Made by a program: the position numbers and the translations under genes. Source: Streptosporangium becharense (lineage in GTDB: Bacteria > Actinomycetota > Actinomycetes > Streptosporangiales > Streptosporangiaceae). Taken from it: a DNA stretch of 64,000 nucleotides. Of this stretch, positions 1-64,000 are shown piece after piece; position 1 is the first letter of the stretch; every line of letters begins with the position of its first letter. The DNA is taken from the NCBI RefSeq assembly GCF_014204985.1, contig NZ_JACHMP010000001.1, forward strand, positions 7,068,001 through 7,132,000, given 5' to 3'. The notes beneath the pieces are model-generated. The model worked only from the letters and a program-made list of their open reading frames with translations, had not been told where the DNA came from and ran no database searches.

Positions 1-2406
1 GTCGGCACCGACCGTGGCAGGACCGCTCCCGGCACGCCGAGATCCGGGCTCGGGCCCGCCGTCGAGGTGGAGCTCACGGCGCTGCGGCTGCCCCGCCCGG
101 ACGACCCGGAACCCCGTGAGGTCCGCCTCGACCCGCTCCGCTCCGACCTGGACCGCCGCCGGGAGATCCTGCTGCAGCGCCTGGCGGTGTGCGGCGTCGG
201 TTACGGCGAGCCGACCGAGGTGGCCGGAACCGGTGACGGGGCCGCGCTCACCACCAGGTGGCGCCTGTCGTGGACGCCGTCGGTGGCCGCCCTCCTCGAC
301 CTGGCGGGCATCCGTGGCGTCACCCCCGGGCTCGCCGCCGCCGGCACCCTGCGTGAGACCTTCCGCCGCGAGTCGGCGGCCGGCGGGCCGACCTGCGAGC
401 TGGTCCTCGCGGCCCTGCGCGCCGCAGCCGCCTGCGACCTGCCCGACCTGGTCGCCGACCGCCTCACCGACGCCGCCGCCGTGCTCCCCGCCACCGCCGG
501 GCTCACCGAGCTTCTCCAGGGCCTCGACCTGTTGGACGCGTTGCGCCGCGAGCACCTTCCCGGCACCACCCCCGGCATCCGGGAACAGGCCACCGCGCTG
601 GCCGAGACCCTGCTGGAGGCCGCCGTCCGCGCACTGCCCGGCCTGGCCGGCAGCGATCGGCCCGAGGACGCCGACGCTCTGATCGCGTTCGTCACCCGGG
701 CCGGTGAGAACCGGCTGGGGCTGCGGCTGGACGCCACGCTGGCCGGTCTCGCCCGGACCGGCTCGCCGCTCATGCAGGGGGCCGCCCCGGCGGCGAGGGT
801 CCTGCTCGACCTGGACGCACCGGCCGCCCTCGGCGCCCGCGCCGCCGGGTGGGTCGACGCCGCCACCGACCCGGGCGGGCGGCACCGCCTGTCCCGGCTG
901 CTCACCGGCCTGCTCACCGCGGCGGGGCCGCTTCTGCAGGCGTCTCCGGCGATCCTCGACCCGCTGCTCGACCGCATCGACGCGCTGCCCGACCAAGGGT
1001 TCCTCGACCGGCTGCCCGCGCTGCGCGGCGGCTTCGACACCCTGGCCCCGGCCGCGCGCGACCGGCTGCTGACGGCCGTCACCGACCGGCTCGGCGACCG
1101 GCTCGACCTGTCGCTGGACGCCCCGCCCGCGCTCCTGGCCCTGTGGACCGCGGCGGACGCCGCCGGGCTGGCCGCCCTGGACGCCCTGCGACTGCCCGTA
1201 CCGAACCCCTCGCGTCCCGAGCCCGCGTTCGCCGCGCCGGGCCGCCGGGCCACACCGGGCGCCGGGACGGACGCCCCGCGGCGGCTCGGCCCGGCCGACC
1301 GGTGGCGGCTGCTGCTCGGCAGACAGGCCGAGCGGCTCCCCGCCGACGCCCGGCGTTACGCCTACGCCCTGGACGAGCTGTACGGGGCGGGGCGGGGCGA
1401 GGGAGCACAGGACTTCGGCTCCGGGACGCGTCCCGGGGCGGGTGGCGGCCAGGGAACCTCCTTCCCCACCGCCCGTGAGTGGGCACAGGAGCTGGAGGCC
1501 CTGTTCGGCACGGAGGTGCGGGAGGAGGTGCTGGCGCGGGCCGCCGACACCGGGCGGACCGACGTGCTGCCCGTTCTCGACCCGGACGCCGTGCGGCCCT
1601 CGGTCGAACTGCTCACCTCGGTCCTGTCGCTGGCCGGAGGTCTGCCCGAGCAGCAGCTGGCCCGGTTGCGGCCACTGGTCCGCCGCCTGGTCGCCGAGCT
1701 CACCCGTGAGCTCGCCACCCGGCTCCGTCCCGCGCTGACGGGGCTGGCGACGCCGCGTCCGACCCGTCGTCCGGGCGGCCGACTCAACCTCCCCGCGACG
1801 CTGCGCGCCAACCTGGCGCACACCCACCGGACCGGCGACGGCCGGCTGATCGTCGTCCCGGAGCGGCCGGTCTTCACCACGCGGGCCCGCACCGAGTCCG
1901 ACTGGCGGCTGATCTTCGTGGTCGACGTGTCCGGCTCGATGGAGGCGTCCGTGGTCTGGTCCGCGCTGACGGCGGCCGTCCTCGGTGGTGTGCCCACCCT
2001 CTCCACCCACTTCCTCGCCTTCTCCACGAAGGTCATCGACCTGACGGACCGGGTCGCCGACCCGCTGTCGCTGCTGCTCGACGTGAGGGTCGGCGGCGGC
2101 ACCCACATCGCCGCCGGACTCGCCCACGCGCGCTCCCTGGTGACCGTGCCGAGCCGGACGCTCGTCGTGGTGGTCAGCGACTTCGAGGAGGGCTACCCCC
2201 TCGGTGGGCTGCTCGGCGAGGTCCGTGCCCTGGTCTCCTCCGGCGTGCAGGTGCTGGGCTGCGCCGCCCTGGACGACAGGGGCGCCCCCCGCTACTCGGT
2301 GCCCGTCGCCGAGCGACTCGTCGCGGCCGGCATGCCCGTGGCCGCGCTCAGCCCTCTCGCCCTCGCCCGCTGGGTGGGCGACCGTCTCCGAGGAGAAACC
2401 CGTTGA
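1..2406 (+). CDS. VWA (CoxE-like) domain protein, 5'-truncated by window edge
   Basis: The reading frame is open from base 1, so the true start probably lies upstream; a GTG at 67 would give 779 aa. The N-terminal two thirds are Ala/Leu/Arg-rich helical sequence without a recognised motif. The C-terminal ~190 residues form a von Willebrand A domain with a MIDAS metal site: VDVSGSM (DxSxS) near 1921-1941, a Thr in GGGTHIAAGL near 2095, and VVSDFEEG near 2171. Such VWA proteins usually work with a MoxR AAA+ ATPase as metal-dependent chaperone-like complexes; none is visible, but upstream sequence is missing. Its stop overlaps the TTG start of the SWIM gene, so the two are translationally coupled. 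The VWA family call is firm; substrate and role are unknown. Confidence 0.85.
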   Translation, partial: VGTDRGRTAPGTPRSGLGPAVEVELTALRLPRPDDPEPREVRLDPLRSDLDRRREILLQRLAVCGVGYGEPTEVAGTGDGAALTTRWRLSWTPSVAALLDLAGIRGVTPGLAAAGTLRETFRRESAAGGPTCELVLAALRAAAACDLPDLVADRLTDAAAVLPATAGLTELLQGLDLLDALRREHLPGTTPGIREQATALAETLLEAAVRALPGLAGSDRPEDADALIAFVTRAGENRLGLRLDATLAGLARTGSPLMQGAAPAARVLLDLDAPAALGARAAGWVDAATDPGGRHRLSRLLTGLLTAAGPLLQASPAILDPLLDRIDALPDQGFLDRLPALRGGFDTLAPAARDRLLTAVTDRLGDRLDLSLDAPPALLALWTAADAAGLAALDALRLPVPNPSRPEPAFAAPGRRATPGAGTDAPRRLGPADRWRLLLGRQAERLPADARRYAYALDELYGAGRGEGAQDFGSGTRPGAGGGQGTSFPTAREWAQELEALFGTEVREEVLARAADTGRTDVLPVLDPDAVRPSVELLTSVLSLAGGLPEQQLARLRPLVRRLVAELTRELATRLRPALTGLATPRPTRRPGGRLNLPATLRANLAHTHRTGDGRLIVVPERPVFTTRARTESDWRLIFVVDVSGSMEASVVWSALTAAVLGGVPTLSTHFLAFSTKVIDLTDRVADPLSLLLDVRVGGGTHIAAGLAHARSLVTVPSRTLVVVVSDFEEGYPLGGLLGEVRALVSSGVQVLGCAALDDRGAPRYSVPVAERLVAAGMPVAALSPLALARWVGDRLRGETR

Positions 2407-4604
2407 ACGCCTCCGCCTCCGCGTCCGGCCCGGCCGCGCACCTGCCGCCGGTGGCGCCGCACGTCGTCGCCGCGGCGGTGGAGGACCTCACCTCCCGGCT
2501 GCGCCGCAAGCTCGACGACGCCGTCGAGCGCTGCGCCGGGTTGCCCGTCACCGCCGAAGGGCCGGTCCTGTCCGTCAGCTGGGGTGAGGACGCCGTGGTC
2601 GTCCTCACCCCGGGGTCGTCGGGTGTGGTCGCCGACCCCGCCTCGGCGGTGTGCAGTTGCCTGCTCGCCCCCCGCTGCCTGCACCGCGCGGCCGTCCTCA
2701 GCGCCTGCCCGGTCGCCGAACCGGACGCGGCGGCCGATTCCGAGGTGGCGGCGGACGGGCCCTGCGGTGACGTTCCGGGTGCGGACTCCGACGGCGCCCG
2801 GGACGGTCTGCCGGACCGTGCCTCGACGCCGGACGGCTCCGTACCCGCAGATGAGGCCGGGACGCGGAGCGGAACCGGGACGCAGGACCGAGCCGGTGCG
2901 GAGAGCGGGAGCGGTACGGGGGACGGAAGTGGCGCGGAGAGCGGGACCGGCGCGGAGAGCGGGACGGCCACCGGCGGGGCCGGCGCGGGTGGTCCCACCG
3001 CCGCCCAGACGGCCGCCGCGGCCGACGTGTGGCGGACCGCCGCGGCGGTGCTCGTGAGCGGGGTGCCCGGGGCGGGTGCCGTACCGCAGGCGGAACTGCT
3101 CCGCGCGGCGCACAGCGCCCGGGTCGCCGGACTGCCGAGGGTCGAGGCCGCGGTGCTGCGCGTCGTCCGCGGTCTGCGCGCCGCGCGGGCCCGGCATGAC
3201 GGCCACCGCCTCGCCGACCTGGTCTCCGCCCTCCGCGAGCTGCTGCTGACCACCGGCAGGCTGGCGGCGGCCGATCCGGATCCGGCCCTGCCGGGGGTCA
3301 CCCGGCGCGCCTACCGTCCCGGCGGGAGCCTGCGGGTCTACGGGGTCTGCCGGGAGCCGGTGATCAGCGCCACCGGTTACGGCGGGGTGGTCACCCATCT
3401 CCTCGCCGAGGACGGGCGTTGGTTCTCCGTGGCGGACGTCAGACCCGGCGGGCCGGCCCGTGCGCGCGGTGCGGGCACCTCGGCGGTGGCTCTCGGCGGC
3501 GGCACCCTGACCCATGCCCGGCTGGCCCGCGGGGGACTGCTGGTCTCCGGCACGACGGTCTCCCCGGACGGCCGTCTCGGCGCGGGCCGGGGAGTACGGG
3601 CCACTCCCGTCGCGGGTCTGCCCTGGTCGAGCGGCCCGCTGGCGGCCCTGTTCGCCCGCCCGGTCGCCCAGGCGGCGGACGAGACGCTGTCCGCGGAACC
3701 GTGGGCCGACCCGCAGGAGGCCGGGCCGGCGGGGCCACCCGTCGGCTGTGACCTGGTGGTCGTCGGCGCGGAGGGCGACCGGGTGCTGGCCTGGGTGCTG
3801 CCGCCTCCCGGCGGTCCCGGAGCCGTCCCGGCACCCGACGGGCGGGCGGCGGAGGCCGGGGAGGCCGATGGATGGGCGGCGGAGGCCGGAGGACTGCTGA
3901 TCCGGCTGGCCCCGGTGAACTCCCATCCCGACCTGGCGCACGTGGCCAACCTGCGGCAGCTCGCCTCCCGGCCGGGAACGCGGGTGCGGGTGCTCGGCCG
4001 GGTGGATCCGGACCGGGCCGCCACGCTGCGTCCGCTCGCGGTCGGCCCGGTACCCGGGCCGGGGCCGACGCTGCGCCTGCCCGCCGAGTGGCTGGACCGG
4101 GCCGACCTGGGTTACGACCGTCTGCAGGGCTCCCATCTGCCCTCTCGTGACGAGTGCGCGTCGTGGCAGGAGACGGTGGGGGCGAACGCGGTCACGGGCC
4201 CGCTCACGGGCTCCGGCCCGGTCACGGGTTCGGACCCGGCCGCGGGCCCGGCGGTCGCGGATCCGGTGACGGGCTCGCCGCTGTGGCGGGTGCGCCGCCT
4301 GGTCGAGCTGGCCGTCTCCGGCGGACGGCGGGCGGTCGCCGAATCCGGCCGGGGCAGCGACGCTCCCGCCCGGCGGGCACACCTCCGCCGTGCCGGGTTC
4401 GAGACCGCGGCGGCGTTGGCCGCCGCGCTCACCGACGAGGCCGACCGCCGCACCCGTGACGTGTTCGGCCGCCTGGTCGACCACGACACCGACCGGTCCG
4501 GCGCCGACCGCTACGCGTGGGCGTGGCTCGCCGCCGCCGTCCATCTCATGGCCGCGGAGCGGGCACTGGTCCGGGCCTCCTGGCACGACGCTCCGCCCCG
4601 CTGA
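2403..4604 (+). CDS. SWIM zinc-finger domain protein
   Basis: This 733-aa protein starts at TTG 2403, overlapping the VWA stop. Residues ~80-100 contain a CSC...CLH arrangement (2656-2690), the CxC-xn-CxH signature of a SWIM zinc finger. It is followed by a low-complexity Gly/Ser/Thr/Ala/Glu stretch (about residues 120-200) and a long Arg/Ala-rich C-terminal region with no catalytic motif I recognise. SWIM proteins of this size commonly sit beside MoxR ATPase and VWA genes, and the coupling here fits that partnership. A second low-complexity patch (VTGPLTGSGPVTGSDP, about 4190-4250) is coded by near-repeats. The domain call is good; biochemical function is unknown. Confidence 0.8.
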   Translation: MNASASASGPAAHLPPVAPHVVAAAVEDLTSRLRRKLDDAVERCAGLPVTAEGPVLSVSWGEDAVVVLTPGSSGVVADPASAVCSCLLAPRCLHRAAVLSACPVAEPDAAADSEVAADGPCGDVPGADSDGARDGLPDRASTPDGSVPADEAGTRSGTGTQDRAGAESGSGTGDGSGAESGTGAESGTATGGAGAGGPTAAQTAAAADVWRTAAAVLVSGVPGAGAVPQAELLRAAHSARVAGLPRVEAAVLRVVRGLRAARARHDGHRLADLVSALRELLLTTGRLAAADPDPALPGVTRRAYRPGGSLRVYGVCREPVISATGYGGVVTHLLAEDGRWFSVADVRPGGPARARGAGTSAVALGGGTLTHARLARGGLLVSGTTVSPDGRLGAGRGVRATPVAGLPWSSGPLAALFARPVAQAADETLSAEPWADPQEAGPAGPPVGCDLVVVGAEGDRVLAWVLPPPGGPGAVPAPDGRAAEAGEADGWAAEAGGLLIRLAPVNSHPDLAHVANLRQLASRPGTRVRVLGRVDPDRAATLRPLAVGPVPGPGPTLRLPAEWLDRADLGYDRLQGSHLPSRDECASWQETVGANAVTGPLTGSGPVTGSDPAAGPAVADPVTGSPLWRVRRLVELAVSGGRRAVAESGRGSDAPARRAHLRRAGFETAAALAAALTDEADRRTRDVFGRLVDHDTDRSGADRYAWAWLAAAVHLMAAERALVRASWHDAPPR

Positions 4605-4706
4605 CACCCCGACCGGGACGCGCGGGGCGTGCGAGGCTGGGAGGCGGAGAGGCGGCCGCGGGGTATGCGAGGAAGCGGCCGCGGAGCATCACGGGAGCGG
4701 GGAAGC

Positions 4707-4746
4707 GGGCCCCATGAAGCCGGGAGGGGGCCCCATGAAGCCGGGA
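4707..4746. repeat. 19-bp tandem direct repeat in intergenic DNA
   Basis: The 19-mer GGGCCCCATGAAGCCGGGA occurs at 4707-4725 and 4728-4746, with a degraded third copy just after. It lies in the ~196-bp gap between the convergent SWIM and CGNR genes. No function is apparent; slipped-strand duplication is the simplest explanation. Confidence 0.7.
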
Positions 4747-4800
4747 AGGGGCCACGAAACCGGGGCCATGGGATCGGGAAGGGGGGTCTGTGAGAGGGGG

Positions 4801-5532
4801 CTATGGGACCGGGAGGCGGTCGCGGCGGCGGTTGCGGAGCTTGCTGCGGTTGCCGCACCGGTCCATCGAGCACCAGCGGCGTGTCCCGGGCCGTGAGGTG
4901 TCCAGGAAGATCAGGAAGCACCGTTCTCCCCGGCACATCCTGACCCGCTCCGACAGCGGCCCGCTGAACAGTTCGACGGTGTCCCGCGCCACCGCGGAGA
5001 GGAACTGCGCACCCGTCACCGGATAGACCCACTCCCGGGTCAGCGCCGGACCGAGACGCGGCACCGGGCCGGGAGCGGCCGCCGCCTCGTTCAGGACGTC
5101 GAGATCCTCCCGGTGGGTCCCGCCCGTCCCCCCGTCGAACCCGTTTCCGCCGCCGGGAGCGGGATCGGCGGGAGGACGGGCGGGACCGGGCCCGCCGAGG
5201 ACGCCGGGTCCGTCCCCACCGGCCCGGCCCGGAGAAGCGGTCGCGTCAGCGGGGGCGGGGCCGTCGTTGCGGCGCGCGGCCTCCTCGGCGAGATGCCGCA
5301 CGGCCGTGCGCACCCTGCGCGCCAGGGCCAGCTCAGCCTCGTCGACGGTGACCTCGCCGGTGATCCCGAGCCTCGCGAGAGGGATCCAGGCGGCCAGGTC
5401 GGCGGGGGAGTGGAGCCGCTCCCAGTGGTCCACACCGCCGGTCACCAGGAATTCCAGGCAGAGCGCTCCCGCGTCGAACCGGTAGGCGGGCTGCTCCTCG
5501 GAGGGCATCGGCAGCCCGGGTGCCGTGTTCAT
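4801..5532 (-). CDS. CGNR zinc-finger / ABATE-domain transcriptional regulator
   Basis: The C-terminus carries the CGNR zinc finger: MCRGERCFLIFLDTSR, then RRWCSMDRCGNRSKLRNRR, with four Cys (CxxxxC...CxxxxC) and the diagnostic CGNR. The N-terminus (RFDAGALCLEF and following) matches the ABATE ligand-binding-like domain that pairs with it. I chose ATG 5532 because AAGGA lies ~13 nt upstream; a TTG at 5553 would add seven residues. The linker around 5150-5260 is Gly/Pro/Ala-rich. These regulators are small DNA-binding proteins of stress or metabolic genes; the target is unknown. It lies ~200 bp downstream of the ROK gene on the same strand, with enough space for its own promoter. Confidence 0.85.
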   Translation of the reverse strand: MNTAPGLPMPSEEQPAYRFDAGALCLEFLVTGGVDHWERLHSPADLAAWIPLARLGITGEVTVDEAELALARRVRTAVRHLAEEAARRNDGPAPADATASPGRAGGDGPGVLGGPGPARPPADPAPGGGNGFDGGTGGTHREDLDVLNEAAAAPGPVPRLGPALTREWVYPVTGAQFLSAVARDTVELFSGPLSERVRMCRGERCFLIFLDTSRPGTRRWCSMDRCGNRSKLRNRRRDRLPVP

Positions 5533-5754
5533 GAAACCAGCGTAATCCTTCAATACGCCTTAAAAAGGGCACGGATCGCGACGAGTGGTCCCCGCGCCGT
5601 GTCCGAGAAGGGCCGGCGGCGGGTCCCGTGCCCGTTCCGCGGAGAGGCGGGCGTCCGTCCCGGGGGAGACAGGCCGGCGGCGGATCGGCCGTGACGACTA
5701 CTTCCGGGGGAACTAATGAAGCGAGATTGAATATGTGGCGCCGGCGTTCGGCCG

Positions 5755-6903
5755 TCAGGAGTCCTTCGGCGTCGGGAACGGGGCGTCGATGTCGTAGAGC
5801 CCGGCGTCGACGTGGTTCAGCGCGTGCCGCAGGGCTCCGAGCACCACGGCCTGGTCGCCCAGCGTCGAGACGGCGAGCCGGGGCGGCTCCAGGCAGAGCG
5901 GGTCGAGGTGGCGGCGGATCGGCTCCAGCAGGACGTCGCCCGAGCGGGAGACCCCGCCGCCGATCACGACCAGGTCCGGGTCCATGGCCAGCACCAGCGC
6001 CGCGATTCCCTCGGCGAGGTCGTGGGCGTACTGCTCCACCGCCCAGCGGGCGGCGGGATCCCCCGACCGGGCGGCCGACAGCGCCAGGCCCGCGGCCTCC
6101 TCCGGCGGTGTGCCCGCGGGCAGCCCACCGAATCCGGCGAGGTGGGAGGGTGCGCGGTGCCAGCCGACCAGCGGCAGCGCGCCGATCTCGCCGGCCATGC
6201 CGCGCCTTCCCCTGTGCACCTCGCCGCGGATCAGCATGCCCGCACCCGTGCGCACCCCGGACAGCACGAAGAGCAGGTCCTGCACGCCCTCGGCGACACC
6301 CGTCCACTGCTCGGCCAGCGCGGCGAGATTGGTGTCGTTCTCGACGAGGACCACCGGTCCGAGGTCGCCGGCGAGCTCGGCGGCCAGGTCGATGCCCGTC
6401 CACTCGGGCAGGCCCACCGAGAGCCTGACGACGCCCTGCGCGGTCACCACGCCGGTGGTGCCCACGCAGGCGGCCATCACGCGCGCCGCCCCGGCCCCTG
6501 CCTCCTCCAGCGCCGCCGCGGCCGTGTCCCTGACCGCGTTCAGCCGGTCGGCGCGGCCTGAGTCGGCCCGCACCCGGGTCGAGAAACGGCCCACGACGCG
6601 GCCTTCCAGGTCGCAGACGAGAGCGCGGACCGAATGGGCGCCGATGTCGACGCCGAGCACGTGCCCGGCCTCCGCACGGAACCGGAACAGCCTCCTCGGC
6701 CGGCCCATCCGGCCCGTCTCCGGGGGCTCCTCGGCCAGCCAGCCGAGCGAGAGCAACTCCTCGGCCAGCCCCTCCACCGTGGGCCGGGACAGCTCGGCCC
6801 GCGCGGCCAGCTCCGTGAGCCCCATCGTCCCCCTGCCACGCAGGGCACGCAGGGTGGTGACCATGTTGATCCTTCTCAGCCGTGAGCTGTCGCCGCCCCG
6901 CAC
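5755..6903 (-). CDS. ROK-family transcriptional repressor
   Basis: About 382 aa. An N-terminal winged helix-turn-helix (LTELAARAELSRPTVEGLAEEL) precedes a ROK/sugar-kinase fold: HVLGVDIGAHSVRALVCDLEG is the phosphate-1 loop, and VVIGGGVSRSGD lies near the end. The usual ROK zinc-binding Cys cluster after GEIG is absent (GRRGMAGEIGALPLVGWHR), so zinc binding is doubtful. I chose GTG 6903 because GGGGGAGG lies just upstream; a TTG at 6942 is also open. ROK repressors sense sugars or sugar phosphates. It is divergent from a Gfo/Idh/MocA oxidoreductase, the usual layout for local control of a sugar-oxidation gene. Confidence 0.9.
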   Translation of the reverse strand: MRGGDSSRLRRINMVTTLRALRGRGTMGLTELAARAELSRPTVEGLAEELLSLGWLAEEPPETGRMGRPRRLFRFRAEAGHVLGVDIGAHSVRALVCDLEGRVVGRFSTRVRADSGRADRLNAVRDTAAAALEEAGAGAARVMAACVGTTGVVTAQGVVRLSVGLPEWTGIDLAAELAGDLGPVVLVENDTNLAALAEQWTGVAEGVQDLLFVLSGVRTGAGMLIRGEVHRGRRGMAGEIGALPLVGWHRAPSHLAGFGGLPAGTPPEEAAGLALSAARSGDPAARWAVEQYAHDLAEGIAALVLAMDPDLVVIGGGVSRSGDVLLEPIRRHLDPLCLEPPRLAVSTLGDQAVVLGALRHALNHVDAGLYDIDAPFPTPKDS

Positions 6904-6939
6904 CCGCACAGCCTCCCCCTTGACATGTCGCCGCCCAGA

Positions 6940-6970
6940 CAAATAAAAACACCTTTAATTAATAAGTTGC
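6940..6970. promoter_or_regulatory. A+T-rich divergent promoter/operator between ROK and oxidoreductase genes
   Basis: This ~30-bp A+T-rich island sits in otherwise GC-rich DNA and contains the perfect 8-bp palindrome TTAATTAA (6955-6962). It lies upstream of both divergent genes, where a ROK repressor would bind. Assigning it as the ROK operator is inference. Confidence 0.45.
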
Positions 6971-6988
6971 AACCCAGGGAGCCCAACC

Positions 6989-8257
6989 ATGCCGGTCACA
7001 GTCGCCGTGATGGGAGCGGGGATGAGAGGCACCGGTTACGCCCGGCGCGCACTCGCCACCGGCCAGGCGGAGGTGGTGGCCGTCGCCGAGCCGGACCCGG
7101 AACGCCGAGCGCGGTTCGCGGCCGAGCACGGCATTCCGGCCGACATGGTCTTCGCGGACTGGCGGGAGCTGCTGGCGCGGGGCAAGGTGGCCGACGCGGC
7201 GATCATCGCGACGCAGGACCGAATGCACGTCGAGCCCGCGGTCCTCGCCGCCGGACTCGGCTACCACCTGCTGCTGGAGAAGCCGATGGCCCCCACCGAC
7301 GAGGAGGCCACCCGGATCGCGGAGGCCGCGGCGGAGGCGGGCGTGCTGCTGGCCGTCTGCCACGTCATGCGCTACACGGGCTACACGCGGACGCTCAAGG
7401 AACTCCTCGACGCGGGCGTCATCGGCGAGATCATGAACATCCAGCACCTGGAGCAGGTCGGGTGGTGGCACCAGGCGCACTCCTTCGTCCGGGGGAACTG
7501 GCGCAACGAGGCGGAGTCGGCGCCGATGCTGCTCGCCAAAGCCTGCCACGACCTGGACTGGATGATCCACATCAAGGGCGCCCTGCCCGAACGGGTCTCC
7601 TCCTTCGGAGACCTCGTCTACTTCCGCCCGGACCGGCGCCCGCCGGGGGCCGGGGACCGCTGCACGGAGTGCGCGGTCGAGACCTCCTGCCCCTACTCCG
7701 CCAAGCGCATCTACCTCGGCTGCCTGGGCGATCCGGCCAAACAGTGGTGGCCCCTGTCGGTGGTCACCGACGACCACACCGAGGAGGGTGTGCTCGCCGC
7801 GCTCCGCGAGGGCCCCTACGGACGCTGCGTGTTCGCCTGCGACAACGACGTGGTCGACAGCCAGGTCGTGACCATGGAGTTCGCCGACGGCACCACGGCG
7901 ACCTTCACCATGACCGCCTTCGCGGCCCTGGAGCACCGCAAGACCCGGATCTTCGGCACCCACGGCTCCATCGAGGGCGACGGTGTACGGCTGCGCGTCC
8001 ACGACTTCCTGACCGACACCTACTCCGAGGTCGAGACCGGTGGCGGTGACGACGCCTCGGCGGCCGACGGCCACGGCGGTGGTGACGACGCGATCCTGGA
8101 CGCCTTCGTCGCCGCGGTGCGCAACGGCGACCCGGCGGCGATCCTGTCCGGCGGAGCCGAGAGCCTGGCCACGCACCGGGTGGTCTGGGCCGCCGAGCAC
8201 GCCCGTCACACCGGGACCGTGGTGTCCCTCACCCCCCGCGGAAGACGGAACGCGTGA
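6989..8257 (+). CDS. Gfo/Idh/MocA-family oxidoreductase
   Basis: 422 aa, starting at ATG 6989 after AGGGA. The Rossmann dinucleotide motif is VAVMGAGMRGTGYARRAL (residues 4-21). The family's EKP catalytic motif appears as LLLEKPMAPTDEEA (~residue 92). A C-terminal alpha/beta domain follows, with a Cys-bearing insert (RCTECAVETSCPYSA, ~residue 225) typical of one subfamily. The enzyme presumably oxidises or reduces a sugar, inositol or sugar acid with NAD(P). It is divergent from the ROK repressor, which likely controls it, and converges on the first NRPS gene, so I regard it as the last ordinary gene before the cluster. A His/Gly/Asp-rich loop near 8040-8090 is unusual. Confidence 0.9.
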   Translation: MPVTVAVMGAGMRGTGYARRALATGQAEVVAVAEPDPERRARFAAEHGIPADMVFADWRELLARGKVADAAIIATQDRMHVEPAVLAAGLGYHLLLEKPMAPTDEEATRIAEAAAEAGVLLAVCHVMRYTGYTRTLKELLDAGVIGEIMNIQHLEQVGWWHQAHSFVRGNWRNEAESAPMLLAKACHDLDWMIHIKGALPERVSSFGDLVYFRPDRRPPGAGDRCTECAVETSCPYSAKRIYLGCLGDPAKQWWPLSVVTDDHTEEGVLAALREGPYGRCVFACDNDVVDSQVVTMEFADGTTATFTMTAFAALEHRKTRIFGTHGSIEGDGVRLRVHDFLTDTYSEVETGGGDDASAADGHGGGDDAILDAFVAAVRNGDPAAILSGGAESLATHRVVWAAEHARHTGTVVSLTPRGRRNA

Positions 8258-8290
8258 AGCGGGTGTCCTCGCCGTCGCGGGCGTCGAGGA

Positions 8291-8356
8291 GACCCGGCGG
8301 CCGCTCAGATCGCCCGCCCCCGGGTGAGGGCTGAGGCGACGCCGGTCCGCCGGGTC
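8291..8356. terminator. Candidate bidirectional terminator hairpin
   Basis: The arms GACCCGGCGG (8291-8300) and CCGCCGGGTC (8347-8356) are perfectly complementary, with a nested CTCAG/CTGAG pair (8304-8308/8331-8335). The structure lies between convergent genes ending at 8257 and 8364. There is no T-tract, and the loop is long. Confidence 0.4.
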
Positions 8357-8363
8357 CCGTCGT

Positions 8364-11300
8364 TCAGCGGCGTTGCCGGCGCGTCAGCCGCGGCAGCGGG
8401 GCGGCCTCGGGTTCGGGCGTCCGCGAGGCCAGCAGCTGGGCCAGACCCGCGGGGGTGGGGAACAGGAAGATGTCCCGGAGCGATATCTGCTGCCCCACCA
8501 CCCCGCGCAGGCGGGTCAGGAGCCGTCCCGCGTGCAGGGAGGTGCCTCCCATGTCGAGGAAACTGTCGTCGGCGCCGAACCGCTCCTCGCCCAGCACCTC
8601 GGCCCACACCGCGGCGATGGTGCTCTCCAGCCCTTCCGCCGGGGCCCGGTACTGGGCCCGGACCCGGCGGGCGGCCCAGTCGTGCGGGGGCAGCGCCGCC
8701 CGGTCGACCTTCTTGTTGATGGTGCGGGGCAGCTCGTCCACCGGGACGAACGCGGCCGGCACCATGTAGTCGGGCAGCCGGGCCGTCAGGTGGCCGCGGA
8801 GCTCCGCCGGGTCGACGGCGCCGTCCAGGACCACGCAGGCCACCAGGGTGGCCTCGCCCATGCCGGCGCGTACCGGCACCACCGCCGCCTCGCGTACCCG
8901 CGGGTGGACGAGCAGGGCCGACTCGACCTCGCCCAGCTCGACCCGGCACCCCCGGATCTTCACCATGTCGTCGACCCGCCCGTGGTGCTCCAGCAGCCCG
9001 TCGGGGCGGTAGCGGCCCAGGTCACCGGTGCGGTAGTGGCGCGATCCGGGCGGGCCGAACGGGTCGGGGCGGTACTTGTCCGCGGTGAGGGCCGGGTCCC
9101 GCCAGTAGCCCAGGGCACCCTCCGGGCTCTCGAACCAGATCTCCCCGACGGCGCCCGGCGACATCAGCTCGCCCTCGTCACCGAGGATCTGCAACCGCAC
9201 CCCCGGGTTGGGACGCCCGATGGGCGGCGGCGAGAGACGGTCCTGCGGGGTCGCGGTCGCGGCGGTGACCCGCCGCTCCCACGGGTGGAGCGGGCTGGTG
9301 ACGAACAGCGCCTCGTGACAGCCGTAGCCGACGGCGACCTCGAAGGGCAGGTCCGCCGGGCCCCACTGGTGCACCTTCTCCCCGCCCATCATGAGGATGC
9401 GCAGCGGCGTGTCCGCGGGCCACGGGAGTTCCTGCAGCGCGCTGCCCACCTGGGTGACCGCGAACGTCACCGCGATGCGCTGCTCCAGCAGCCACGCGGC
9501 CAGCGCGTCGGGGGCGGTGAGCAGGTCGCCCGGCACCGCGACCAGGCAGCCGCCCGCGACCAGCGGCTGGGAGAGCTCGGCGATGGTGGTGCCGAAACCG
9601 GTGGGGGTCATCCAGCTCGCCCGCTCGTCCGGCGTCAGCCGGGTGAGCCCGGCGAACCCCGCCCCGATGTGCGCGATGACCCGGTGCTGCCCGAAGACCG
9701 CCTTGGGCGTCCCGGTCGAGCCCGAGGTCAGCATGATGTAGGCCAGGTCGTCCAGCGAGACCTCGTGGTCCGGGTCGGCCTCCGCCTCCGGGCCGGCCTC
9801 GCCGGCGCCTGCGGAGACGCCGTCCAGCGGCAGGGCCGGGACGGAGGTCTCCGGAAGCTCCAGCCCGGGGGCGTGCACGAGCAGCCGCGGCGTGATCGTC
9901 TCGAACGCGGCGGCCAGGCGCAGCGGGGGAGTGCGAGGATCCACCGGGAAGACGATCGCACCCAGCTTGTGCACGGCGAGGAAGGCCGTGAGCCACGCGG
10001 CGGAACGGTCCGCGCACAGCGCCACGACGTCGCCGTGGCCCACCCCCAGCTCCGCGAGGCGGCGGGCCAGGCGGTTGGCCCGCCCGTTCAGCTCGCCGTA
10101 GCTCAGCTCGGCGTCGGCGGCGGCCACCGCGGGTGCGCCGGGGGTGCGCCGGGCGTGGTGCTCGACGGTGCGGTACAGCGGTTCGACGGGCTGCCAGGGG
10201 TCGGCCGCGCCGCTCCACCGGTCGAGCAGGAGCCCCCGGTCGTCCTCGTCGAGCATCGGCAGGCGGTGGAGCGGGGTGTCCGGCTCGCGGGCCCCCGCCT
10301 CCAGCAGACGGACGTAGTGGCGGGCGAGCTGCTCGGCGACGCCGTCGTCGAAGACACCGGCGCGGTACCGGAAGCATGCCCGCCCCTCGGAGGCGTCCCC
10401 GTCGAGGTGGACGGTCAGTTCGAGGTCGCAGTCGACGGCGGCCTCCGGGCTCTCCTCCCACTGCCAGGCGGCGGTGCCCACCGGCCGGGGCAGCGGGGGA
10501 CGCAGGGCGAACACCGTGCCGAACAGGCCGGGGGCGGCGGCCGACAGCGGGCGGCCGAGCAGCTCGGCGAGGACGGGCAGCGGCACGGCGGGGCGTCGCG
10601 CCGAGCGGTCCAGCGCGTCGGCCGCGGCCGGCGCGGCCGTGCCCAGGGTGCTCGCCCGGGTGAACTCCGCGGCGAGCGGGACGAGATCGGCGGTCGCGCC
10701 GCGCCGCGCCGCGGCGTCGGGGCGGTCGAGCTCCACGCCGAGCAGGAAACGCCCCTGACGGGAGTAACGGTGCAGGAGCGCCTGGTAGGCGGCGACCAGC
10801 ACCGCCTCCCTGGTCAGCCGCCGCTCCCGGCAGAGCCGGTCGACCGCCGCGAGCGCGTCCTGCGGGAGCGCGAAGGAGAACCGGGAGAAGCGGGAGGCCG
10901 CCGGAGCGTGCGCGCGGCGGGGCAGCAGCACGTCGAGTGGGACGTCGGCCAGCTCGGTGCGCACCTCGCTCAGCATCTCGGAGGGCAGGCGCACCTCTTC
11001 GGCGCCGTCCGGGGCGGGCTCGTACTCCCCCGGGGAGCCGTCGTCGAAGAGGGCGGCCAGGCGTTCGAGGAGCAGACCGGCCGTCCGGTGGTCCACCAGG
11101 GTCCGGTCGAGCACGAGGGCGAGCCGCACGGCGTCGCCGGTGCCGACGACGAGAGCACGCGGGGCGGGTGCCGCGTCCTCCTCGAAGGCGGCGAGCACCG
11201 CGTCCGAACCCGGCCGGTCGGCCGTGACGGACTCCACGGTGAATCCCGGGCCCAGCAGGTCGGGGTAGGTCACCGCCAGTGCCGCCAGCGCGCGCTCGAG

Positions 11301-11426
11301 ACGGCCCCGGTCGGTTCCCCCGGGCAGTTCGGCGCGCAGGCGGAGACGACGGACGGGAGAGGTGGCGGGAAAGGCCTGGAAACGCTCGCGGGCCGGATGC
11401 TGCCGCGAGGCGGTGGTCACGGTCAT
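8364..11426 (-). CDS. NRPS, degenerate C - A (non-canonical) - T
   Basis: 1020 aa, ATG 11426 preceded by AGGAG. Residues ~1-430 are a condensation-type domain whose HHxxxDG motif is replaced by DRTLVDH (~residue 107), so both catalytic-site His are lost. Residues ~450-890 are an adenylation domain with good core motifs: LTSGSTGTPKAV (~563), YRTGDLGRYRPDG and GRVDDMVKIRGCRVELGE. Where amino-acid A domains have FDxS with Asp235, it has FGTT, and YGPTE is replaced by GYGCHEA. A carrier domain with DMGGTSLHAG (Ser ~962) ends the protein. I infer activation of an unusual acid, perhaps without an alpha-amine. It follows a P450 in a two-gene operon. Family is sure; substrate is unknown. Confidence 0.92.
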   Translation of the reverse strand: MTVTTASRQHPARERFQAFPATSPVRRLRLRAELPGGTDRGRLERALAALAVTYPDLLGPGFTVESVTADRPGSDAVLAAFEEDAAPAPRALVVGTGDAVRLALVLDRTLVDHRTAGLLLERLAALFDDGSPGEYEPAPDGAEEVRLPSEMLSEVRTELADVPLDVLLPRRAHAPAASRFSRFSFALPQDALAAVDRLCRERRLTREAVLVAAYQALLHRYSRQGRFLLGVELDRPDAAARRGATADLVPLAAEFTRASTLGTAAPAAADALDRSARRPAVPLPVLAELLGRPLSAAAPGLFGTVFALRPPLPRPVGTAAWQWEESPEAAVDCDLELTVHLDGDASEGRACFRYRAGVFDDGVAEQLARHYVRLLEAGAREPDTPLHRLPMLDEDDRGLLLDRWSGAADPWQPVEPLYRTVEHHARRTPGAPAVAAADAELSYGELNGRANRLARRLAELGVGHGDVVALCADRSAAWLTAFLAVHKLGAIVFPVDPRTPPLRLAAAFETITPRLLVHAPGLELPETSVPALPLDGVSAGAGEAGPEAEADPDHEVSLDDLAYIMLTSGSTGTPKAVFGQHRVIAHIGAGFAGLTRLTPDERASWMTPTGFGTTIAELSQPLVAGGCLVAVPGDLLTAPDALAAWLLEQRIAVTFAVTQVGSALQELPWPADTPLRILMMGGEKVHQWGPADLPFEVAVGYGCHEALFVTSPLHPWERRVTAATATPQDRLSPPPIGRPNPGVRLQILGDEGELMSPGAVGEIWFESPEGALGYWRDPALTADKYRPDPFGPPGSRHYRTGDLGRYRPDGLLEHHGRVDDMVKIRGCRVELGEVESALLVHPRVREAAVVPVRAGMGEATLVACVVLDGAVDPAELRGHLTARLPDYMVPAAFVPVDELPRTINKKVDRAALPPHDWAARRVRAQYRAPAEGLESTIAAVWAEVLGEERFGADDSFLDMGGTSLHAGRLLTRLRGVVGQQISLRDIFLFPTPAGLAQLLASRTPEPEAAPLPRLTRRQRR

Positions 11427-11447
11427 GCTGCTCCTGTCGGTGTTCGC

Positions 11448-12701
11448 TCAGCGCCGTGGCGGCGTGGGGGTGAAACGGACGGGGAGGTCCTTCACACCGT
11501 TGATGAAGGTGGACCGCAGGTGGCGGGCCTCGCCGGCCTGCTCGATGTCGGGGGTGCGTTCCAGGACGGTCTCCAGGAGCACGCGCAGCTCCAGCCGGGC
11601 CAGGTGGGCACCCAGGCAGAAGTGGGGGCCGCCGCCCCCGAAGCCCACGTGCGGGTTGACGGAGCGTCCCACGTCGAAGGTGAAGGGGTCGGCGAACACG
11701 TCCTCGTCGCGGTTGGCGGAGGCGTAGAACAGCACGACCTTGTCGCCCTCGGCGATCGGGGTCCCGCCGATCTCGGTGTCGCGGGTGGCGGTCCGGCGGA
11801 ACAGGTTGACCGGTGTCACCCACCGCAGCAGCTCCTCCACGGCGCTGCCGCACAGGCCCGGGTCCGCCCGCAGCCGGCGCCACTGGTCCGGGTGCTCGAA
11901 CAGCGCCAGCATCCCGCCGGACGCGGCGTTGCGGGGCGTCTCGTTCCCCGCGATGAAGAGCATCATGACGAACAGGACGAACTCATCCTCGGTGAGCGCG
12001 GTGCCGGACGCGTCGGGCCGCAGCAGCATCGTCGTGATGTCGTCGCGGGGGTCGCGCCGCCGTAGCGCGGCCAGCTCGGCCGCGTAGGAGTAGATCTCCG
12101 CCGCGGCCAGCCGCCCCTCCTCGGGCGAGACGGCGAAGTCGGGGTCGTCCACCCCCACCATGTGGTCGGACAGGTGGAAGAGCCGGTCCCGGTCCTCCTC
12201 GGGGACGCCCAGCAGCTCGCATATCACGAACATGGGCAGGGGCTCGGCGATGTCGTAGACGAAGTCGGCCTCGCCCGCCGCCGTCACACCGTCGAACAGC
12301 CCGTCGCAGATCTCCCGGACGCGGGGCTCCAGACGGCTGATCATCCGCGGGGTGAACACCCGGTTGACCACCGAGCGCAGCCGCGTGTGGTCCGGCGGGT
12401 CCTGGTTCAGCATCATCAGGCGCTGGACCGCGACGTCCCCGTCCGACATCTCCTCGAACAGCGACAGGCGCCGGTAGGACGAGAACACCGACGGGTTGCG
12501 GGAGACGGCCGTCACGTCGGCGTGCCGGGTCACCGCCCAGAAGCCCGGCCACCCGCGCTCGGCGTCACCCTCGTGCCAGAAGACCGGGGCGTTGGCCCGC
12601 AGCCATGTCAGCTGGTCGTGCGGGACCTCCCCGCGCGCGTAGGCATCGGGATCCACGAGGTTGATCGAAGGCGTGTTCGTGCGTGCGGTGGGCGTGGTCA
12701 T
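11448..12701 (-). CDS. Cytochrome P450 (bacterial class I type)
   Basis: 417 aa, ATG 12701 with GAGGAG upstream. The haem-binding loop FGGGGPHFCLGAHLA is intact (Cys ligand ~residue 358), as are the ExxR helix (EELLRW...TATRD) and the I-helix IAGNETPRN, which has the acid-alcohol Glu-Thr pair for O2 activation. It is the first gene of the minus-strand operon feeding the C-A-T NRPS, so it plausibly hydroxylates the residue loaded there or a peptide intermediate. NRPS-linked P450s of this type often oxidise carrier-bound amino acids. An operator-like tandem repeat (12818-12849) lies in the divergent promoter region upstream. No ferredoxin gene is seen. Confidence 0.93.
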   Translation of the reverse strand: MTTPTARTNTPSINLVDPDAYARGEVPHDQLTWLRANAPVFWHEGDAERGWPGFWAVTRHADVTAVSRNPSVFSSYRRLSLFEEMSDGDVAVQRLMMLNQDPPDHTRLRSVVNRVFTPRMISRLEPRVREICDGLFDGVTAAGEADFVYDIAEPLPMFVICELLGVPEEDRDRLFHLSDHMVGVDDPDFAVSPEEGRLAAAEIYSYAAELAALRRRDPRDDITTMLLRPDASGTALTEDEFVLFVMMLFIAGNETPRNAASGGMLALFEHPDQWRRLRADPGLCGSAVEELLRWVTPVNLFRRTATRDTEIGGTPIAEGDKVVLFYASANRDEDVFADPFTFDVGRSVNPHVGFGGGGPHFCLGAHLARLELRVLLETVLERTPDIEQAGEARHLRSTFINGVKDLPVRFTPTPPRR

Positions 12702-12817
12702 GCCACTCCTCGGGAACTGGGCGTGGGAGGCGGCGCCGGATGCCGACAGAGGCCCAGCCTAACTTTCCGATAAATCCCGTCAATTACCCCGAAGGCTTCC
12801 CGGGGGTTTTCCCAAGC

Positions 12818-12849
12818 GATTCTCCAGGGAAATTCGAGTTGTTCTTGAG
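12818..12849. promoter_or_regulatory. Tandem 11-bp-period operator, copy A
   Basis: Three octamers, TTCTCCAG (12820-12827), AATTCGAG (12831-12838) and TTCTTGAG (12842-12849), start exactly 11 bp apart. They lie between the divergent P450 and O-methyltransferase genes. A direct repeat with helical-turn spacing resembles SARP-type activator sites. GACAAT at 12861-12866 could be the -10, which would make the methyltransferase leaderless from ATG 12874. Confidence 0.6.
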
Positions 12850-12864
12850 TCGCCCGAACAGACA

Positions 12865-13527
12865 ATGTCCGATATGAGCTCCCCCTATCTGTCGCCCGCC
12901 ATGCATGAATATCTCCTGGCGCACTGCACGCTGCCGGACAGGCTGCTGCGCGATCTGGTCGCGGAGACGCGCGAGGCCACCGGAATACGCTCCGAAATGC
13001 TCATCGCCCCCGACCAGGGAATGTTCCTGAGCGTGCTGACGACCCTGCTGCGTCCCTCGCTCGTCGTCGAGGTGGGGACCTTCACCGGCTACTCGTCCAT
13101 CTGCTTCGCCAGGGCGATGCCCGCCGGCGGTCGCCTGATCGCCTTCGACGTCAGCGAGGAGTGGACCACCATCGCCCGCAAGTACTGGGAGCGCGCGGGG
13201 GTGGCCGACCGGATCGAACTGCGCCTGGGGCCGGCCGCCACCACCCTCAAGGAACTGCCCCCGGACCCGGTGATCGACCTGGCCTTCATCGACGCCGACA
13301 AGCAGGGCTACCCCGTCTACTTCGAGGAACTGGTCCCGCGGGTGCGTCCGGGCGGGGCGATCCTGATCGACAACGTCCTGTGGGACGGCAAGGTCGCCGA
13401 CCCGGGCGACGACGGTGAGGAGACCTGGGCGATCCGCGAGTTCAACGACGCCGTGGCCGCCGACCCGAGAGTCAGCTCGATCATGATGGCGGTCGGTGAC
13501 GGGTTCACCCTCTGCGTCAAGCACTGA
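12865..13527 (+). CDS. SAM-dependent O-methyltransferase (caffeoyl-CoA OMT-like class I)
   Basis: 220 aa from ATG 12865; ATG 12874 (MSSPYLS) is an equally good start and would suit a leaderless transcript. The SAM-binding motif is [20 protein letters not shown] (~residues 70-89), followed by acidic FDVSEEW. The metal/catalytic region [11 protein letters not shown] and [12 protein letters not shown] is characteristic of small cation-dependent O-methyltransferases acting on vicinal hydroxyls. It opens the plus-strand half of the left arm, divergent from the P450/NRPS pair, so hydroxylation then O-methylation of one building block is a reasonable inference. Acceptor unknown. Confidence 0.9.
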
Positions 13528-13646
13528 ACCGCGGGCCGGCCGGACCGGCGCGGGACCGCCGGACCGGTGCGATCCCAGCGGCCCGTGGACCCGGTGGCCG
13601 TCACCCCGCCGGGGACGGCGAGGACGGCGCGGACGCCGTCTAAAAA

Positions 13647-13665
13647 TCCTTGAGCGGGGCTCTAG
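13647..13665. promoter_or_regulatory. Tandem 11-bp-period operator upstream of mbtH
   Basis: The octamers TCCTTGAG (13647-13654) and GGCTCTAG (13658-13665) start 11 bp apart, in the 217-bp gap before mbtH, about 80 bp upstream of its start. They match the family of sites at 12.8, 20.2 and 55.4-55.5 kb in spacing and in the terminal AG. This is the weakest match in sequence. Confidence 0.45.
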
Positions 13666-13744
13666 CGGGGGCCGCCAGGATGGGCCGCGCGGGCGGTTCC
13701 GCCGCCCGCGACCCGTCGTGCACTTCCCGGTGAGGAGGAAGATC

Positions 13745-13957
13745 GTGAGCGGTGAGGACGAGCGCGTCTACCACGTCGTCGTCAACCACGAGGAGCAGTA
13801 CTCCATCTGGCAGACCGACCTCGAGATGCCGCAGGGGTGGACCGCGACCGGATTCTCCGGCCCCAAGGACGCCTGCCTGGCGCACATCGCCGAAGTCTGG
13901 ACCGACATGCGCCCGCTGAGCCTGAGGCGGGCCCTCGCCGCGTCGTCCGAGCGGTGA
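13745..13957 (+). CDS. mbtH: MbtH-like protein, NRPS adenylation chaperone
   Basis: 70 aa from GTG 13745, preceded by GAGGAGGAAGATC. It has the full MbtH signature: [36 protein letters not shown], then TDMRPLSLR. MbtH proteins bind NRPS adenylation domains and are often needed for their solubility or activity. This is the only copy in the window, so it may serve several A domains. A GTG overlapping its stop (13954) or the ATG at 13984 starts the next gene, so the two are probably co-translated. Confidence 0.96.
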
Positions 13958-13983
13958 GCGGAGCCGAAAGGGGCGGTCCCGCC

Positions 13984-15261
13984 ATGGAGGACACCGTCAA
14001 GGACGGCGGGCGAAGGCCCGGCGTGTTCCGCAACAGGGACTTCCGGCTGCTCTGGACCGGTGAGTCGATCAGCCTGTTCGGCAGCGAGATCACAGTCATC
14101 GCGCTGCCCTCGCTCGCGGTGCTGGTCTTCGGCCAGGACGCCGTCACCGTCGGTGTCCTCGTCGCGCTCCAGTGGCTGCCGTGGGTCCTGCTGGGCCCGC
14201 TGGTCGGCGTGCTCAACGACCGCATGCGCCGGCGCCGCCTCATGGTGTTCGCCGACGTCGGCCGGGCCGTCGCGCTGGGCTCGCTGCCGTTGCTGGCGCT
14301 CTTCGACGCGCTGACGCTCGCCCACCTCTTCGTCGCCGCCACCGTCAAGGGCGTGCTGGACGTGATCTTCCAGATCGCCTACCAGTCGCACCTTCCGGCG
14401 CTGCTGGCGCGCGAGGACCTCATGGACGCCAACGCCAAGACCCAGATGAGCCGCTCGCTCGCCATGGTCTTCGGCCGGACCGTCGGCGGCGTCCTGGTCG
14501 GCGCGGTCGGCGCGGCCAGGGCGATCACCATCGACGCCGTCACCTACCTGCTGTCCGCCGTCGCGATCCTCGCGGTACGCAAGCCGGAACCCGTCCCGGA
14601 ACCCGAGGGAAGGGGCGTCCGCGCGGCGCTCGCCGACCTCCGGCAGGGCCTGTCGATCATGTTCGGCAACCGGCTGCTGCGCAGCCTCACGATGATGGGC
14701 TCCTTCGGCAACCTCGCCGTGTCGATGTCGCTGTCGATGCTCATCGTCTACGCCTACGACGACCTGGGCTTCTCGCCCAGCCAGCTCGGCATCGCGCTCG
14801 GCGTCGGCGGAGTCGCCTTCGTCGTGGGGGCCACCGTCTCCCGCGCGATCAACCAGCGGGTCGGCATGGGGAAGACGCTCATCTTCACCCACCTGGTCCT
14901 GGGCTGCGCGTTCCTGCTGCTGCTGACGGCCGAGCCCGGTCCCGCCGGCTTCGCCGTGGTCATCGCCTCGCAGTTCCTGTCGTCGCTGACCACGCCGGTG
15001 GCCAACGTCGGGATCATGACGATGGTGCAGAAGGCCACCCCCGTCCACCTGATGGGACGCGCCGGCGGGATCGCGCTGGCCCTGGTGTGGGGATCGAACG
15101 CGCTGGGCCCGCTGCTCGGCGGGATCATCGCCTCGGCGGTCGCCATCGAGTTCAGCTTTGTGCTCGCCGCGGTCTTCGCCTGGTTCGCCATCTTCTGGGT
15201 CCTCGTCGGCTCGGTCCACCACATCCGCGACGAGGTGCCCGCCGAACTCCAGGCGACCTGA
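13984..15261 (+). CDS. MFS transporter, probable product exporter
   Basis: 425 aa from ATG 13984 (AAAGGGG upstream); GTG 13954, overlapping the mbtH stop, is a possible alternative start. Hydrophobic segments suggest about 12 membrane helices, beginning FRLLWTGESISLFGSEITVIALPSL. The loop LNDRMRRRRLMVFADVGRA between helices 2 and 3 is the MFS motif A region (G-x3-DRxxRR). It resembles the enterobactin-exporter/MacAB-independent MFS group common in peptide clusters. Lying between mbtH and an NRPS, it probably exports the product and may give self-resistance. Acts in the cytoplasmic membrane. Confidence 0.88.
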   Translation: MEDTVKDGGRRPGVFRNRDFRLLWTGESISLFGSEITVIALPSLAVLVFGQDAVTVGVLVALQWLPWVLLGPLVGVLNDRMRRRRLMVFADVGRAVALGSLPLLALFDALTLAHLFVAATVKGVLDVIFQIAYQSHLPALLAREDLMDANAKTQMSRSLAMVFGRTVGGVLVGAVGAARAITIDAVTYLLSAVAILAVRKPEPVPEPEGRGVRAALADLRQGLSIMFGNRLLRSLTMMGSFGNLAVSMSLSMLIVYAYDDLGFSPSQLGIALGVGGVAFVVGATVSRAINQRVGMGKTLIFTHLVLGCAFLLLLTAEPGPAGFAVVIASQFLSSLTTPVANVGIMTMVQKATPVHLMGRAGGIALALVWGSNALGPLLGGIIASAVAIEFSFVLAAVFAWFAIFWVLVGSVHHIRDEVPAELQAT

Positions 15262-15321
15262 CGGCACGCCCCCTCCCGACCCGCGCCCGCGGCGCGGCAC
15301 GCCCACGACATTGGAGCGCCG

Positions 15322-19344
<4,023 letters not shown>

Positions 19345-20183
19345 CGGGGCCGGTAGGCGCCGCGGCGACGGCGCCACTCCCTCGGGTAGCCCAGCGAGAC
19401 CTCCTCGAACCGCACCCCGTCCAGGGTGTACGAGCCCGGCAGGTGCAGGTGGCCGTAGACCACGGCCTCCGCCCGGTGGCGCAGGTGCCAGTCGGCCGTG
19501 CGGGCCGTCCCGCACCACAGTGAGAACTCCGGCACGCGGGGCAGCCGCACCAGCGACGGGTGCAGCGGGTAGTGGTTGGCGAACACGACGGGCAGGTCGG
19601 CCGGCAGGGCGGCGAGCCTGCGCTCGGTCAGGGCCAGCCGGTCGGCGCACCACGCGGCCCGGTCGGGGTAGGGGTCGGGGTGGAGCAGGAACTCGTCCGA
19701 GCACACCACGCCCGCCTCGTACGCCCTCTCCAACGCCTGCGCGGCCGTCGTCCCCGGCGGCCGGAGGCTGTAGTCGTACAGCAGGAAGAGCGGCGCCAGC
19801 ACGAACCGGCGCTCCTCGCACTCCAGCACCGGGTAGGGGTCCTCGGGGGTGAGCACCCCGAGCCCGCGGCACATCTCCACCAGATACTCGTACCGTTCCC
19901 GGCCGCGCAGCTGGAGCGGGTCGTGCGGCACCGTCCACAGCTCGTGGTTGCCGGGGGTCCAGACGACCCGGGCGAACCGCCGCACCAGGACGCTCAGCGC
20001 CGCGGCGAGGTCCGCGGCGGTCTCCGCCACGTCGCCGGCGACGACGAGCCAGTCGTCGGGCGAGGCGGGCAGCTCGCGGACGACCCGGAGGTTCGCCGCG
20101 TGCGAGACATGCAGATCGCTGACGGCGAGCAGTTTCACGGCGACCCCTCCGCAAAAAGATTGAACGGCGTTATCATAAACAAC

Positions 20184-20975
20184 GTGAATAATTCCGTAAT
20201 CCCTCCTCCGCGTCCCAGGCGCATTTCCTCGACCGATTCTCGATGGTTTCTCAAGCCGCCCTCAAGTGAAAGTCGAGTCCGGCTTTTCTGCTTTCCCTAC
20301 TCCGGGTGCGGGGCGTCCATGTTCCGGGGCTGGCCCGCCCGGCTGGGCGAGGCCGGCGAGGTGGAGGTCGTCCCGCTCCAGCTCCCGGGGCGGGAGAACC
20401 GCACCCGGGAAGGGCATTTCGGCACCTACGAGAAACTGGCCGACGCGGCGGTCGACGGCATCGCGCCGTATCTCGACCGCCCGTACGCGGTGTTCGGCCA
20501 CTGCGGCGGGGCACTGCCGGCGTTCGAGACCGTGCTGCGCGTCCAGGAGCGGGGGCTGCGCCTTCCGGAGCGGGTCTTCGTCTCCTCCCAGGTCGCCCCG
20601 CAGGACGGCCCGTACGGCCGGTTCCTGCGGTTGAGCCCGGCGGAGCTGGAGCGGGAGCTGCGCGGGCTGCTGGCCGCCCTCGGCTCGCCCGCCCCCCGCA
20701 GCGAGATGGTCGAGCTCTTCCTGGACGTGCTGATCGCCGACGTCGAGGCGAACAAGCGCTACCACCGCGAGGCCGTGCCGCTCGGCTGCCCCGTCACGGT
20801 GATCGGCTGGTCCGACGACGTCGAGGTCCCCCACCACCTGATGACCGGCTGGGACGCCTGGGCACCCTGCGAGAAGACGGTGCTCGCGGGCAGCCACTAC
20901 ACCTTCCTGGACGCCCCCGGCGAGCTGACGGAGACCCTCGCCCGTTTCCTGTCGCCGGTGAACCCCCGCTCGTGA
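20184..20975 (+). CDS. Type II thioesterase with Cys nucleophile
   Basis: About 263 aa if started at GTG 20184; TTG 20160 is also open, and neither has a good ribosome-binding site, so the start is uncertain. The alpha/beta-hydrolase core begins LFCFPYSGCGASMFRGW and has PLQLPGRENR. The nucleophile elbow is FGHCGGALPAFE (~residue 98), with Cys in place of the usual Ser. The C-terminal His lies in GSHYTFLD. Type II thioesterases remove stalled or wrong groups from carrier domains. It is divergent from the PptH-like gene; both could act in carrier maintenance. An operator-like repeat array overlaps codons ~18-31, another reason to doubt the start. Confidence 0.88.
   Translation: MNNSVIPPPRPRRISSTDSRWFLKPPSSESRVRLFCFPYSGCGASMFRGWPARLGEAGEVEVVPLQLPGRENRTREGHFGTYEKLADAAVDGIAPYLDRPYAVFGHCGGALPAFETVLRVQERGLRLPERVFVSSQVAPQDGPYGRFLRLSPAELERELRGLLAALGSPAPRSEMVELFLDVLIADVEANKRYHREAVPLGCPVTVIGWSDDVEVPHHLMTGWDAWAPCEKTVLAGSHYTFLDAPGELTETLARFLSPVNPRS
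20235..20277. promoter_or_regulatory. Tandem 11-bp-period operator, copy B (four units)
   Basis: The octamers TTCTCGAT (20237-20244), TTCTCAAG (20248-20255), CCCTCAAG (20259-20266) and AAGTCGAG (20270-20277) start 11 bp apart without exception. The array lies 97-139 bp upstream of the PptH-like gene and within the presumed 5' coding end of the thioesterase. Confidence 0.55.
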
Positions 20976-21058
20976 TCTTCCAGTCGCGGCCCCGGCCCCC
21001 TCGCCGTGACCGCCGGTCCCGGCCCCCTTGCTGTGACCGCCGGCGCCGGAACGCGGCC

Positions 21059-21103
21059 GGCCCCGGTACCCGCCGCCGGTCGGCGGCGACGGGTACCGGG
21101 GCC
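21059..21103. terminator. Strong bidirectional hairpin terminator
   Basis: The perfect 14-bp arms GGCCCCGGTACCCG (21059-21072) and CGGGTACCGGGGCC (21090-21103) enclose a second CCGCCG/CGGCGG stem. It sits between the convergent thioesterase (ends 20975) and acyl-CoA dehydrogenase (ends 21121) genes. No T-run follows, as is usual in high-GC actinomycetes. Confidence 0.75.
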
Positions 21104-21120
21104 GGAGTGCGGATGCGCGC

Positions 21121-22158
21121 CTACCGGGACGCCGAGCCCAGCGCGGCCAGGCGGGCCCGGCCGATCTCGGGCCAGAGCCGCTCCGCCGGTCCCAGCCGCA
21201 CCGCCTCGACCGAGGCCGTCCGGTAGGCCGAGGCCGCCCGGGAGCCGGACAGCATGCCGCGTGCCCCGTGCAACTGGAGGTTCAGCCGGGTCGCGCGCAG
21301 CGCGTGGTCGGCCGCCGCGGCGAGGACCTGCGCCGCCGCCACCGTCGTGTCCTCCTCCCGGTCGTGCAGCCACGCGGCCTCGTGCAGCAGGAGCAGCCAG
21401 CCGTCGCCCTCGGCCATCAGCGCGGCGAGCCGGTGGCTGACGGTCTGGAACTCCACCAGCGGACGGCCGAACTGCAGCCGCCGGTTCACGTGCTCCTTGG
21501 CGACGCGCAACGCCCCGGTGGCCAGGCCGAGCAGCAGCGCCGCCTGCCGCACCCGCGCCGCGTCCAGTGCCCGGCCCAGCACGGCGGGGTTCAGGTCCAG
21601 TTCGTGGGCACGTGCCCCGGAGAAGTGCAGCCGGACGGCGGGCGTGCCCAGCACCTCGGCGGGTTCGGTCCCGCAGGTCGCCTCCCTGACCGGCAGGACG
21701 AACCAGCGGTGGGCGCCGCCCTCGACCGCGGCCCGCGCGACCACGACGTCCCACGGGCACGCCTCGACCGCCTCGCCGACCCCCCACAGCCGGCCCTCGC
21801 CGTCGCAGCGCAGCGTGACGGGCGCGTGCAGGCCGAGCGTCGTGGCCAGCGCCTTGCCGTCCACGGCCGCCGCCAGCGCGTCCTCCACCTCCCGGGGGGC
21901 CTCTTCTTGGAGCAGGTCCAGGCACAGGGCGGTCTCCCGGTAGCCGGGCAGCGTCTCCATCGCCGTGCCCAGCTCCGTTCCCACGATCACGTCGGCGCCC
22001 AGCCCGAGCCCCAGGCCGCCCCACCGGGGCGACAGGCTCACCGCCGGCACGCCGATCCCGGCCAGTTCCGCCCGCGGGTCGCCGGTCCGGGTCAGGGCCA
22101 GCTCCACGGCGCCGGCCAGCCGCTCCTGTACGGGGTTGAGTTTCAGGTCCATGGTCAT
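21121..22158 (-). CDS. Acyl-CoA dehydrogenase-like protein, small/partner subunit
   Basis: 345 aa from ATG 22158, overlapping the upstream dehydrogenase stop by 4 bp (ATGA). It has an acyl-CoA dehydrogenase fold: an abbreviated N-terminal helical domain, a beta domain, and the C-terminal helix with VNRRLQFGRPLVEFQTVSHRLA, the typical FAD-contacting RxQFGxxLxxFQ segment. The usual catalytic Glu loop near the C-terminus is absent (VEAVRLGPAERLWPEIG). Sequence-divergent tandem dehydrogenases commonly form alpha2beta2 heterotetramers sharing FAD sites, which suits this coupled pair. In an NRPS cluster the pair may desaturate a carrier-bound or CoA-bound acyl or aminoacyl group. Partnership is inferred from coupling. 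Confidence 0.85.
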   Translation of the reverse strand: MTMDLKLNPVQERLAGAVELALTRTGDPRAELAGIGVPAVSLSPRWGGLGLGLGADVIVGTELGTAMETLPGYRETALCLDLLQEEAPREVEDALAAAVDGKALATTLGLHAPVTLRCDGEGRLWGVGEAVEACPWDVVVARAAVEGGAHRWFVLPVREATCGTEPAEVLGTPAVRLHFSGARAHELDLNPAVLGRALDAARVRQAALLLGLATGALRVAKEHVNRRLQFGRPLVEFQTVSHRLAALMAEGDGWLLLLHEAAWLHDREEDTTVAAAQVLAAAADHALRATRLNLQLHGARGMLSGSRAASAYRTASVEAVRLGPAERLWPEIGRARLAALGSASR

Positions 22159-23324
22159 CGGCTCCTTTCCCGGTCGTCGGGGACGTCGCCGAGCAGGCGG
22201 GCGCCGGCGACGACCTCCAGCAGGACCTCCGACGCTCCGCCGGAGATGGTGAGCCCGGCCGCCTCCCGGTAGGCGGCCTCCAGCGCCCGGTCGGCGTCGG
22301 CGGGGAACGTGGTGACCATCGGCAGGCCGAGGGTCTCCAGGGCCCACCACGCCACCCGCTGCGCCGACTCGCTGCAGTGCCACTTCGACAGTGACGCCTG
22401 GATGATGTCCGGCTCGTCGTCCTGCAGGCGTTGCATCACCCGGGAGGCCAGCAGCCGGCTCGCGTCGAGCCTGGCCCACCGGCGGGCCAGGCCCGCGGCC
22501 TCGGCGTCCCCCGCCGCCCCGTCGCAGGCGAGCGACTCGGCCGACAGTCGCATCCAGTTCAGGCCGCGGGCGTAGTAGTCGAGCCCGCTTCGCTCGGCGG
22601 AGAACAGGCGTGTGATCAGTGACCAGCCCGCGCCGGGGTCGCCGAAGACCGCGTCGTCCGTGACCCGCACCCCGTCGAGGCGCACGTCGTGGAACTGCTC
22701 GTCGGCCATGCTGGGGATGGGCTTGACGGTGATCCCCGGGGTGGACATCGGCAGCAGGAACAGCGTGATGCCCTCGTACCTGCTCGCGGCGTCGTCGATC
22801 CGGGCGGCGCAGAGCGCCAGGTCGGCGTACGCCGTCTTGAGGTTGTACTTCTTGTGCCCGTCGATGACCCATTCCGATCCCTCGCGCCGGGCCCGGGTGG
22901 TTATCCCGGCGAGATCGGAACCGTTGTCCGGCTCGGTGAAAAGAATGCATGCGGAAAGCTCTCCCGAGGCGAGCCTGGGGAGAATTGTCTTCTTCTGCTC
23001 GTGGGTTCCCGACTGGAGGATGAGGGAACCGATTATCTGGACGGATATGTAGTAAAGGCTGCTCGGTATCCTGTATCTCACGAGCTCCTCGAGAAGCGCT
23101 ATAGTCTCGGTAAAGTCACCGCCCCTCCCGCCGTACTCCGCAGGCCATGCCGGGGCCAGTGCACCCGCCGCCCCCAGCACCCGGAACACCTCTCTGACGT
23201 CGCCGTCCATGCCGTCCTCGCGTGCGGCGACGCGGGCCAGCAGATCCCTGACGGATCGTTTCCCGAACAGTTCCGCGAGCTCCGAGCGGAATCTTCCGGT
23301 GCGCTCGGGAATCGTGAAGTCCAT
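22155..23324 (-). CDS. Acyl-CoA dehydrogenase, large subunit
   Basis: About 389 aa from ATG 23324, which has AAGGG eight bases upstream; a GTG at 23333 is less well placed. The N-terminal domain contains PAWPAEYGGRGGDFTE. The mid-region signature ILFTEPDNGSDLAGITTRA binds FAD and substrate. DGHKKYNLKTAYADLALCAAR and GAGWSLITRLFSAERSGLDYY follow. The C-terminal TISGGASEV occupies the site of the medium-chain-type EGTS loop, so the Glu base is missing there; the Glu of SAERSG may take over, as in isovaleryl-type enzymes. It is divergent from an NRPS (start 23413), with an ~88-bp shared promoter region, and coupled to its partner downstream. Confidence 0.9.
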   Translation of the reverse strand: MDFTIPERTGRFRSELAELFGKRSVRDLLARVAAREDGMDGDVREVFRVLGAAGALAPAWPAEYGGRGGDFTETIALLEELVRYRIPSSLYYISVQIIGSLILQSGTHEQKKTILPRLASGELSACILFTEPDNGSDLAGITTRARREGSEWVIDGHKKYNLKTAYADLALCAARIDDAASRYEGITLFLLPMSTPGITVKPIPSMADEQFHDVRLDGVRVTDDAVFGDPGAGWSLITRLFSAERSGLDYYARGLNWMRLSAESLACDGAAGDAEAAGLARRWARLDASRLLASRVMQRLQDDEPDIIQASLSKWHCSESAQRVAWWALETLGLPMVTTFPADADRALEAAYREAAGLTISGGASEVLLEVVAGARLLGDVPDDRERSR

Positions 23325-23412
23325 GACGACCACCCTTGTTCGCCCTGTGGGCCCGTATTACAGTGTGCTGACGTGTAAACGGTTTCAAAGTCGAATATAG
23401 AGGACGCGCGCG

Positions 23413-26400
23413 ATGGTTCAAGAGAGCGAACTCGTAAGGCGACTGCGCAATCTTCCCCCGGATCGGAGGGCCGAGTTCCTCCGCAATCTCGAAAATGTCT
23501 CGAGAGGCGCCAGGGTCTCCCCGCTCTCCTTCCGGCAGGAGCAGCTCTGGGTGCTCGACAAGATCTCGCGGGCGAGCGCGGGGTACGCCCTGGTCTTCGC
23601 CTTCCGGCTGGAGGGCGAGCTGAGCGTCGAGGCCCTGGAAGGAGCCCTCGACGACGTCCTGGAGCGCCACACGGTGCTGCGGTCGGTGATGCCGCACGAG
23701 CACGCGGACGGGGCCCAGGTGCTGCGTCCCGCACGCCCGGCGCGGCCGACGGTGGAGAAGACCGCCGCCGAGGAGCTGGACGCCCGCTGCGCCGCCGTGG
23801 TGCGGGAGGAACTGGAGCGGGGCTTCGACCTCGACAACGGGCCGCTGGTCCGCCACCGCCTGCTGGCCGTGGACGACCGCACCCACGTGCTGCTGTGGGT
23901 CACCCACCACCTCGTCTTCGACCGCAGATCGGCCGGCGTGGTGCTGCGCGACCTGATGGCCGCCTACGAGGCCAGGCTCGGCGGCGGCCGGGCGGCCGGG
24001 GCCGCGGCCCCGCACTTCGGCGAGTACGCCTCCTGGCAGCGCGACTGGGTGCGCGGGCCGGAGGCCGCCGCGGCGGCGGCCTGGTGGAAGGAGACCCTGG
24101 CCGGCTGGGAGAGCACCGAGATCCCCGCCGACCTGCCCCGCGGGCGGCTGCTCGACTTGACGGCCGAGACGGTCTCCGCCCCGCTCGACGCCCCGGTGCG
24201 CGAGGCCGCCGCGGCGCTGGCCGACCGGCTGGGCGTGGCGGCGGGCGACGTGTTCCTCGCGGCGTTCCTGTCGGTCCTCGGGCGGGTCACCGCCCGCCGC
24301 GACCTGGTCGTCGGGCTCCCGGTCAACGTGCCCGGCCCGTTCGACCCGGCCGCCCTCGTCGGCGACTGCGGCAACCTGCAGCCCGTCCGCGTCGAGGTGG
24401 AGGGGGCGCCCGGCCTCGCGGAGATCGCGCGGCGGGTGCACCGGGCCAGGACCGAGGGCGAGCGGCACGCGGCGCTGCCGTTCAAGCTGATCCTGGAGGC
24501 CGTGGGCGTCGAGCCCGACCCGGGGCGGCTGCCCCTGGTGCAGGTCGGGTTCGAACTGCGCGACGACGCGGCGCCCCGGGCGGAGGCCGGTCCGCTGCGC
24601 GCGGTCGCCGAGCAGGTCGAGACCGGCGGCGCGACCCTGGAGCTCGACCTCGTCGTGCAGCCGGACCTGGTGCGGGTGCGCTACGTCACCGCCCTCTACC
24701 GGCGCGGGACCGCCGAGCTGCTGCTGGAGCGCTACCTGCGGGTCCTGGCGGCCGGCTGCGCCGGCCCGGACGTCCCGCACGAGAGGCTGCCGCTGGCCGG
24801 GGCGGACGAGCGGCGGGTGATCTTGGAGGAGTGGAACGTCCCCGTCGGGCGGCGCGAGCCCGAGCTGATCCACAAGATCTTCGAGGAGCGCGCGCGGGAA
24901 CGTCCCGGCGCGGTCGCGGTCGCCGGGCGGGACACCGAGATCACCTACGCCGAGCTGGACCGCCGGGCCAACGGCGTCGCCGCGCGGCTGCGCGAGCTGG
25001 GCGTCGGCCCCGAGGACTTCGTCGCGGTCGCCCCCCCGCGCGGCCCGCGGCTCGCCGAGGCCGTCCTGGGCGTGCTCAAGGCGGGCGCCGCGTACGTCCC
25101 CGTCGACCTGGGCAACCCGGCCGGGCGGATCGCGGCCATCCTGGACGACTCGGCCGCCAGGATCGTCATCGGCGACCGTGAGACGCTGGCGGGCCTGCCC
25201 GAAGGGCGGTGGCAGGGGCTGGACCTGGACGAGGCCGGCGAGCGCGACGAGGCCCCGCCCATCGAGGTCCCCCCGTCCGCGCTCGCCTACGCGATCTTCA
25301 CCTCCGGTTCGACGGGCCGGCCCAAGGGGGTGCTGGTCGAGCACCGCAACGTCGTCAACTTCATCCGCACCGTCCAGGAGATGTTCTCCCTCACGCCGGA
25401 CGACCGGGTCGTGCAGTTCGCCTCGCCCGGGTTCGACGTCTCCACGTTCGAGCTGTTCTCCGCGCTCCTCACCGGCGCCCGGCTCTACGCCGTCGACGAC
25501 GAGGAGCGGCGCTCGATCGACCGGATCGACGCGGTCCTCGCCGAGCAGCGGATCACCGTCATCGACCTCCCGCCCGCGATCATGGAGCTGCTCGACCCCG
25601 CCCGCTACCCCGACCTGAGGATCGCCTTCGTCGGCGGTGAGGCGTTCACCGGGGAACTGACCACCCGCTGGGCGGCCGGGCGGCGCTTCTACAACGGCTA
25701 CGGGCCGACCGAGACCACCGTCACCGTCGTGGCCAAGCTGTGCGAGGGCGTGTGGCGCGGCTCCCCGCCCATCGGCCGGGCCATGACCAACCACCGCGCC
25801 TACACCCTCGACGGGGAGATGGGCCTGCAACCGGCCGGCGCGGTGGGGGAGCTGGCCGTCGCCGGAGCCGGACTCGGCCGCGGCTACCTGGGACGGCCCG
25901 ACCTCACCGCCGAGCGGTTCCGCCCGGACCCGTACGGCGAGCCCGGCTCGCGCGTCTACCTCACCGGCGACCTCGCGGCCTGGAACGCGGACGGCGACCT
26001 GGTCTTCCACGGCCGGGCCGACCGGCAGGTGAAGATCCGCGGGGTGCGGATCGAGCTGGGCGAGGTGGAGAGCGCGCTGCTCACGCTGCCCGAGGTCGGC
26101 AGGGCGGTGGCCGAGGCGGTCCCCGACCCCCGGGGCGGTTCCCTGCTGGTGGCCTACCTCGTCCCGGCGGAGGGAGCCACGCTGCAGCTCGACACGGTCC
26201 GAGGAGCGCTCACCGAGCGCCTGCCGCCCCCGATGGTGCCCAGCTTCCTCATCCCGCTCGACGAGGTGCCGCTCACGCTCAGCGGGAAGGTCAACCGCAA
26301 GGCGCTGCCCCCCGTCCGCTTCGCCGACCCCGTGGAGCAGGCCGAGGCCGAGGCCGAGGAGCGGACCGAGACCGAGCGCAGGGTGGCCGACGAGGTGTTC

Positions 26401-26697
26401 CTGCCCCTGCTGAGGGTGCCGCGGGTGAGCAAGCACGACAACTTCTTCGCCCTGGGCGGGACCAGCCTCCAGGCGATCCGCATCGCCCCCCGGGTCAAGG
26501 CCGTCTTCGACGTCGACCTGCCCATCGCGGACTTCTTCCAGAACCCCACCGTGACCGGGATGGCCCAGGTCGTCGAGGGCCTGGTGGCGCGCAGGGACGA
26601 GGCGCGGCGGACCATGCTGGCCGCCCTGGAGTTCGTCGAGGGCCGCACCGACGAGGAGGTCGCCGACCTGCTGGGCACACCGGGCGGTGAGCGGTGA
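23413..26697 (+). CDS. NRPS module C-A-T
   Basis: 1094 aa, ATG 23413 with GAGGA upstream. The C domain has HHLVFDR (~residue 164; the final Gly of HHxxxDG is Arg). The A domain is complete: FTSGSTGRPKGVLVEH (~629), FYNGYGPTETTVT (~763), YLTGDLAAWNADGD and GRADRQVKIRGVRIELGE (~867). By eye, the substrate pocket reads D-V-F-D-F-G-G-V-T(-K); Asp at the 278 position suggests a basic side chain, but I know no exact match. The carrier domain has FFALGGTSLQAI (Ser ~1015). It overlaps the downstream thioesterase by GTGA. I infer that it may load the diamino acid made by the LysW pathway in the right arm. Confidence 0.94.
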   Translation: MVQESELVRRLRNLPPDRRAEFLRNLENVSRGARVSPLSFRQEQLWVLDKISRASAGYALVFAFRLEGELSVEALEGALDDVLERHTVLRSVMPHEHADGAQVLRPARPARPTVEKTAAEELDARCAAVVREELERGFDLDNGPLVRHRLLAVDDRTHVLLWVTHHLVFDRRSAGVVLRDLMAAYEARLGGGRAAGAAAPHFGEYASWQRDWVRGPEAAAAAAWWKETLAGWESTEIPADLPRGRLLDLTAETVSAPLDAPVREAAAALADRLGVAAGDVFLAAFLSVLGRVTARRDLVVGLPVNVPGPFDPAALVGDCGNLQPVRVEVEGAPGLAEIARRVHRARTEGERHAALPFKLILEAVGVEPDPGRLPLVQVGFELRDDAAPRAEAGPLRAVAEQVETGGATLELDLVVQPDLVRVRYVTALYRRGTAELLLERYLRVLAAGCAGPDVPHERLPLAGADERRVILEEWNVPVGRREPELIHKIFEERARERPGAVAVAGRDTEITYAELDRRANGVAARLRELGVGPEDFVAVAPPRGPRLAEAVLGVLKAGAAYVPVDLGNPAGRIAAILDDSAARIVIGDRETLAGLPEGRWQGLDLDEAGERDEAPPIEVPPSALAYAIFTSGSTGRPKGVLVEHRNVVNFIRTVQEMFSLTPDDRVVQFASPGFDVSTFELFSALLTGARLYAVDDEERRSIDRIDAVLAEQRITVIDLPPAIMELLDPARYPDLRIAFVGGEAFTGELTTRWAAGRRFYNGYGPTETTVTVVAKLCEGVWRGSPPIGRAMTNHRAYTLDGEMGLQPAGAVGELAVAGAGLGRGYLGRPDLTAERFRPDPYGEPGSRVYLTGDLAAWNADGDLVFHGRADRQVKIRGVRIELGEVESALLTLPEVGRAVAEAVPDPRGGSLLVAYLVPAEGATLQLDTVRGALTERLPPPMVPSFLIPLDEVPLTLSGKVNRKALPPVRFADPVEQAEAEAEERTETERRVADEVFLPLLRVPRVSKHDNFFALGGTSLQAIRIAPRVKAVFDVDLPIADFFQNPTVTGMAQVVEGLVARRDEARRTMLAALEFVEGRTDEEVADLLGTPGGER

Positions 26698-27506
26698 GCG
26701 CCCCCGCCCGGCGCGGCTTCACCGCCGAGTCGCCCTGGATCCGGCGGGCCGCCCGCGACGCCCCCGCGATCCGGCTGTTCTGCTTCCCGTACGCCGGAGC
26801 GGGCGCCTCGCTCTTCCACGGCTGGCCCGAGCTGATGGACGAGTCCGTCGAGGTCGTCGCCGTCCAGCTCCCCGGCCGGGAGGACCGCACCCGCGAACCG
26901 CTGCCCGCCTCGATGGAGGAGCTGGTGAGCGCGTGCGGGCTCAGCCTGTTGCCGTACGTGTCGGAGCCGTTCGCGCTCTACGGGCACTGCGCGGGAGCGC
27001 TGCTCGCCTACGAGGTGGCCTGCGAACTGCGCGACGTCTACGGCGTCGAACCTGCGGTGCTGCTGGTGGCCGCGCACGCCGCACCCTGCCTGGGGCCCGT
27101 CGCCGACCCGCTGCACGCGCTGCCGGAGGAGAGGTTCGCCGAGGAGCTCGGGCGGCTGGGCGGGATACCGGAGGCGGTCCTGGCCAATCCGGGGTTCATG
27201 CGGGCGCTGCTGCCGACGCTCCGCGCCGACTTCACCCTGTTCGAGAGCCACCGCAGCCCGGACCGCCCGCCGCTGTCGTGCCCGATCGCCGTCCTGCGCG
27301 GCGACCGGGACACGGTGGTCGGCGACGCCGGGTACGCGGCCTGGAACCGCCACACCACCGGCCGGTGCGAGCAGGTCGTGGTCCCCGGCGGTCACTACTT
27401 CGTCAACGAGTTCGACCGTGACGTGGCCGGCCGCGTCGCCGCCGCGCTCACCTTCCGGAACGTCCCCACACAGGAGGCAGGCGATGGGTCAGGGAATCGG
27501 GAGTAG
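26694..27506 (+). CDS. Type II thioesterase with Cys nucleophile
   Basis: 270 aa from GTG 26694, overlapping the NRPS stop. The core is RLFCFPYAGAGASLFHGWPELM and VQLPGREDRTRE. The elbow is LYGHCAGALLAYE, again Cys for Ser, as in the thioesterase at 20.2-21.0 kb. The acid is in LRGDRDTVV and the His in PGGHYFVNEF. It presumably edits misloaded carriers of the neighbouring C-A-T and ligase-ketoreductase-carrier proteins. The next gene's ATG (27484) lies inside its 3' end, so the three genes form one translational unit. Confidence 0.92.
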   Translation: MSAPARRGFTAESPWIRRAARDAPAIRLFCFPYAGAGASLFHGWPELMDESVEVVAVQLPGREDRTREPLPASMEELVSACGLSLLPYVSEPFALYGHCAGALLAYEVACELRDVYGVEPAVLLVAAHAAPCLGPVADPLHALPEERFAEELGRLGGIPEAVLANPGFMRALLPTLRADFTLFESHRSPDRPPLSCPIAVLRGDRDTVVGDAGYAAWNRHTTGRCEQVVVPGGHYFVNEFDRDVAGRVAAALTFRNVPTQEAGDGSGNRE

Positions 27507-30500
27507 ACCGGCCGATCCGGCGGCCGTGGAGTCCGCCCTCAGGAGCCTCCCCGGGGTCGGGGACGCCGCGGTCGTCGTCCGGGGCACCTCCCGCACGCCC
27601 GAAGACGCACCTTCCGGCCCGGCGCCGGCGGCGTCGTCCGTGTCACCGGCCGTGTCGCTGTCCGCGTCACCGACGGCCCCCGAGGCGATCGTGCACGGCC
27701 CCCCGCTGGAACCGCCCGGCGACGCGCCCGCCACCCTCCAGGAGGCGCTCATCCGGGCCGCGACGCGGTGGCCCGGACGCGGCACCACCTACGTGCTGCC
27801 CGACGGCGGGCAGGATCGGCAGACCTACGCCGAACTCCTCCAGGAGGCCCTGCGGGTGCTGCGGGGCCTGCGGGAGCTCGGGGTGCGTCCCGGCGACGCG
27901 GCGCTGCTGCAGTGCGCCGACAGCCGGTCGTTCGTCACCGCGTTCTGGGCGTGCGTGCTGGGCGGTGTCCTGCCGACACCGGTCGGCCCGGCCCCCGGCT
28001 ACGGCCGCGAGAACGCGGTCACCCGCAAGCTGCGCTCCGCCTGGCGGCTGCTCGACCACCCCGTCATCGTCACCGACGACGAACTGCGCGACCCCGTGGC
28101 CGGCCTCGGCCGCACATGGTCGGAACCGGCGCTCACCGTGGCGAGCGTCACGGAGCTCGGCGCGGGGGCGGCGGCCGAGCCCGTCCCGGTGGGCCCGGAC
28201 GACCCGGTTCTCAACCTGCTCACCTCGGGCAGCACCGGCACCCCCAAGTGCGTCCGGCACGCCAGCCGGTCCATCGTCAACCGGACGTTCGCCACGATCG
28301 ACGCCAACGGTTTCACCCCCGAGGAGGTCTCCCTCAACTGGATGCCCCTGGACCACGTCGGCGGCATCGTCATGTACAACGTGCGCGACGTCATCCTGGG
28401 GTGCGACCACGTCAACGCCCGCACCGACGCGTTCGTCCGCAGGCCGCTGTCGTGGCTCGACTGGGCCGACCGGTTCGGCGCGACCAACACCTGGGCGCCC
28501 AACTTCGCGTTCGCGCTGCTCAACGAGTGCGAGGACGAGATCGCCCGGGGCTCGTGGGACCTGTCGCGCCTGCGCAACATCTGCAACGCCGGCGAGGCCG
28601 TGGTCGCGCGCACCGCCCACCGGTTCGTGGAGCTGCTGCGACCGCACGGCCTGCCCGAGGACGCGATGGTCCCCTGCTGGGGCATGTCCGAGACGTCCTC
28701 CGGCGTCACCTACTCACGGCTGCGCCACGACGACCACACCGCCGGGACGATCTGCGTCGACCCCAGGTCGCTCGGCGGCGAGCTGCGCGAGGTGCCGCAC
28801 GGCACCCCCCGCTCGGTCGTGCTCACCGAGGTCGGCGCACCCGTCGCCGGGGTGTCACTGCGCATCGTGGACGGTGCGGGCGCCGTCCTGCGGGAGGGCC
28901 AGGTCGGACGGCTCCACGTCAGGGGAGCGACGCTGCTGCGGGAGTACTACCGCAACCCCGAGGCCAACGCGGAGGCGTTCACCGCCGACGGCTGGTTCGA
29001 CACCGGCGACCTCGGCCTGCTGCGCGGCGGCAGCCTCACCCTCACCGGCCGCGCCAAGGACATGATCATCGTCAACGGCGCCAACTTCCCCGCCCACGAC
29101 CTGGAGTCGGTGGTGGGGCAGGTGCCCGGCGTCCGCGCGACCTTCGCCGCGGTCTGCGGCGTCTCCGACCCGCAGCTCGGCACCGACGCGGTCGTCGTCT
29201 TCTACGTCCCCTCCGGCGCGGACACGCCGCGCGACCGGACGGCCACCGCGATCCGCGCCGCCCTGGCCGCGGAGACCGGCCTGCAACCCCAGGCCGTGGT
29301 GGCACTGGAGGCGGAGGAGTTCCCCAAGACGGCCAGCGGCAAGATCCAGCGTTCCCAGCTCGTGGACGCCTACCGGGAGGGCCGCTACGACGGGCGGCTC
29401 GACGAGCACGGCGACGACGGGCCCGGCGCGGCGGACGCCTGGATGTTCGAACGCGTGTGGGTGCCCGACGAGGGCCGCCCCGCCGACCCGCCGCGCGAAC
29501 CGGTGCTGGTCTACGGCGACCGGGCGGTCGCCGCGGCCGTGGGCCGCGTCACCGGGCACCCGGTCGCGTGGATCCGGCGGGGCACGGCCTTCCGCGACCT
29601 GTCGGCCGACCTGCCCGACGCCGCGGTAACCGCTGTCGGCGCCTCCGCCGCGGGCACCGTCCCGTCCGCCGAGTTCTCCGGCTCCGGCGCCGTCCCGGAC
29701 GTCTCCGCCTGCGTCGAGATCCTCCCGCTGGACCCCGCCCAGCACGAACACGCCCTGGAGGTGGTCGTCGCCCGCGCCGGCGGCCTGCCCCGGTTCGCCG
29801 TCCACGCCTGGGAGGCGGAGCCGGACAGTGGCCCCGGGGCCCGCGACGCGGACGACGCCGCCGAAGGGCTGCTGCTCGCGCTGCGGGCACTGGCCGCCGC
29901 CCCGGAACCCGTGACCGTCGGGGTGATCACCTCCGGCGCCACCGGGGCACGCCCCGGCGAACCGGTGGAGCCCGGCCGCGCCGCGCTGACCGGGCTCGTC
30001 CGCACCGCCCACGCGGAGGGCTCGTTCGCCGGAATCCGGCTGGTGGACCTCCCCCCGGGCACGGTGCCCGCGGACGAGGCGGTCCGCGCGGCCCTCGCCC
30101 CGGCGTCCCCGGCGGGCGAGGTCACGGCGCTGCGGGACGGGCTGCCCCACGTGCCGCGGCTGCGGGCCGTCCCCGAGCGGGGCGGGCGGGCCGTCCCCGC
30201 CGAGGTGCTGCGTCCCGGCGGCACCGCGCTGCTGGTGGGCGGGCTCGGCGGCATCGGCGCCCAGGTCGCCGCCTACCTGCTCGCCGCGGTGCGGGCCAGG
30301 GTGCTCGTCGTGGGCCGCACCCCGCAGGAGAAGCTGGACGACGAGCGGGCCGCGACCCTGCGCAGGCTGCGCGCGCTCGGCGAGTGCTCCTACGCCGCGG
30401 CCGACGCCGCGGACGGGCCCGCGATGAGCCGGGCCGTCGCCGAGGCGGAACGGGCCTGGGGACGTCCGCTGGACACGGTCATGCACCTGGCGGGCGCCGA

Positions 30501-31413
30501 CGTCCGGGAACAGTGGAAGGACCTCGGCGGCCACCTGGTCGTCAACGAGCGGCCCGAGTGGTTGCGGCACATGCTCCGCCCCAAGCTGGCCGGCGGCCGG
30601 GTGCTGGAGGAACTGCTCGCCTCACGGCCGGAGACGTCCGTCGTGCTGTTCTCCTCGGTCAACGGCTTCCTGGGCGGGGCGTCCTTCGGCTCCTACGCCG
30701 CGGCCAACGCCGCCCTGGACGGCTTCGCCGGGCGGTGGGCCGGGCAGGGCCGGACGGTCCGCTGCCTGGCCTGGAGCATGTGGGCCGACGTCGGCATGAA
30801 CCGCGCCAGCCCGCTGACCGAGGCCGCGCGGAGCCGGGGGCTGCGGGTCGTCGACCGCCCCCGGGGCCTGGCGCTGCTGCTCGACGCGCTCAACCAGGAC
30901 CACCCCTACCTGCTGCTGGGCGCCGACCCGGCCAACGAGCACATGTGGCCGCACCTCGTCGCGGGCGGAGCCGCCGGCGCCAGGGTGCTCGTCGCGATCG
31001 TGCCCGACGGGAGCGTGCCGGAGGACGAGCTGGAGAAGGCGGTCGGCGGCGTCCTGGCGGACCTGCCGCTCGGCGCGGCGGCGCGGACCGTGCAGGTCCG
31101 GCGCATCCCGCGCGGCGCCGACGGGAGCGTGAACGTCACCGCGCTGCTGGCCTCGCGGGCCGGCCCGGCCACGGCCCACGTCCCCCCACAGGGCGAGGTG
31201 GAGAGCGGGATCGCCCGGATCTGGGGCGAGGTCGTCGGGGTGGAGCAGGTCGGCCGCGAGGACACCTTCTTCGGGATCGGCGGTAACTCCATCCTCGCCA
31301 TGCGCGCGGTCGACCGGATGAACCGGGAACTCGGCGGGGACCACCCGGTCGCCGTCATCTACGAGCACCCGGTGCTGCGGGAGCTGGCGGCGGCCCTCGC
31401 CGGGCGGAGATGA
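27484..31413 (+). CDS. Acyl-AMP ligase - ketoreductase - carrier protein (A-KR-T)
   Basis: About 1309 aa from ATG 27484 (AGGAGGCAGGCG upstream), overlapping the thioesterase end by 23 bp. Residues ~90-640 are an adenylate-forming ligase: LTSGSTGTPKCVRH (~246), NWMPLDHVGGIVMYNVRDV (~285), GWFDTGDLGLL, and FPKTASGKIQRS with the catalytic Lys. It is closer to loading ligases of hybrid synthases than to amino-acid A domains. Residues ~655-1180 are a ketoreductase with a structural subdomain, NADPH motif GGLGGIGAQVA (~920) and an active-site Ser...SYAAANAALD (Tyr ~1069). The terminal carrier has FFGIGGNSILAM (Ser ~1265). Loading an alpha-keto acid and reducing it to a hydroxy acid, as in cyanobacterial starter units, is the likely job; the substrate is not readable. 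Confidence 0.9.
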   Translation: MGQGIGSRPADPAAVESALRSLPGVGDAAVVVRGTSRTPEDAPSGPAPAASSVSPAVSLSASPTAPEAIVHGPPLEPPGDAPATLQEALIRAATRWPGRGTTYVLPDGGQDRQTYAELLQEALRVLRGLRELGVRPGDAALLQCADSRSFVTAFWACVLGGVLPTPVGPAPGYGRENAVTRKLRSAWRLLDHPVIVTDDELRDPVAGLGRTWSEPALTVASVTELGAGAAAEPVPVGPDDPVLNLLTSGSTGTPKCVRHASRSIVNRTFATIDANGFTPEEVSLNWMPLDHVGGIVMYNVRDVILGCDHVNARTDAFVRRPLSWLDWADRFGATNTWAPNFAFALLNECEDEIARGSWDLSRLRNICNAGEAVVARTAHRFVELLRPHGLPEDAMVPCWGMSETSSGVTYSRLRHDDHTAGTICVDPRSLGGELREVPHGTPRSVVLTEVGAPVAGVSLRIVDGAGAVLREGQVGRLHVRGATLLREYYRNPEANAEAFTADGWFDTGDLGLLRGGSLTLTGRAKDMIIVNGANFPAHDLESVVGQVPGVRATFAAVCGVSDPQLGTDAVVVFYVPSGADTPRDRTATAIRAALAAETGLQPQAVVALEAEEFPKTASGKIQRSQLVDAYREGRYDGRLDEHGDDGPGAADAWMFERVWVPDEGRPADPPREPVLVYGDRAVAAAVGRVTGHPVAWIRRGTAFRDLSADLPDAAVTAVGASAAGTVPSAEFSGSGAVPDVSACVEILPLDPAQHEHALEVVVARAGGLPRFAVHAWEAEPDSGPGARDADDAAEGLLLALRALAAAPEPVTVGVITSGATGARPGEPVEPGRAALTGLVRTAHAEGSFAGIRLVDLPPGTVPADEAVRAALAPASPAGEVTALRDGLPHVPRLRAVPERGGRAVPAEVLRPGGTALLVGGLGGIGAQVAAYLLAAVRARVLVVGRTPQEKLDDERAATLRRLRALGECSYAAADAADGPAMSRAVAEAERAWGRPLDTVMHLAGADVREQWKDLGGHLVVNERPEWLRHMLRPKLAGGRVLEELLASRPETSVVLFSSVNGFLGGASFGSYAAANAALDGFAGRWAGQGRTVRCLAWSMWADVGMNRASPLTEAARSRGLRVVDRPRGLALLLDALNQDHPYLLLGADPANEHMWPHLVAGGAAGARVLVAIVPDGSVPEDELEKAVGGVLADLPLGAAARTVQVRRIPRGADGSVNVTALLASRAGPATAHVPPQGEVESGIARIWGEVVGVEQVGREDTFFGIGGNSILAMRAVDRMNRELGGDHPVAVIYEHPVLRELAAALAGRR

Positions 31414-31499
31414 GGCCGGACAGGTGCGGGACGCCTGTCGAGTAACCGGTCGTCGTCAAGCACCGTCGCCGGGGCCTCGGAGGCCTCGGACATGAGGAT

Positions 31500-31547
31500 C
31501 TCTCCGTGAGGCGTGGCCGCCGGCCGGCGGCCGCACCTCACGGAGAG
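31500..31547. terminator. Long bidirectional terminator at left-arm boundary
   Basis: The perfect 12-bp arms CTCTCCGTGAGG (31500-31511) and CCTCACGGAGAG (31536-31547) enclose an 18-bp self-complementary GGCCGCC...GGCGGCC core. It sits between the convergent A-KR-T gene (ends 31413) and CNNM-type gene (ends 31554), and marks the end of the left biosynthetic arm. Confidence 0.8.
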
Positions 31548-31553
31548 GTGACT

Positions 31554-32567
31554 CTACGCCCCCACCAGCAGCCGGGCCAGCAGGTCGTCGAGGAAGACCA
31601 GCCCGGTCGGCGCGCCATCGCCGGTGCGCACCAGCGCCAGCTGACTGCGGGCGGCGCGCATCGCCGAGACCGCGGCCGAGACCGAGGTCCCGGCCGCCAG
31701 CTCGGGCAACCGGTAGGCCATGTCACGCGCCGTCACCGGGGCACCGCGCCGGCGGGCCAGGTAGGCGTCGCGGACGTGGACCACCCCGGCGGGCCGGACA
31801 CCGTCCCACACCACCACGCGGGTACGGCGTGTGCCGGCGCACACGTCGATCACCTCCTGCGGTGAGGCCGGTCCCGGAACGCCGACGATGTCGGCGACCG
31901 GGACGACCAGTGGGGCGATCGAGGCCGTGGGGGCGTGCAACGCCTGGGTGATGACGGCGTGCTCGTCACCTTCGATCAGCCCGAGACGGCGGGACTCCTC
32001 CACCAGGTGCCGCAGCTGGGCGGGGGTGCGCGGGTGGGAGACCTCGTCGCGAGGCTGGATCCGCGCCAGGCGGAGCAGCAGGTTGCTGACGCCGTTGAGC
32101 AGCCGCAGCACCGGCCGGACCGCCACGGTGAAGGCGCGGAACGGCAACGCCAGGATGGTGGCCGAGCGCTCGGGGCGGGCGATCGCCCAGGACTTGGGGG
32201 CCATCTCACCGATCACCATGTGCAGGAACGTCACGACGGCCAGCGCGATGACGAAGGCGACGGCGTGCGCGGCGGCCTCGGGCAGGCCCCAGGCGTGGAA
32301 CAGCGGGGTCAGGGATCCGGCGATCAGCGGTTCGGAGACCACGCCCAGCCCCAGGGAGCACAGGGTGATGCCGAGCTGAGCGCCGGCGAGCATCAGCGAC
32401 AGCTCCCGGATGCCCTTGACCGCCGCCGCGGCGGCGCGGTCACCCCGGGCGGCGGCTTTCTCCAGCCGGTGCCGTTTGGCGGCGACCAGGGCGAACTCGG
32501 CGGCGACGAAGAAGCCGTTGCCCGCCAGCAGCGCGACGGTCAGGGCAAGACCGAGGGGCAGGTTCAC
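31554..32567 (-). CDS. CNNM/HCC-family (CorC-like) membrane protein
   Basis: 337 aa. The N-terminal DUF21-type transmembrane domain begins LGLALTVALLAGNGFFVAAEFALVAAKRHRLE (helices over ~residues 5-170), including LMLAGAQLGITLCSLGLG and HMVIGEMAPKSWAIARPE. A cytoplasmic region resembling a CBS pair follows (VVPVADIVGVPGPAS..., VVVWDGVRPAGVVHVRDAYL, LALVRTGDGAPTGLVFLDDLL). There is no C-terminal CorC_HlyC domain, unlike its neighbour. The family handles Mg2+ or other divalent cations. It overlaps the upstream paralogue by 4 bp, so the two probably form a heteromeric unit. Unrelated to peptide synthesis; its composition matches the host. Confidence 0.9.
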   Translation of the reverse strand: MNLPLGLALTVALLAGNGFFVAAEFALVAAKRHRLEKAAARGDRAAAAAVKGIRELSLMLAGAQLGITLCSLGLGVVSEPLIAGSLTPLFHAWGLPEAAAHAVAFVIALAVVTFLHMVIGEMAPKSWAIARPERSATILALPFRAFTVAVRPVLRLLNGVSNLLLRLARIQPRDEVSHPRTPAQLRHLVEESRRLGLIEGDEHAVITQALHAPTASIAPLVVPVADIVGVPGPASPQEVIDVCAGTRRTRVVVWDGVRPAGVVHVRDAYLARRRGAPVTARDMAYRLPELAAGTSVSAAVSAMRAARSQLALVRTGDGAPTGLVFLDDLLARLLVGA

Positions 32568-33934
32568 CTGTCCTCACCCTCCTCATCGCGGGCGTCGTCG
32601 TCCGTACGGCGGACGGGACGGAGCCGGACCCGGTCGGGCACGTGCCGGTCCACGCTCACGACCTCTATCTCCACATGGGTGGGCGTGCCTTCGGCCATGT
32701 CCGGCACCAGCTCGACGGTGAGCGCGTCGCCGACCGCGGCGAAGCGGGCCAGACGGTGCAGGAGCAGACCGCCGACGGTGTCGTAATCGTCCTCGTCCGG
32801 TAGTTCCAGATCGGTGGCCAAGGCCACCTCGTCGACCCGCAGGCCCGCGTCGACCTCCCAACCGCCCTCGGTCTCGACGACCGGCGGAATGTCGAGATCG
32901 TTCTCGTCGGTGATCTCCCCCACCAGCTCCTCGGCAACGTCTTCCCAGGTGACCAGGCCGGCCAGGCCGCCGTGCTCGTCCAGCACGCAGGCGACCTCCT
33001 CGCCCCGAGCGTGCATCTGCGCCACCAGCTCCGGCAGCGGCATCGAGAACGGCACCACCAGCACATCGCGGGTGATCTCCCCCACCCGCGTGCCGGCCGC
33101 CCCGGCGGGCGGGATCGGGGCCAGCTCGCGCAGGCTCACCACACCGGCCACCTCACCGGGGCCGGCACCGAGCACCGGGTAGTGGGTGTGGCCGTGGCGG
33201 GCGATGAGCTCGTCCAGCTCCGGAACCTGAGCGGAACCGCTGACGGTGACGACGTCGGCGCGCGGGACCATGACCTCCTCGGCGGTGCGGTCGGCGAACG
33301 CCAGCGCCCGCTCCAGCAGGTCGGCCTGGTCACCGGGCAGGTGGCCGTGGGCCTCGGACTCACCGATGATGTGCCCGAGCTCCTCCAGGGTGGCACCGTG
33401 GTGCAGTTCCTCGACCGGCTCGATGCCGACGCCGCGCAGCAGCCGATTGGCCGCCGAGTCGAACAACCGGATGACCGGTCCGGCGACCGTCATGTAGACC
33501 AGGGTGGAGGCGGCCAGCGCACGGGCCAGCGGCTCGGGCCGGGCCAGCGCGAGGTTCTTGGGGGCCAGCTCACCCAGCACCATCTGGACGACGGTGGCGA
33601 TGACGAACCCGAGCACCAGGGCGACGGCGTCGACGGCGCCGCCGCTCAGCCCGAGCGCCTCCAGGCCGGGCGCGACCAGCTCGGCCAGCGCCGGTTTGGC
33701 GATGAACCCGACGACCAGGGCGGTGACGGTGATGCCGAGCTGCGCTCCCGAGAGCATGAACGACAGTCGTTCCATCACCTTGACGGCGCGAGCGGCCTTC
33801 TTGTCACCGGCGGCGGCCTGCTGCGACAGGGCGAGGCGGTCGGCGGTGACGTATGCGAACTCCTGGGCGACGAAGTAGCCGGTGGCCAGGGTCAGAATCA
33901 GGACGGCCAGCAGGCCGAGGGCGATGCTCATCAC
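32564..33934 (-). CDS. CNNM/HCC-family membrane protein with CBS and CorC_HlyC domains
   Basis: 456 aa; the start is GTG 33934 or ATG 33931 (GAGGAG upstream). It has the DUF21 transmembrane domain (GYFVAQEFAYVTADRLALSQQA; LSFMLSGAQLGITVTALVVGF; MVLGELAPKNLALARPE), a CBS pair (VMVPRADVVTVSGSAQVPELDELI...HYPVLGAGPGEVAGVVSLRELA; VPFSMPLPELVAQM...VACVLDEHGGLAGLVTWEDV) and a C-terminal CorC_HlyC module (GGWEVDAGLRVDEVALATDLELPD...GGLLLHRLARFAAVGD). Together with its partner it is a likely divalent-cation transport or sensing pair. It is transcribed away from the CRISPR block; upstream is a 385-bp intergenic region. Confidence 0.92.
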   Translation of the reverse strand: MMSIALGLLAVLILTLATGYFVAQEFAYVTADRLALSQQAAAGDKKAARAVKVMERLSFMLSGAQLGITVTALVVGFIAKPALAELVAPGLEALGLSGGAVDAVALVLGFVIATVVQMVLGELAPKNLALARPEPLARALAASTLVYMTVAGPVIRLFDSAANRLLRGVGIEPVEELHHGATLEELGHIIGESEAHGHLPGDQADLLERALAFADRTAEEVMVPRADVVTVSGSAQVPELDELIARHGHTHYPVLGAGPGEVAGVVSLRELAPIPPAGAAGTRVGEITRDVLVVPFSMPLPELVAQMHARGEEVACVLDEHGGLAGLVTWEDVAEELVGEITDENDLDIPPVVETEGGWEVDAGLRVDEVALATDLELPDEDDYDTVGGLLLHRLARFAAVGDALTVELVPDMAEGTPTHVEIEVVSVDRHVPDRVRLRPVRRTDDDARDEEGEDR

Positions 33935-34319
33935 GGGGCTCCTCGCGAGGCTCGTCGCGGGGCTTCTCGCGGGTTCCCGCCTCGCCCGGGGCGGGTGCTG
34001 CTATGGCCGGGGTCCGATGACACGGACACCACCACCTCGTTCCTTTCTCCTGCGGCCCCGCGAGGCCGTCTCACACTCTCCCGCCGGCCGTCGCCACCGA
34101 AGAGAACCGAGCACGCGCGCCACGGCGGCCGGCTGTGTGATCAGCCCACCATGGGGTCCTTTCCCGAGGTCAACGCCGGAGGCGGCGGAATCGTGCCCGG
34201 TGTGAGGCGGGTCATACCGGTGTTCCCGCCGAGCCTCCTGTCCACCCGACCGGCGGCGCACACCGCCCTTACGCACTGACTACGACAACGACAGGTTGTT
34301 ACATCGGCAGGCGGGTGGT
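33935..34319. other. Intergenic region between CNNM operon and CRISPR array 1
   Basis: 385 bp with no supportable gene. It must hold the promoter and leader of the minus-strand CNNM operon. Alternating GC-rich inverted segments (for example 33935-34000) could fold, but I do not recognise a specific riboswitch. The right end (34270-34319) is the leader-distal flank of CRISPR array 1. Confidence 0.5.
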
Positions 34320-35995
34320 GGCACCATCCCCGCGTGCGCGGGGAGCACTACGGTCTCCAACGTGGCGACCGTCCGCGCCAGGGACCATCCCCGCGTGCGC
34401 GGGGAGCACTCCGCGGGCATCGACGGAGCCGCCGTGTGGACGGGACCATCCCCGCGTGCGCGGGGAGCACAAGGCCCTGCGCTCGGGCGGCGGCACCATC
34501 GTGGGACCATCCCCGCGTGCGCGGGGAGCACTCGACCCAGCGCAGCGTTCCACGCCCCTCGCCGGGACCATCCCCGCGTGCGCGGGGAGCACACTAACAT
34601 AACCGCCTCTGACCTGCGGAAACAGGGACCATCCCCGCGTGCGCGGGGAGCACGTTCGGGAGGGCTTCTTTTTTCGGTGTGGACGGGGACCATCCCCGCG
34701 TGCGCGGGGAGCACATGACCTGAGCGGCGATGCGGGCCAGCGCCGCGGGACCATCCCCGCGTGCGCGGGGAGCACTACCTCCGTCCTGGGGGCGACCCGC
34801 ATGCGCCGGGACCATCCCCGCGTGCGCGGGGAGCACGGCGTCGCATCGGATCCTCCTGAAGCTGGCCGGGGACCATCCCCGCGTGCGCGGGGAGCACCTG
34901 ACCGAAATCCCTTCCGCTACCCGCCGGGCGGGACCATCCCCGCGTGCGCGGGGAGCACGGAGGTGGGCCGCACCGGGGAGCGCGGTCAAGGGGACCATCC
35001 CCGCGTGCGCGGGGAGTACGCCGCCTTGATACGGGCCATGCCCGGCGGGCGGGGACCATCCCCGCGTGCGCGGGGAGCACACGAGAGCGGCCTTCGGAAG
35101 CATGTGGCGCATGGGACCATCCCCGCGTGCGCGGGGAGCACAGGGAGTCCCTAGAGTTCCGGGGAGGTGCTGAGGGACCATCCCCGCGTGCGCGGGGAGC
35201 ACGTGCGCCCGGCCCCGGAGGGCGCCGGGTCCGAGGGACCATCCCCGCGTGCGCGGGGAGCACGTCACGGCGTCCTGGAAGGCGCGCTTGTCGGCGGGAC
35301 CATCCCCGCGTGCGCGGGGAGCACCTACCGGCCCTGAACTGGTCCGTCCGGCTGCTGGGACCATCCCCGCGTGCGCGGGGAGCACTCGTACAGGTAGGCG
35401 ACCCGCACACCGTCCCTGGGACCATCCCCGCGTGCGCGGGGAGCACCCGACCAGGGAGATCCCCAGGAACTTCGCGATGGGACCATCCCCGCGTGCGCGG
35501 GGAGCACTCCTGGTTTCGCGGGTTCGGGGTGTGGCTGTTGGGACCATCCCCGCGTGCGCGGGGAGCACGACCAGGGGCGGCGAGGGATGTGCCGCCCCGG
35601 GGGACCATCCCCGCGTGCGCGGGGAGCACGGAGGATGAGCGAGGCATCTTCGTACTAAATGAGGACCATCCCCGCGTGCGCGGGGAGCACTACTCCGCGG
35701 TCACCTCGGTGACGGTCGGCGTGGGACCATCCCCGCGTGCGCGGGGAGCACTCTGTCTACCATCATCAGTTTGGGGCCGTACCGGGACCATCCCCGCGTG
35801 CGCGGGGAGCACAACAGGCAGAACCGGCAAGACGAATGGCCCGGAGGACCATCCCCGCGTGCGCGGGGAGCACAACAGGCAGAACCGGCAAGACGAATGG
35901 CCCGGAGGACCATCCCCGCGTGCGCGGGGAGCACCCTTTTCCCACGGTTCCGGCTTACCCATTTTTGGGACCATCCCCGCGTGCGCGGGGAGCAC
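34320..35995 (-). CRISPR. CRISPR array 1, type I-E: 28 repeats, 27 spacers
   Basis: There are 28 repeats of 29 bp at a strict 61-bp period (32-bp spacers). Read on the minus strand the repeat begins GTGCTCCCCGCG and ends GCGGGGATGGTCCC, the standard I-E hairpin repeat. Orientation is minus because this strand matches transcribed I-E repeats, the degenerate repeat is at the left end (34320-34348, GGCACCAT for GGGACCAT), and a conserved leader lies on the right next to cas3. Other deviations: GAGTAC at 35016-35019, and the terminal base of the repeats at 35662, 35845 and 35906. The spacers at 35813-35844 and 35874-35905 are identical. Confidence 0.98.
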
Positions 35996-36339
35996 ACTGC
36001 CTGACCTGCGGGACTATCGACGGTGAGCGTGTGATTGGAGCACTATTAAAGAATGCGACATTTCGGACATGGTCAACTCTTCGTGTTTGGGATGCCAAGT
36101 CGTCCCAGGGTGCACGACTGACGCCTTGTGGGCAAGCGCCACCATCGGGGCGGGGTGCTATCCCCGCATGAGTGATGCTTCCCGGGAGGAAGACATCCCA
36201 CATGTGTGGAGTGTGGCCGATTATGGATATATCGGATAAGATAGATTTTTTTCCATAAAGGGATATATTCCACCTTTTCTCCCCTCGATTTGAGAAGAAT
36301 TTGAGATTTTCACAATCTTGTCGGAGGTGATGGCCTTAA
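35996..36339. promoter_or_regulatory. CRISPR array 1 leader and cas3 promoter region
   Basis: This A+T-rich non-coding stretch serves array 1 (leftward) and the cas operon (rightward). On the minus strand GAAATGT...ATTCTTT, AGTGCTC and GCAGGTCAG recur at the same distances as in the array 2 leader (GAAATG starts 69 bp before the first repeat in both). A degenerate half-repeat (GCGGGGATAGCACC on minus) lies at about 36156-36169. The most A+T-rich part (36225-36320) is the likely cas promoter; GGAGG at ~36322 precedes the cas3 start. Confidence 0.7.
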
Positions 36340-39267
36340 ATGAGCTCCATGCTCAATGAGAGGCATCCAGGCAGCCGGTTCGTCGACGGATTGTCGTCCA
36401 TGGCGCGTACGGTGTGGGCCAAGCATGATCGGGAAACCGATGGATGGTTGCCGTTGTGGCGCCACTTGGCCGACAGCGGCGCGGTGGCCGGACTGTTATG
36501 GGATCACTGGGTTCCTCTTCAGGTGCAGCAGGTGATCGCTGAGGCGCTTCCCGATGGCGTCGATGATGCCCGTCGGCTGGCGGTCTGGCTGGCGGCCACT
36601 CATGACATCGGGAAGGCCACGCCGGCATTCGCCTGCCAGGTGGAGCCGCTTGCCGATGTCATGCGGGCGGCCGGGCTGGGCATGCCACCGTACAAGCAGA
36701 TGCCTGACCGCAGGCTCGCCCCACATGGTCTGGCCGGGCAGGTGCTGCTTCAGGAGTGGCTGATCGAGCGGTACGACTGGAGGCGGTCCGCCACCGTACA
36801 GTTCGCAATCATCGCTGGTGGGCACCATGGGGTCCCGCCGACTCATACGGACATCCGGGAGGTGAACGTCCACCCGGAGTTGCTGCGTACTCCTGGGTGT
36901 GCGTCGCTATGGCGGAGCGTGCAGTGGGAGATCCTTGACCGCTGTGCGGAGACATGCGGGGTTCAGGGCCGCTTGGCCGGTTGGCGGGAGTCCAAGCTCT
37001 CACAGCCGGCTCAAGTGTTGCTGACGGGGCTGATCATCGTCGCTGACTGGATCGCGAGTAATCCTGACCTCTTCCCGTACTTTCCCGAGGCGCAGCGTAG
37101 GAGCGACAAGGAACGGGTCGAGGCGGCCTGGCACGGGCTCAACCTGCCGGAGCCGTGGCGGCCGTCGGAGCCGGTAGGAGAGGCGGCTGCTCTCTTCGCC
37201 TCCCGGTTTCAGCTGCCGCCTGGGGCGCGTATCCGTCCGGTCCAGGAGCGCGCGGTTCAGGTGGCGCGGGCGATGTCGTTCCCGGGCCTGATGGTGATCG
37301 AGGCCCCGATGGGGGAGGGCAAGACTGAGGCCGCGCTGGCGGTCGCTGAGATTTTCGCGGCGCGTTCCGGAGCGGGTGGTTGCTTTGTCGCGCTCCCCAC
37401 GATGGCCACGGGCAACGCGATGTTTCCCCGGATGCTGGACTGGCTGCGCCGGGTTCCTGCCGGTCGGACCGGGCATGAGCTGCGCTCAGTGCTTCTCGCG
37501 CATTCCAAGGCGGCGCTGAATGAGGAGTACGCCGGGCTGGTGCGTGCCGGTCGGCGGGCGGCGCGTGGGGTCGAGCCGGATGGCGGCGGGGATGAGTGGC
37601 GTCATCGCGGCGACCGTCGGGTTTTCTCCGCCGAACTCGTCGCGCATCAGTGGCTACGGGGCAGGAAGAAGGGAATGTTGTCCTCGTTTGTGGTGGGGAC
37701 GATCGACCAGCTGCTGTTCATGGGGCTTAAGACCCGTCACCTGGCGTTGCGTCACCTTGCTCTTGCGGGCAAGGTCGTCATCATCGATGAGGCGCATGCC
37801 TACGACACCTACATGAATTCCTACCTGGACCGGGTGCTGTCGTGGCTGGGTGCCTACCGTGTACCGGTCGTGGTGCTGTCGGCGACGCTTCCGGCCCGGC
37901 GTCGGCGTGAGCTCGCAGAGGCGTATGCAGGAGCAACCACAGACGGTGCTGATTTCACCGAGCTGGAGGACACGGATTGCTATCCGTTGCTGACGACTGC
38001 CGAGTTTGGGGGGCGACCTGTGGCTGAGGTCGTCAAGCCGTCCGGCAGGGAGATCGAGGTACATCTTGAGCGATTGAGTGACGATCTCGTAGAGCTGGGT
38101 GACCGGCTTTCCCGAGAGCTGGCCGAGGGCGGCTGTGTCCTTGTGGTGCGCAACACCGTTGACCGGGTTCTGGAGACCGCCGCGTACCTACGAGAGCGGT
38201 TCGGCCCTGGCCAGGTCACTGTGGCCCATGCCCGTTTCCTCGATCCGGATCGGGCCGACAAGGATGCCGATCTGCTGGCCCGGTTCGGCCCGCCGGACAA
38301 GAGCGCGGGCCGCCGGCCCGTCAACGCGCACATCGTGGTAGCCAGCCAAGTCGCCGAGCAGTCCCTCGACATCGACTTCGACCTGTTGGTATCGGACCTG
38401 TGCCCGATCGACCTCTTGCTGCAACGGATGGGGCGATTGCACCGGCATCCACGCGGTGAGAAACAAGGCGACCGTCCCGAGCGCCTGCGTACGGCTCGCT
38501 GCCTGTTGACCGGCGCGGACTGGGAAAAGACACCGCCCGAGCCGGTGAGCGGCTCCAGACGGATCTACCGGCCGTACCCGTTGCTGCGGTCAGCGGCTGT
38601 GCTGGAACCGTACCTATCCAGGACCGGCGAAACGGGACATGTGGTGCGTCTGCCGCAGGACATCAGCCCGCTCGTTCAACGAGCGTACGGGCCTGGTCCG
38701 GTCGGCCCGGATGAGTGGCGGGAAGCGATGGCCCAAACGCGCGGTGACCAGGACTTGCACCAGGACCGGCAAGGTGAGAAAGCGCGAGATTTCCAGATCA
38801 ACGAGGTCGGTAAGGCTGGTCGAGCTCTGGTCGGCTGGGTCGACGCCGGGGTCGGGGACGCCGATGACACCCGCACTGGCCGAGCCCAGGTCCGCGACGG
38901 TGCCGAGTCTCTGGAAGTGCTGGTCGTGCAGCGTCGCACCGATGGGACCTTGGTGACTGTGCCGTGGTTGAGTGAAGGTCGTGGTGGGCTGGAGTTGCCC
39001 ACTGAGGCGGTGCCTGAGCCGAGACTCGCCCGCATCGTGGCCTCATGTGGCCTGCGGCTGCCTTACCACTTCTCGATCCCTCAGTTCCTCGATCAGGCGA
39101 TCGAGGAACTGGAGGCCGAATGTATCTCGGCGTGGCAGTCCAAGGAATGCCATTGGCTGGCGGGAGAGCTGATCCTCATGCTCGACGAAGAATGTCGGAC
39201 GCGTCTGGCAGGCTACGACCTGCATTACACCCCCGCCGATGGTCTGAAGGTGTTTCGTGCTGAGTGA
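36340..39267 (+). CDS. cas3: Cas3 nuclease-helicase, type I-E
   Basis: 975 aa, ATG 36340. The N-terminal HD nuclease domain has AATHDIGKATPAFACQ (His88-Asp89). The SF2 helicase domain has Walker A EAPMGEGKTEAAL (~residue 322), the DEAH box VVIIDEAHAYDTYMNSYL (~480), VVLSATLP (~512) and motif VI DLLLQRMGRLHRHPRG (~690). The C-terminal accessory domain completes the usual length. Cascade recruits Cas3 to nick and degrade the non-target strand. It is the first gene of the operon; GGAGG precedes the start. Codon use is visibly less GC-rich at third positions than in the biosynthetic genes, pointing to separate ancestry. All catalytic motifs look intact. Confidence 0.97.
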   Translation: MSSMLNERHPGSRFVDGLSSMARTVWAKHDRETDGWLPLWRHLADSGAVAGLLWDHWVPLQVQQVIAEALPDGVDDARRLAVWLAATHDIGKATPAFACQVEPLADVMRAAGLGMPPYKQMPDRRLAPHGLAGQVLLQEWLIERYDWRRSATVQFAIIAGGHHGVPPTHTDIREVNVHPELLRTPGCASLWRSVQWEILDRCAETCGVQGRLAGWRESKLSQPAQVLLTGLIIVADWIASNPDLFPYFPEAQRRSDKERVEAAWHGLNLPEPWRPSEPVGEAAALFASRFQLPPGARIRPVQERAVQVARAMSFPGLMVIEAPMGEGKTEAALAVAEIFAARSGAGGCFVALPTMATGNAMFPRMLDWLRRVPAGRTGHELRSVLLAHSKAALNEEYAGLVRAGRRAARGVEPDGGGDEWRHRGDRRVFSAELVAHQWLRGRKKGMLSSFVVGTIDQLLFMGLKTRHLALRHLALAGKVVIIDEAHAYDTYMNSYLDRVLSWLGAYRVPVVVLSATLPARRRRELAEAYAGATTDGADFTELEDTDCYPLLTTAEFGGRPVAEVVKPSGREIEVHLERLSDDLVELGDRLSRELAEGGCVLVVRNTVDRVLETAAYLRERFGPGQVTVAHARFLDPDRADKDADLLARFGPPDKSAGRRPVNAHIVVASQVAEQSLDIDFDLLVSDLCPIDLLLQRMGRLHRHPRGEKQGDRPERLRTARCLLTGADWEKTPPEPVSGSRRIYRPYPLLRSAAVLEPYLSRTGETGHVVRLPQDISPLVQRAYGPGPVGPDEWREAMAQTRGDQDLHQDRQGEKARDFQINEVGKAGRALVGWVDAGVGDADDTRTGRAQVRDGAESLEVLVVQRRTDGTLVTVPWLSEGRGGLELPTEAVPEPRLARIVASCGLRLPYHFSIPQFLDQAIEELEAECISAWQSKECHWLAGELILMLDEECRTRLAGYDLHYTPADGLKVFRAE

Positions 39268-40957
39268 ACCCGCTGCACCGTCTTTCGACCTGACTTGTAA
39301 TCGATGGCTGCCGGTGCAGCGCCAGGACGGCACCGAGGACGAACTGTCCTTACGGCAGCTCTTCGTCCAGGCAGGTGACCTGCGGCGGCTGGTAGGAGAC
39401 GTCCCCACTCAGGAATTCGCTCTTTTGCGGTTGTTGCTGGCGATCGTGCATGATGCGGTCGATGGGCCACGTGATCTCGGCGAGTGGCAGGAACTGTGGG
39501 AGAACGGGCTTCCCGCCGGTCGCATCGCTGAGTATCTGGACTGCCACCGCGAACGCTTTGATCTGCTGCACCCGCGGGAACCCTTCTTCCAGACCGCCGG
39601 CCTGCGCACCGCCACTGGTGAGGTCGGCTCGCTCGACCGCATCATCGCCGACGTCCCCAATGGGATGCCTTTCTTCACCATGCGAGCTCGCGGTGCCGAG
39701 CGGCTCGGCTTCGCCGAGGCTGCCCGCTGGCTCGTGCACGCCCACGCCTTCGATACTTCCGGTATCAAGACCGGAGCACTGGGCGATCCCAGGGTCAAAG
39801 GCGGCAAGGTGTACCCGCAGGGCGTCGCGTGGGCGGGCGCTCTCGGTGGAGTTCTCGTGGAGGGTGAGAACCTGCGTGAGACCCTGCTGCTCAATCTGAT
39901 CGCCTTCGACACCGACAACTTACGCGTCGATCCCGAGAACGATCTCCCGGCCTGGCGTCGCCCGCCGCCCGGACCGACGCAGGCGGACCCGGTGGAGCTG
40001 AGCAGACGCCCAAGAGGCATCCGTGACCTCTACACCTGGCAGTCCCGGCGGGTGCGGCTCACCTACGATGCGGAGGGTGTGAACGGAGTGATCCTCGCCT
40101 ACGGCGACCCCCTCACCCCACACAACAAGCATCAGCGTGAGCCGATGACGAGTTGGCGGCGCAGCAGTACGCAGGAGAAGAAACTCGGCCTGGCCCAGGT
40201 CTACCTGCCCCGCGAACACGATCCCAGCCGGAGCGCGTGGCGCGGCCTTGGCGCGCTGATCGCCGGCCGTGCCGAGCGGGCCGAGCAGCGTGACGAGGCC
40301 GCCGCCGTCGTCCGGCCGCGCATTCTCGACTGGGTCGCCCGTCTCACCGTCGAAGGTGACCTGCCATCGGACTTCCTGATCCGGGCACGGCTGTTCGGCG
40401 CGGTCTACGGTACCCAGCAGTCCGTCATCGACGAGATCATTGACGATGCTGTGGCGATGCCGGTGGTGCTTCTCCACGAGCGAGACAGCGGTCTGGGACA
40501 GGCCGCGATCGACGCGGTCAGGGATGCGGAAGGGGCTGTGACCGTACTCGGTGATCTCGCCGCGGACCTCGCCCGAGCCGCTGGAGCCCAGACCGACCCG
40601 CCCAGGACCACTGCGCGGGGCCTCGGGTTCGGCACGCTCGATGGGGCGTTTCGGGACTGGCTCGCCGGGATCCGCCCGGGCGATGCCCCCCAAACGCAAC
40701 GATCAGCTTGGCAGCGTCAAGCGCACCGGATCGTCAGCCGGCTGGGGGATCAGCTGTTGAGATCAGCGGGGGACGCCGCCTGGGAAGGACGTGTCATCAA
40801 GGCACAAGGTCAGGAACTTTGGTTGACCGCATCACGCGCCGACTGGATGTTCCGCACCAGGCTCCGCAAGGCACTGCCCGCGACCGCGGTGGACGATCCT
40901 CAGCACCGCGATCAGGACGACGGCAGCGGACAGCAGAATGTGGAGGTACGGTCATGA
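39257..40957 (+). CDS. cas8e: Cas8e (Cse1/CasA), Cascade large subunit
   Basis: 566 aa from GTG 39257, overlapping the cas3 stop by 11 bp. The N-terminal FDLTCNRWLPVQRQDG motif is typical of Cse1. PREPFFQTAGLRT, GGKVYPQGVAWAGALGGVLVEG and the C-terminal four-helix region agree with the family and its usual ~500-560 aa length. In Cascade it recognises the PAM, bends target DNA and recruits Cas3. It is followed without gap by cas11 (ATGA overlap). Confidence 0.95.
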   Translation: MLSEPAAPSFDLTCNRWLPVQRQDGTEDELSLRQLFVQAGDLRRLVGDVPTQEFALLRLLLAIVHDAVDGPRDLGEWQELWENGLPAGRIAEYLDCHRERFDLLHPREPFFQTAGLRTATGEVGSLDRIIADVPNGMPFFTMRARGAERLGFAEAARWLVHAHAFDTSGIKTGALGDPRVKGGKVYPQGVAWAGALGGVLVEGENLRETLLLNLIAFDTDNLRVDPENDLPAWRRPPPGPTQADPVELSRRPRGIRDLYTWQSRRVRLTYDAEGVNGVILAYGDPLTPHNKHQREPMTSWRRSSTQEKKLGLAQVYLPREHDPSRSAWRGLGALIAGRAERAEQRDEAAAVVRPRILDWVARLTVEGDLPSDFLIRARLFGAVYGTQQSVIDEIIDDAVAMPVVLLHERDSGLGQAAIDAVRDAEGAVTVLGDLAADLARAAGAQTDPPRTTARGLGFGTLDGAFRDWLAGIRPGDAPQTQRSAWQRQAHRIVSRLGDQLLRSAGDAAWEGRVIKAQGQELWLTASRADWMFRTRLRKALPATAVDDPQHRDQDDGSGQQNVEVRS

Positions 40958-41607
40958 CCCCGGTCACTCCCACTACCCGGCGCCGGGTAACCGATCTGGT
41001 CGGTGATGCCGCCAGCGCGTACATCACCGAGCTACAGCGGGGCTATCACGCCGATGCCAGTGGCGCCGTCGCAGCCCTCGCCCAGCTCAGGCGTGGCGCG
41101 GGTAAGCTTCCCGAGGACGTGCCGGAACTGTGGGGTATGGCCGGCACTGAACGGCTGTATGCCGATGGGGCACTGCCCGAGACCGAGGCGGTCAGGGCCG
41201 AGGCCGCCCTGTTCCTGGCTGTGACTCTGTACGCGCTGCATCAGCAGTCGCGTCCCGAGCAAAGGATGCACCGCGCCGGTGTCGACCTGGGGACGGCCGT
41301 ACGCAGGCTGATGCCGGGCGGCGCCGTCGATGAGCCGATCCGGCGCCGTTTCGTCCGGGCCGGGACCGCTGACACCCGGGAAGCGCTCGCCTACCGGCTC
41401 CGAGAGATCGTTTCTCTGCTGCGCCGGGAGTCGATTCCGCTCGACTACGCGCTCCTCGCCCGGCAGCTCTACCAGGCTCAGCTCCCCGAGGGGCTGCGGC
41501 AGGTGCGCCAGAGCTGGGGCCGGAGCTTCCACTCCTACCGACCTGACGACACCGAGGCTGAAACACGCCCTGACGACACCGCCTCCACCGACAAGGACGC
41601 CCCATGA
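40954..41607 (+). CDS. cas11: Cas11 (Cse2/CasB), Cascade small subunit
   Basis: 217 aa from ATG 40954, overlapping the cas8e stop by 4 bp. It is mostly helical, with the Cse2 features AALAQLRRGAGKLPEDVPELWG and GRSFHSYR near the C-terminus, where residues contact displaced DNA. Two copies normally form the Cascade belly that stabilises the R-loop. The acidic tail (TEAETRPDDTASTDKD) is poorly conserved. It overlaps cas7e by ATGA. Assignment relies on motifs and its fixed position in the I-E operon. Confidence 0.93.
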   Translation: MTPVTPTTRRRVTDLVGDAASAYITELQRGYHADASGAVAALAQLRRGAGKLPEDVPELWGMAGTERLYADGALPETEAVRAEAALFLAVTLYALHQQSRPEQRMHRAGVDLGTAVRRLMPGGAVDEPIRRRFVRAGTADTREALAYRLREIVSLLRRESIPLDYALLARQLYQAQLPEGLRQVRQSWGRSFHSYRPDDTEAETRPDDTASTDKDAP

Positions 41608-42803
41608 CTCGCACCATCCTTGAGCTCCACGTGTTGCAGACCGTCCCCCCGAGCTGCCTGAACCGTGACGACACCGGAACCCCGAAGACCGCCTTATACG
41701 GTGGTGTGCGCCGCGCCCGAGTCTCCAGTCAGGCATGGAAACGCGCCACCCGGCGTAGCTTTCACGACCTGTTGGACCCCAGTGAGCTCGGCGTCCGTAC
41801 CCGGCGGGTGGCCGAGTTGCTGGCCGAGCGGATCTGCAAGCTGGACGGGTCAATCGAGCAGGCCGAGGCGTGGGCCCTGGCCGCCGAGACGATCCAGACC
41901 GCGACCGGCTCCAAGATCGAGGCACCCAAGCGCAGAGCAGAGGCAGCCAAGGGCAAGAGCGGACCCGAGCCCGCGCCGGAATCCAAGTACTTGATGTTCC
42001 TCAGCGCTCGCCAACTGGACGGCCTGGCCGAACTCGCCGTCAAAGGGCGTGGGGCCGGCAAGGAATACTTCAAGGACAAGGTGACCAAGGACCGCGCCAA
42101 GCAGATCGCCAACAGCCGACACTCGGTCGACATCGCCCTTTTCGGCCGCATGGTCGCCGATGGCGCCGACATCAACGTCGACGCCGCCGCCCAGGTCGCC
42201 CACGCCCTCAGCGTGCACCGGGTGGAAAACGAGGCCGACTACTACACAGCGGTCGACGACTACAAGAACCGGGAGGCCGACGACCTGGGTGCAGGCATGA
42301 TCGGCACCGTGGAATTCAACTCCGCCACCCTCTACCGCTACGCCGCCGTCGATGTCGATCTACTGCGCAGGAACCTCGGCATGGGATTGCGGGAGGACGA
42401 GCCGATCACCGAACCCGTGCGCCGGGCCATCGAGGCGTTCGTCCAGTGCTTCCTCACCTCACTGCCCACCGGAAAGATCAACACCTTCGGCAACCACACA
42501 CTGCCGGACGCGGTGGTCGCGAAGGTGCGTTCATCCCGGCCCGTCAGTTTCGTGGCGGCGTTCGAGGAACCGTGCCGGGCCGACCCGGAGACCGGCGGGC
42601 ACCTGCGGCAGGCATCCGAGGCCTTGGCCTCATACGTCCCCGAGGTCGAGCGCGCCTATGGCGTCGCGAAGGATACGCCGACCTGGGTGTTGCGAGTCGG
42701 CAAGAACACCGAGGCACTGTCCGGCCTCGGCATCGAACTGTCTCTCCCGGAGCTGGTCACGGCGATCGGCACGGAGATCGTCCGACGGCAGGACGGGGCA
42801 TGA
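41604..42803 (+). CDS. cas7e: Cas7e (Cse4/CasC), Cascade backbone
   Basis: 399 aa from ATG 41604. The start ILELHVLQTVPPSCLNRDD, then GGVRRARVSSQAWKRATRRSF, is diagnostic of Cas7e. DIALFGRMVADG, VEFNSATLYRYAAVD and NTFGNHTLPDAVVAKVR also match. Six copies line the crRNA backbone. Coupled on both sides by 4-bp overlaps. Family and function are secure. Confidence 0.97.
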   Translation: MTRTILELHVLQTVPPSCLNRDDTGTPKTALYGGVRRARVSSQAWKRATRRSFHDLLDPSELGVRTRRVAELLAERICKLDGSIEQAEAWALAAETIQTATGSKIEAPKRRAEAAKGKSGPEPAPESKYLMFLSARQLDGLAELAVKGRGAGKEYFKDKVTKDRAKQIANSRHSVDIALFGRMVADGADINVDAAAQVAHALSVHRVENEADYYTAVDDYKNREADDLGAGMIGTVEFNSATLYRYAAVDVDLLRRNLGMGLREDEPITEPVRRAIEAFVQCFLTSLPTGKINTFGNHTLPDAVVAKVRSSRPVSFVAAFEEPCRADPETGGHLRQASEALASYVPEVERAYGVAKDTPTWVLRVGKNTEALSGLGIELSLPELVTAIGTEIVRRQDGA

Positions 42804-43501
42804 GCGTTTTGCTGATGCAGCTCGCCGGGCCCTTGCAATCCTGGGGGGCGTCCTCACGCTTTGCCCGGCGATCCACCGAGTCAGCGCCGACCAAAAGCGG
42901 AGTGATCGGGCTGTTGGCCGCGGCCCAGGGACGTCAGCGTTCAGACGATATCGGTGATCTGACTGAGTTGCGCTTCGGTGTCCGTGTCGATCAGCGCGGT
43001 ACTCTGCTCCGCGACTTCCACACCGCGCACCGGTTCGTCAGCGGAGAAGCCCTGCCGGTGTCGGAGCGTTTTTACCTGGCCGACGCCGTCTTCGTGGCGG
43101 CGGTCGAAGGTGAACCTGAGCTGATCGACGAATTGCACCGGGCACTTCGCGATCCGGTCTTCATGCCTTACCTGGGGCGCCGATCCTGCCCTCCGGCCCG
43201 GCCGGTCGACCTGGGTGTCCACCACGAGCGCACGCTGGAGCAGGCCCTGGAGCGGGAGCAATGGCGGGCTGCACGCTGGTACCAGCGTCGTCACCGAAAC
43301 GACGCCCGGATCGACCTGGAGGTCCTCCTCGAGGCCGCGGCGGAGGACGGGCCGGTCGACAACCTGCGCGACCAGCCGATCAGCTTTGATCCGCTGCACC
43401 GCCAGTACGCGCTGCGCGGAGTTCGCCGAGGAAGCGTGAAAGTGTCCAACCCCGCCGTGCGTCCCGACCATGACCCGACATCCGTCTTGGGAGGTGCGTG
43501 A
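42800..43501 (+). CDS. cas5e: Cas5e (CasD), Cascade subunit
   Basis: 233 aa from ATG 42800. The N-terminus LLMQLAGPLQSWGASSRFARRST, followed by PTKSGVIGLLAAAQGR, is the Cas5e signature. Cas5e binds the 5' handle of crRNA beside Cas8e. The C-terminal PVDNLRDQPISFDPLHRQYALR is also typical. The stop overlaps the cas6e start. Confidence 0.96.
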   Translation: MSVLLMQLAGPLQSWGASSRFARRSTESAPTKSGVIGLLAAAQGRQRSDDIGDLTELRFGVRVDQRGTLLRDFHTAHRFVSGEALPVSERFYLADAVFVAAVEGEPELIDELHRALRDPVFMPYLGRRSCPPARPVDLGVHHERTLEQALEREQWRAARWYQRRHRNDARIDLEVLLEAAAEDGPVDNLRDQPISFDPLHRQYALRGVRRGSVKVSNPAVRPDHDPTSVLGGA

Positions 43502-44190
43502 TGCATCTAACCCGGTTCCGCTTCAACACCGCCCGAGTCGGTGCCCGTCGGCTGCTGTCATCACCGCAGACGCTGCACGCCGCGGTGATGTCCTCGTTCG
43601 CCGAAATCCTCCCGGCCGGAGACGACGGGCCGAGGGTGCTGTGGCGAATCGACCGCACCAGCCGGGCTGAGACCTATCTATACGTCGTCAGTCCAGCCAA
43701 GCCTGATCTCACCCACCTGGTCGAGCAGGCCGGCTGGCCTGAGACGGGACGATGGCAGACCTACGATTACGAGCCGTTTCTGTCCCGGCTGAACGTAGGT
43801 GACCGGTGGGCCTTCCGGCTCACCGCCAACCCGGTTCACACTGCCCGCCGCACCGATCAGGAACCCACCAAGCTCACCGCGCATGTCGGCGCATACCATC
43901 AGCTGCGCTGGCTCCTGCAACGCCAGGAGAACGCCGGATTCAAAGTAGTGGAGAAACCCTCGGAACGGCGGCTGCTCCCCGAGGGCGACCAGCATGAACT
44001 GATCGTCAGCGACCGGCGTCAACTCGCCTTCAAAAAGACCGGACAACGGCAGCCGGTGACCCTGGTCACCGTCACCTACGATGGGCGGCTGGAGGTAACC
44101 GACCCCGACGCCCTTCGACGCACCCTCACACGAGGGCTTGGCAGAGCCAAGGCGTATGGCTGTGGCCTGATGACCCTGGCAGGGGCGTGA
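43501..44190 (+). CDS. cas6e: Cas6e (Cse3/CasE), crRNA-processing endonuclease
   Basis: 229 aa if started at ATG 43501 (MHLTRFRFN, the usual N-terminus); GTG 43498 would add one Met. His26 (in SSPQTLHAAVMSSF) occupies the position of the catalytic His of characterised Cse3 enzymes. The C-terminal glycine-rich loop GLGRAKAYGCGLMTLAGA is intact. It cleaves the repeat hairpin to release crRNA and stays on the 3' end. The repeats in both arrays have the matching stable stem. Confidence 0.96.
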   Translation: MHLTRFRFNTARVGARRLLSSPQTLHAAVMSSFAEILPAGDDGPRVLWRIDRTSRAETYLYVVSPAKPDLTHLVEQAGWPETGRWQTYDYEPFLSRLNVGDRWAFRLTANPVHTARRTDQEPTKLTAHVGAYHQLRWLLQRQENAGFKVVEKPSERRLLPEGDQHELIVSDRRQLAFKKTGQRQPVTLVTVTYDGRLEVTDPDALRRTLTRGLGRAKAYGCGLMTLAGA

Positions 44191-44194
44191 CACC

Positions 44195-45160
44195 ATGGCC
44201 ACCATCGGCCAACGCGGCCTGTCCTCGCCACGCGAACTCACCCGGATGGGCGACCGGCTCTCGTTCGTCTACCTGGAACGGTGCACTCTCCACCGGGAAG
44301 ACAACGCCATCACCGCCGAAGACGCGGAAGGCATCACCCATATCCCATCCGCCACGATCGGGACGCTGCTGCTCGGCCCCGGCACTCGCGTCACCCACCA
44401 GGCGATGACCGTGCTGGGAGACAGCGGAGCGGGAGTGGTGTGGGTCGGAGAGCACGGCGTGCGCTTCTACTCGGGCGGCAGATCACTCAACCGTTCGTCC
44501 GCCCTGGTCGAAGCGCAGGCGATCAAGTGGGCCAACCGCCGTACCCGACTTGAAGTGGCCCGGGAGATGTACCAGATGCGGTTCCCCGGTGAAGATCCGG
44601 CTGGTTTCACCCGACATGAACTCCTCGGCAGGGAAGGGCGAAGGGTCAAGGAGTGCTACCGCAGGGAAGCCGCAAGGGTCGGCATTCCCTGGAACGGGAG
44701 AATGTACCTACCGGGTGACTTCAGTTCCGGTGATCCTGCCAATCAAGCAGTCACCGCAGCCGCTCAGTGCATGTACGGGATTGCACAGACCACGGTCGCC
44801 GCACTGGGATGCGCGCCTGGACTTGGCTTCATCCATTCGGGGCATGAACTGGCGTTCGTACTCGACATCGCCGACCTCTACAAGACCGAGATCGCCCTTC
44901 CCATCGCCTTCGATGTGGCCGCGCAAAGCCCTGAAGACGTCGGGGCCCGCACGCGCAGGGCCATTCGCGACCAGGTCAACAAGATCGGTCTGCTGAAGCG
45001 GTGTGTAGAGGACGTCAAACGTCTCATCCTGCCGGACGGAGCAAAAGATGACCCCACCGGGGATGATGCAGACAACGTCATGCTCCAAAGTGACCATGGC
45101 GCCGAAGTGGAGTCAGGCCGTAACTACGGCGGCGACCATGTCGACGAGGCTGTCTGGTGA
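44195..45160 (+). CDS. cas1e: Cas1e integrase
   Basis: 321 aa, ATG 44195, four bases after cas6e. Metal-site residues are visible: Glu in KECYRREAARVGI, His in FIHSGHELAFVLD and Asp in DIADLYK. This is the expected Glu-His-Asp trio of spacer integration. The C-terminal tail after RLILPDG is long and acidic. Coupled to cas2e by GTGA. An intact adaptation pair implies that the locus can still acquire spacers. Confidence 0.97.
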   Translation: MATIGQRGLSSPRELTRMGDRLSFVYLERCTLHREDNAITAEDAEGITHIPSATIGTLLLGPGTRVTHQAMTVLGDSGAGVVWVGEHGVRFYSGGRSLNRSSALVEAQAIKWANRRTRLEVAREMYQMRFPGEDPAGFTRHELLGREGRRVKECYRREAARVGIPWNGRMYLPGDFSSGDPANQAVTAAAQCMYGIAQTTVAALGCAPGLGFIHSGHELAFVLDIADLYKTEIALPIAFDVAAQSPEDVGARTRRAIRDQVNKIGLLKRCVEDVKRLILPDGAKDDPTGDDADNVMLQSDHGAEVESGRNYGGDHVDEAVW

Positions 45161-45507
45161 CGATCATTGTGCTTACCCGCTGCCCCGTGGGGCTACGGGG
45201 CTTCCTGACCCGCTGGCTGATGGAGATCTCTCCCGGTGTCTTCATCGGAGGCCCGTCGGCGCGGATCCGCGAGGCACTGTGGGCAGAGGTGCGGCAGTAC
45301 GCAGACACTGGACGAGCTCTCCTCGCCTACAGCACCAATAATGAGCAAGGCTTTGCCTTTGAGACCCATGACCATAAATGGCACCCGGTCGACCATGAAG
45401 GTCTCATCTTGATCCGCCGGCCAACGGAGAAACCTGCCAGCCCCTCGGCCACCACTCCCAGCGGCTGGAGCAAGGCGGCAAAGCGCCGCCGATACGGACA
45501 ACGCTGA
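45157..45507 (+). CDS. cas2e: Cas2e
   Basis: 116 aa from GTG 45157. TIIVLTRCPVGLRGFLTRWL, then PGVFIGGPSARIREALW, is the I-E Cas2 (ygbF-type) signature. About 20 extra C-terminal residues (KPASPSATTPSGWSKAAKRRRYGQR) form a basic tail beyond the usual ~95 aa. With Cas1 it forms the capture and integration complex. It is the last gene of the operon; the array 2 leader starts at once downstream. Confidence 0.95.
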   Translation: MTIIVLTRCPVGLRGFLTRWLMEISPGVFIGGPSARIREALWAEVRQYADTGRALLAYSTNNEQGFAFETHDHKWHPVDHEGLILIRRPTEKPASPSATTPSGWSKAAKRRRYGQR

Positions 45508-45719
45508 GGAACGGCAAACCTGCTCTGACGCACCCGATGCCAGGCATCATCCACCGCAGATCCCCCTAAGTTTGCACTTTATTGTAGGTGTCGCCTGCTA
45601 TCGAGGCATATCGCGCATATAGTAAGAGATGGAGTATTTCGGAAATATCTGAAATGTACGATTCTTTGCAAGTGCTCGAAATTAACACATGCTCCAGCTA
45701 ATCATGCAGGTCAGCGAGT
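45508..45719 (+). promoter_or_regulatory. CRISPR array 2 leader
   Basis: 212 bp, A+T-rich, between cas2e and the first perfect repeat of array 2. It shares with the array 1 leader GAAATGT (45651-45657), ATTCTTT, AAGTGCTC and GCAGGTCAG, the last immediately before the first repeat. GAAATG begins 69 bp upstream of the first repeat in both. These are likely integration-guiding and promoter elements. Confidence 0.75.
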
Positions 45720-46297
45720 GTGCTCCCCGCGCACGCGGGGATGGTCCCTGTTGTTCTCTGTTTTGACGGTCAGCTAAACAGTGCTCCCCGCGCACGCGGG
45801 GATGGTCCCGGCTCGGACGCGGGCACCAGCCTGAAGACGATGTGCTCCCCGCGCACGCGGGGATGGTCCCCGCTCGGGCCGCCCTGCGAAGCGTCCCCCG
45901 GAGTGCTCCCCGCGCACGCGGGGATGGTCCCACCACGTCCGGGCCTGCCCTGCCGCTGATCAAGTGCTCCCCGCGCACGCGGGGATGGTCCCAGCACCTC
46001 GGGTGCGTGCCAACCCGCCGCGGTGTGCTCCCCGCGCACGCGGGGATGGTCCCCAGTCAGGCAAGAGCGGGCGGACCGCGTTCCTGTGCTCCCCGCGCAC
46101 GCGGGGGTGGTCCCATCAAGGCGCTCCAGGCGAAGGCGGCGCGCATGTGCTCCCCGCGCACGCGTGGATGGTCCCCGAACGGTGGCTTTGAGTTGGTCTG
46201 ATGCTCTGTGCTCCCCGCGCACGCGGGGATGGTCCCGTCAAGCGAACCCCCGAACTGATCGACTGGCGGTGCTCCCCGCGCACGCGGGGGTGGCCCC
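45720..46297 (+). CRISPR. CRISPR array 2, type I-E: 10 repeats, 9 spacers
   Basis: Ten 29-bp repeats at 61-bp period, starting at 45720, 45781, 45842 and so on to 46269, with 32-bp spacers. The repeat is the same as in array 1 but on the plus strand, so the arrays diverge with leaders facing the cas operon. Repeats decay rightward: A-to-G in the seventh (46086), G-to-T in the eighth (46147), and GGGGGTGGCCCC in the tenth (46269-46297). The gradient fits a leader on the left. An IS5-type transposase remnant abuts the last repeat. Confidence 0.98.
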
Positions 46298-46485
46298 GGA
46301 TCGAGCCGTTGCTTCCGACGGTCGAACGTCGCTATGGCGACTTCGGACGCAAGCGGATCGACGACCGCGAAGCGTTGTGCGGGATCTTGTTCGTGCTCTA
46401 TATCGCGATCCCGTGGGAGTTCCTGCGCCGGGGGCTCTGGGGTTCGGCTCGGGCATGACCTGCCGACGCCGTCTCAGCGGGTCCG
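46298..46485 (+). pseudogene. Truncated, frameshifted IS5-family transposase N-terminus
   Basis: One frame encodes RIEPLLPTVERRYGDFGRKR, then DDREALCGILFVLYIAIPWEFL, a clear match in form to the N-terminal helix-turn-helix part of IS5-group transposases. A +1 shift in the G-run at 46430-46434 moves the continuation (LGFGSGMTCRRRL) to another frame. The start codon is missing because the homology begins at the end of CRISPR repeat 10, and the DDE catalytic domain is absent. This is a dead remnant that likely truncated the old end of array 2. No terminal inverted repeats are identifiable. Confidence 0.8.
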
Positions 46486-46520
46486 GACAGGTCCCGTTCC
46501 TTTTCCCGGCCCGACGGCGT

Positions 46521-46561
46521 GTCCCGGGAACCGCGCTCCACTGCTGATCGTTTCCCGGGAC
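46521..46561. promoter_or_regulatory. 10-bp inverted repeat upstream of spo0M
   Basis: GTCCCGGGAA (46521-46530) and TTCCCGGGAC (46552-46561) are a perfect inverted repeat with a 21-bp spacer, 32 bp before the spo0M start. Half-site centres are 31 bp apart, about three helical turns. It may be an operator or the end of the IS remnant; the data do not decide. Confidence 0.4.
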
Positions 46562-46592
46562 GATCACATCCATCGATCGGAAAGAGGAAATC

Positions 46593-47582
46593 GTGGTCTT
46601 CAAACGGCTGCTGGGAGCCTTCGGCGTCGGAGCTCCCTCGGTGGACACCGTTCTGGCCACTCCACACGTGCGACCCGGCGAGCCGCTGAGCGGTGAGGTC
46701 CGCCTCAAGGGCGGCGACTTCGACGCCGACATCGAGCACATCGCCCTCGGCCTGGTCACCCAGGTCGAGGCCGAGTACGGCGAGGGCGAAGGGGTCGGCC
46801 TGATCGAGTTCCACCGCACCGAGGTCTCCGGGTCGTTCGTCCTGCGCGCCGGTGAGGAGCGCGTGGTGCCGTTCCAGTTCCCCGTCCCGTGGGAGGCCCC
46901 GGTCACCGAGGTGATGGGCCAGTCCCTGCACGGCATGGCCATGGGGGTGCGCACCGAGCTGGCCATCGCCAAAGCCGTCGACAAGGGCGACATGGACCCC
47001 GTCCAGATCGTGCCGCTGCCCGCCCAGCAGGCGGTGCTGGAGGCGTTCGCCCGCCTGGGTTTCCACTTCAAGAGCGCGGACCTGGAGATGGGCCGCATCC
47101 ACGGGGTGGACCAGCGGCTGCCGTTCTACCAGGAGATCGAGTTCTACCCGCCTCCGCAGTACTCCGGTCAGATCAACGAGGTCGAGCTGACCTTCGTCAC
47201 CGGCCCCTCCGGGATGGACGTCGTCCTGGAGGCCGACAAGCGCAGCGGCCGCTACAGCTCCGGCGAGGACGCCTTCGGCCGCTGGCAGACCAGCCACCAT
47301 GACGCGGTGCGGCGAGACTGGGCCGCGGAGATCAACGGTTGGCTGGATTCTCTCTCCCGGTACACCACCGGTGCCTTTCACGACCCTTACGCCTCCCACG
47401 GCGCAGGTCATCACGACCCGTACGCCCACGGCGGGAGCCATTACGGCGGCCACCACGGCAGCGGGCCGGGTATGGGAGCGGTCGCCGCCGTCGGAGCGGC
47501 CGGAGTGGCCGGCGGCTTCATCGCCGCCGAGGCGATCGACGAGATCGGCGACTTCTTCGAGGGCGACGGAGAAGAGGAGTGA
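46593..47582 (+). CDS. Spo0M-family sporulation/arrestin-like protein
   Basis: 329 aa from GTG 46593 (AGAGGAAATC upstream). MVFKRLLGAFGVGAPSVDTVL, VRPGEPLSGEVRLKGGDFDADIE, then VVPFQFPVPWEAPVTE show the Spo0M arrestin-like beta-sandwich; QRLPFYQEIEFYPP also fits. The last ~100 residues are unusual: a His/Gly/Tyr/Ser-rich segment (HDPYASHGAGHHDPYAHGG) followed by a Gly/Ala stretch GAVAAVGAAGVAGGFIAAEAI and an acidic end. Spo0M proteins affect sporulation and cell-division timing in Bacillus and are widespread in actinomycetes. It has its own promoter and belongs to neither biosynthesis nor CRISPR. Confidence 0.9.
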   Translation: MVFKRLLGAFGVGAPSVDTVLATPHVRPGEPLSGEVRLKGGDFDADIEHIALGLVTQVEAEYGEGEGVGLIEFHRTEVSGSFVLRAGEERVVPFQFPVPWEAPVTEVMGQSLHGMAMGVRTELAIAKAVDKGDMDPVQIVPLPAQQAVLEAFARLGFHFKSADLEMGRIHGVDQRLPFYQEIEFYPPPQYSGQINEVELTFVTGPSGMDVVLEADKRSGRYSSGEDAFGRWQTSHHDAVRRDWAAEINGWLDSLSRYTTGAFHDPYASHGAGHHDPYAHGGSHYGGHHGSGPGMGAVAAVGAAGVAGGFIAAEAIDEIGDFFEGDGEEE

Positions 47583-47646
47583 ACGTGGGCGGGCCACTCC
47601 GGTGAACCCGGCCGGCGCACCCCGGAGGCGGCCGGGGTGTGCGGTC

Positions 47647-47788
47647 CCGTCTCAGCCATGTGAAGCGCCGCCTCAGTAGTGTGCGGCCCCGCCTCAACCA
47701 CGTGGGCTCCGCTTCGGCCGCGTGAAGCGCCGTCTCAGCCACGTGGGCCCCGCCTCAGCTGTGGGAGTACCGCCTCAGCTCTGCGGGG
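47647..47788. repeat. Degenerate ~21-bp minisatellite, seven units
   Basis: Seven units resembling CCGCCTCAGCCACGTGNGCN follow one another at 20-21 bp and fill the gap between spo0M and the sulfotransferase gene, entering its last codons. The gap has no supportable gene. The sequence could be a relic of slippage; whether it acts as a terminator is unclear. Confidence 0.65.
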
Positions 47789-48500
47789 TGAGGCGGTGCT
47801 CCCACAGCGCGCGGTAGTGCGGCAGGTGGAAACGGTAGAACGCGCCGAGGACGGGGTGGTCCTCGACGTCGACGGCGGGGCGGCTGCTGACGCCCCGCCG
47901 GATGCCGTCGCTCGCCATGACGTCCAGGTGCCAGCGCTCCGCCTGCCGCCAGGCGGGGACCGCCACCGGTTCCCAGCGCAGGGCGTGGGCGAGGAACGGG
48001 ATGCCCGTCGCCCGGCAGTAGGCGCGCACGGTCTCCTCGGGCCGGGAGACCAGGTCGTCGGCGTCGATCACCACCGGGGTCCGGCCGGTGGCGTCCGCGA
48101 CGGCGTCGTGGATCTCCCTGAGCCGCGCGAAACCCACCTCGTCGCGGGTGAGCGCCGGGTTCAGCCCGTAGTGCGAGGCGATCACCTCGCGCGGGTGCCG
48201 CACGATGAAGGTGTGGACGGCCTCGGTGAGCAACTCCCGGGACCGCAGCACCGCCGGGTAGTGGAAGTCCGTGGTGTCCTTGGAGAAGACCTGCCGCTCC
48301 CGGCCGGCCGCCAGCAGCCTCGTGATCACCTGTTCCTCGTCCGCGCAGACGGTACCGGCCACCTCGGCCCGGCCGAAGTCGACCACGTGCGAGAAGGGCT
48401 CGTGCACCACGAGGAAATCGCCGCGCTCCAGCATCATCCGCAGGAACATCGTGGAGCGGCTGCGGGGTGCGCTCCACAGCATCAGCAGCCGCCCGCTCAC
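47775..48500 (-). CDS. Sulfotransferase-family protein (PAPS-dependent, predicted)
   Basis: 241 aa from GTG 48500, overlapping the thioesterase stop by GTGA. The N-terminus RLLMLWSAPRSRSTMFLRMM contains the 5'-phosphosulfate loop (SAPRSRST), and FIVRHPREVIASHYGLNP is the 3'-phosphate-binding region (RxPxxxxxS). The protein is compact, as in small bacterial sulfotransferases. It is the last gene of the eight-gene operon that includes transketolase and aminotransferase. In the vazabitide/azinomycin class, sulfation of a hydroxyl creates the leaving group for aziridine closure, so this gene is a strong circumstantial fit. Direct substrate evidence is lacking. Confidence 0.82.
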   Translation of the reverse strand: MSGRLLMLWSAPRSRSTMFLRMMLERGDFLVVHEPFSHVVDFGRAEVAGTVCADEEQVITRLLAAGRERQVFSKDTTDFHYPAVLRSRELLTEAVHTFIVRHPREVIASHYGLNPALTRDEVGFARLREIHDAVADATGRTPVVIDADDLVSRPEETVRAYCRATGIPFLAHALRWEPVAVPAWRQAERWHLDVMASDGIRRGVSSRPAVDVEDHPVLGAFYRFHLPHYRALWEHRLTPQS

Positions 48501-49255
48501 CGCCCCGCCTCCAGCCGCCGGTGCACGGCCGTCACGATCCGCTCGTGGTGGTCGAGGAGGAAGAAGTGGCCGCCCGGCAGGCAGTCCAGCCGGAACGCGC
48601 CGGTCGTCTCCTCCTCCCACAACCGCATCAGGTCCGGGCCGGCCTCCTCGTCGTCGAGCCCCGCCCACGCGGAGACGGGGCACTCCAGCGGCGGACCGGC
48701 CGGGCGGCGGTAGGTCTCCACCGCCCGGAAGTCGGCCCGCATCATCGGGATCAGCACGTCCAGCAGGCCGTCGTTGTCGAGGATCTCCGGGTCCGCGGCG
48801 CCGTAGTCCCGCAGCATCGCCACGAACTCCGCCCGCGGCAGGTCGCTCACCGGTCGTTCCGGACGCACGATCCGCGGCCCCGGGCGGCCGCTGACGAACA
48901 GGTGGACCGGTGCCCGGCCCGCCGCCTGCAGGCGACGGGCCACCTCGAAGGCCACGATCGCCCCCATGCTGTGCCCGTACAGCGCGACCGGTACGTCGGA
49001 CGCCGCCGCCACGGGGGCGATGGCGTCCGCCATCTCGGCGATGCTCGCCGCCGGGGGCAGGCCCATCAGGGCGCCCCGGCCGGGCAGCTGCACCGGGACG
49101 AGTTCCACGGTGGAGGAGAACAGGGGCGCCCAGTCCGCGTAGAAGGTGGCCGAACCGCCGGCGAAGGGCAGGCAGAGCAGGCGGAACCGCGGCTCCGGCA
49201 GGGCGAAGCGGTTGTCGAGCCAGCCCGCGGCGTCGCGCACGGCGGTGCCCGTCAC
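48497..49255 (-). CDS. Type II thioesterase (Ser nucleophile)
   Basis: 252 aa from GTG 49255, coupled to the P450 stop. RLLCLPFAGGSATFYADW, VQLPGRGAL, the elbow LYGHSMGAIVAFE with canonical Ser, the acid in AWAGLDDEEAG and His in PGGHFFLLDHH are all present. It is a standard editing thioesterase, unlike the two left-arm copies, which have Cys. Position next to a P450 and a discrete carrier domain suggests proofreading of that carrier. Confidence 0.93.
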   Translation of the reverse strand: MTGTAVRDAAGWLDNRFALPEPRFRLLCLPFAGGSATFYADWAPLFSSTVELVPVQLPGRGALMGLPPAASIAEMADAIAPVAAASDVPVALYGHSMGAIVAFEVARRLQAAGRAPVHLFVSGRPGPRIVRPERPVSDLPRAEFVAMLRDYGAADPEILDNDGLLDVLIPMMRADFRAVETYRRPAGPPLECPVSAWAGLDDEEAGPDLMRLWEEETTGAFRLDCLPGGHFFLLDHHERIVTAVHRRLEAGR

Positions 49256-50538
49256 CGCGGGCCGCCCGGCGCGATCGTCGCCGGGCCGACCCCCGGGCGG
49301 GGGGTGAAGCGCACCGGCATGCTCTTGTACCCGGCGACGAAGTTCGAGCGCAGGTGCGCGGTCTCGCCCACCACCTCCACCTTCTCCACCAGCCGGGTCA
49401 GCTCCGACAGGAAGATCCGCAGGCCCAGCCGGGCCAGGCCCGCGCCGATGCAGTAGTGCGGGCCGACGCCGAAGGCGACGTGCCGGTTGGGCCGCCTGGC
49501 GATGTCGAACCGGTACGGGTCGCGGAAGACCCGCTCGTCGCGGTTGGCCGACCCCAGCCACACGCTCACCGGCTGGCCCGCCTCGATCTTCCGGCCGGCC
49601 AGCTCCACGTCCCGCTGCGCGTAGCGCATGAAGTGGCTGGCCGGCGACGACCAGCGCAGCACCTCCTCCAGGCACGTGTCGCGCAGCGCGGGGGTCTCGC
49701 ACAGCCGCCGGTACCGCTCGGGGTCCTCGGCCAGCATCCTCACCGCGGTGCACACCGCGTGCGGGGTGGTGACGTTGGCCCCCAGCAGCAGCGCGTAGCA
49801 GTTCAGCATGATCTGCTCGTCCGTCAGCGGGCTCTCCTCCAGGCTCATCGACAGCAGGATGCCGATCAGGTCGTCGGCGGGCGCCGACCGGTCCCGGCGG
49901 GAGATCTCCCGGTTGAAGAAGGCGAACAGCTCGTGGTGGGCCTGGCGCAGCGTGGCCTTGGGCGGGCCGGACGCGAAGTCGGGGTCGTCGTAGGCGATGG
50001 TCATGGTCGTCAGTTCCGACATGCGCGGCCAGTTCTCGCTCGGCATGCCCATGATCTGGCCGGTGAACGCCATCGGGAACATCAGCGCCGCCCGAGCCAG
50101 GTCGAAGACCTCCCCGTCCAGGCCGGGCCGGATCAGGTTGTGCACGACCTCGCGCATCCGCTCCTCCTGCCGCCCCACCGCCTGGCGGGTCAGCGCCCGG
50201 TTGAGCGGGTCGCGCAGCTGCCCGTGCCGGGGAGGGTCGGTGTCGGGCATCATCTGGTCGGAGGCGATGTCGGGCATGCTGAGGTCGATGATGCACAGCA
50301 TGGTGCCGCGCCGTGAGGAGAACTCCTCGTGGTTCTTCAGCACCCGGGTGACCTCCGCGTGCCGGGTGACCACCCAGAACGGCTCGCGTCCGTCGCCCGG
50401 GTCGAACCAGTGCACCGGGTCGTCGGCGCGCAGCCGGGCCCACAGCGCGTGCGGGTCGCCGTCGGCGTAGAAGCCGGAGTCGAGGAAGTCGACGGCCGCG
50501 ACGTCGACGTCGTCGAACGGGGGAACAGAGATCCTCAC
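49252..50538 (-). CDS. Cytochrome P450 with atypical I-helix
   Basis: 428 aa from GTG 50538 (GGAGGG upstream), one base after the carrier-domain stop. The haem loop AFGVGPHYCIGAGLARLGL is intact and ExxR is present (EEVLRW). In the I-helix the usual A-G-x-D/E-T becomes LLLGANVTTPHAVC: the acid is replaced by Val while Thr remains, which suggests altered proton delivery or a substrate-assisted mechanism. The start RISVPPFDDVDVAAVDFLDSGFY is typical of actinomycete P450s. Adjacent to a carrier protein, it may oxidise a carrier-tethered substrate. Confidence 0.92.
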   Translation of the reverse strand: MRISVPPFDDVDVAAVDFLDSGFYADGDPHALWARLRADDPVHWFDPGDGREPFWVVTRHAEVTRVLKNHEEFSSRRGTMLCIIDLSMPDIASDQMMPDTDPPRHGQLRDPLNRALTRQAVGRQEERMREVVHNLIRPGLDGEVFDLARAALMFPMAFTGQIMGMPSENWPRMSELTTMTIAYDDPDFASGPPKATLRQAHHELFAFFNREISRRDRSAPADDLIGILLSMSLEESPLTDEQIMLNCYALLLGANVTTPHAVCTAVRMLAEDPERYRRLCETPALRDTCLEEVLRWSSPASHFMRYAQRDVELAGRKIEAGQPVSVWLGSANRDERVFRDPYRFDIARRPNRHVAFGVGPHYCIGAGLARLGLRIFLSELTRLVEKVEVVGETAHLRSNFVAGYKSMPVRFTPRPGVGPATIAPGGPR

Positions 50539-50539
50539 G

Positions 50540-51751
50540 TCAGCCCTCCGAGGTGACCGTCTCGCGCGCCCGCTCCACCGACCGGGCGAGCTCGGCGACC
50601 GTCGTGTTCCGGTAGAAGGTGTGCGCGGTGATCTGCACACCCAGGTCCTGCTCGATCGCGTCGAGCAGTTCGATCGCGAGCAGCGAGTTGCCGCCCAGGG
50701 TGAAGAAGTCGTCGTCGACGCCGACCGCGTCGGTGCGGAGCACGCGCCGGAAGAGCGAGGCGACGTGGTCCCGGGTGCGGTCGCCGGTCGAGGGTGAGGG
50801 CATGACCTGTCCTTTCCTGAGAGCTGATACGCGTCCGGCGGCGTGCCGGACGGCGTCGGCGCTGACCCCGGCCTCCTCCAGGAGCTCGCGGTGTCCCCGC
50901 ACGGCCGTCCCGACGGGGCCGGTGACCGCCACGCGCACGACGGGGCAGGGCACCACCGCCCCCGTCGCCTCCGCCACGGCGTCGCCGAGCCCGCCCTGCG
51001 CGCGGTGCTCCTCGACGGTGACGATCCCGGCGGTCTGCGACGCCGCGGCCAGCACGGCCCCGGAGTCGAAGGGGACGAGGGTGTGGATCTCCAGCACCCG
51101 CGCGCCGATGCCCTCCGCGGCCAGCGCCGCCGCCGCCTCCAGGGCCATCAGCACCGGGTACGGCCCGCACGCGACGATCGTGACGTCGTCGCCGTCGCGC
51201 AGCCGCACCGCCTCGCCGAGGACGAACGGGTGCGCGCCGCGGTGCGGGCCGGGCACCGCCTGGCGGCCCAGCCGCAGGTAGGCGGGGCCCGGCAGGGCGT
51301 GCAGGGCGGAGAGCGCGGCCGGGATCTCCGCCGCGTCGGCGGGCACGACGGCGCTCAGCCCGCCCACGGCGCGCACCACCGCCAGGTCCTCCAGCGCGTA
51401 GTGGGTGGTGCCGAAGTGCGCGGCCGACAGCCCGGCGTGGCTGGCGACGACCCGGACGGGCAGGCCGACCGCCGCCACGTCCAGCTTGAGCTGCTCGGCG
51501 GCCCGCGTGGTGGCGAACGTGGCCATCGTGTGCACGTACGGGACGAACCCCCGGGCGGCCAGCCCGGCGGCCACGCCCATCATGTTGGCCTCGGCGATGC
51601 CCACGTTGAGGTAGCGGTCGGGGAAGGCCCTGGCGAAGGTGCGTTCCAGGCCGCCCATGTCGGTGTCCACGCACACCACCCGGGGGTCGCGGGCGGCCAG
51701 GTCGACCAGTGCCCGCCAGTAGACCTCCCTCGGTGACTCCTCGGCCGTCAC
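50540..51751 (-). CDS. Transketolase C-terminal half fused in frame to a carrier (T) domain
   Basis: 403 aa from GTG 51751, coupled to the N-terminal half. Residues ~1-315 are the pyrimidine-binding and C-terminal transketolase domains (VVCVDTDMGGLERTFARAFPDRYLNVGIAEANMMGVAAGLA; HAGLSAAHFGTTHYALEDLAVVR; GIVTVEEHRAQGGLGDAV). Residues ~317-403 are a carrier domain, VGVDDDFFTLGGNSLLAIELLDAI, with its phosphopantetheine Ser. There is no stop codon between them. AGGAAAGGA stands six bases before an in-frame ATG (50803), so a free 87-aa carrier could also be made. The half-transketolase should transfer a two-carbon ketol unit; fusion versus dual translation is undecided. Confidence 0.85.
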   Translation of the reverse strand: MTAEESPREVYWRALVDLAARDPRVVCVDTDMGGLERTFARAFPDRYLNVGIAEANMMGVAAGLAARGFVPYVHTMATFATTRAAEQLKLDVAAVGLPVRVVASHAGLSAAHFGTTHYALEDLAVVRAVGGLSAVVPADAAEIPAALSALHALPGPAYLRLGRQAVPGPHRGAHPFVLGEAVRLRDGDDVTIVACGPYPVLMALEAAAALAAEGIGARVLEIHTLVPFDSGAVLAAASQTAGIVTVEEHRAQGGLGDAVAEATGAVVPCPVVRVAVTGPVGTAVRGHRELLEEAGVSADAVRHAAGRVSALRKGQVMPSPSTGDRTRDHVASLFRRVLRTDAVGVDDDFFTLGGNSLLAIELLDAIEQDLGVQITAHTFYRNTTVAELARSVERARETVTSEG

Positions 51752-52548
51752 GGCGCGGCCCCCCGTCCCGCGTCGAGCTGGGCCAGGGCCCTGCGCAGCA
51801 GCGGCTCGGTGAGCACGGCGTAGTGCGAGGAGACCTTGCCCTCCAGGAACCGCACGCCCCTGCCCTTGACCGTCCGGGCGATCACGGCCAGCGGGAGCCC
51901 CGACCCGGGCGGGGCGAGGGCGGCGCGCAGCGCCTCGACGTCGTGGCCGTCCACCTCGCGCGTCTCCCAGCCGAAGGCGGTCAGCCGCGCCGCGAGCGGT
52001 TCGAGCCCGACGCACTCCTCTGTCGCGGCGGTCAGCTGCATCCCGTTGCGGTCGACGACCACCGTCAGCCCGCCGAGGCGGCGGTGCCCGGCGAACATCA
52101 GGGCCTCCCACACCGACCCCTCCTGGAGCTCCCCGTCGCCGGCGAGGACGAACACCCGCTCGTCCCGGCCGGCCATGGCGGCGGCCAGGGCCATCCCCGC
52201 CCCCAGGGACACGCCGTGGCCGAGCGAGCCGGTCGGGAACTCCACGCCGGGCAGGCCGCGCGGCGGGTGGCCGAGCAGCCGGCTGCCCGGACGGCCGTAG
52301 GAGTCCACCTCGGCCTCCCCGATCAGGCCCTTCTCGGCCAGCACCGCGTACAGCGCGGGTGCGGCGTGCCCCTTGCTCAGCAGGAACGTGTCGCAGGTGC
52401 GCATCACGTCGAAGTGCAGCGTGGCGAGGATGTCGGCGCACGACAGGCTGCCTCCGACGTGCGCGCCGAGCGGCCCCGCCGCCATCCGCAGGACGCGGCG
52501 GCGCAGCCGGTACGCCACGTCGCGTATCCGTCCGGTCGTGGCGTTCAC
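51748..52548 (-). CDS. Transketolase N-terminal (ThDP-binding) half
   Basis: 266 aa from GTG 52548, overlapping the aminotransferase stop. GGSLSCADILATLHFDVMR, FLLSKGHAAPALYAVL, PTGSLGHGVSLGAGMALA and GDGELQEGSVWEALMFAGHRRL...VVDRNGMQL give the thiamine-diphosphate/Mg2+ motif (GDG...N). With the next gene it forms a split transketolase, as in AmCP-linked pathways, where it adds a hydroxyacetyl unit to the carrier-bound glutamate semialdehyde. GTGA coupling ensures equal synthesis of the halves. Confidence 0.93.
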   Translation of the reverse strand: MNATTGRIRDVAYRLRRRVLRMAAGPLGAHVGGSLSCADILATLHFDVMRTCDTFLLSKGHAAPALYAVLAEKGLIGEAEVDSYGRPGSRLLGHPPRGLPGVEFPTGSLGHGVSLGAGMALAAAMAGRDERVFVLAGDGELQEGSVWEALMFAGHRRLGGLTVVVDRNGMQLTAATEECVGLEPLAARLTAFGWETREVDGHDVEALRAALAPPGSGLPLAVIARTVKGRGVRFLEGKVSSHYAVLTEPLLRRALAQLDAGRGAAP

Positions 52549-53831
52549 GCGGCCCCGCCCCGGGACGAGGCCAGCGACCGGGCCATCCTGCCCACCACGT
52601 CCAGGTGCTCCCACACCTTGGCGAACCCGTCGGCGTACGCGCGCAGCGCCGGGGCCGATCCGGGGTTCAGGTGGCGGCGCTGCAGGCACAGGGAGTCGTC
52701 GAGGACCGCCCGCGCCACCGGGAAGGACGCGGGGTCGCGCGCGGCGTCCCCGCCGGTTCCCTTCGCCGTGAAGGCGGGCTGGTCGGGCAGCGGGACCTCC
52801 TGGTAGCGGGAGACCGGCACGCCCTCCGCGCGCAGCACCCGGTGCAGCGCCCGCCGCACCGCCCCCGCGGGCACGCCGTCGATCCCCAGCTCCTCCGGGA
52901 CGATGCGCACCCGCAGGATGTGCCAGACGTGCGTGCGGTCGGACGGCACGTGGGGCGGACGCAGGCCCGGCAGCCGCCCCAGCCGGTCGAGCAGTTCGCG
53001 GATCCCCGCCTCGCGCCGCCGGGCGTGGTCGTCCATCGCGGCGAGCTGGACGCGCGCCATCGCGGCCTGCACCGGGCTGAGCTTGTGGTTCCAGCCGACC
53101 GCGTGCGCCACGTAGCTGCGGGTGCGCTCCTGGTCCAGCCGCTCCCCGAAGGTGCGCAGCCGCCGCACCGCTCGGTCGACGTCGGCGGAGGAGGTGGTGA
53201 CCAGGCCGCCCTCGCCGCAGGTGGGCAGGTTCTTGCTGGGGTGGAGGCTGAAGCAGCCGGCGTCGCCCAGCGCGCCGGTCCGGGTGCCGCGGTAGCGGGC
53301 GCCGTGCGCCTGGGCGGCGTCCTCGACGACGGCCAGGCCGCGGCGGGCGGCCAGCCGTCCCAGCTCCGCCATGTCGGCCGGCAACCCGTGCAGGTGCACC
53401 GGCAGGAGCGCGGCCGTGCGCGGGCCGGTGACGGCGGCGGCGGCTGCGGGGTCGAGGCAGAACGTGCGCGGGTCGATGTCGGCGAAGACCGGTGTCGCCC
53501 CCTGCTGGGCGACGGCCAGGGCGGTGGCGTTCATGCTGACCGCGGGCACCACCACCTCGTCGCCGGGGCCGACGCCGAGAGCGGCGAGCGCGAGTTGCAG
53601 GGCCGCCGTCCCCGAGCCCACCGCCGCGCAGTGCGCGGCCCCCACGTACCGGGCCCACTCCTCCTCCAGGCCCGCCACCTCCGGTTCGCCCGGCGCGGTC
53701 GCGGTGAGCACGCCGCCGCGCAGGACGCGCAGCACCGCCTCCTCGTCGGCGCGGGTGATCACGGGCCAGCCGGTCTCCCCCACGTCCCGGGGCACCGCCC
53801 GGGGCCCGCCCAGCATCGCCAGTGTGCTCAT
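52545..53831 (-). CDS. DegT/DnrJ/EryC1/StrS-family PLP aminotransferase
   Basis: 428 aa from ATG 53831. The N-terminus has a GGPRAVP...GWPVITRADEEAVLRVLRGG start, VGSGTAALQLAL (PLP phosphate site), VVEDAAQAHGARYRG (Asp to the PLP nitrogen) and the Lys in CFSLHPSKNLPTCGEGG. Enzymes of this family aminate keto groups of sugars or sugar-like compounds. Next to a split transketolase and divergent from LysW genes, it most likely transaminates the ketone made by two-carbon extension, giving the second amino group of a C7 diamino acid. Coupled by 4-bp overlaps to both neighbours. Confidence 0.93.
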   Translation of the reverse strand: MSTLAMLGGPRAVPRDVGETGWPVITRADEEAVLRVLRGGVLTATAPGEPEVAGLEEEWARYVGAAHCAAVGSGTAALQLALAALGVGPGDEVVVPAVSMNATALAVAQQGATPVFADIDPRTFCLDPAAAAAVTGPRTAALLPVHLHGLPADMAELGRLAARRGLAVVEDAAQAHGARYRGTRTGALGDAGCFSLHPSKNLPTCGEGGLVTTSSADVDRAVRRLRTFGERLDQERTRSYVAHAVGWNHKLSPVQAAMARVQLAAMDDHARRREAGIRELLDRLGRLPGLRPPHVPSDRTHVWHILRVRIVPEELGIDGVPAGAVRRALHRVLRAEGVPVSRYQEVPLPDQPAFTAKGTGGDAARDPASFPVARAVLDDSLCLQRRHLNPGSAPALRAYADGFAKVWEHLDVVGRMARSLASSRGGAA

Positions 53832-54817
53832 GTCCGCTCCATCGCCGTCTCGACGTGGTCCAGGGCCTCCTGCCAGCGCCGCAGCAGCGTGCCGCCGTGG
53901 CGGGCGACCGCGGCGGCGGCTGCCGGGGGGTCGGCGGTGCCGTGGGCGGCGGCGACCCGCACCCCGGTCCAGCCGTGGGCGACCAGGTCGACCCAGCGGG
54001 CCGTCTCCGCCAGCGCCGGCCTGCCGAGCGAGCGGGCCGCCCGCGCCAGGAACGCGGCGTGCACCGACGCCTCCGCCTGGGCCGGCCAGCCCGCCGCGTA
54101 CAGTTCGCGCAGCGGCGTGTCGTCACCGCCGGCGACGCGCTCCGGCAGGCCGCCGAGCAGGGACGACAGGGCCGGGAGCCCCTCGCCGCGCAGCGCGGCG
54201 AGGTTGTCCGCCAGCCGGTCGCGCAGCCACGGCCAGGTCAGCTCGGGCTGCGGGCCGAGCACGCGCACCTCCAGCCACCGCCAGGCCGGGCTGCTGCCGG
54301 CGAAGAACGGGTCGCTGCCGTCGTCCGGGTTGGCCGAGGCCCGCGCGCGCTCCAGCACCTCGCGGGGGAGCGGGCCGCGGAAGGCCGGCGGCATCGGGTC
54401 GAGGACGGCGTAGGCGTCCGCGGCCGGGTCGCGGCCCTCGACGACCACCAGGTGGCCGGCGTGGACGTCGTGGTAGGCGGGACGGAACGGCAGGTGGTAG
54501 TTGTCCACCGCCACGATCGGGGTCAGGCCGCGGGCGAGGGCCTCGTCGAGCTGCGCGCGGCCCTCGCCGGCGGAGGCCGGGACGTGCCAGACCATGTCCA
54601 GCGGGTGGTAGAGGCCGAAAGCCGCCGACAGCGAGCCGAGCCGGGGGTGGAAGTACTCCACCGGCTCCCATGACCCGCTGTCCCAGGTGAAGCGCCACCC
54701 GGTCCCCATGGCCTGGAGCGCGTCCCAGCCGCGGGCCGCCAGGACGTGGGCCACGTCGACCTGCAGGCAGCTGCACAGGTCGTCGTACCAGATCTCGCTC
54801 CGCGTCGCGGTGATCAC
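53828..54817 (-). CDS. BtrH N-terminal-like protein, function unknown
   Basis: 329 aa from GTG 54817, overlapping the upstream gene's stop. The N-terminal ~130 residues (EIWYDDLCSCLQVDVAHVLAARGWDA...VEYFHP...VDNYHLPFRP...HAGHLVVVEGRD) look like the BtrH-N/C39-peptidase-like fold: Cys near residue 11-13, then His and Asp-Asn motifs. The C-terminal ~190 residues are helical, Ala/Leu-rich. BtrH itself transfers acyl groups from a carrier to an amine. Alternatively, with the 198-aa neighbour, this could be the counterpart of the two-protein aziridine-forming enzymes of vazabitide and azinomycin. The fold is moderately supported; the role is open. Confidence 0.6.
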   Translation of the reverse strand: MITATRSEIWYDDLCSCLQVDVAHVLAARGWDALQAMGTGWRFTWDSGSWEPVEYFHPRLGSLSAAFGLYHPLDMVWHVPASAGEGRAQLDEALARGLTPIVAVDNYHLPFRPAYHDVHAGHLVVVEGRDPAADAYAVLDPMPPAFRGPLPREVLERARASANPDDGSDPFFAGSSPAWRWLEVRVLGPQPELTWPWLRDRLADNLAALRGEGLPALSSLLGGLPERVAGGDDTPLRELYAAGWPAQAEASVHAAFLARAARSLGRPALAETARWVDLVAHGWTGVRVAAAHGTADPPAAAAAVARHGGTLLRRWQEALDHVETAMERT

Positions 54818-55410
54818 GTGACAGCCTCCAGGGTCAGCCCGAAAACGTGCAGCGCCGGATTGTCCGGGAGGCGTATCCCGGTTATTTCCTCCCGGCGCGG
54901 AACCGGGACGCGTACCAGCCACACCAGCCCGATCAGGCCGCGTTGGACGTGGTGCGGATAGTGCATGTCCGCCGACCGCCCGGCGACGCTCTCCCCGAAA
55001 TGCGGATCGGCCGACCAGAAATCCGAGACCCTGAGCCACTCGACGTCCACGGCCCCCGACGAATGGTGAATGTGCACGAACTCCTCGCAGCGTCTCTCCG
55101 AGGTGGCGACCAGGTGGATCCAGTCGGCCCGGACCCGGGGCAGCGTCACGAACTGGCCCGCGCAGCGGACGTTGTCGGGAGCGCGGCCGTCCGCCTCGGG
55201 GAGGTCGAACAGGACGTCCCCGAGCAGGTGGCGCCCGCTGGGGAGAGTTCCGGCGGGCAGGCTGTTGCCCCATACGTTGAGCCGCCCGCGGTCGAGCGCG
55301 ACCGGGGTGGTGAAGGCGACGTTGTTGCGGTGCTCGCTGAGATCGACGGTGTGGTGGACGTGCCCGCGGAACGCGGGCCCCGTCACCTGGTTATCAGGGA
55401 TCCGCCGCAT
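54814..55410 (-). CDS. Conserved-looking beta-rich protein of unknown function, first gene of operon
   Basis: 198 aa from ATG 55410 (GGAGGGG nine bases upstream). It is mostly beta-prone: VHHTVDLSEHRNNVAFTTP, LNVWGNSLPAG, DNVRCAGQFVTLP, WIHLVATSERRCEEF, VDVEWLRVSDFW, YPHHVQRGLIGLVWLVRVPV. Pattern and size suggest a jelly-roll or carbohydrate-binding-like sandwich; I see no catalytic motif or signal peptide. It leads the minus-strand operon and is stop-start coupled to the BtrH-N-like gene, implying a complex. I do not recognise a function. The pair is my best positional candidate for a cyclisation step. Confidence 0.7.
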   Translation of the reverse strand: MRRIPDNQVTGPAFRGHVHHTVDLSEHRNNVAFTTPVALDRGRLNVWGNSLPAGTLPSGRHLLGDVLFDLPEADGRAPDNVRCAGQFVTLPRVRADWIHLVATSERRCEEFVHIHHSSGAVDVEWLRVSDFWSADPHFGESVAGRSADMHYPHHVQRGLIGLVWLVRVPVPRREEITGIRLPDNPALHVFGLTLEAVT

Positions 55411-55441
55411 CGGCAATCACCCTCCCCTCTTTGCCTGACCG

Positions 55442-55505
55442 TTCTCGATTGATTTTCTAGTGAGATTCGAGCGGTTTTATCGGTGATTCTCTAGTGGTTT
55501 TCAAG
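55442..55505. promoter_or_regulatory. Tandem 11-bp-period operators, copies C and D
   Basis: Series C: TTCTCGAT (55442-55449), TTTTCTAG (55453-55460), GATTCGAG (55464-55471). Series D: TTCTCTAG (55487-55494), TTTTCAAG (55498-55505). Both keep 11-bp steps, and D is offset by one base from C's phase. They lie in the divergent promoter region between the minus-strand operon (start 55410) and lysW (start 55592), so one activator could drive both. Confidence 0.65.
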
Positions 55506-55591
55506 AGCTTGACCACGGGGTTCTGGAATTCGTCTGATTCGATTATCGTGCACCATAGACGGTAAGTGAGCCGATCGCTGAGGAGCAAGCT

Positions 55592-55768
55592 TTGAATATC
55601 GTCGAGAAAATTGCCTGCCCCGAGTGCGGGGACGCGGTGCCGGCCGCCGGGGCGGAGCCGGCCGAGATCGTGGTCTGCCCGGGGTGCGCGGCCGACCTGG
55701 AGGTCGTGGCGGTGGACCCGGTCGTGCTGGCGCTCGCCCCTGAGATCGAAGAGGACTGGGGTGAGTGA
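55592..55768 (+). CDS. lysW: LysW-like amino-group carrier protein (AmCP)
   Basis: 58 aa from TTG 55592 with AGGAG six bases upstream. Two zinc-knuckle pairs are visible: IACPECGD and VVCPGCAA. The C-terminus is exactly the AmCP signature EDWGE, whose last Glu gamma-carboxyl is ligated to the alpha-amino group of the substrate amino acid by LysX. The body is acidic, as in other carriers. It protects and hands on intermediates of lysine, arginine or specialised diamino acids. It is first in the plus-strand operon, overlapping lysX by 8 bp. The operon lies in an NRPS cluster, so a secondary-metabolite role is far likelier than primary lysine synthesis. Confidence 0.95.
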   Translation: MNIVEKIACPECGDAVPAAGAEPAEIVVCPGCAADLEVVAVDPVVLALAPEIEEDWGE

Positions 55769-56609
55769 GAGCGTCGCCGTCGTCTCCTCGACGCTCCGGG
55801 TGGAGGAGAAGCATCTCCTCGCCGCGCTGCGCGGGCGTGGGGTGCCGGTCGTGCACGTCGACGACCGGACGCTCGCCTACCGGGTGGGGGCACCCCCGCC
55901 GCCCTGGCGGCTGGTCCTCAACCGGAGCGCCGCCGCGACCCGCCGCCTGGAGGTCAGCCGGATCTGCGAGGCGTGGGGGATACCCGTGGTCAACGGCACC
56001 GCCACGGTCGGCACCTGTGACAACAAGATCGCCACCACCCTGGCGTTGGCCCGCCACGGCCTGCCCGTCCCGGTGACCGCGGTGGCGCTCACCCCACAGG
56101 GCGGGATGGGGGCGGTGCGGGAGGTGGGCCTGCCCGCGGTGCTCAAACCGGTCAACGGCTCCTGGGGGCGGGGACTGTGCAGGCTCAACGACGACGACGC
56201 GGTGGAGGGCGTGCTGGCCCTGCGCGGGGAGGCGCCCTCGCCGGTCCAGAGGCTGGTGTACGTCCAGGAGTTCGTGCGGACCCCCGGGCGGGACATCCGC
56301 GTCCTCGTGGCCGGCGACCGCGTGGTCGCCGCCATGTACCGGCGCTCCGCGCACTGGGTCGTCAACACCGCCCGGGGTGCCTCGGTCGAGGCGTGCCCGC
56401 TCACCGGGGAACTGGAGTCCCTGGCGCTGCGCGCCGCCGCCGCCGTCGGCGGGGGCATCCTCGGCGTCGACCTCATGGAGCACCACGACGGCCGGCTGGT
56501 CGTCGGCGAGGTGAACTGCGGGGTGGAGTTCCACGGCCTGATGGAGGTCGCCGGTGACGTCGCCGGCGCACTGGTCGACTACGCGCTCGAACAGGAGGAG
56601 ACGGCATGA
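55761..56609 (+). CDS. lysX: LysX-like ATP-grasp ligase (glutamate to AmCP)
   Basis: 282 aa from GTG 55761, within the lysW end. RimK-type ATP-grasp: VVSSTLRVEEKHLL start, NGTATVGTCDNKIATTLALARHGLPVP, VLKPVNGSWGRGLCRL (phosphate-binding loop), YVQEFVRTPGRDIRVLVAGDRVVAAMYR and GEVNCGVEFHGL (Mg2+-binding Glu/Asn). It joins the amino group of an amino acid, most likely glutamate, to the C-terminal Glu of LysW with ATP. Length fits the family. Overlaps the next gene by ATGA. Confidence 0.93.
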   Translation: MSESVAVVSSTLRVEEKHLLAALRGRGVPVVHVDDRTLAYRVGAPPPPWRLVLNRSAAATRRLEVSRICEAWGIPVVNGTATVGTCDNKIATTLALARHGLPVPVTAVALTPQGGMGAVREVGLPAVLKPVNGSWGRGLCRLNDDDAVEGVLALRGEAPSPVQRLVYVQEFVRTPGRDIRVLVAGDRVVAAMYRRSAHWVVNTARGASVEACPLTGELESLALRAAAAVGGGILGVDLMEHHDGRLVVGEVNCGVEFHGLMEVAGDVAGALVDYALEQEETA

Positions 56610-57628
56610 GGGCCGTCGTGCTCGGAGGCACCGGCTACGTCGGGGGAGAGCTGATCCGGCTCCTGCTGCACCACCCGAAGATCGAACTCGCCCAGGCCGC
56701 CTCGCGGCGCCTGGCGGGCCGGCCGTTGCGCCTGGCCCACCCCAACCTCCGCCACGTCCGCCACCTCGCCTTCACCGACCCCGCGGATCTGCGTCCGGCG
56801 GACGTGCTGTTCTGCGCGCTGCCGCCCGGGGAGACCGCGGCCATGCGGCACCGGCTGGCCGGTCTCGCCGACGTCGTCGTGGATCTCAGCCCCGACTTCA
56901 GGCTCCGCGACCAGCAGACGCACGAGCGGGTCTACGGGCCCGCCCCCGGCCGGGCCGAGGCCGCCGCCGCGTTCGTCCCCGGCCTGCCGGAGCTGTACCG
57001 GGATCGGCTCGCCGGCGCCCGGCGGGTCAGCGTGCCCGGCTGCATGGCGACGGCCGCCATCCTCGCCCTCACCCCGCTGGCCGAGGCCGGACTCGTCGAG
57101 GGTGAGGCCCTGGTGGACGCGCGCACCGGCTCCAGCGGCTCGGGCGCCACCGCGACGGCGGCCTCGCACCACGCCGAACGCGCCGGCGCGATGCGCGTCT
57201 ACGGGCCCGCCGGCCACCGCCACGAGGCGGAGATCTCCCAGGCGTGCGGCGTCACCGCCCGGATGACCGTCACGGCCGTCCCCCGGGTACGGGGCGTGCA
57301 GGTCGTTGCGCACGTCAGCCCGCGCCGCCCGATCTCCCGCGCCGAACTGCTCGCCCTGTTCCGCGGGCGTTACGCTGGCGAGCCCTTCGTCCGGCTGGTC
57401 GCCGACCGCTCGGGCGTCCACCGGATGCCGGACCCGAAGATCCTCGACGGTGCGAACTTCTGCGACATCGGGGTGGCCGCGGACGCCGACGGCAGGCGTG
57501 TCGTCGTCGTGGCCGCCCTGGACAACCTGGTCAAGGGGGCGGCGGGCGGCGCGGTGCAGAGCGCCAACCTCGCCCTCGGCCTGGACGAGACAGCCGGGCT
57601 GGACTTCCCCGGCCTGCACCCGGTCTGA
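56606..57628 (+). CDS. lysY: LysY/ArgC-like AmCP-glutamyl-phosphate reductase
   Basis: 340 aa from ATG 56606. The NADPH motif is VVLGGTGYVGGELIRLLL; the catalytic Cys is in VSVPGCMATAAILAL, and the His region is RTGSSGSGATATAASHHAER. The C-terminal DNLVKGAAGGAVQSANLALGL is invariant in ArgC/LysY. It reduces the carrier-bound gamma-glutamyl phosphate to the semialdehyde that the transketolase would extend. The gene is upstream of its kinase partner, with a 10-bp gap. Primary ArgC of arginine synthesis is the alternative, but the LysW/LysX context decides. Confidence 0.94.
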   Translation: MRAVVLGGTGYVGGELIRLLLHHPKIELAQAASRRLAGRPLRLAHPNLRHVRHLAFTDPADLRPADVLFCALPPGETAAMRHRLAGLADVVVDLSPDFRLRDQQTHERVYGPAPGRAEAAAAFVPGLPELYRDRLAGARRVSVPGCMATAAILALTPLAEAGLVEGEALVDARTGSSGSGATATAASHHAERAGAMRVYGPAGHRHEAEISQACGVTARMTVTAVPRVRGVQVVAHVSPRRPISRAELLALFRGRYAGEPFVRLVADRSGVHRMPDPKILDGANFCDIGVAADADGRRVVVVAALDNLVKGAAGGAVQSANLALGLDETAGLDFPGLHPV

Positions 57629-57638
57629 GGAGGACGGC

Positions 57639-58448
57639 GTGCTTGTGGTCAAGGTTGGCGGGCGGGCGGAGGCCGGCCCGGTGCTCGACGACGTCGCCCG
57701 CCTGCACCGGCGGGACCGGCCCGTCGTGCTCGTCCACGGCGGGGGCGCCCAGACCGACGAACTGGCCGGGCGGCTCGGTCAGCGGGTCGCGCACATCCAC
57801 GCCCCCGACGGCACCCGCAGCCGCAGGACCGACGCCGCCGCGCTGCGGACCCTGACCATGGCCCTGCTCGGCCAGGTCAAACCCGCCCTGGTGGACGGTC
57901 TGCGCCGCCGCGGCGTGCCCGCGGCCGGGCTGAGCGGCGCCGACGGGCCCGTCGTCCTGGCGGAGCGGAAGGAGGCGTTGCGCTCCGTCGTGAACGGCCG
58001 GGTGCGGATCGTCCGCGACGACCTGAGCGGCCGGATCAGCCGGGTCGACCCCGGTCTGCTGCACGCCCTGCTGGAGCGGGGGATCGTGCCGGTCCTGTCG
58101 CCGCCGGCCGCCGGCGCGGGCGGCGGGCTGCTCAACGTGGACGCCGATCGGATGGCCGCCGCGGTCGCCGTCGCCCTGGGTGCCGAACAGCTCGTCTACC
58201 TCACCGAGGTGCCCGGCCTGCTGCGTGACCCCGCCGACCCGTCCTCCCTGCTGCCCCGGGTGGAGCTGCCCGCCGGCCCGGAGCTCGCCGCGGTCCGCGG
58301 CCGGATGCGGCACAAGGTCCGCGCCGCCGCCGAGGCCCTGGCCGGCGGGGTGCGGGACGTCGTGGTGGCCGGCACCGCGACGCCCGCCCCGGTCACCGCG
58401 GCGCTGGACGGCGCCGGCACGGTGCTCACCGCGGGGAGGGCCCGGTGA
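57639..58448 (+). CDS. lysZ: LysZ/ArgB-like AmCP-glutamate kinase
   Basis: 269 aa from GTG 57639 (GAGGAGGACGGC upstream). Amino-acid kinase fold: VVKVGGRAE, VVLVHGGGAQTDELAGRLG, NVDADRMAAAVAVALGAEQLVYLTEVPGLL, and MRHKVRAAAEALAGGVRDVVV. It phosphorylates the side-chain carboxylate of carrier-bound glutamate for LysY. The N-terminus is short and starts directly at the first beta strand. Overlaps the deacylase by GTGA. Confidence 0.93.
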   Translation: MLVVKVGGRAEAGPVLDDVARLHRRDRPVVLVHGGGAQTDELAGRLGQRVAHIHAPDGTRSRRTDAAALRTLTMALLGQVKPALVDGLRRRGVPAAGLSGADGPVVLAERKEALRSVVNGRVRIVRDDLSGRISRVDPGLLHALLERGIVPVLSPPAAGAGGGLLNVDADRMAAAVAVALGAEQLVYLTEVPGLLRDPADPSSLLPRVELPAGPELAAVRGRMRHKVRAAAEALAGGVRDVVVAGTATPAPVTAALDGAGTVLTAGRAR

Positions 58449-59557
58449 AACCCTCCGGCGAGTACGCCGCCTGGCTGCTGCGCGGGCTGCTGTCGATCCC
58501 GTCCGTCTCCGGCGAGGAGGGCAGGGCCGCCGCCTTCGCGGCCGACCAGATGAGCCGGCTGGGCATGCGGGCCCGGGTGGACGAGATCGGGAACGCCGTC
58601 GGGGAGGCGGGCCCGCCCGGCGCGCCGACCGTGCTGCTGCTCGGCCACATCGACACCGTCCCCGGCCGCCTGGCGGTCTGCCAGGTCGGGGACCTGCTCT
58701 ACGGTCGCGGCGCCGTCGACGCCAAGGGACCGCTGGCCGCGATGATCTGCGCCGGGGCCGCGGCGGCGTCCGCCGGCGTGCGCGTGGTGGTGGTCGGCGC
58801 GGTGGGCGAGGAGGTCCCCGGCTCGCGGGGCACCCGGCACCTGCTCCGCACCCTGCCCCGGCCCGACGCGGTGGTCATCGGCGAGCCGAGCGGCTGGGAC
58901 GGCGTCTGCCTCGGCTACAAGGGCCGCGTCGGCGTGGTCTACGACGTCAGACGCACCGCCATGCACACCAGCAGCCCCGAGGAGACGGCGGTCGAGGCCG
59001 CCGCCCTGTTCTGGACGCGGGTGGAGGACTACGTCCGGCGGCTGCCGGGGGCGGGCGACGCCGTACGGTTCGACGCCTGCTCCGCCACCCTGGTGGACCT
59101 GCGGGGCGACATCCGGCAGGCCCACGCCCGGATCACCTGCCGGGTGCCGGAGGGGTTCGACTTCGACGCCTTCCACCGCTTCGTGAAGTGGGCCGCGGTG
59201 CAGGCCGAGGCGCGCTTCGACGAGCGGGTCCCCGCGGTGCGCCGCGGGCTCGGCGACCCGGCCGCGCGGGCCCTGCGGGCGGCGATCCGCGAGCACGGCG
59301 GCACCCCCGCGACCAAGCTCAAGGCCGGCACCTCCGACATGAACGTGGTGGCCGAGCACTGGGACGTCCCCATGGTCGCCTACGGCCCCGGCGACGCCCA
59401 CCTCGACCACACCGACGACGAACACATCGCCATCCCCGACCTGTACCGCTCGGTCGCGGTCCTCGGCTCGGCGCTGCGCACCCTCGGCCGCCTGACGGCC
59501 GGTCCCGTACGCCGCGACGAGCTCACCCCCACCGCCGGCCGCCGATCCCTCCCGTGA
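58445..59557 (+). CDS. lysK: LysK-like M20 metallopeptidase, releases product from AmCP
   Basis: 370 aa from GTG 58445. Zinc-peptidase M20 motifs are: LLGHIDTVPG (metal His and Asp), LYGRGAVDAKGPLAAM, GAVGEEVPGSRG (Glu-Glu), VIGEPSGWD, and GTSDMNVVAEHWDVPMVAYGPGDAHLDHTDDEHI near the end. LysK enzymes hydrolyse the isopeptide-type bond between the carrier Glu and the amino group, freeing the finished amino acid. Fits as the last step of the carrier pathway before NRPS loading. Confidence 0.93.
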   Translation: MKPSGEYAAWLLRGLLSIPSVSGEEGRAAAFAADQMSRLGMRARVDEIGNAVGEAGPPGAPTVLLLGHIDTVPGRLAVCQVGDLLYGRGAVDAKGPLAAMICAGAAAASAGVRVVVVGAVGEEVPGSRGTRHLLRTLPRPDAVVIGEPSGWDGVCLGYKGRVGVVYDVRRTAMHTSSPEETAVEAAALFWTRVEDYVRRLPGAGDAVRFDACSATLVDLRGDIRQAHARITCRVPEGFDFDAFHRFVKWAAVQAEARFDERVPAVRRGLGDPAARALRAAIREHGGTPATKLKAGTSDMNVVAEHWDVPMVAYGPGDAHLDHTDDEHIAIPDLYRSVAVLGSALRTLGRLTAGPVRRDELTPTAGRRSLP

Positions 59558-59564
59558 GGAGACC

Positions 59565-60389
59565 ATGCGAAGCCTCGACGGCAAGACTGTGATGATCACC
59601 GGCGCGGCGAGAGCGCTCGGCCGGTCGCACGCCCTGCTCTTCGCCGAGCACGGCGCCGACCTGCTCCTCGTCGACCTCTGCAAGGAGCGGCAGGGACCCT
59701 ACCCGCTGTCCACCCGCAGGCAGCTGGAGGAGACGGCCCGCGAGTGCCGCAGGAGCGGCGGCACCGTCGTCACCGCCGCGGCCGACGTGCGCGAGCAGAA
59801 GGAGGTGGACGAGGCCGTCGCCGCCGGGCTGACCGAGTTCGGCCGCATCGACGTGCTCGTCAACAACGCCGGGCTGCTCGCCCCCGGCGGCGTCCTCTCC
59901 CACCGGCTCAGCGAGCAGGAGTGGGAGCTCGTCATCGACGTCAACCTCAACGGGACCTGGCGGTGCTGCCGGGCCGTGCTGCCGGGGATGGTGGAGCGGC
60001 GCGCCGGCGCCATCGTCAACACCGCGTCCACCGGCGGGCTGATCGCCTACGAGATGTTCTCCAGCTACGTCGCCTCCAAGCACGCCGTGGTCGGGCTGAC
60101 CAAGGCGCTCGCCCTGGAGTACGGCCGCCACGGCGTCCGCGTCAACGCGGTGTGCCCCTCCACCGTCCGGGCCGAGGAGGCCCTCGGCAGCCGCAGCACC
60201 GCCGCCGTCGCCGAGTCGGTCGGCACCTCCCTCGACGACTACGAGGCCGGTTCGGCCTCCTTCCACGCGCTGCGCCGCCTGGTGACGGCCGAGGAGGTGT
60301 CCAGGGCGTGCCTGTGGCTGGCCGGTGACCAGTCGTCCGGGGTCACCGGCACCGCCATGGTCGTCGACGCCGGATACACCGCCCGCTGA
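59565..60389 (+). CDS. Short-chain dehydrogenase/reductase, resembling mycofactocin-coupled SDRs
   Basis: 274 aa from ATG 59565 (GAGGAGACC upstream). MITGAARALGRSHALLFAEHG is the cofactor loop (TGxxxxxGR), LVNNAG is present, and the catalytic Ser/Tyr-Lys are in VNTASTGG and SSYVASKH. The segment VDLCKERQGPYPLSTRRQLEE between beta-2 and alpha-3 resembles the extra loop of SDRs with tightly bound NAD that use mycofactocin. It may adjust the oxidation state of the carrier-derived amino acid or its hydroxyl. No mycofactocin genes are in view. Sits between lysK and the Thr-type NRPS. Confidence 0.9.
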   Translation: MRSLDGKTVMITGAARALGRSHALLFAEHGADLLLVDLCKERQGPYPLSTRRQLEETARECRRSGGTVVTAAADVREQKEVDEAVAAGLTEFGRIDVLVNNAGLLAPGGVLSHRLSEQEWELVIDVNLNGTWRCCRAVLPGMVERRAGAIVNTASTGGLIAYEMFSSYVASKHAVVGLTKALALEYGRHGVRVNAVCPSTVRAEEALGSRSTAAVAESVGTSLDDYEAGSASFHALRRLVTAEEVSRACLWLAGDQSSGVTGTAMVVDAGYTAR

Positions 60390-60407
60390 AATCTCCAGGA
60401 GCCCCAC

Positions 60408-63400
60408 ATGACGCCCCAGGACGACCTGCAGACCCGGCTCGCCGCGCTCTCCCCGGAACGGCGTGCCCTCCTCGAACGCCTCCTCGCCGGAAGCGGCGAC
60501 GTCGAGGCCCCGATCCGGCCCCGCGAGGCCGGGCGGACCACGCTGCCGCTCTCCTACGAGCAGGAACGCCTGTGGTTCATGGACCGGTTGCTGCCCAACC
60601 GGGAGGTCTTCCACGTCCCCACCGCGCTGCGGCTGCGCGGGGACGTCGACGTGGCGGCGCTGCGCGCGGCGCTGACCGCCCTGGTGGCGCGGCACGAGGT
60701 GCTGCGCACGGTCTTCGCCGAGGAGGGCGGCGCCCCCGTGCAGCGGGTGCTGCCCCGGCTGGAGCCGCCGCTGCGGGTGGCGGACGCCTCCGGCGCCGCC
60801 GACCCGGACGGGCGGGCCCTGGAACTGGCCACCGAGACGATCCTCGAACCGTTCGACCTCGGCGCCGGCCCCCTCATCCGGGCCGGGCTGTACCGGGTGG
60901 CGCCACGCGAGCACCTGTTCGTCATCGTCCAGCACCACATCGTCTCCGACTACTGGTCGCTCGGCATCCTGCTCGCCGACCTGGGTGCCCTCTACGGCCG
61001 CGAACTCGGCCTCACCCAGGCGCCCCCCGCGCCGTCGCTGCACTACGCGGACTTCGCCCGCTGGCAGCGTGAGACCCTGACCGGCGACCGGCTCGCCGCG
61101 GCCCTCGACTTCTGGCGCGAGACCCTCGACGGGGCGCCCGAGCTGCTCGACCTGCCCACCGACCGGCCCCGCTCCCGGATCAGACACACCCGCGGGGAGA
61201 TCCTGCCGGTCGCCTTCGACGGCGAGCTGGTACAGCGGGTCCGCGCGCTGGCCAAGGAGGCGGCGACCACCCTCACCGTCGCCTTCCTCGCCGGCTACGT
61301 GGCCACCCTGTCCCGGCACGTCCGCCAGGACGACATCGTCGTCGGGGTGCCGATCGCCGGCCGAGGCCGCCCCGAGACGCAGCAGATGATCGGGTACTTC
61401 CTCAACTGGCTGCCCGTCCGCGTGCACGTCGGGGACGGCCCCGGCCTGCGCGTCCTGGTCGCCCGGGTGCGGGACGCCTTCGCGGCGGCCTTCGCCCGCC
61501 AGGACCTGCCCTTCGAGATGCTCGTGCAGACCCTCCAGCCGCCGCGCCACCTGGGCACAACCCCGGTCTTCCAGACCTCCTTCAGTCTCCGCGACGCCGC
61601 ACCGGAACCGCCCGCCCTGCCCGGCCTGACCGCCGAACTGGCCGACCTCGGCAAGGGCGCCACCCACTACGACCTGATGGCCGAGCTGTGGTGCGAGGGT
61701 GAGCGCGTCGTCGGGTACCTGCCCTACAACGACGAGCTCTTCGACGCCGAGACCGTCGCCCGGTTCGCCCGGCGGATGACGCGGCTGCTGGCGGAGGGGA
61801 CACTCGAACCCGACCGGCCGGTCCGCGCTCTGCCCCTGCTGGGGGAGGACGGGACACCCGAGGCGTCCGCCGTGCCGCCCTCCCGCGAGGTGGACGCCGC
61901 CGCGACCCTGCACGGGTGGTTCGCCGAGGTGGCCGCGGCCACGCCCGCCGCCGTCGCCGTGGTGTGCGAGGACGAGCGGCTCACCTACGCCGAGCTGGAC
62001 GAGCGGGCCAACCGGCTCGCGCACGCCCTGCGCGAGCGGGGCGCCGGACCCGGCCGGTGTGTGGGCGTCTGCCTGGAACGCTCGTCCGACCTCGTCGTCG
62101 GCCTCCTCGGCGTGCTCAAGAGCGGGGCCGGATACGTCCCGCTCGACCCCGACAACCCGGCGGCGCGCAGCGCCCGCCAGCTCTCCGACACCGCGGCCGT
62201 CGCGGTGGTCACCACGGCGGGGCTGGCCGACCGGCTGCCCGGCGGCCTGCCCGCCGTCCGCCTCGATGCGGACGCCGCCGAGCTGGCCGCCCGCCCCGCG
62301 ACGCCGCCCGCCGTCCGCTCCCACCCGCTGGACCTCGCCTACGTCATCCACACCTCGGGCTCCACCGGCCTGCCCAAGGGGGTGGCCGTCACCCACGCCA
62401 ACGTGGTGCGGTTGCTGCGAGGGGCTCAGGAGTCGTTCGGGTTCGGGCCGGACGACGTGTGGACCCTGTTCCACTCGTGCGCCTTCGACTTCTCCGTGTG
62501 GGAGCTGTGGGGGTCGTTGCTCAACGGCGGGCGGCTCGTCGTGGTGCCGCACTGGATGCTGCGCGCTCCCGACGAGCTGGCCCGGCTGCTCGCCGCCGAG
62601 GGCGTGACCGTGCTCAACCAGACCCCGTCCGCCTTCGCGCAGCTCAGCCGGGTGATCCTCCGGGACGAGCCGGACCTCGCGCTGCGTCACGTCGTCTTCG
62701 GCGGCGAGGCACTCGACCCGGCGTCCCTGGCGCCGTGGATCGCCCGGTACGGCGACGCCTCCCCGCGCCTGGTCAACATGTACGGGATCACCGAGACCAC
62801 GGTGCACGTCACCTACCGGCCGATCACCCGCGCCGACCTGGAGACGGGCGGGTCGCCGATCGGGGAGCCGCTGCCCGACCTCGGGCTGTACGTGCTGGAC
62901 GGCCTGCTCCGGCCCGCCCTGTCCGGTGTCGTCGGCGAGCTCTACGTCGGCGGCGCCGGGCTCGCCCGCTGCTACGTCGCCGACCCGGCCCGCACCGCCG
63001 ACCGGATGCTGCCCGACCCCTACGCGGGCGTGCCGGGTGCCCGGATGTACCGCACCGGTGACCTGGCGCGGCGCCTGCCCTCGGGCGAGGTGCTCTACCA
63101 GGGGCGTGCCGACGACCAGGTGAAGATCCGCGGGCACCGCATCGAGCTGGGCGAGATCCAGGCCGCACTGGGCAGGCTGCCCGGCGTCGCCGGGTGCGCC
63201 GTCGCGGTCCGCGACGACGGCCCGGCGGGCCCGCGCCTGTCGGCCTACGTCGTCCCCGCCGACGGCGCCGCCCCCTCGGCCGGGGACCTGCGGCGCGGCC
63301 TGCTCGCCACCCTGCCCGAGTGGATGGTGCCCGCCCTGTTCGTGACCGTGGACGCGCTGCCGCTGACCCGCAACGGCAAGCTCGACCACCGCGCTCTGCG

Positions 63401-63773
63401 TGCCCTGGACGTCGCGCACGCCGGCCGTGAACGCCCCCACGTGCCGCCGCGCGGCGAGACCGAGCAGGCGCTGGCCGCGATCTGGCGGGAACTGCTGGAC
63501 GTCGGACGCGTCGGCGTGGACGACGGTTTCTTCGAGCTCGGCGGGCACTCGCTGATGGCGGTGCAGCTCGTCTCGCTCATCCGCGAGCGGCTGGGGGCGG
63601 AGCTCCCCATCGCGGTGCTCTTCCAGCACCCCACCCTGGAGGCCATGGCCGGGGCGGTCGACGCCGCGGCGGCCGGTGAGGCCACGACGGCCGTCGACAC
63701 CGAGGCGCTGGTCGCCGACCTGAGCGAGGCCGAGGTGGACGCGATGCTCGCCGCGCTCGGCGACGACGGCTGA
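60408..63773 (+). CDS. NRPS module C-A(Thr)-T
   Basis: 1121 aa, ATG 60408 with AGGAG upstream. The C domain has HHIVSDYWS (~residue 175; Gly of HHxxxDG is Tyr). The A domain has HTSGSTGLPKGV (~648), FDFSVWELW (~694), VLNQTPSAF, VVFGGEAL, NMYGITETTVHV (~790), YRTGDLARRLPSGE and GRADDQVKIRGHRIELGE. The pocket read by alignment to GrsA is D-F-W-N-V-G-M-V-H(-K), one residue from the standard threonine code. The carrier has FFELGGHSLMAVQL (Ser ~1045). A short acidic tail ends the protein. It follows the LysW pathway in the same operon, so Thr is probably joined to the diamino-acid unit or its neighbour. Confidence 0.95.
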   Translation: MTPQDDLQTRLAALSPERRALLERLLAGSGDVEAPIRPREAGRTTLPLSYEQERLWFMDRLLPNREVFHVPTALRLRGDVDVAALRAALTALVARHEVLRTVFAEEGGAPVQRVLPRLEPPLRVADASGAADPDGRALELATETILEPFDLGAGPLIRAGLYRVAPREHLFVIVQHHIVSDYWSLGILLADLGALYGRELGLTQAPPAPSLHYADFARWQRETLTGDRLAAALDFWRETLDGAPELLDLPTDRPRSRIRHTRGEILPVAFDGELVQRVRALAKEAATTLTVAFLAGYVATLSRHVRQDDIVVGVPIAGRGRPETQQMIGYFLNWLPVRVHVGDGPGLRVLVARVRDAFAAAFARQDLPFEMLVQTLQPPRHLGTTPVFQTSFSLRDAAPEPPALPGLTAELADLGKGATHYDLMAELWCEGERVVGYLPYNDELFDAETVARFARRMTRLLAEGTLEPDRPVRALPLLGEDGTPEASAVPPSREVDAAATLHGWFAEVAAATPAAVAVVCEDERLTYAELDERANRLAHALRERGAGPGRCVGVCLERSSDLVVGLLGVLKSGAGYVPLDPDNPAARSARQLSDTAAVAVVTTAGLADRLPGGLPAVRLDADAAELAARPATPPAVRSHPLDLAYVIHTSGSTGLPKGVAVTHANVVRLLRGAQESFGFGPDDVWTLFHSCAFDFSVWELWGSLLNGGRLVVVPHWMLRAPDELARLLAAEGVTVLNQTPSAFAQLSRVILRDEPDLALRHVVFGGEALDPASLAPWIARYGDASPRLVNMYGITETTVHVTYRPITRADLETGGSPIGEPLPDLGLYVLDGLLRPALSGVVGELYVGGAGLARCYVADPARTADRMLPDPYAGVPGARMYRTGDLARRLPSGEVLYQGRADDQVKIRGHRIELGEIQAALGRLPGVAGCAVAVRDDGPAGPRLSAYVVPADGAAPSAGDLRRGLLATLPEWMVPALFVTVDALPLTRNGKLDHRALRALDVAHAGRERPHVPPRGETEQALAAIWRELLDVGRVGVDDGFFELGGHSLMAVQLVSLIRERLGAELPIAVLFQHPTLEAMAGAVDAAAAGEATTAVDTEALVADLSEAEVDAMLAALGDDG

Positions 63774-63829
63774 CCACCCGGGGCCCCGCAGGACCCCGAT
63801 GACGACGAAGGACCCGGAGAGGAACGGCC

Positions 63830-64000
63830 ATGGAGGATGTCCCGCTGTCCCTGACCCAGGAACAGCTCTGGTTCGCCGAGGCGCTGGAGAGCGACCGCAC
63901 GCTCTACACCGAGGGGGCCGGGCTGCGCGTGCGCGGCCGGCTCGACGTGGACGCGCTGTCGCGTGCCCTGCACGCCGTCGTGACCCGGCACGAGATCCTG
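63830..64000 (+). CDS. NRPS, N-terminal condensation domain, cut by window end
   Basis: Only 57 codons are visible from ATG 63830 (GAGAGGAACGGCC upstream). PLSLTQEQLWFAEALESD, then GLRVRGRLDVDALSRALHAVVTRHEIL, is the C1 core region of a condensation domain (S-x-x-Q-x-x-L-W). It starts 56 bp after the Thr module, so the operon and the assembly line continue past the window. Confidence 0.9.
   Translation, partial: MEDVPLSLTQEQLWFAEALESDRTLYTEGAGLRVRGRLDVDALSRALHAVVTRHEIL

What the first reader, a model, noticed from the sequence alone, without database searches (positions are those of the whole stretch)
55592..60389. AmCP (LysW-type) pathway embedded in an NRPS cluster
LysW (EDWGE terminus), LysX, LysY, LysZ and LysK homologues form one operon, divergent from a split transketolase and a DegT aminotransferase and followed by NRPS genes. 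Known AmCP-based secondary pathways (vazabitide A, ficellomycin, azinomycin B) use this set to make a C7 diamino-dihydroxy acid. The NRPS content here (C*-A-T, C-A*-T-TE, A-KR-T, Thr module) is not one I can match to those products, so the metabolite may be new.
Basis: partly seen in the sequence, partly recalled or inferred. Interest (0 to 1): 0.88.

Follow-up and report, generated by a model that had tools for sequence, protein, structure and literature searches.

The report
Azinomycin-type aziridine cluster, type II cap
These genes look like a bacterial pathway for a DNA-attacking antibiotic of the azinomycin kind, in which the usual enzyme for the flat aromatic end seems to have been replaced by a different class of enzyme, so the compound may well be a new one.

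Summary
In detail: 55592-59557 is a LysW-X-Y-Z-K operon (59565-60389 is an SDR). The NRPS content can be placed: Thr C-A-T, C-T-C like AziA2, AziA1-like cap loader, P450, TE, two acyl-CoA dehydrogenases and an AlkZ-like glycosylase are azinomycin-type. In a tree of 83 AziU3 homologues the window joins a 7-member clade beside azinomycin. Three members have an AziB-like type I PKS and a Thr module with reductase domain; the other three (Streptomyces) and the window have no AziB orthologue, no such domain, but a conserved type II PKS and C-A*-T-TE. The cap loader's pocket and kinship follow the PKS type. Best reading: an azinomycin-type alkylator capped by a type II polyketide acid. Here a 16-kb CRISPR-Cas stretch separates the two cluster halves, which abut in all six relatives. 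The PKS link is inferred from co-localisation and loader kinship; no product or expression data exist here.

The parts
55592..55768 (+). LysW, amino-group carrier protein, EDWGE end
   Evidence: Pfam PF21344 49 bits; one match in genome
55761..56609 (+). LysX, ATP-grasp ligase (Glu onto LysW, inferred)
56606..57628 (+). LysY, acyl-phosphate reductase
57645..58448 (+). LysZ, carrier-bound amino-acid kinase
58445..59557 (+). LysK, M20 hydrolase releasing the product from LysW (role inferred)
59565..60389 (+). SDR, candidate oxidation of the Thr hydroxyl (inferred)
   Evidence: 66-76% in azinomycin proxy, G032, G140, S. plumbidurans, S. filamentosus
60408..63773 (+). NRPS1 C-A-T, Thr-type pocket DFWNVGMVH, no reductase domain
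63830..64000 (+). NRPS2 C-T-C (AziA2-like), start only; runs to 67150 outside the window
   Evidence: 42% in azinomycin proxy; AziA2 described as C-PCP-C in PMC3778384
54814..55410 (-). AziU2 homologue, subunit of aziridine-forming enzyme
   Evidence: PDB 8gs1_A/7wuw_A, E 1.4e-40
53828..54817 (-). AziU3 homologue, subunit of aziridine-forming enzyme
   Evidence: PDB 8gs1_B/7wuw_C, E 8e-60; alignment; tree
52545..53816 (-). DegT-type aminotransferase
51748..52518 (-). transketolase N half
50540..51751 (-). transketolase C half fused to a carrier (PP-binding) domain; the carrier is a separate gene in S. filamentosus and the azinomycin proxy
49252..50538 (-). cytochrome P450, 57-72% in relatives
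48497..49255 (-). thioesterase (stand-alone)
47775..48500 (-). sulfotransferase (makes the sulfate leaving group, inferred)
27652..31413 (+). A-KR-T NRPS; abuts the sulfotransferase gene in six relatives
26694..27506 (+). thioesterase
23551..26697 (+). NRPS C-A-T, pocket DVFDFGGVT
22155..23333 (-). acyl-CoA dehydrogenase 1
21121..22158 (-). acyl-CoA dehydrogenase 2
20319..20975 (+). thioesterase (alignment to S. filamentosus reaches back to 20226)
15322..19344 (+). NRPS C-A*-T-TE, A domain degenerate; also degenerate in S. filamentosus
13984..15261 (+). MFS transporter
13718..13957 (+). MbtH-like protein
12874..13527 (+). O-methyltransferase; no counterpart in the seven relatives compared
11448..12701 (-). 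cytochrome P450; no clear orthologue in the seven relatives (best hits are the other P450s)
8364..11273 (-). AziA1-like A-T cap loader with partial C domain; pocket GTAFMG without the amino-acid Asp
31554..47582 (.). intervening stretch: CNNM pair, type I-E CRISPR-Cas (cas genes 36340-45507; arrays 34320-35995 and 45719-46300), Spo0M; not part of the pathway
   Evidence: absent between A-KR-T and ST in six relatives

Best explanation
A split gene cluster for an azinomycin-type DNA alkylator. LysX loads Glu onto LysW; LysZ and LysY make the semialdehyde; the split transketolase adds C2; the DegT enzyme aminates it; the sulfotransferase sulfates the neighbouring hydroxyl; the AziU2/U3 pair closes the aziridine by sulfate loss; LysK releases the product from LysW. 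NRPS modules join this amino acid to a Thr unit (NRPS1, SDR) and to a unit handled by A-KR-T, probably a hydroxy acid. The aromatic cap, made in azinomycin by the iterative type I PKS AziB, is here made by the neighbouring type II PKS (window coordinates 67259 to about 89800, outside the window) and loaded by the AziA1-like A-T protein. The chain leaves through a thioesterase instead of a reductase. An AlkZ-like DNA glycosylase (90027-91136) gives self-resistance. Shown: gene identities, synteny, tree, domain and pocket differences. Inferred: every reaction, the order of units, the release step, and that the type II product is the cap.
For: AziU3/AziU2 homology to solved proteins. Sulfotransferase and complete LysWXYZK plus TK and AT. 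Tree: window in a 7-row clade, SH-aLRT 100, apart from the 8-row clade of the solved AziU3. Azinomycin proxy (NRRL S-340, AziU3 94%) shares 22 of the window's genes: A-T loader, MFS, C-T-C, both TK halves, AT, LysW/X/Y/Z/K, SDR, NRPS1, MbtH, U2, U3, ST, P450, TE, both ACADs, AlkZ-like; it also has sulfate-activation genes. S. filamentosus holds the cluster uninterrupted plus 14 genes of the type II PKS set at 42-77% identity; S. kebangsaanensis and NRRL F-6492 carry 13 or more of these too, without an ACP hit. AziB orthologues (73%, 63%) in G366 and G368; none in G000, G364, G365, G367, whose best-scoring hits are 37-42% (single-domain pieces up to 46%) and lie outside the cluster. Reductase domain and KS-AT-DH-KR-ACP Pfam-shown in all four AziB clusters examined: G032, G140, S. 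plumbidurans, S-340; NRPS1 of the window has none. AlkZ-like gene lies next to NRPS2 in S. filamentosus, S. kebangsaanensis, S. plumbidurans, G032 and G140, but beyond the PKS in G000, so in G000 the PKS sits inside the cluster. Cap-loader pocket GTAF(M/I)G in 4 of 4 type II clusters, GIHFTG in 3 of 3 AziB clusters read (G140 not read). The loaders of S. plumbidurans and G032 are 68-69% identical to the azinomycin proxy's but 50-52% to the window's, although by U3 they are the window's kin: the loader follows the PKS type. AlkZ-like protein keeps a QAQ motif.
Against: No metabolite, expression or enzyme data. The type II link rests on two lineages in effect (three closely related Streptomyces, and the window). 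Similar type II core genes also stand without this cluster (S. kebangsaanensis C41, S. plumbidurans C177). The PKS set looks like that of free actinorhodin/angucycline-like products. No step that makes an aromatic acid was identified. The window's O-methyltransferase has no counterpart, and its P450 at 11448 no clear orthologue, in seven relatives, so cap tailoring by them is doubtful. The A domain in C-A*-T-TE is degenerate, and the standalone A domain that may serve it in S. filamentosus has no orthologue in G000 (best 45%, elsewhere). The 16-kb interruption could have disturbed expression.
Confidence: 0.66

Rival explanations
1. Two independent clusters side by side: an azinomycin-type aziridine NRPS cluster and an actinorhodin/angucycline-like type II PKS cluster, making two separate compounds.
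For: The type II genes include their own SARP regulator, a transporter and oxygenases and are kin of aromatic PKSs that stand alone. Adjacent unrelated clusters are common (general knowledge).
Against: In G000 the PKS sits between NRPS2 and the AlkZ-like gene, in the Streptomyces at the other end beyond MFS/MbtH, yet it stays linked; in the eight genomes compared AziB orthologue and linked type II PKS exclude each other; the cap loader follows the PKS type.
Confidence: 0.25
2. The cluster makes a known compound: azinomycin A/B, vazabitide A or ficellomycin.
For: Same aziridine gene set and much shared NRPS content with the azinomycin proxy.
Against: No AziB orthologue in G000; NRPS1 lacks the reductase domain found in the proxy; A-KR-T, the C-A-T at 23551 and C-A*-T-TE absent from the proxy stretch; U3 clade distinct. 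Vazabitide and ficellomycin clusters were not fetched.
Confidence: 0.04
3. The LysWXYZK genes are housekeeping lysine or arginine biosynthesis placed here by chance.
For: LysY and LysZ hit arginine/lysine families.
Against: Operon sits with transketolase, AziU2/U3 and sulfotransferase; the same block recurs beside NRPS genes in many species; one LysW in the genome.
Confidence: 0.01
4. The cluster is a relic: the CRISPR-Cas stretch broke it and it no longer makes its product (can hold together with the main reading of its ancestry).
For: 16.4 kb between 31413 and 47775 where six relatives have under 0.3 kb; A* domain degenerate and no partner A domain seen.
Against: The break lies between two convergent genes that both align over nearly their whole length to S. 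filamentosus; A* is degenerate in S. filamentosus as well. That each half keeps its own promoters is inference.
Confidence: 0.15

Closest known systems
Azinomycin B cluster (S. sahachiroi); proxy used here: Streptomyces sp. NRRL S-340 (L079/G368)
   Same: 22 shared genes: AmCP genes, split transketolase, aminotransferase, AziU2/U3, sulfotransferase, P450, TE, ACAD pair, SDR, Thr C-A-T, C-T-C, AziA1-like A-T, MFS, MbtH, AlkZ-like glycosylase
   Different: No AziB orthologue; Thr module without reductase domain; additional A-KR-T, C-A-T and C-A*-T-TE; type II PKS; loader pocket differs; U3 40% identical
Vazabitide A cluster (AmCP-based; recalled, cluster not fetched)
   Same: LysW-type route and the Vzb10/11 aziridine enzyme (recalled; PMC9570651 passages link vazabitide A with AmCP)
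   Different: NRPS and PKS content not compared here
S. filamentosus JCM 4122 cluster (L044/G364); no product known to me
   Same: Same genes in largely the same order, 38-77% identity, with the same type II PKS set
   Different: Uninterrupted; PKS at the other end; cap loader placed elsewhere in the cluster; no O-methyltransferase or 11448-type P450; extra standalone A domain, ornithine cyclodeaminase, amine oxidase and aminotransferase genes
AziB-bearing sister clusters: S. plumbidurans, Nocardiopsis alkaliphila (G140), G032
   Same: A-KR-T, C-A-T, ACADs, ST, U2/U3, AmCP genes, NRPS1, C-T-C, AlkZ-like gene
   Different: Iterative type I PKS and Thr module with reductase domain; no C-A*-T-TE hit and no type II PKS in the stretches fetched

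Membership tests
AmCP-based (LysW) secondary amino-acid pathway | LysW with EDWGE end plus LysX, LysY, LysZ, LysK | tested here: met
AmCP-based (LysW) secondary amino-acid pathway | Transketolase and aminotransferase for the C7 acid | tested here: met
   (genes only; reaction not tested)
AmCP-based (LysW) secondary amino-acid pathway | LysX adds Glu to LysW | not testable with these tools
   needs enzyme assay
AziU3/AziU2 aziridine synthase | Both subunits homologous over most of their length and adjacent | tested here: met
AziU3/AziU2 aziridine synthase | Closes an aziridine by sulfate loss | not testable with these tools
   sulfotransferase gene present
Azinomycin cluster (strict) | AziB iterative type I naphthoate PKS | tested here: not met
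   no orthologue in G000
Azinomycin cluster (strict) | Thr module with C-terminal reductase domain (as in the azinomycin proxy) | tested here: not met
   (C-A-T only, 1121 aa); proxy C-A-T-R
Azinomycin cluster (strict) | C-PCP-C module | tested here: met
   PMC3778384
Azinomycin cluster (strict) | AlkZ-type glycosylase in the cluster | tested here: met
   90027-91136, outside the window; QAQ motif
Type II polyketide cluster (actinorhodin/angucycline-like) | KSalpha, KSbeta, ACP, KR, aromatase/cyclase | tested here: met
Type II polyketide cluster (actinorhodin/angucycline-like) | Its product is the acyl cap of the peptide | not testable with these tools
   inference from co-localisation and cap-loader kinship
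Housekeeping LysW lysine/arginine pathway | Operon with lysine/arginine genes, no secondary genes | tested here: not met

The most novel reading that the evidence does not exclude
A hybrid pathway class: an azinomycin-type aziridine peptide capped by a type II aromatic polyketide, so that one molecule would join a flat quinone-like polyketide to an AmCP-derived aziridine alkylator, with coordinated exchange of PKS class, cap loader and release domain, kept in two actinomycete families.
Probability: 0.6. Interest if true: 0.75.

Novelty: new variant of a known kind. Interest (0 to 1): 0.62.

Why it matters
If true, it shows that the aromatic end of azinomycin-type DNA alkylators can be exchanged between an iterative type I and a type II PKS, together with the loader and the release domain: a natural example of how such hybrids are rebuilt. 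It also points to named strains (S. filamentosus JCM 4122, S. kebangsaanensis SUK12) with an uninterrupted cluster in which a new alkylating natural product, and its resistance glycosylase, can be looked for.

Tried and rejected
Housekeeping Lys/Arg origin: rejected (one LysW, neighbours). Vazabitide and ficellomycin clusters: not fetched, so no direct comparison. Viral contigs searched twice, for U3 and for A-KR-T: no relative found. G366:C2 stretches were a wrong guess of contig and were not used. The carrier fused to the transketolase first looked special, but it is a separate neighbouring gene in S. filamentosus and the azinomycin proxy. The BtrH_N hit of 53828-54817 (57 bits) suggested an acyltransferase; the AziU3 match (206 bits) is far stronger. 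The rubiginone paper (PMC8487521) holds the word AziU3 only in a reference title. To learn whether the 16-kb stretch is an insertion I looked at the CNNM pair in same-genus genomes: orthologues at 75-80% in 3 of the 15 other genomes, with no cas, Spo0M or orthologous BGC genes beside them; what happened in G000 stays open.

Counts and limits: 101 loci encoding U3 relatives were found in genome contigs, the best 80 kept. The order-wide search scored only 6 first-look candidates a genome, so its 18 of 345 (own genome included) is a lower bound. NRRL F-6492 ends at LysK, so its NRPS1, NRPS2 and AlkZ-like gene were not seen. Pocket letters come from MAFFT alignments of 10 and 8 A domains; positions after the sixth differed between the two alignments for the loaders and are not used; G140's loader was missed by my gene caller. 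Thr code and Asp rule are recalled. The presence table uses bit-score thresholds of my own, and loci cut by contig ends count as misses.
Full report
What is there. The genome gave one LysW match. Divergent from it, in order, are 54814-55410, 53828-54817, a DegT aminotransferase, both transketolase halves, a P450, a thioesterase and a sulfotransferase at 47775-48500.

The decisive missed genes. 53828-54817 matches AziU3 (8gs1_B E 8e-60, 7wuw_C E 9e-60) over residues 3-326 of 329, and 54814-55410 matches AziU2 (8gs1_A, 7wuw_A; E about 1e-40) over residues 19-196 of 198. A review says that the diamino-dihydroxy acid is sulfated and that the neighbouring amino group then displaces the sulfate to give the aziridine (PMC9570651, passages). 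That AziU3/U2 and Vzb10/11 are the enzymes is recalled from Kurosawa et al. 2022, which I did not read. With the sulfotransferase present, the gene set reaches the aziridine, not only the C7 acid.

Relatives. AziU3 homologues occur in 18 of 345 genomes of the window's order, own genome included, and 101 loci were found in the collection of 84,980 species, the best 80 kept. Of those 80, 79 have a U2 homologue, 62 LysX, 54 LysW, and 29 all 11 core genes within the fetched stretch. In a tree of 83 U3 sequences the window falls in a clade of 7 (SH-aLRT 100) with S. plumbidurans, G032, Nocardiopsis alkaliphila (G140), S. filamentosus, S. kebangsaanensis and NRRL F-6492; the solved AziU3 lies in another clade of 8.

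Azinomycin comparison. NRRL S-340 (AziU3 94% identical) served as azinomycin proxy. It shares 22 of the window's genes: A-T loader, MFS, C-T-C, both transketolase halves (with a separate carrier gene), aminotransferase, LysW, LysX, LysY, LysZ, LysK, SDR, NRPS1, MbtH, U2, U3, sulfotransferase, P450, TE, both ACADs and AlkZ-like; it also has the AziB-like PKS and sulfate-activation genes. AziA2 is described as C-PCP-C and needed for azinomycin (PMC3778384, first of two parts read); the C-T-C at 63830-67150 has this unusual layout. AziA1 is described as a two-domain NRPS that activates the naphthoate made by AziB and tailored by P450 AziB1 and methyltransferase AziB2 (PMC9570651, passages). The A-T part of 8364-11273 is 43-48% identical to the A-T proteins of the proxy, S. 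plumbidurans, G032 and G140. A P450 and an O-methyltransferase stand beside it, but the O-methyltransferase has no hit in the seven relatives compared and the P450's best hits there are other P450s, so I do not lean on them. A-KR-T, C-A-T (23551) and C-A*-T-TE are not in the proxy stretch.

The PKS swap. All four AziB clusters examined (G032, G140, S. plumbidurans, S-340) have a KS-AT-DH-KR-ACP protein and a Thr module ending in a reductase domain (only the C-terminal 426 residues of S. plumbidurans NRPS1 were scanned). AziB orthologues at 73% (S. plumbidurans) and 63% (S-340) were found with the G032 protein as query; in G000, S. filamentosus, S. kebangsaanensis and F-6492 the best-scoring type I PKS hits are 37-42% (single-domain pieces up to 46%) and lie outside the cluster. 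These four instead carry a conserved type II PKS. In S. filamentosus 14 genes of it match the window's neighbourhood: KSalpha 77%, KSbeta 64%, ACP 42%, KR 76%, aromatase/cyclase 58%, SnoaL-like 56%, MBL 61%, ABM 57%, SARP 48%, phosphotransferase-like 56%, flavin reductase 56%, luciferase-like 71%, MDR 67% and P450 69%. F-6492 has 13 of these and S. kebangsaanensis 13 plus three further genes, both without an ACP hit. KSalpha is closest among solved proteins to actinorhodin KS, the cyclase to BexL. The same four have C-A*-T-TE, and the Thr modules of the window, S. filamentosus and S. kebangsaanensis have 1121-1142 residues against 1517-1541 in the AziB group.

Cap loader. The first six pocket letters read GTAFMG in the window and GTAFIG in S. 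filamentosus, S. kebangsaanensis and F-6492, against GIHFTG in S-340, G032 and S. plumbidurans. None has the Asp that holds an alpha-amino group, while NRPS1 reads DFWNVGMVH, the Thr code with one change (code recalled). So the loader takes an acid that is not an ordinary amino acid. The loaders of S. plumbidurans and G032 are 68-69% identical to that of the azinomycin proxy and only 50-52% to the window's, which is 66% to the Streptomyces type II group; yet by U3 S. plumbidurans and G032 belong with the window. The loader thus goes with the PKS type, which is my main support, beside synteny, for the type II product being the cap.

Resistance. An AlkZ-like gene (PF06224, 165 bits) lies at 90027-91136; relatives at 50-55% stand next to NRPS2 in S. 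filamentosus, S. kebangsaanensis, S. plumbidurans, G032 and G140, and one lies at the cluster end in the proxy. It has VQAQ, the Q-x-Q form that a figure legend gives for part of the AZL proteins (PMC9040887, passages). In G000 the type II PKS lies between NRPS2 and this gene. A phosphotransferase-like gene (81008-82108) recalls AziR, described as an aminoglycoside transferase that gives azinomycin resistance (PMC9570651); I did not compare the two, and the proxy stretch gave no hit to it.

The interruption. In six relatives the A-KR-T and sulfotransferase genes face each other with gaps between BLAST hits of 49 to 266 bases (G032 49, G140 49, S. kebangsaanensis 144, S. plumbidurans 154, S. 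filamentosus 184, F-6492 266). In the window the gap is 16.4 kb and holds a CNNM gene pair, a type I-E CRISPR-Cas system with two arrays, and Spo0M. G+C falls to 0.63-0.68 between 36 and 46 kb. An assembly error cannot be excluded.

What is not shown. No product, no enzyme assay, no expression. The order of units is open. What the C-A-T at 23551 (pocket DVFDFGGVT) takes is unknown; the aziridine amino acid, dehydrogenated by the ACAD pair, is my guess. The degenerate A* domain has no visible partner in G000. Papers: nine searches of the open PMC library, seen as listings, plus passages of three papers and part of a fourth, showed no report of a type II PKS joined to an azinomycin-type cluster; subscription papers are mostly not in that library.

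Verdict. The AmCP reading is confirmed and extended: an azinomycin-type aziridine cluster (about 0.93), with the cap made by a type II PKS (about 0.65). New variant of a known kind.

Noticed in passing
window 34320-46300: Type I-E CRISPR-Cas with two arrays in opposite orientation on either side of cas3-cse1-...-cas1-cas2; it lies between the two halves of the biosynthetic cluster.
   Followed up: partly
window 35784-35934: Two neighbouring spacers of the first array are identical: a duplicated spacer.
   Followed up: no
window 31554-33934: CNNM (CorC-like) gene pair; orthologues at 75-80% in 3 same-genus genomes without cas or orthologous BGC genes beside them; a second, 56% copy elsewhere in the genome.
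   Followed up: partly
window 50540-51751: Transketolase C half fused to a carrier domain; one continuous match also in Nocardiopsis alkaliphila, separate genes in S. filamentosus and the azinomycin proxy.
   Followed up: yes
L135:143-3539 and L134:12761-14356 (S. filamentosus): Ornithine cyclodeaminase, amine oxidase, second DegT aminotransferase and a standalone A domain with a pocket that looks proline-like (code recalled), not found in G000's cluster: perhaps an extra building block in the Streptomyces version.
   Followed up: partly
L162:7882-10633 (NRRL S-340): EF-Tu-like GTPase, PAPS-reductase-family and APS kinase genes inside the azinomycin-type cluster: dedicated sulfate activation would fit aziridine closure through a sulfate ester.
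   Followed up: no
L084, L085, L086, L100: AziU2/U3 pairs with NRPS and ACAD genes but no LysW hit in the fetched stretch (L085 and L086 are cut by contig ends): perhaps the AmCP genes lie elsewhere, or the substrate differs.
   Followed up: no
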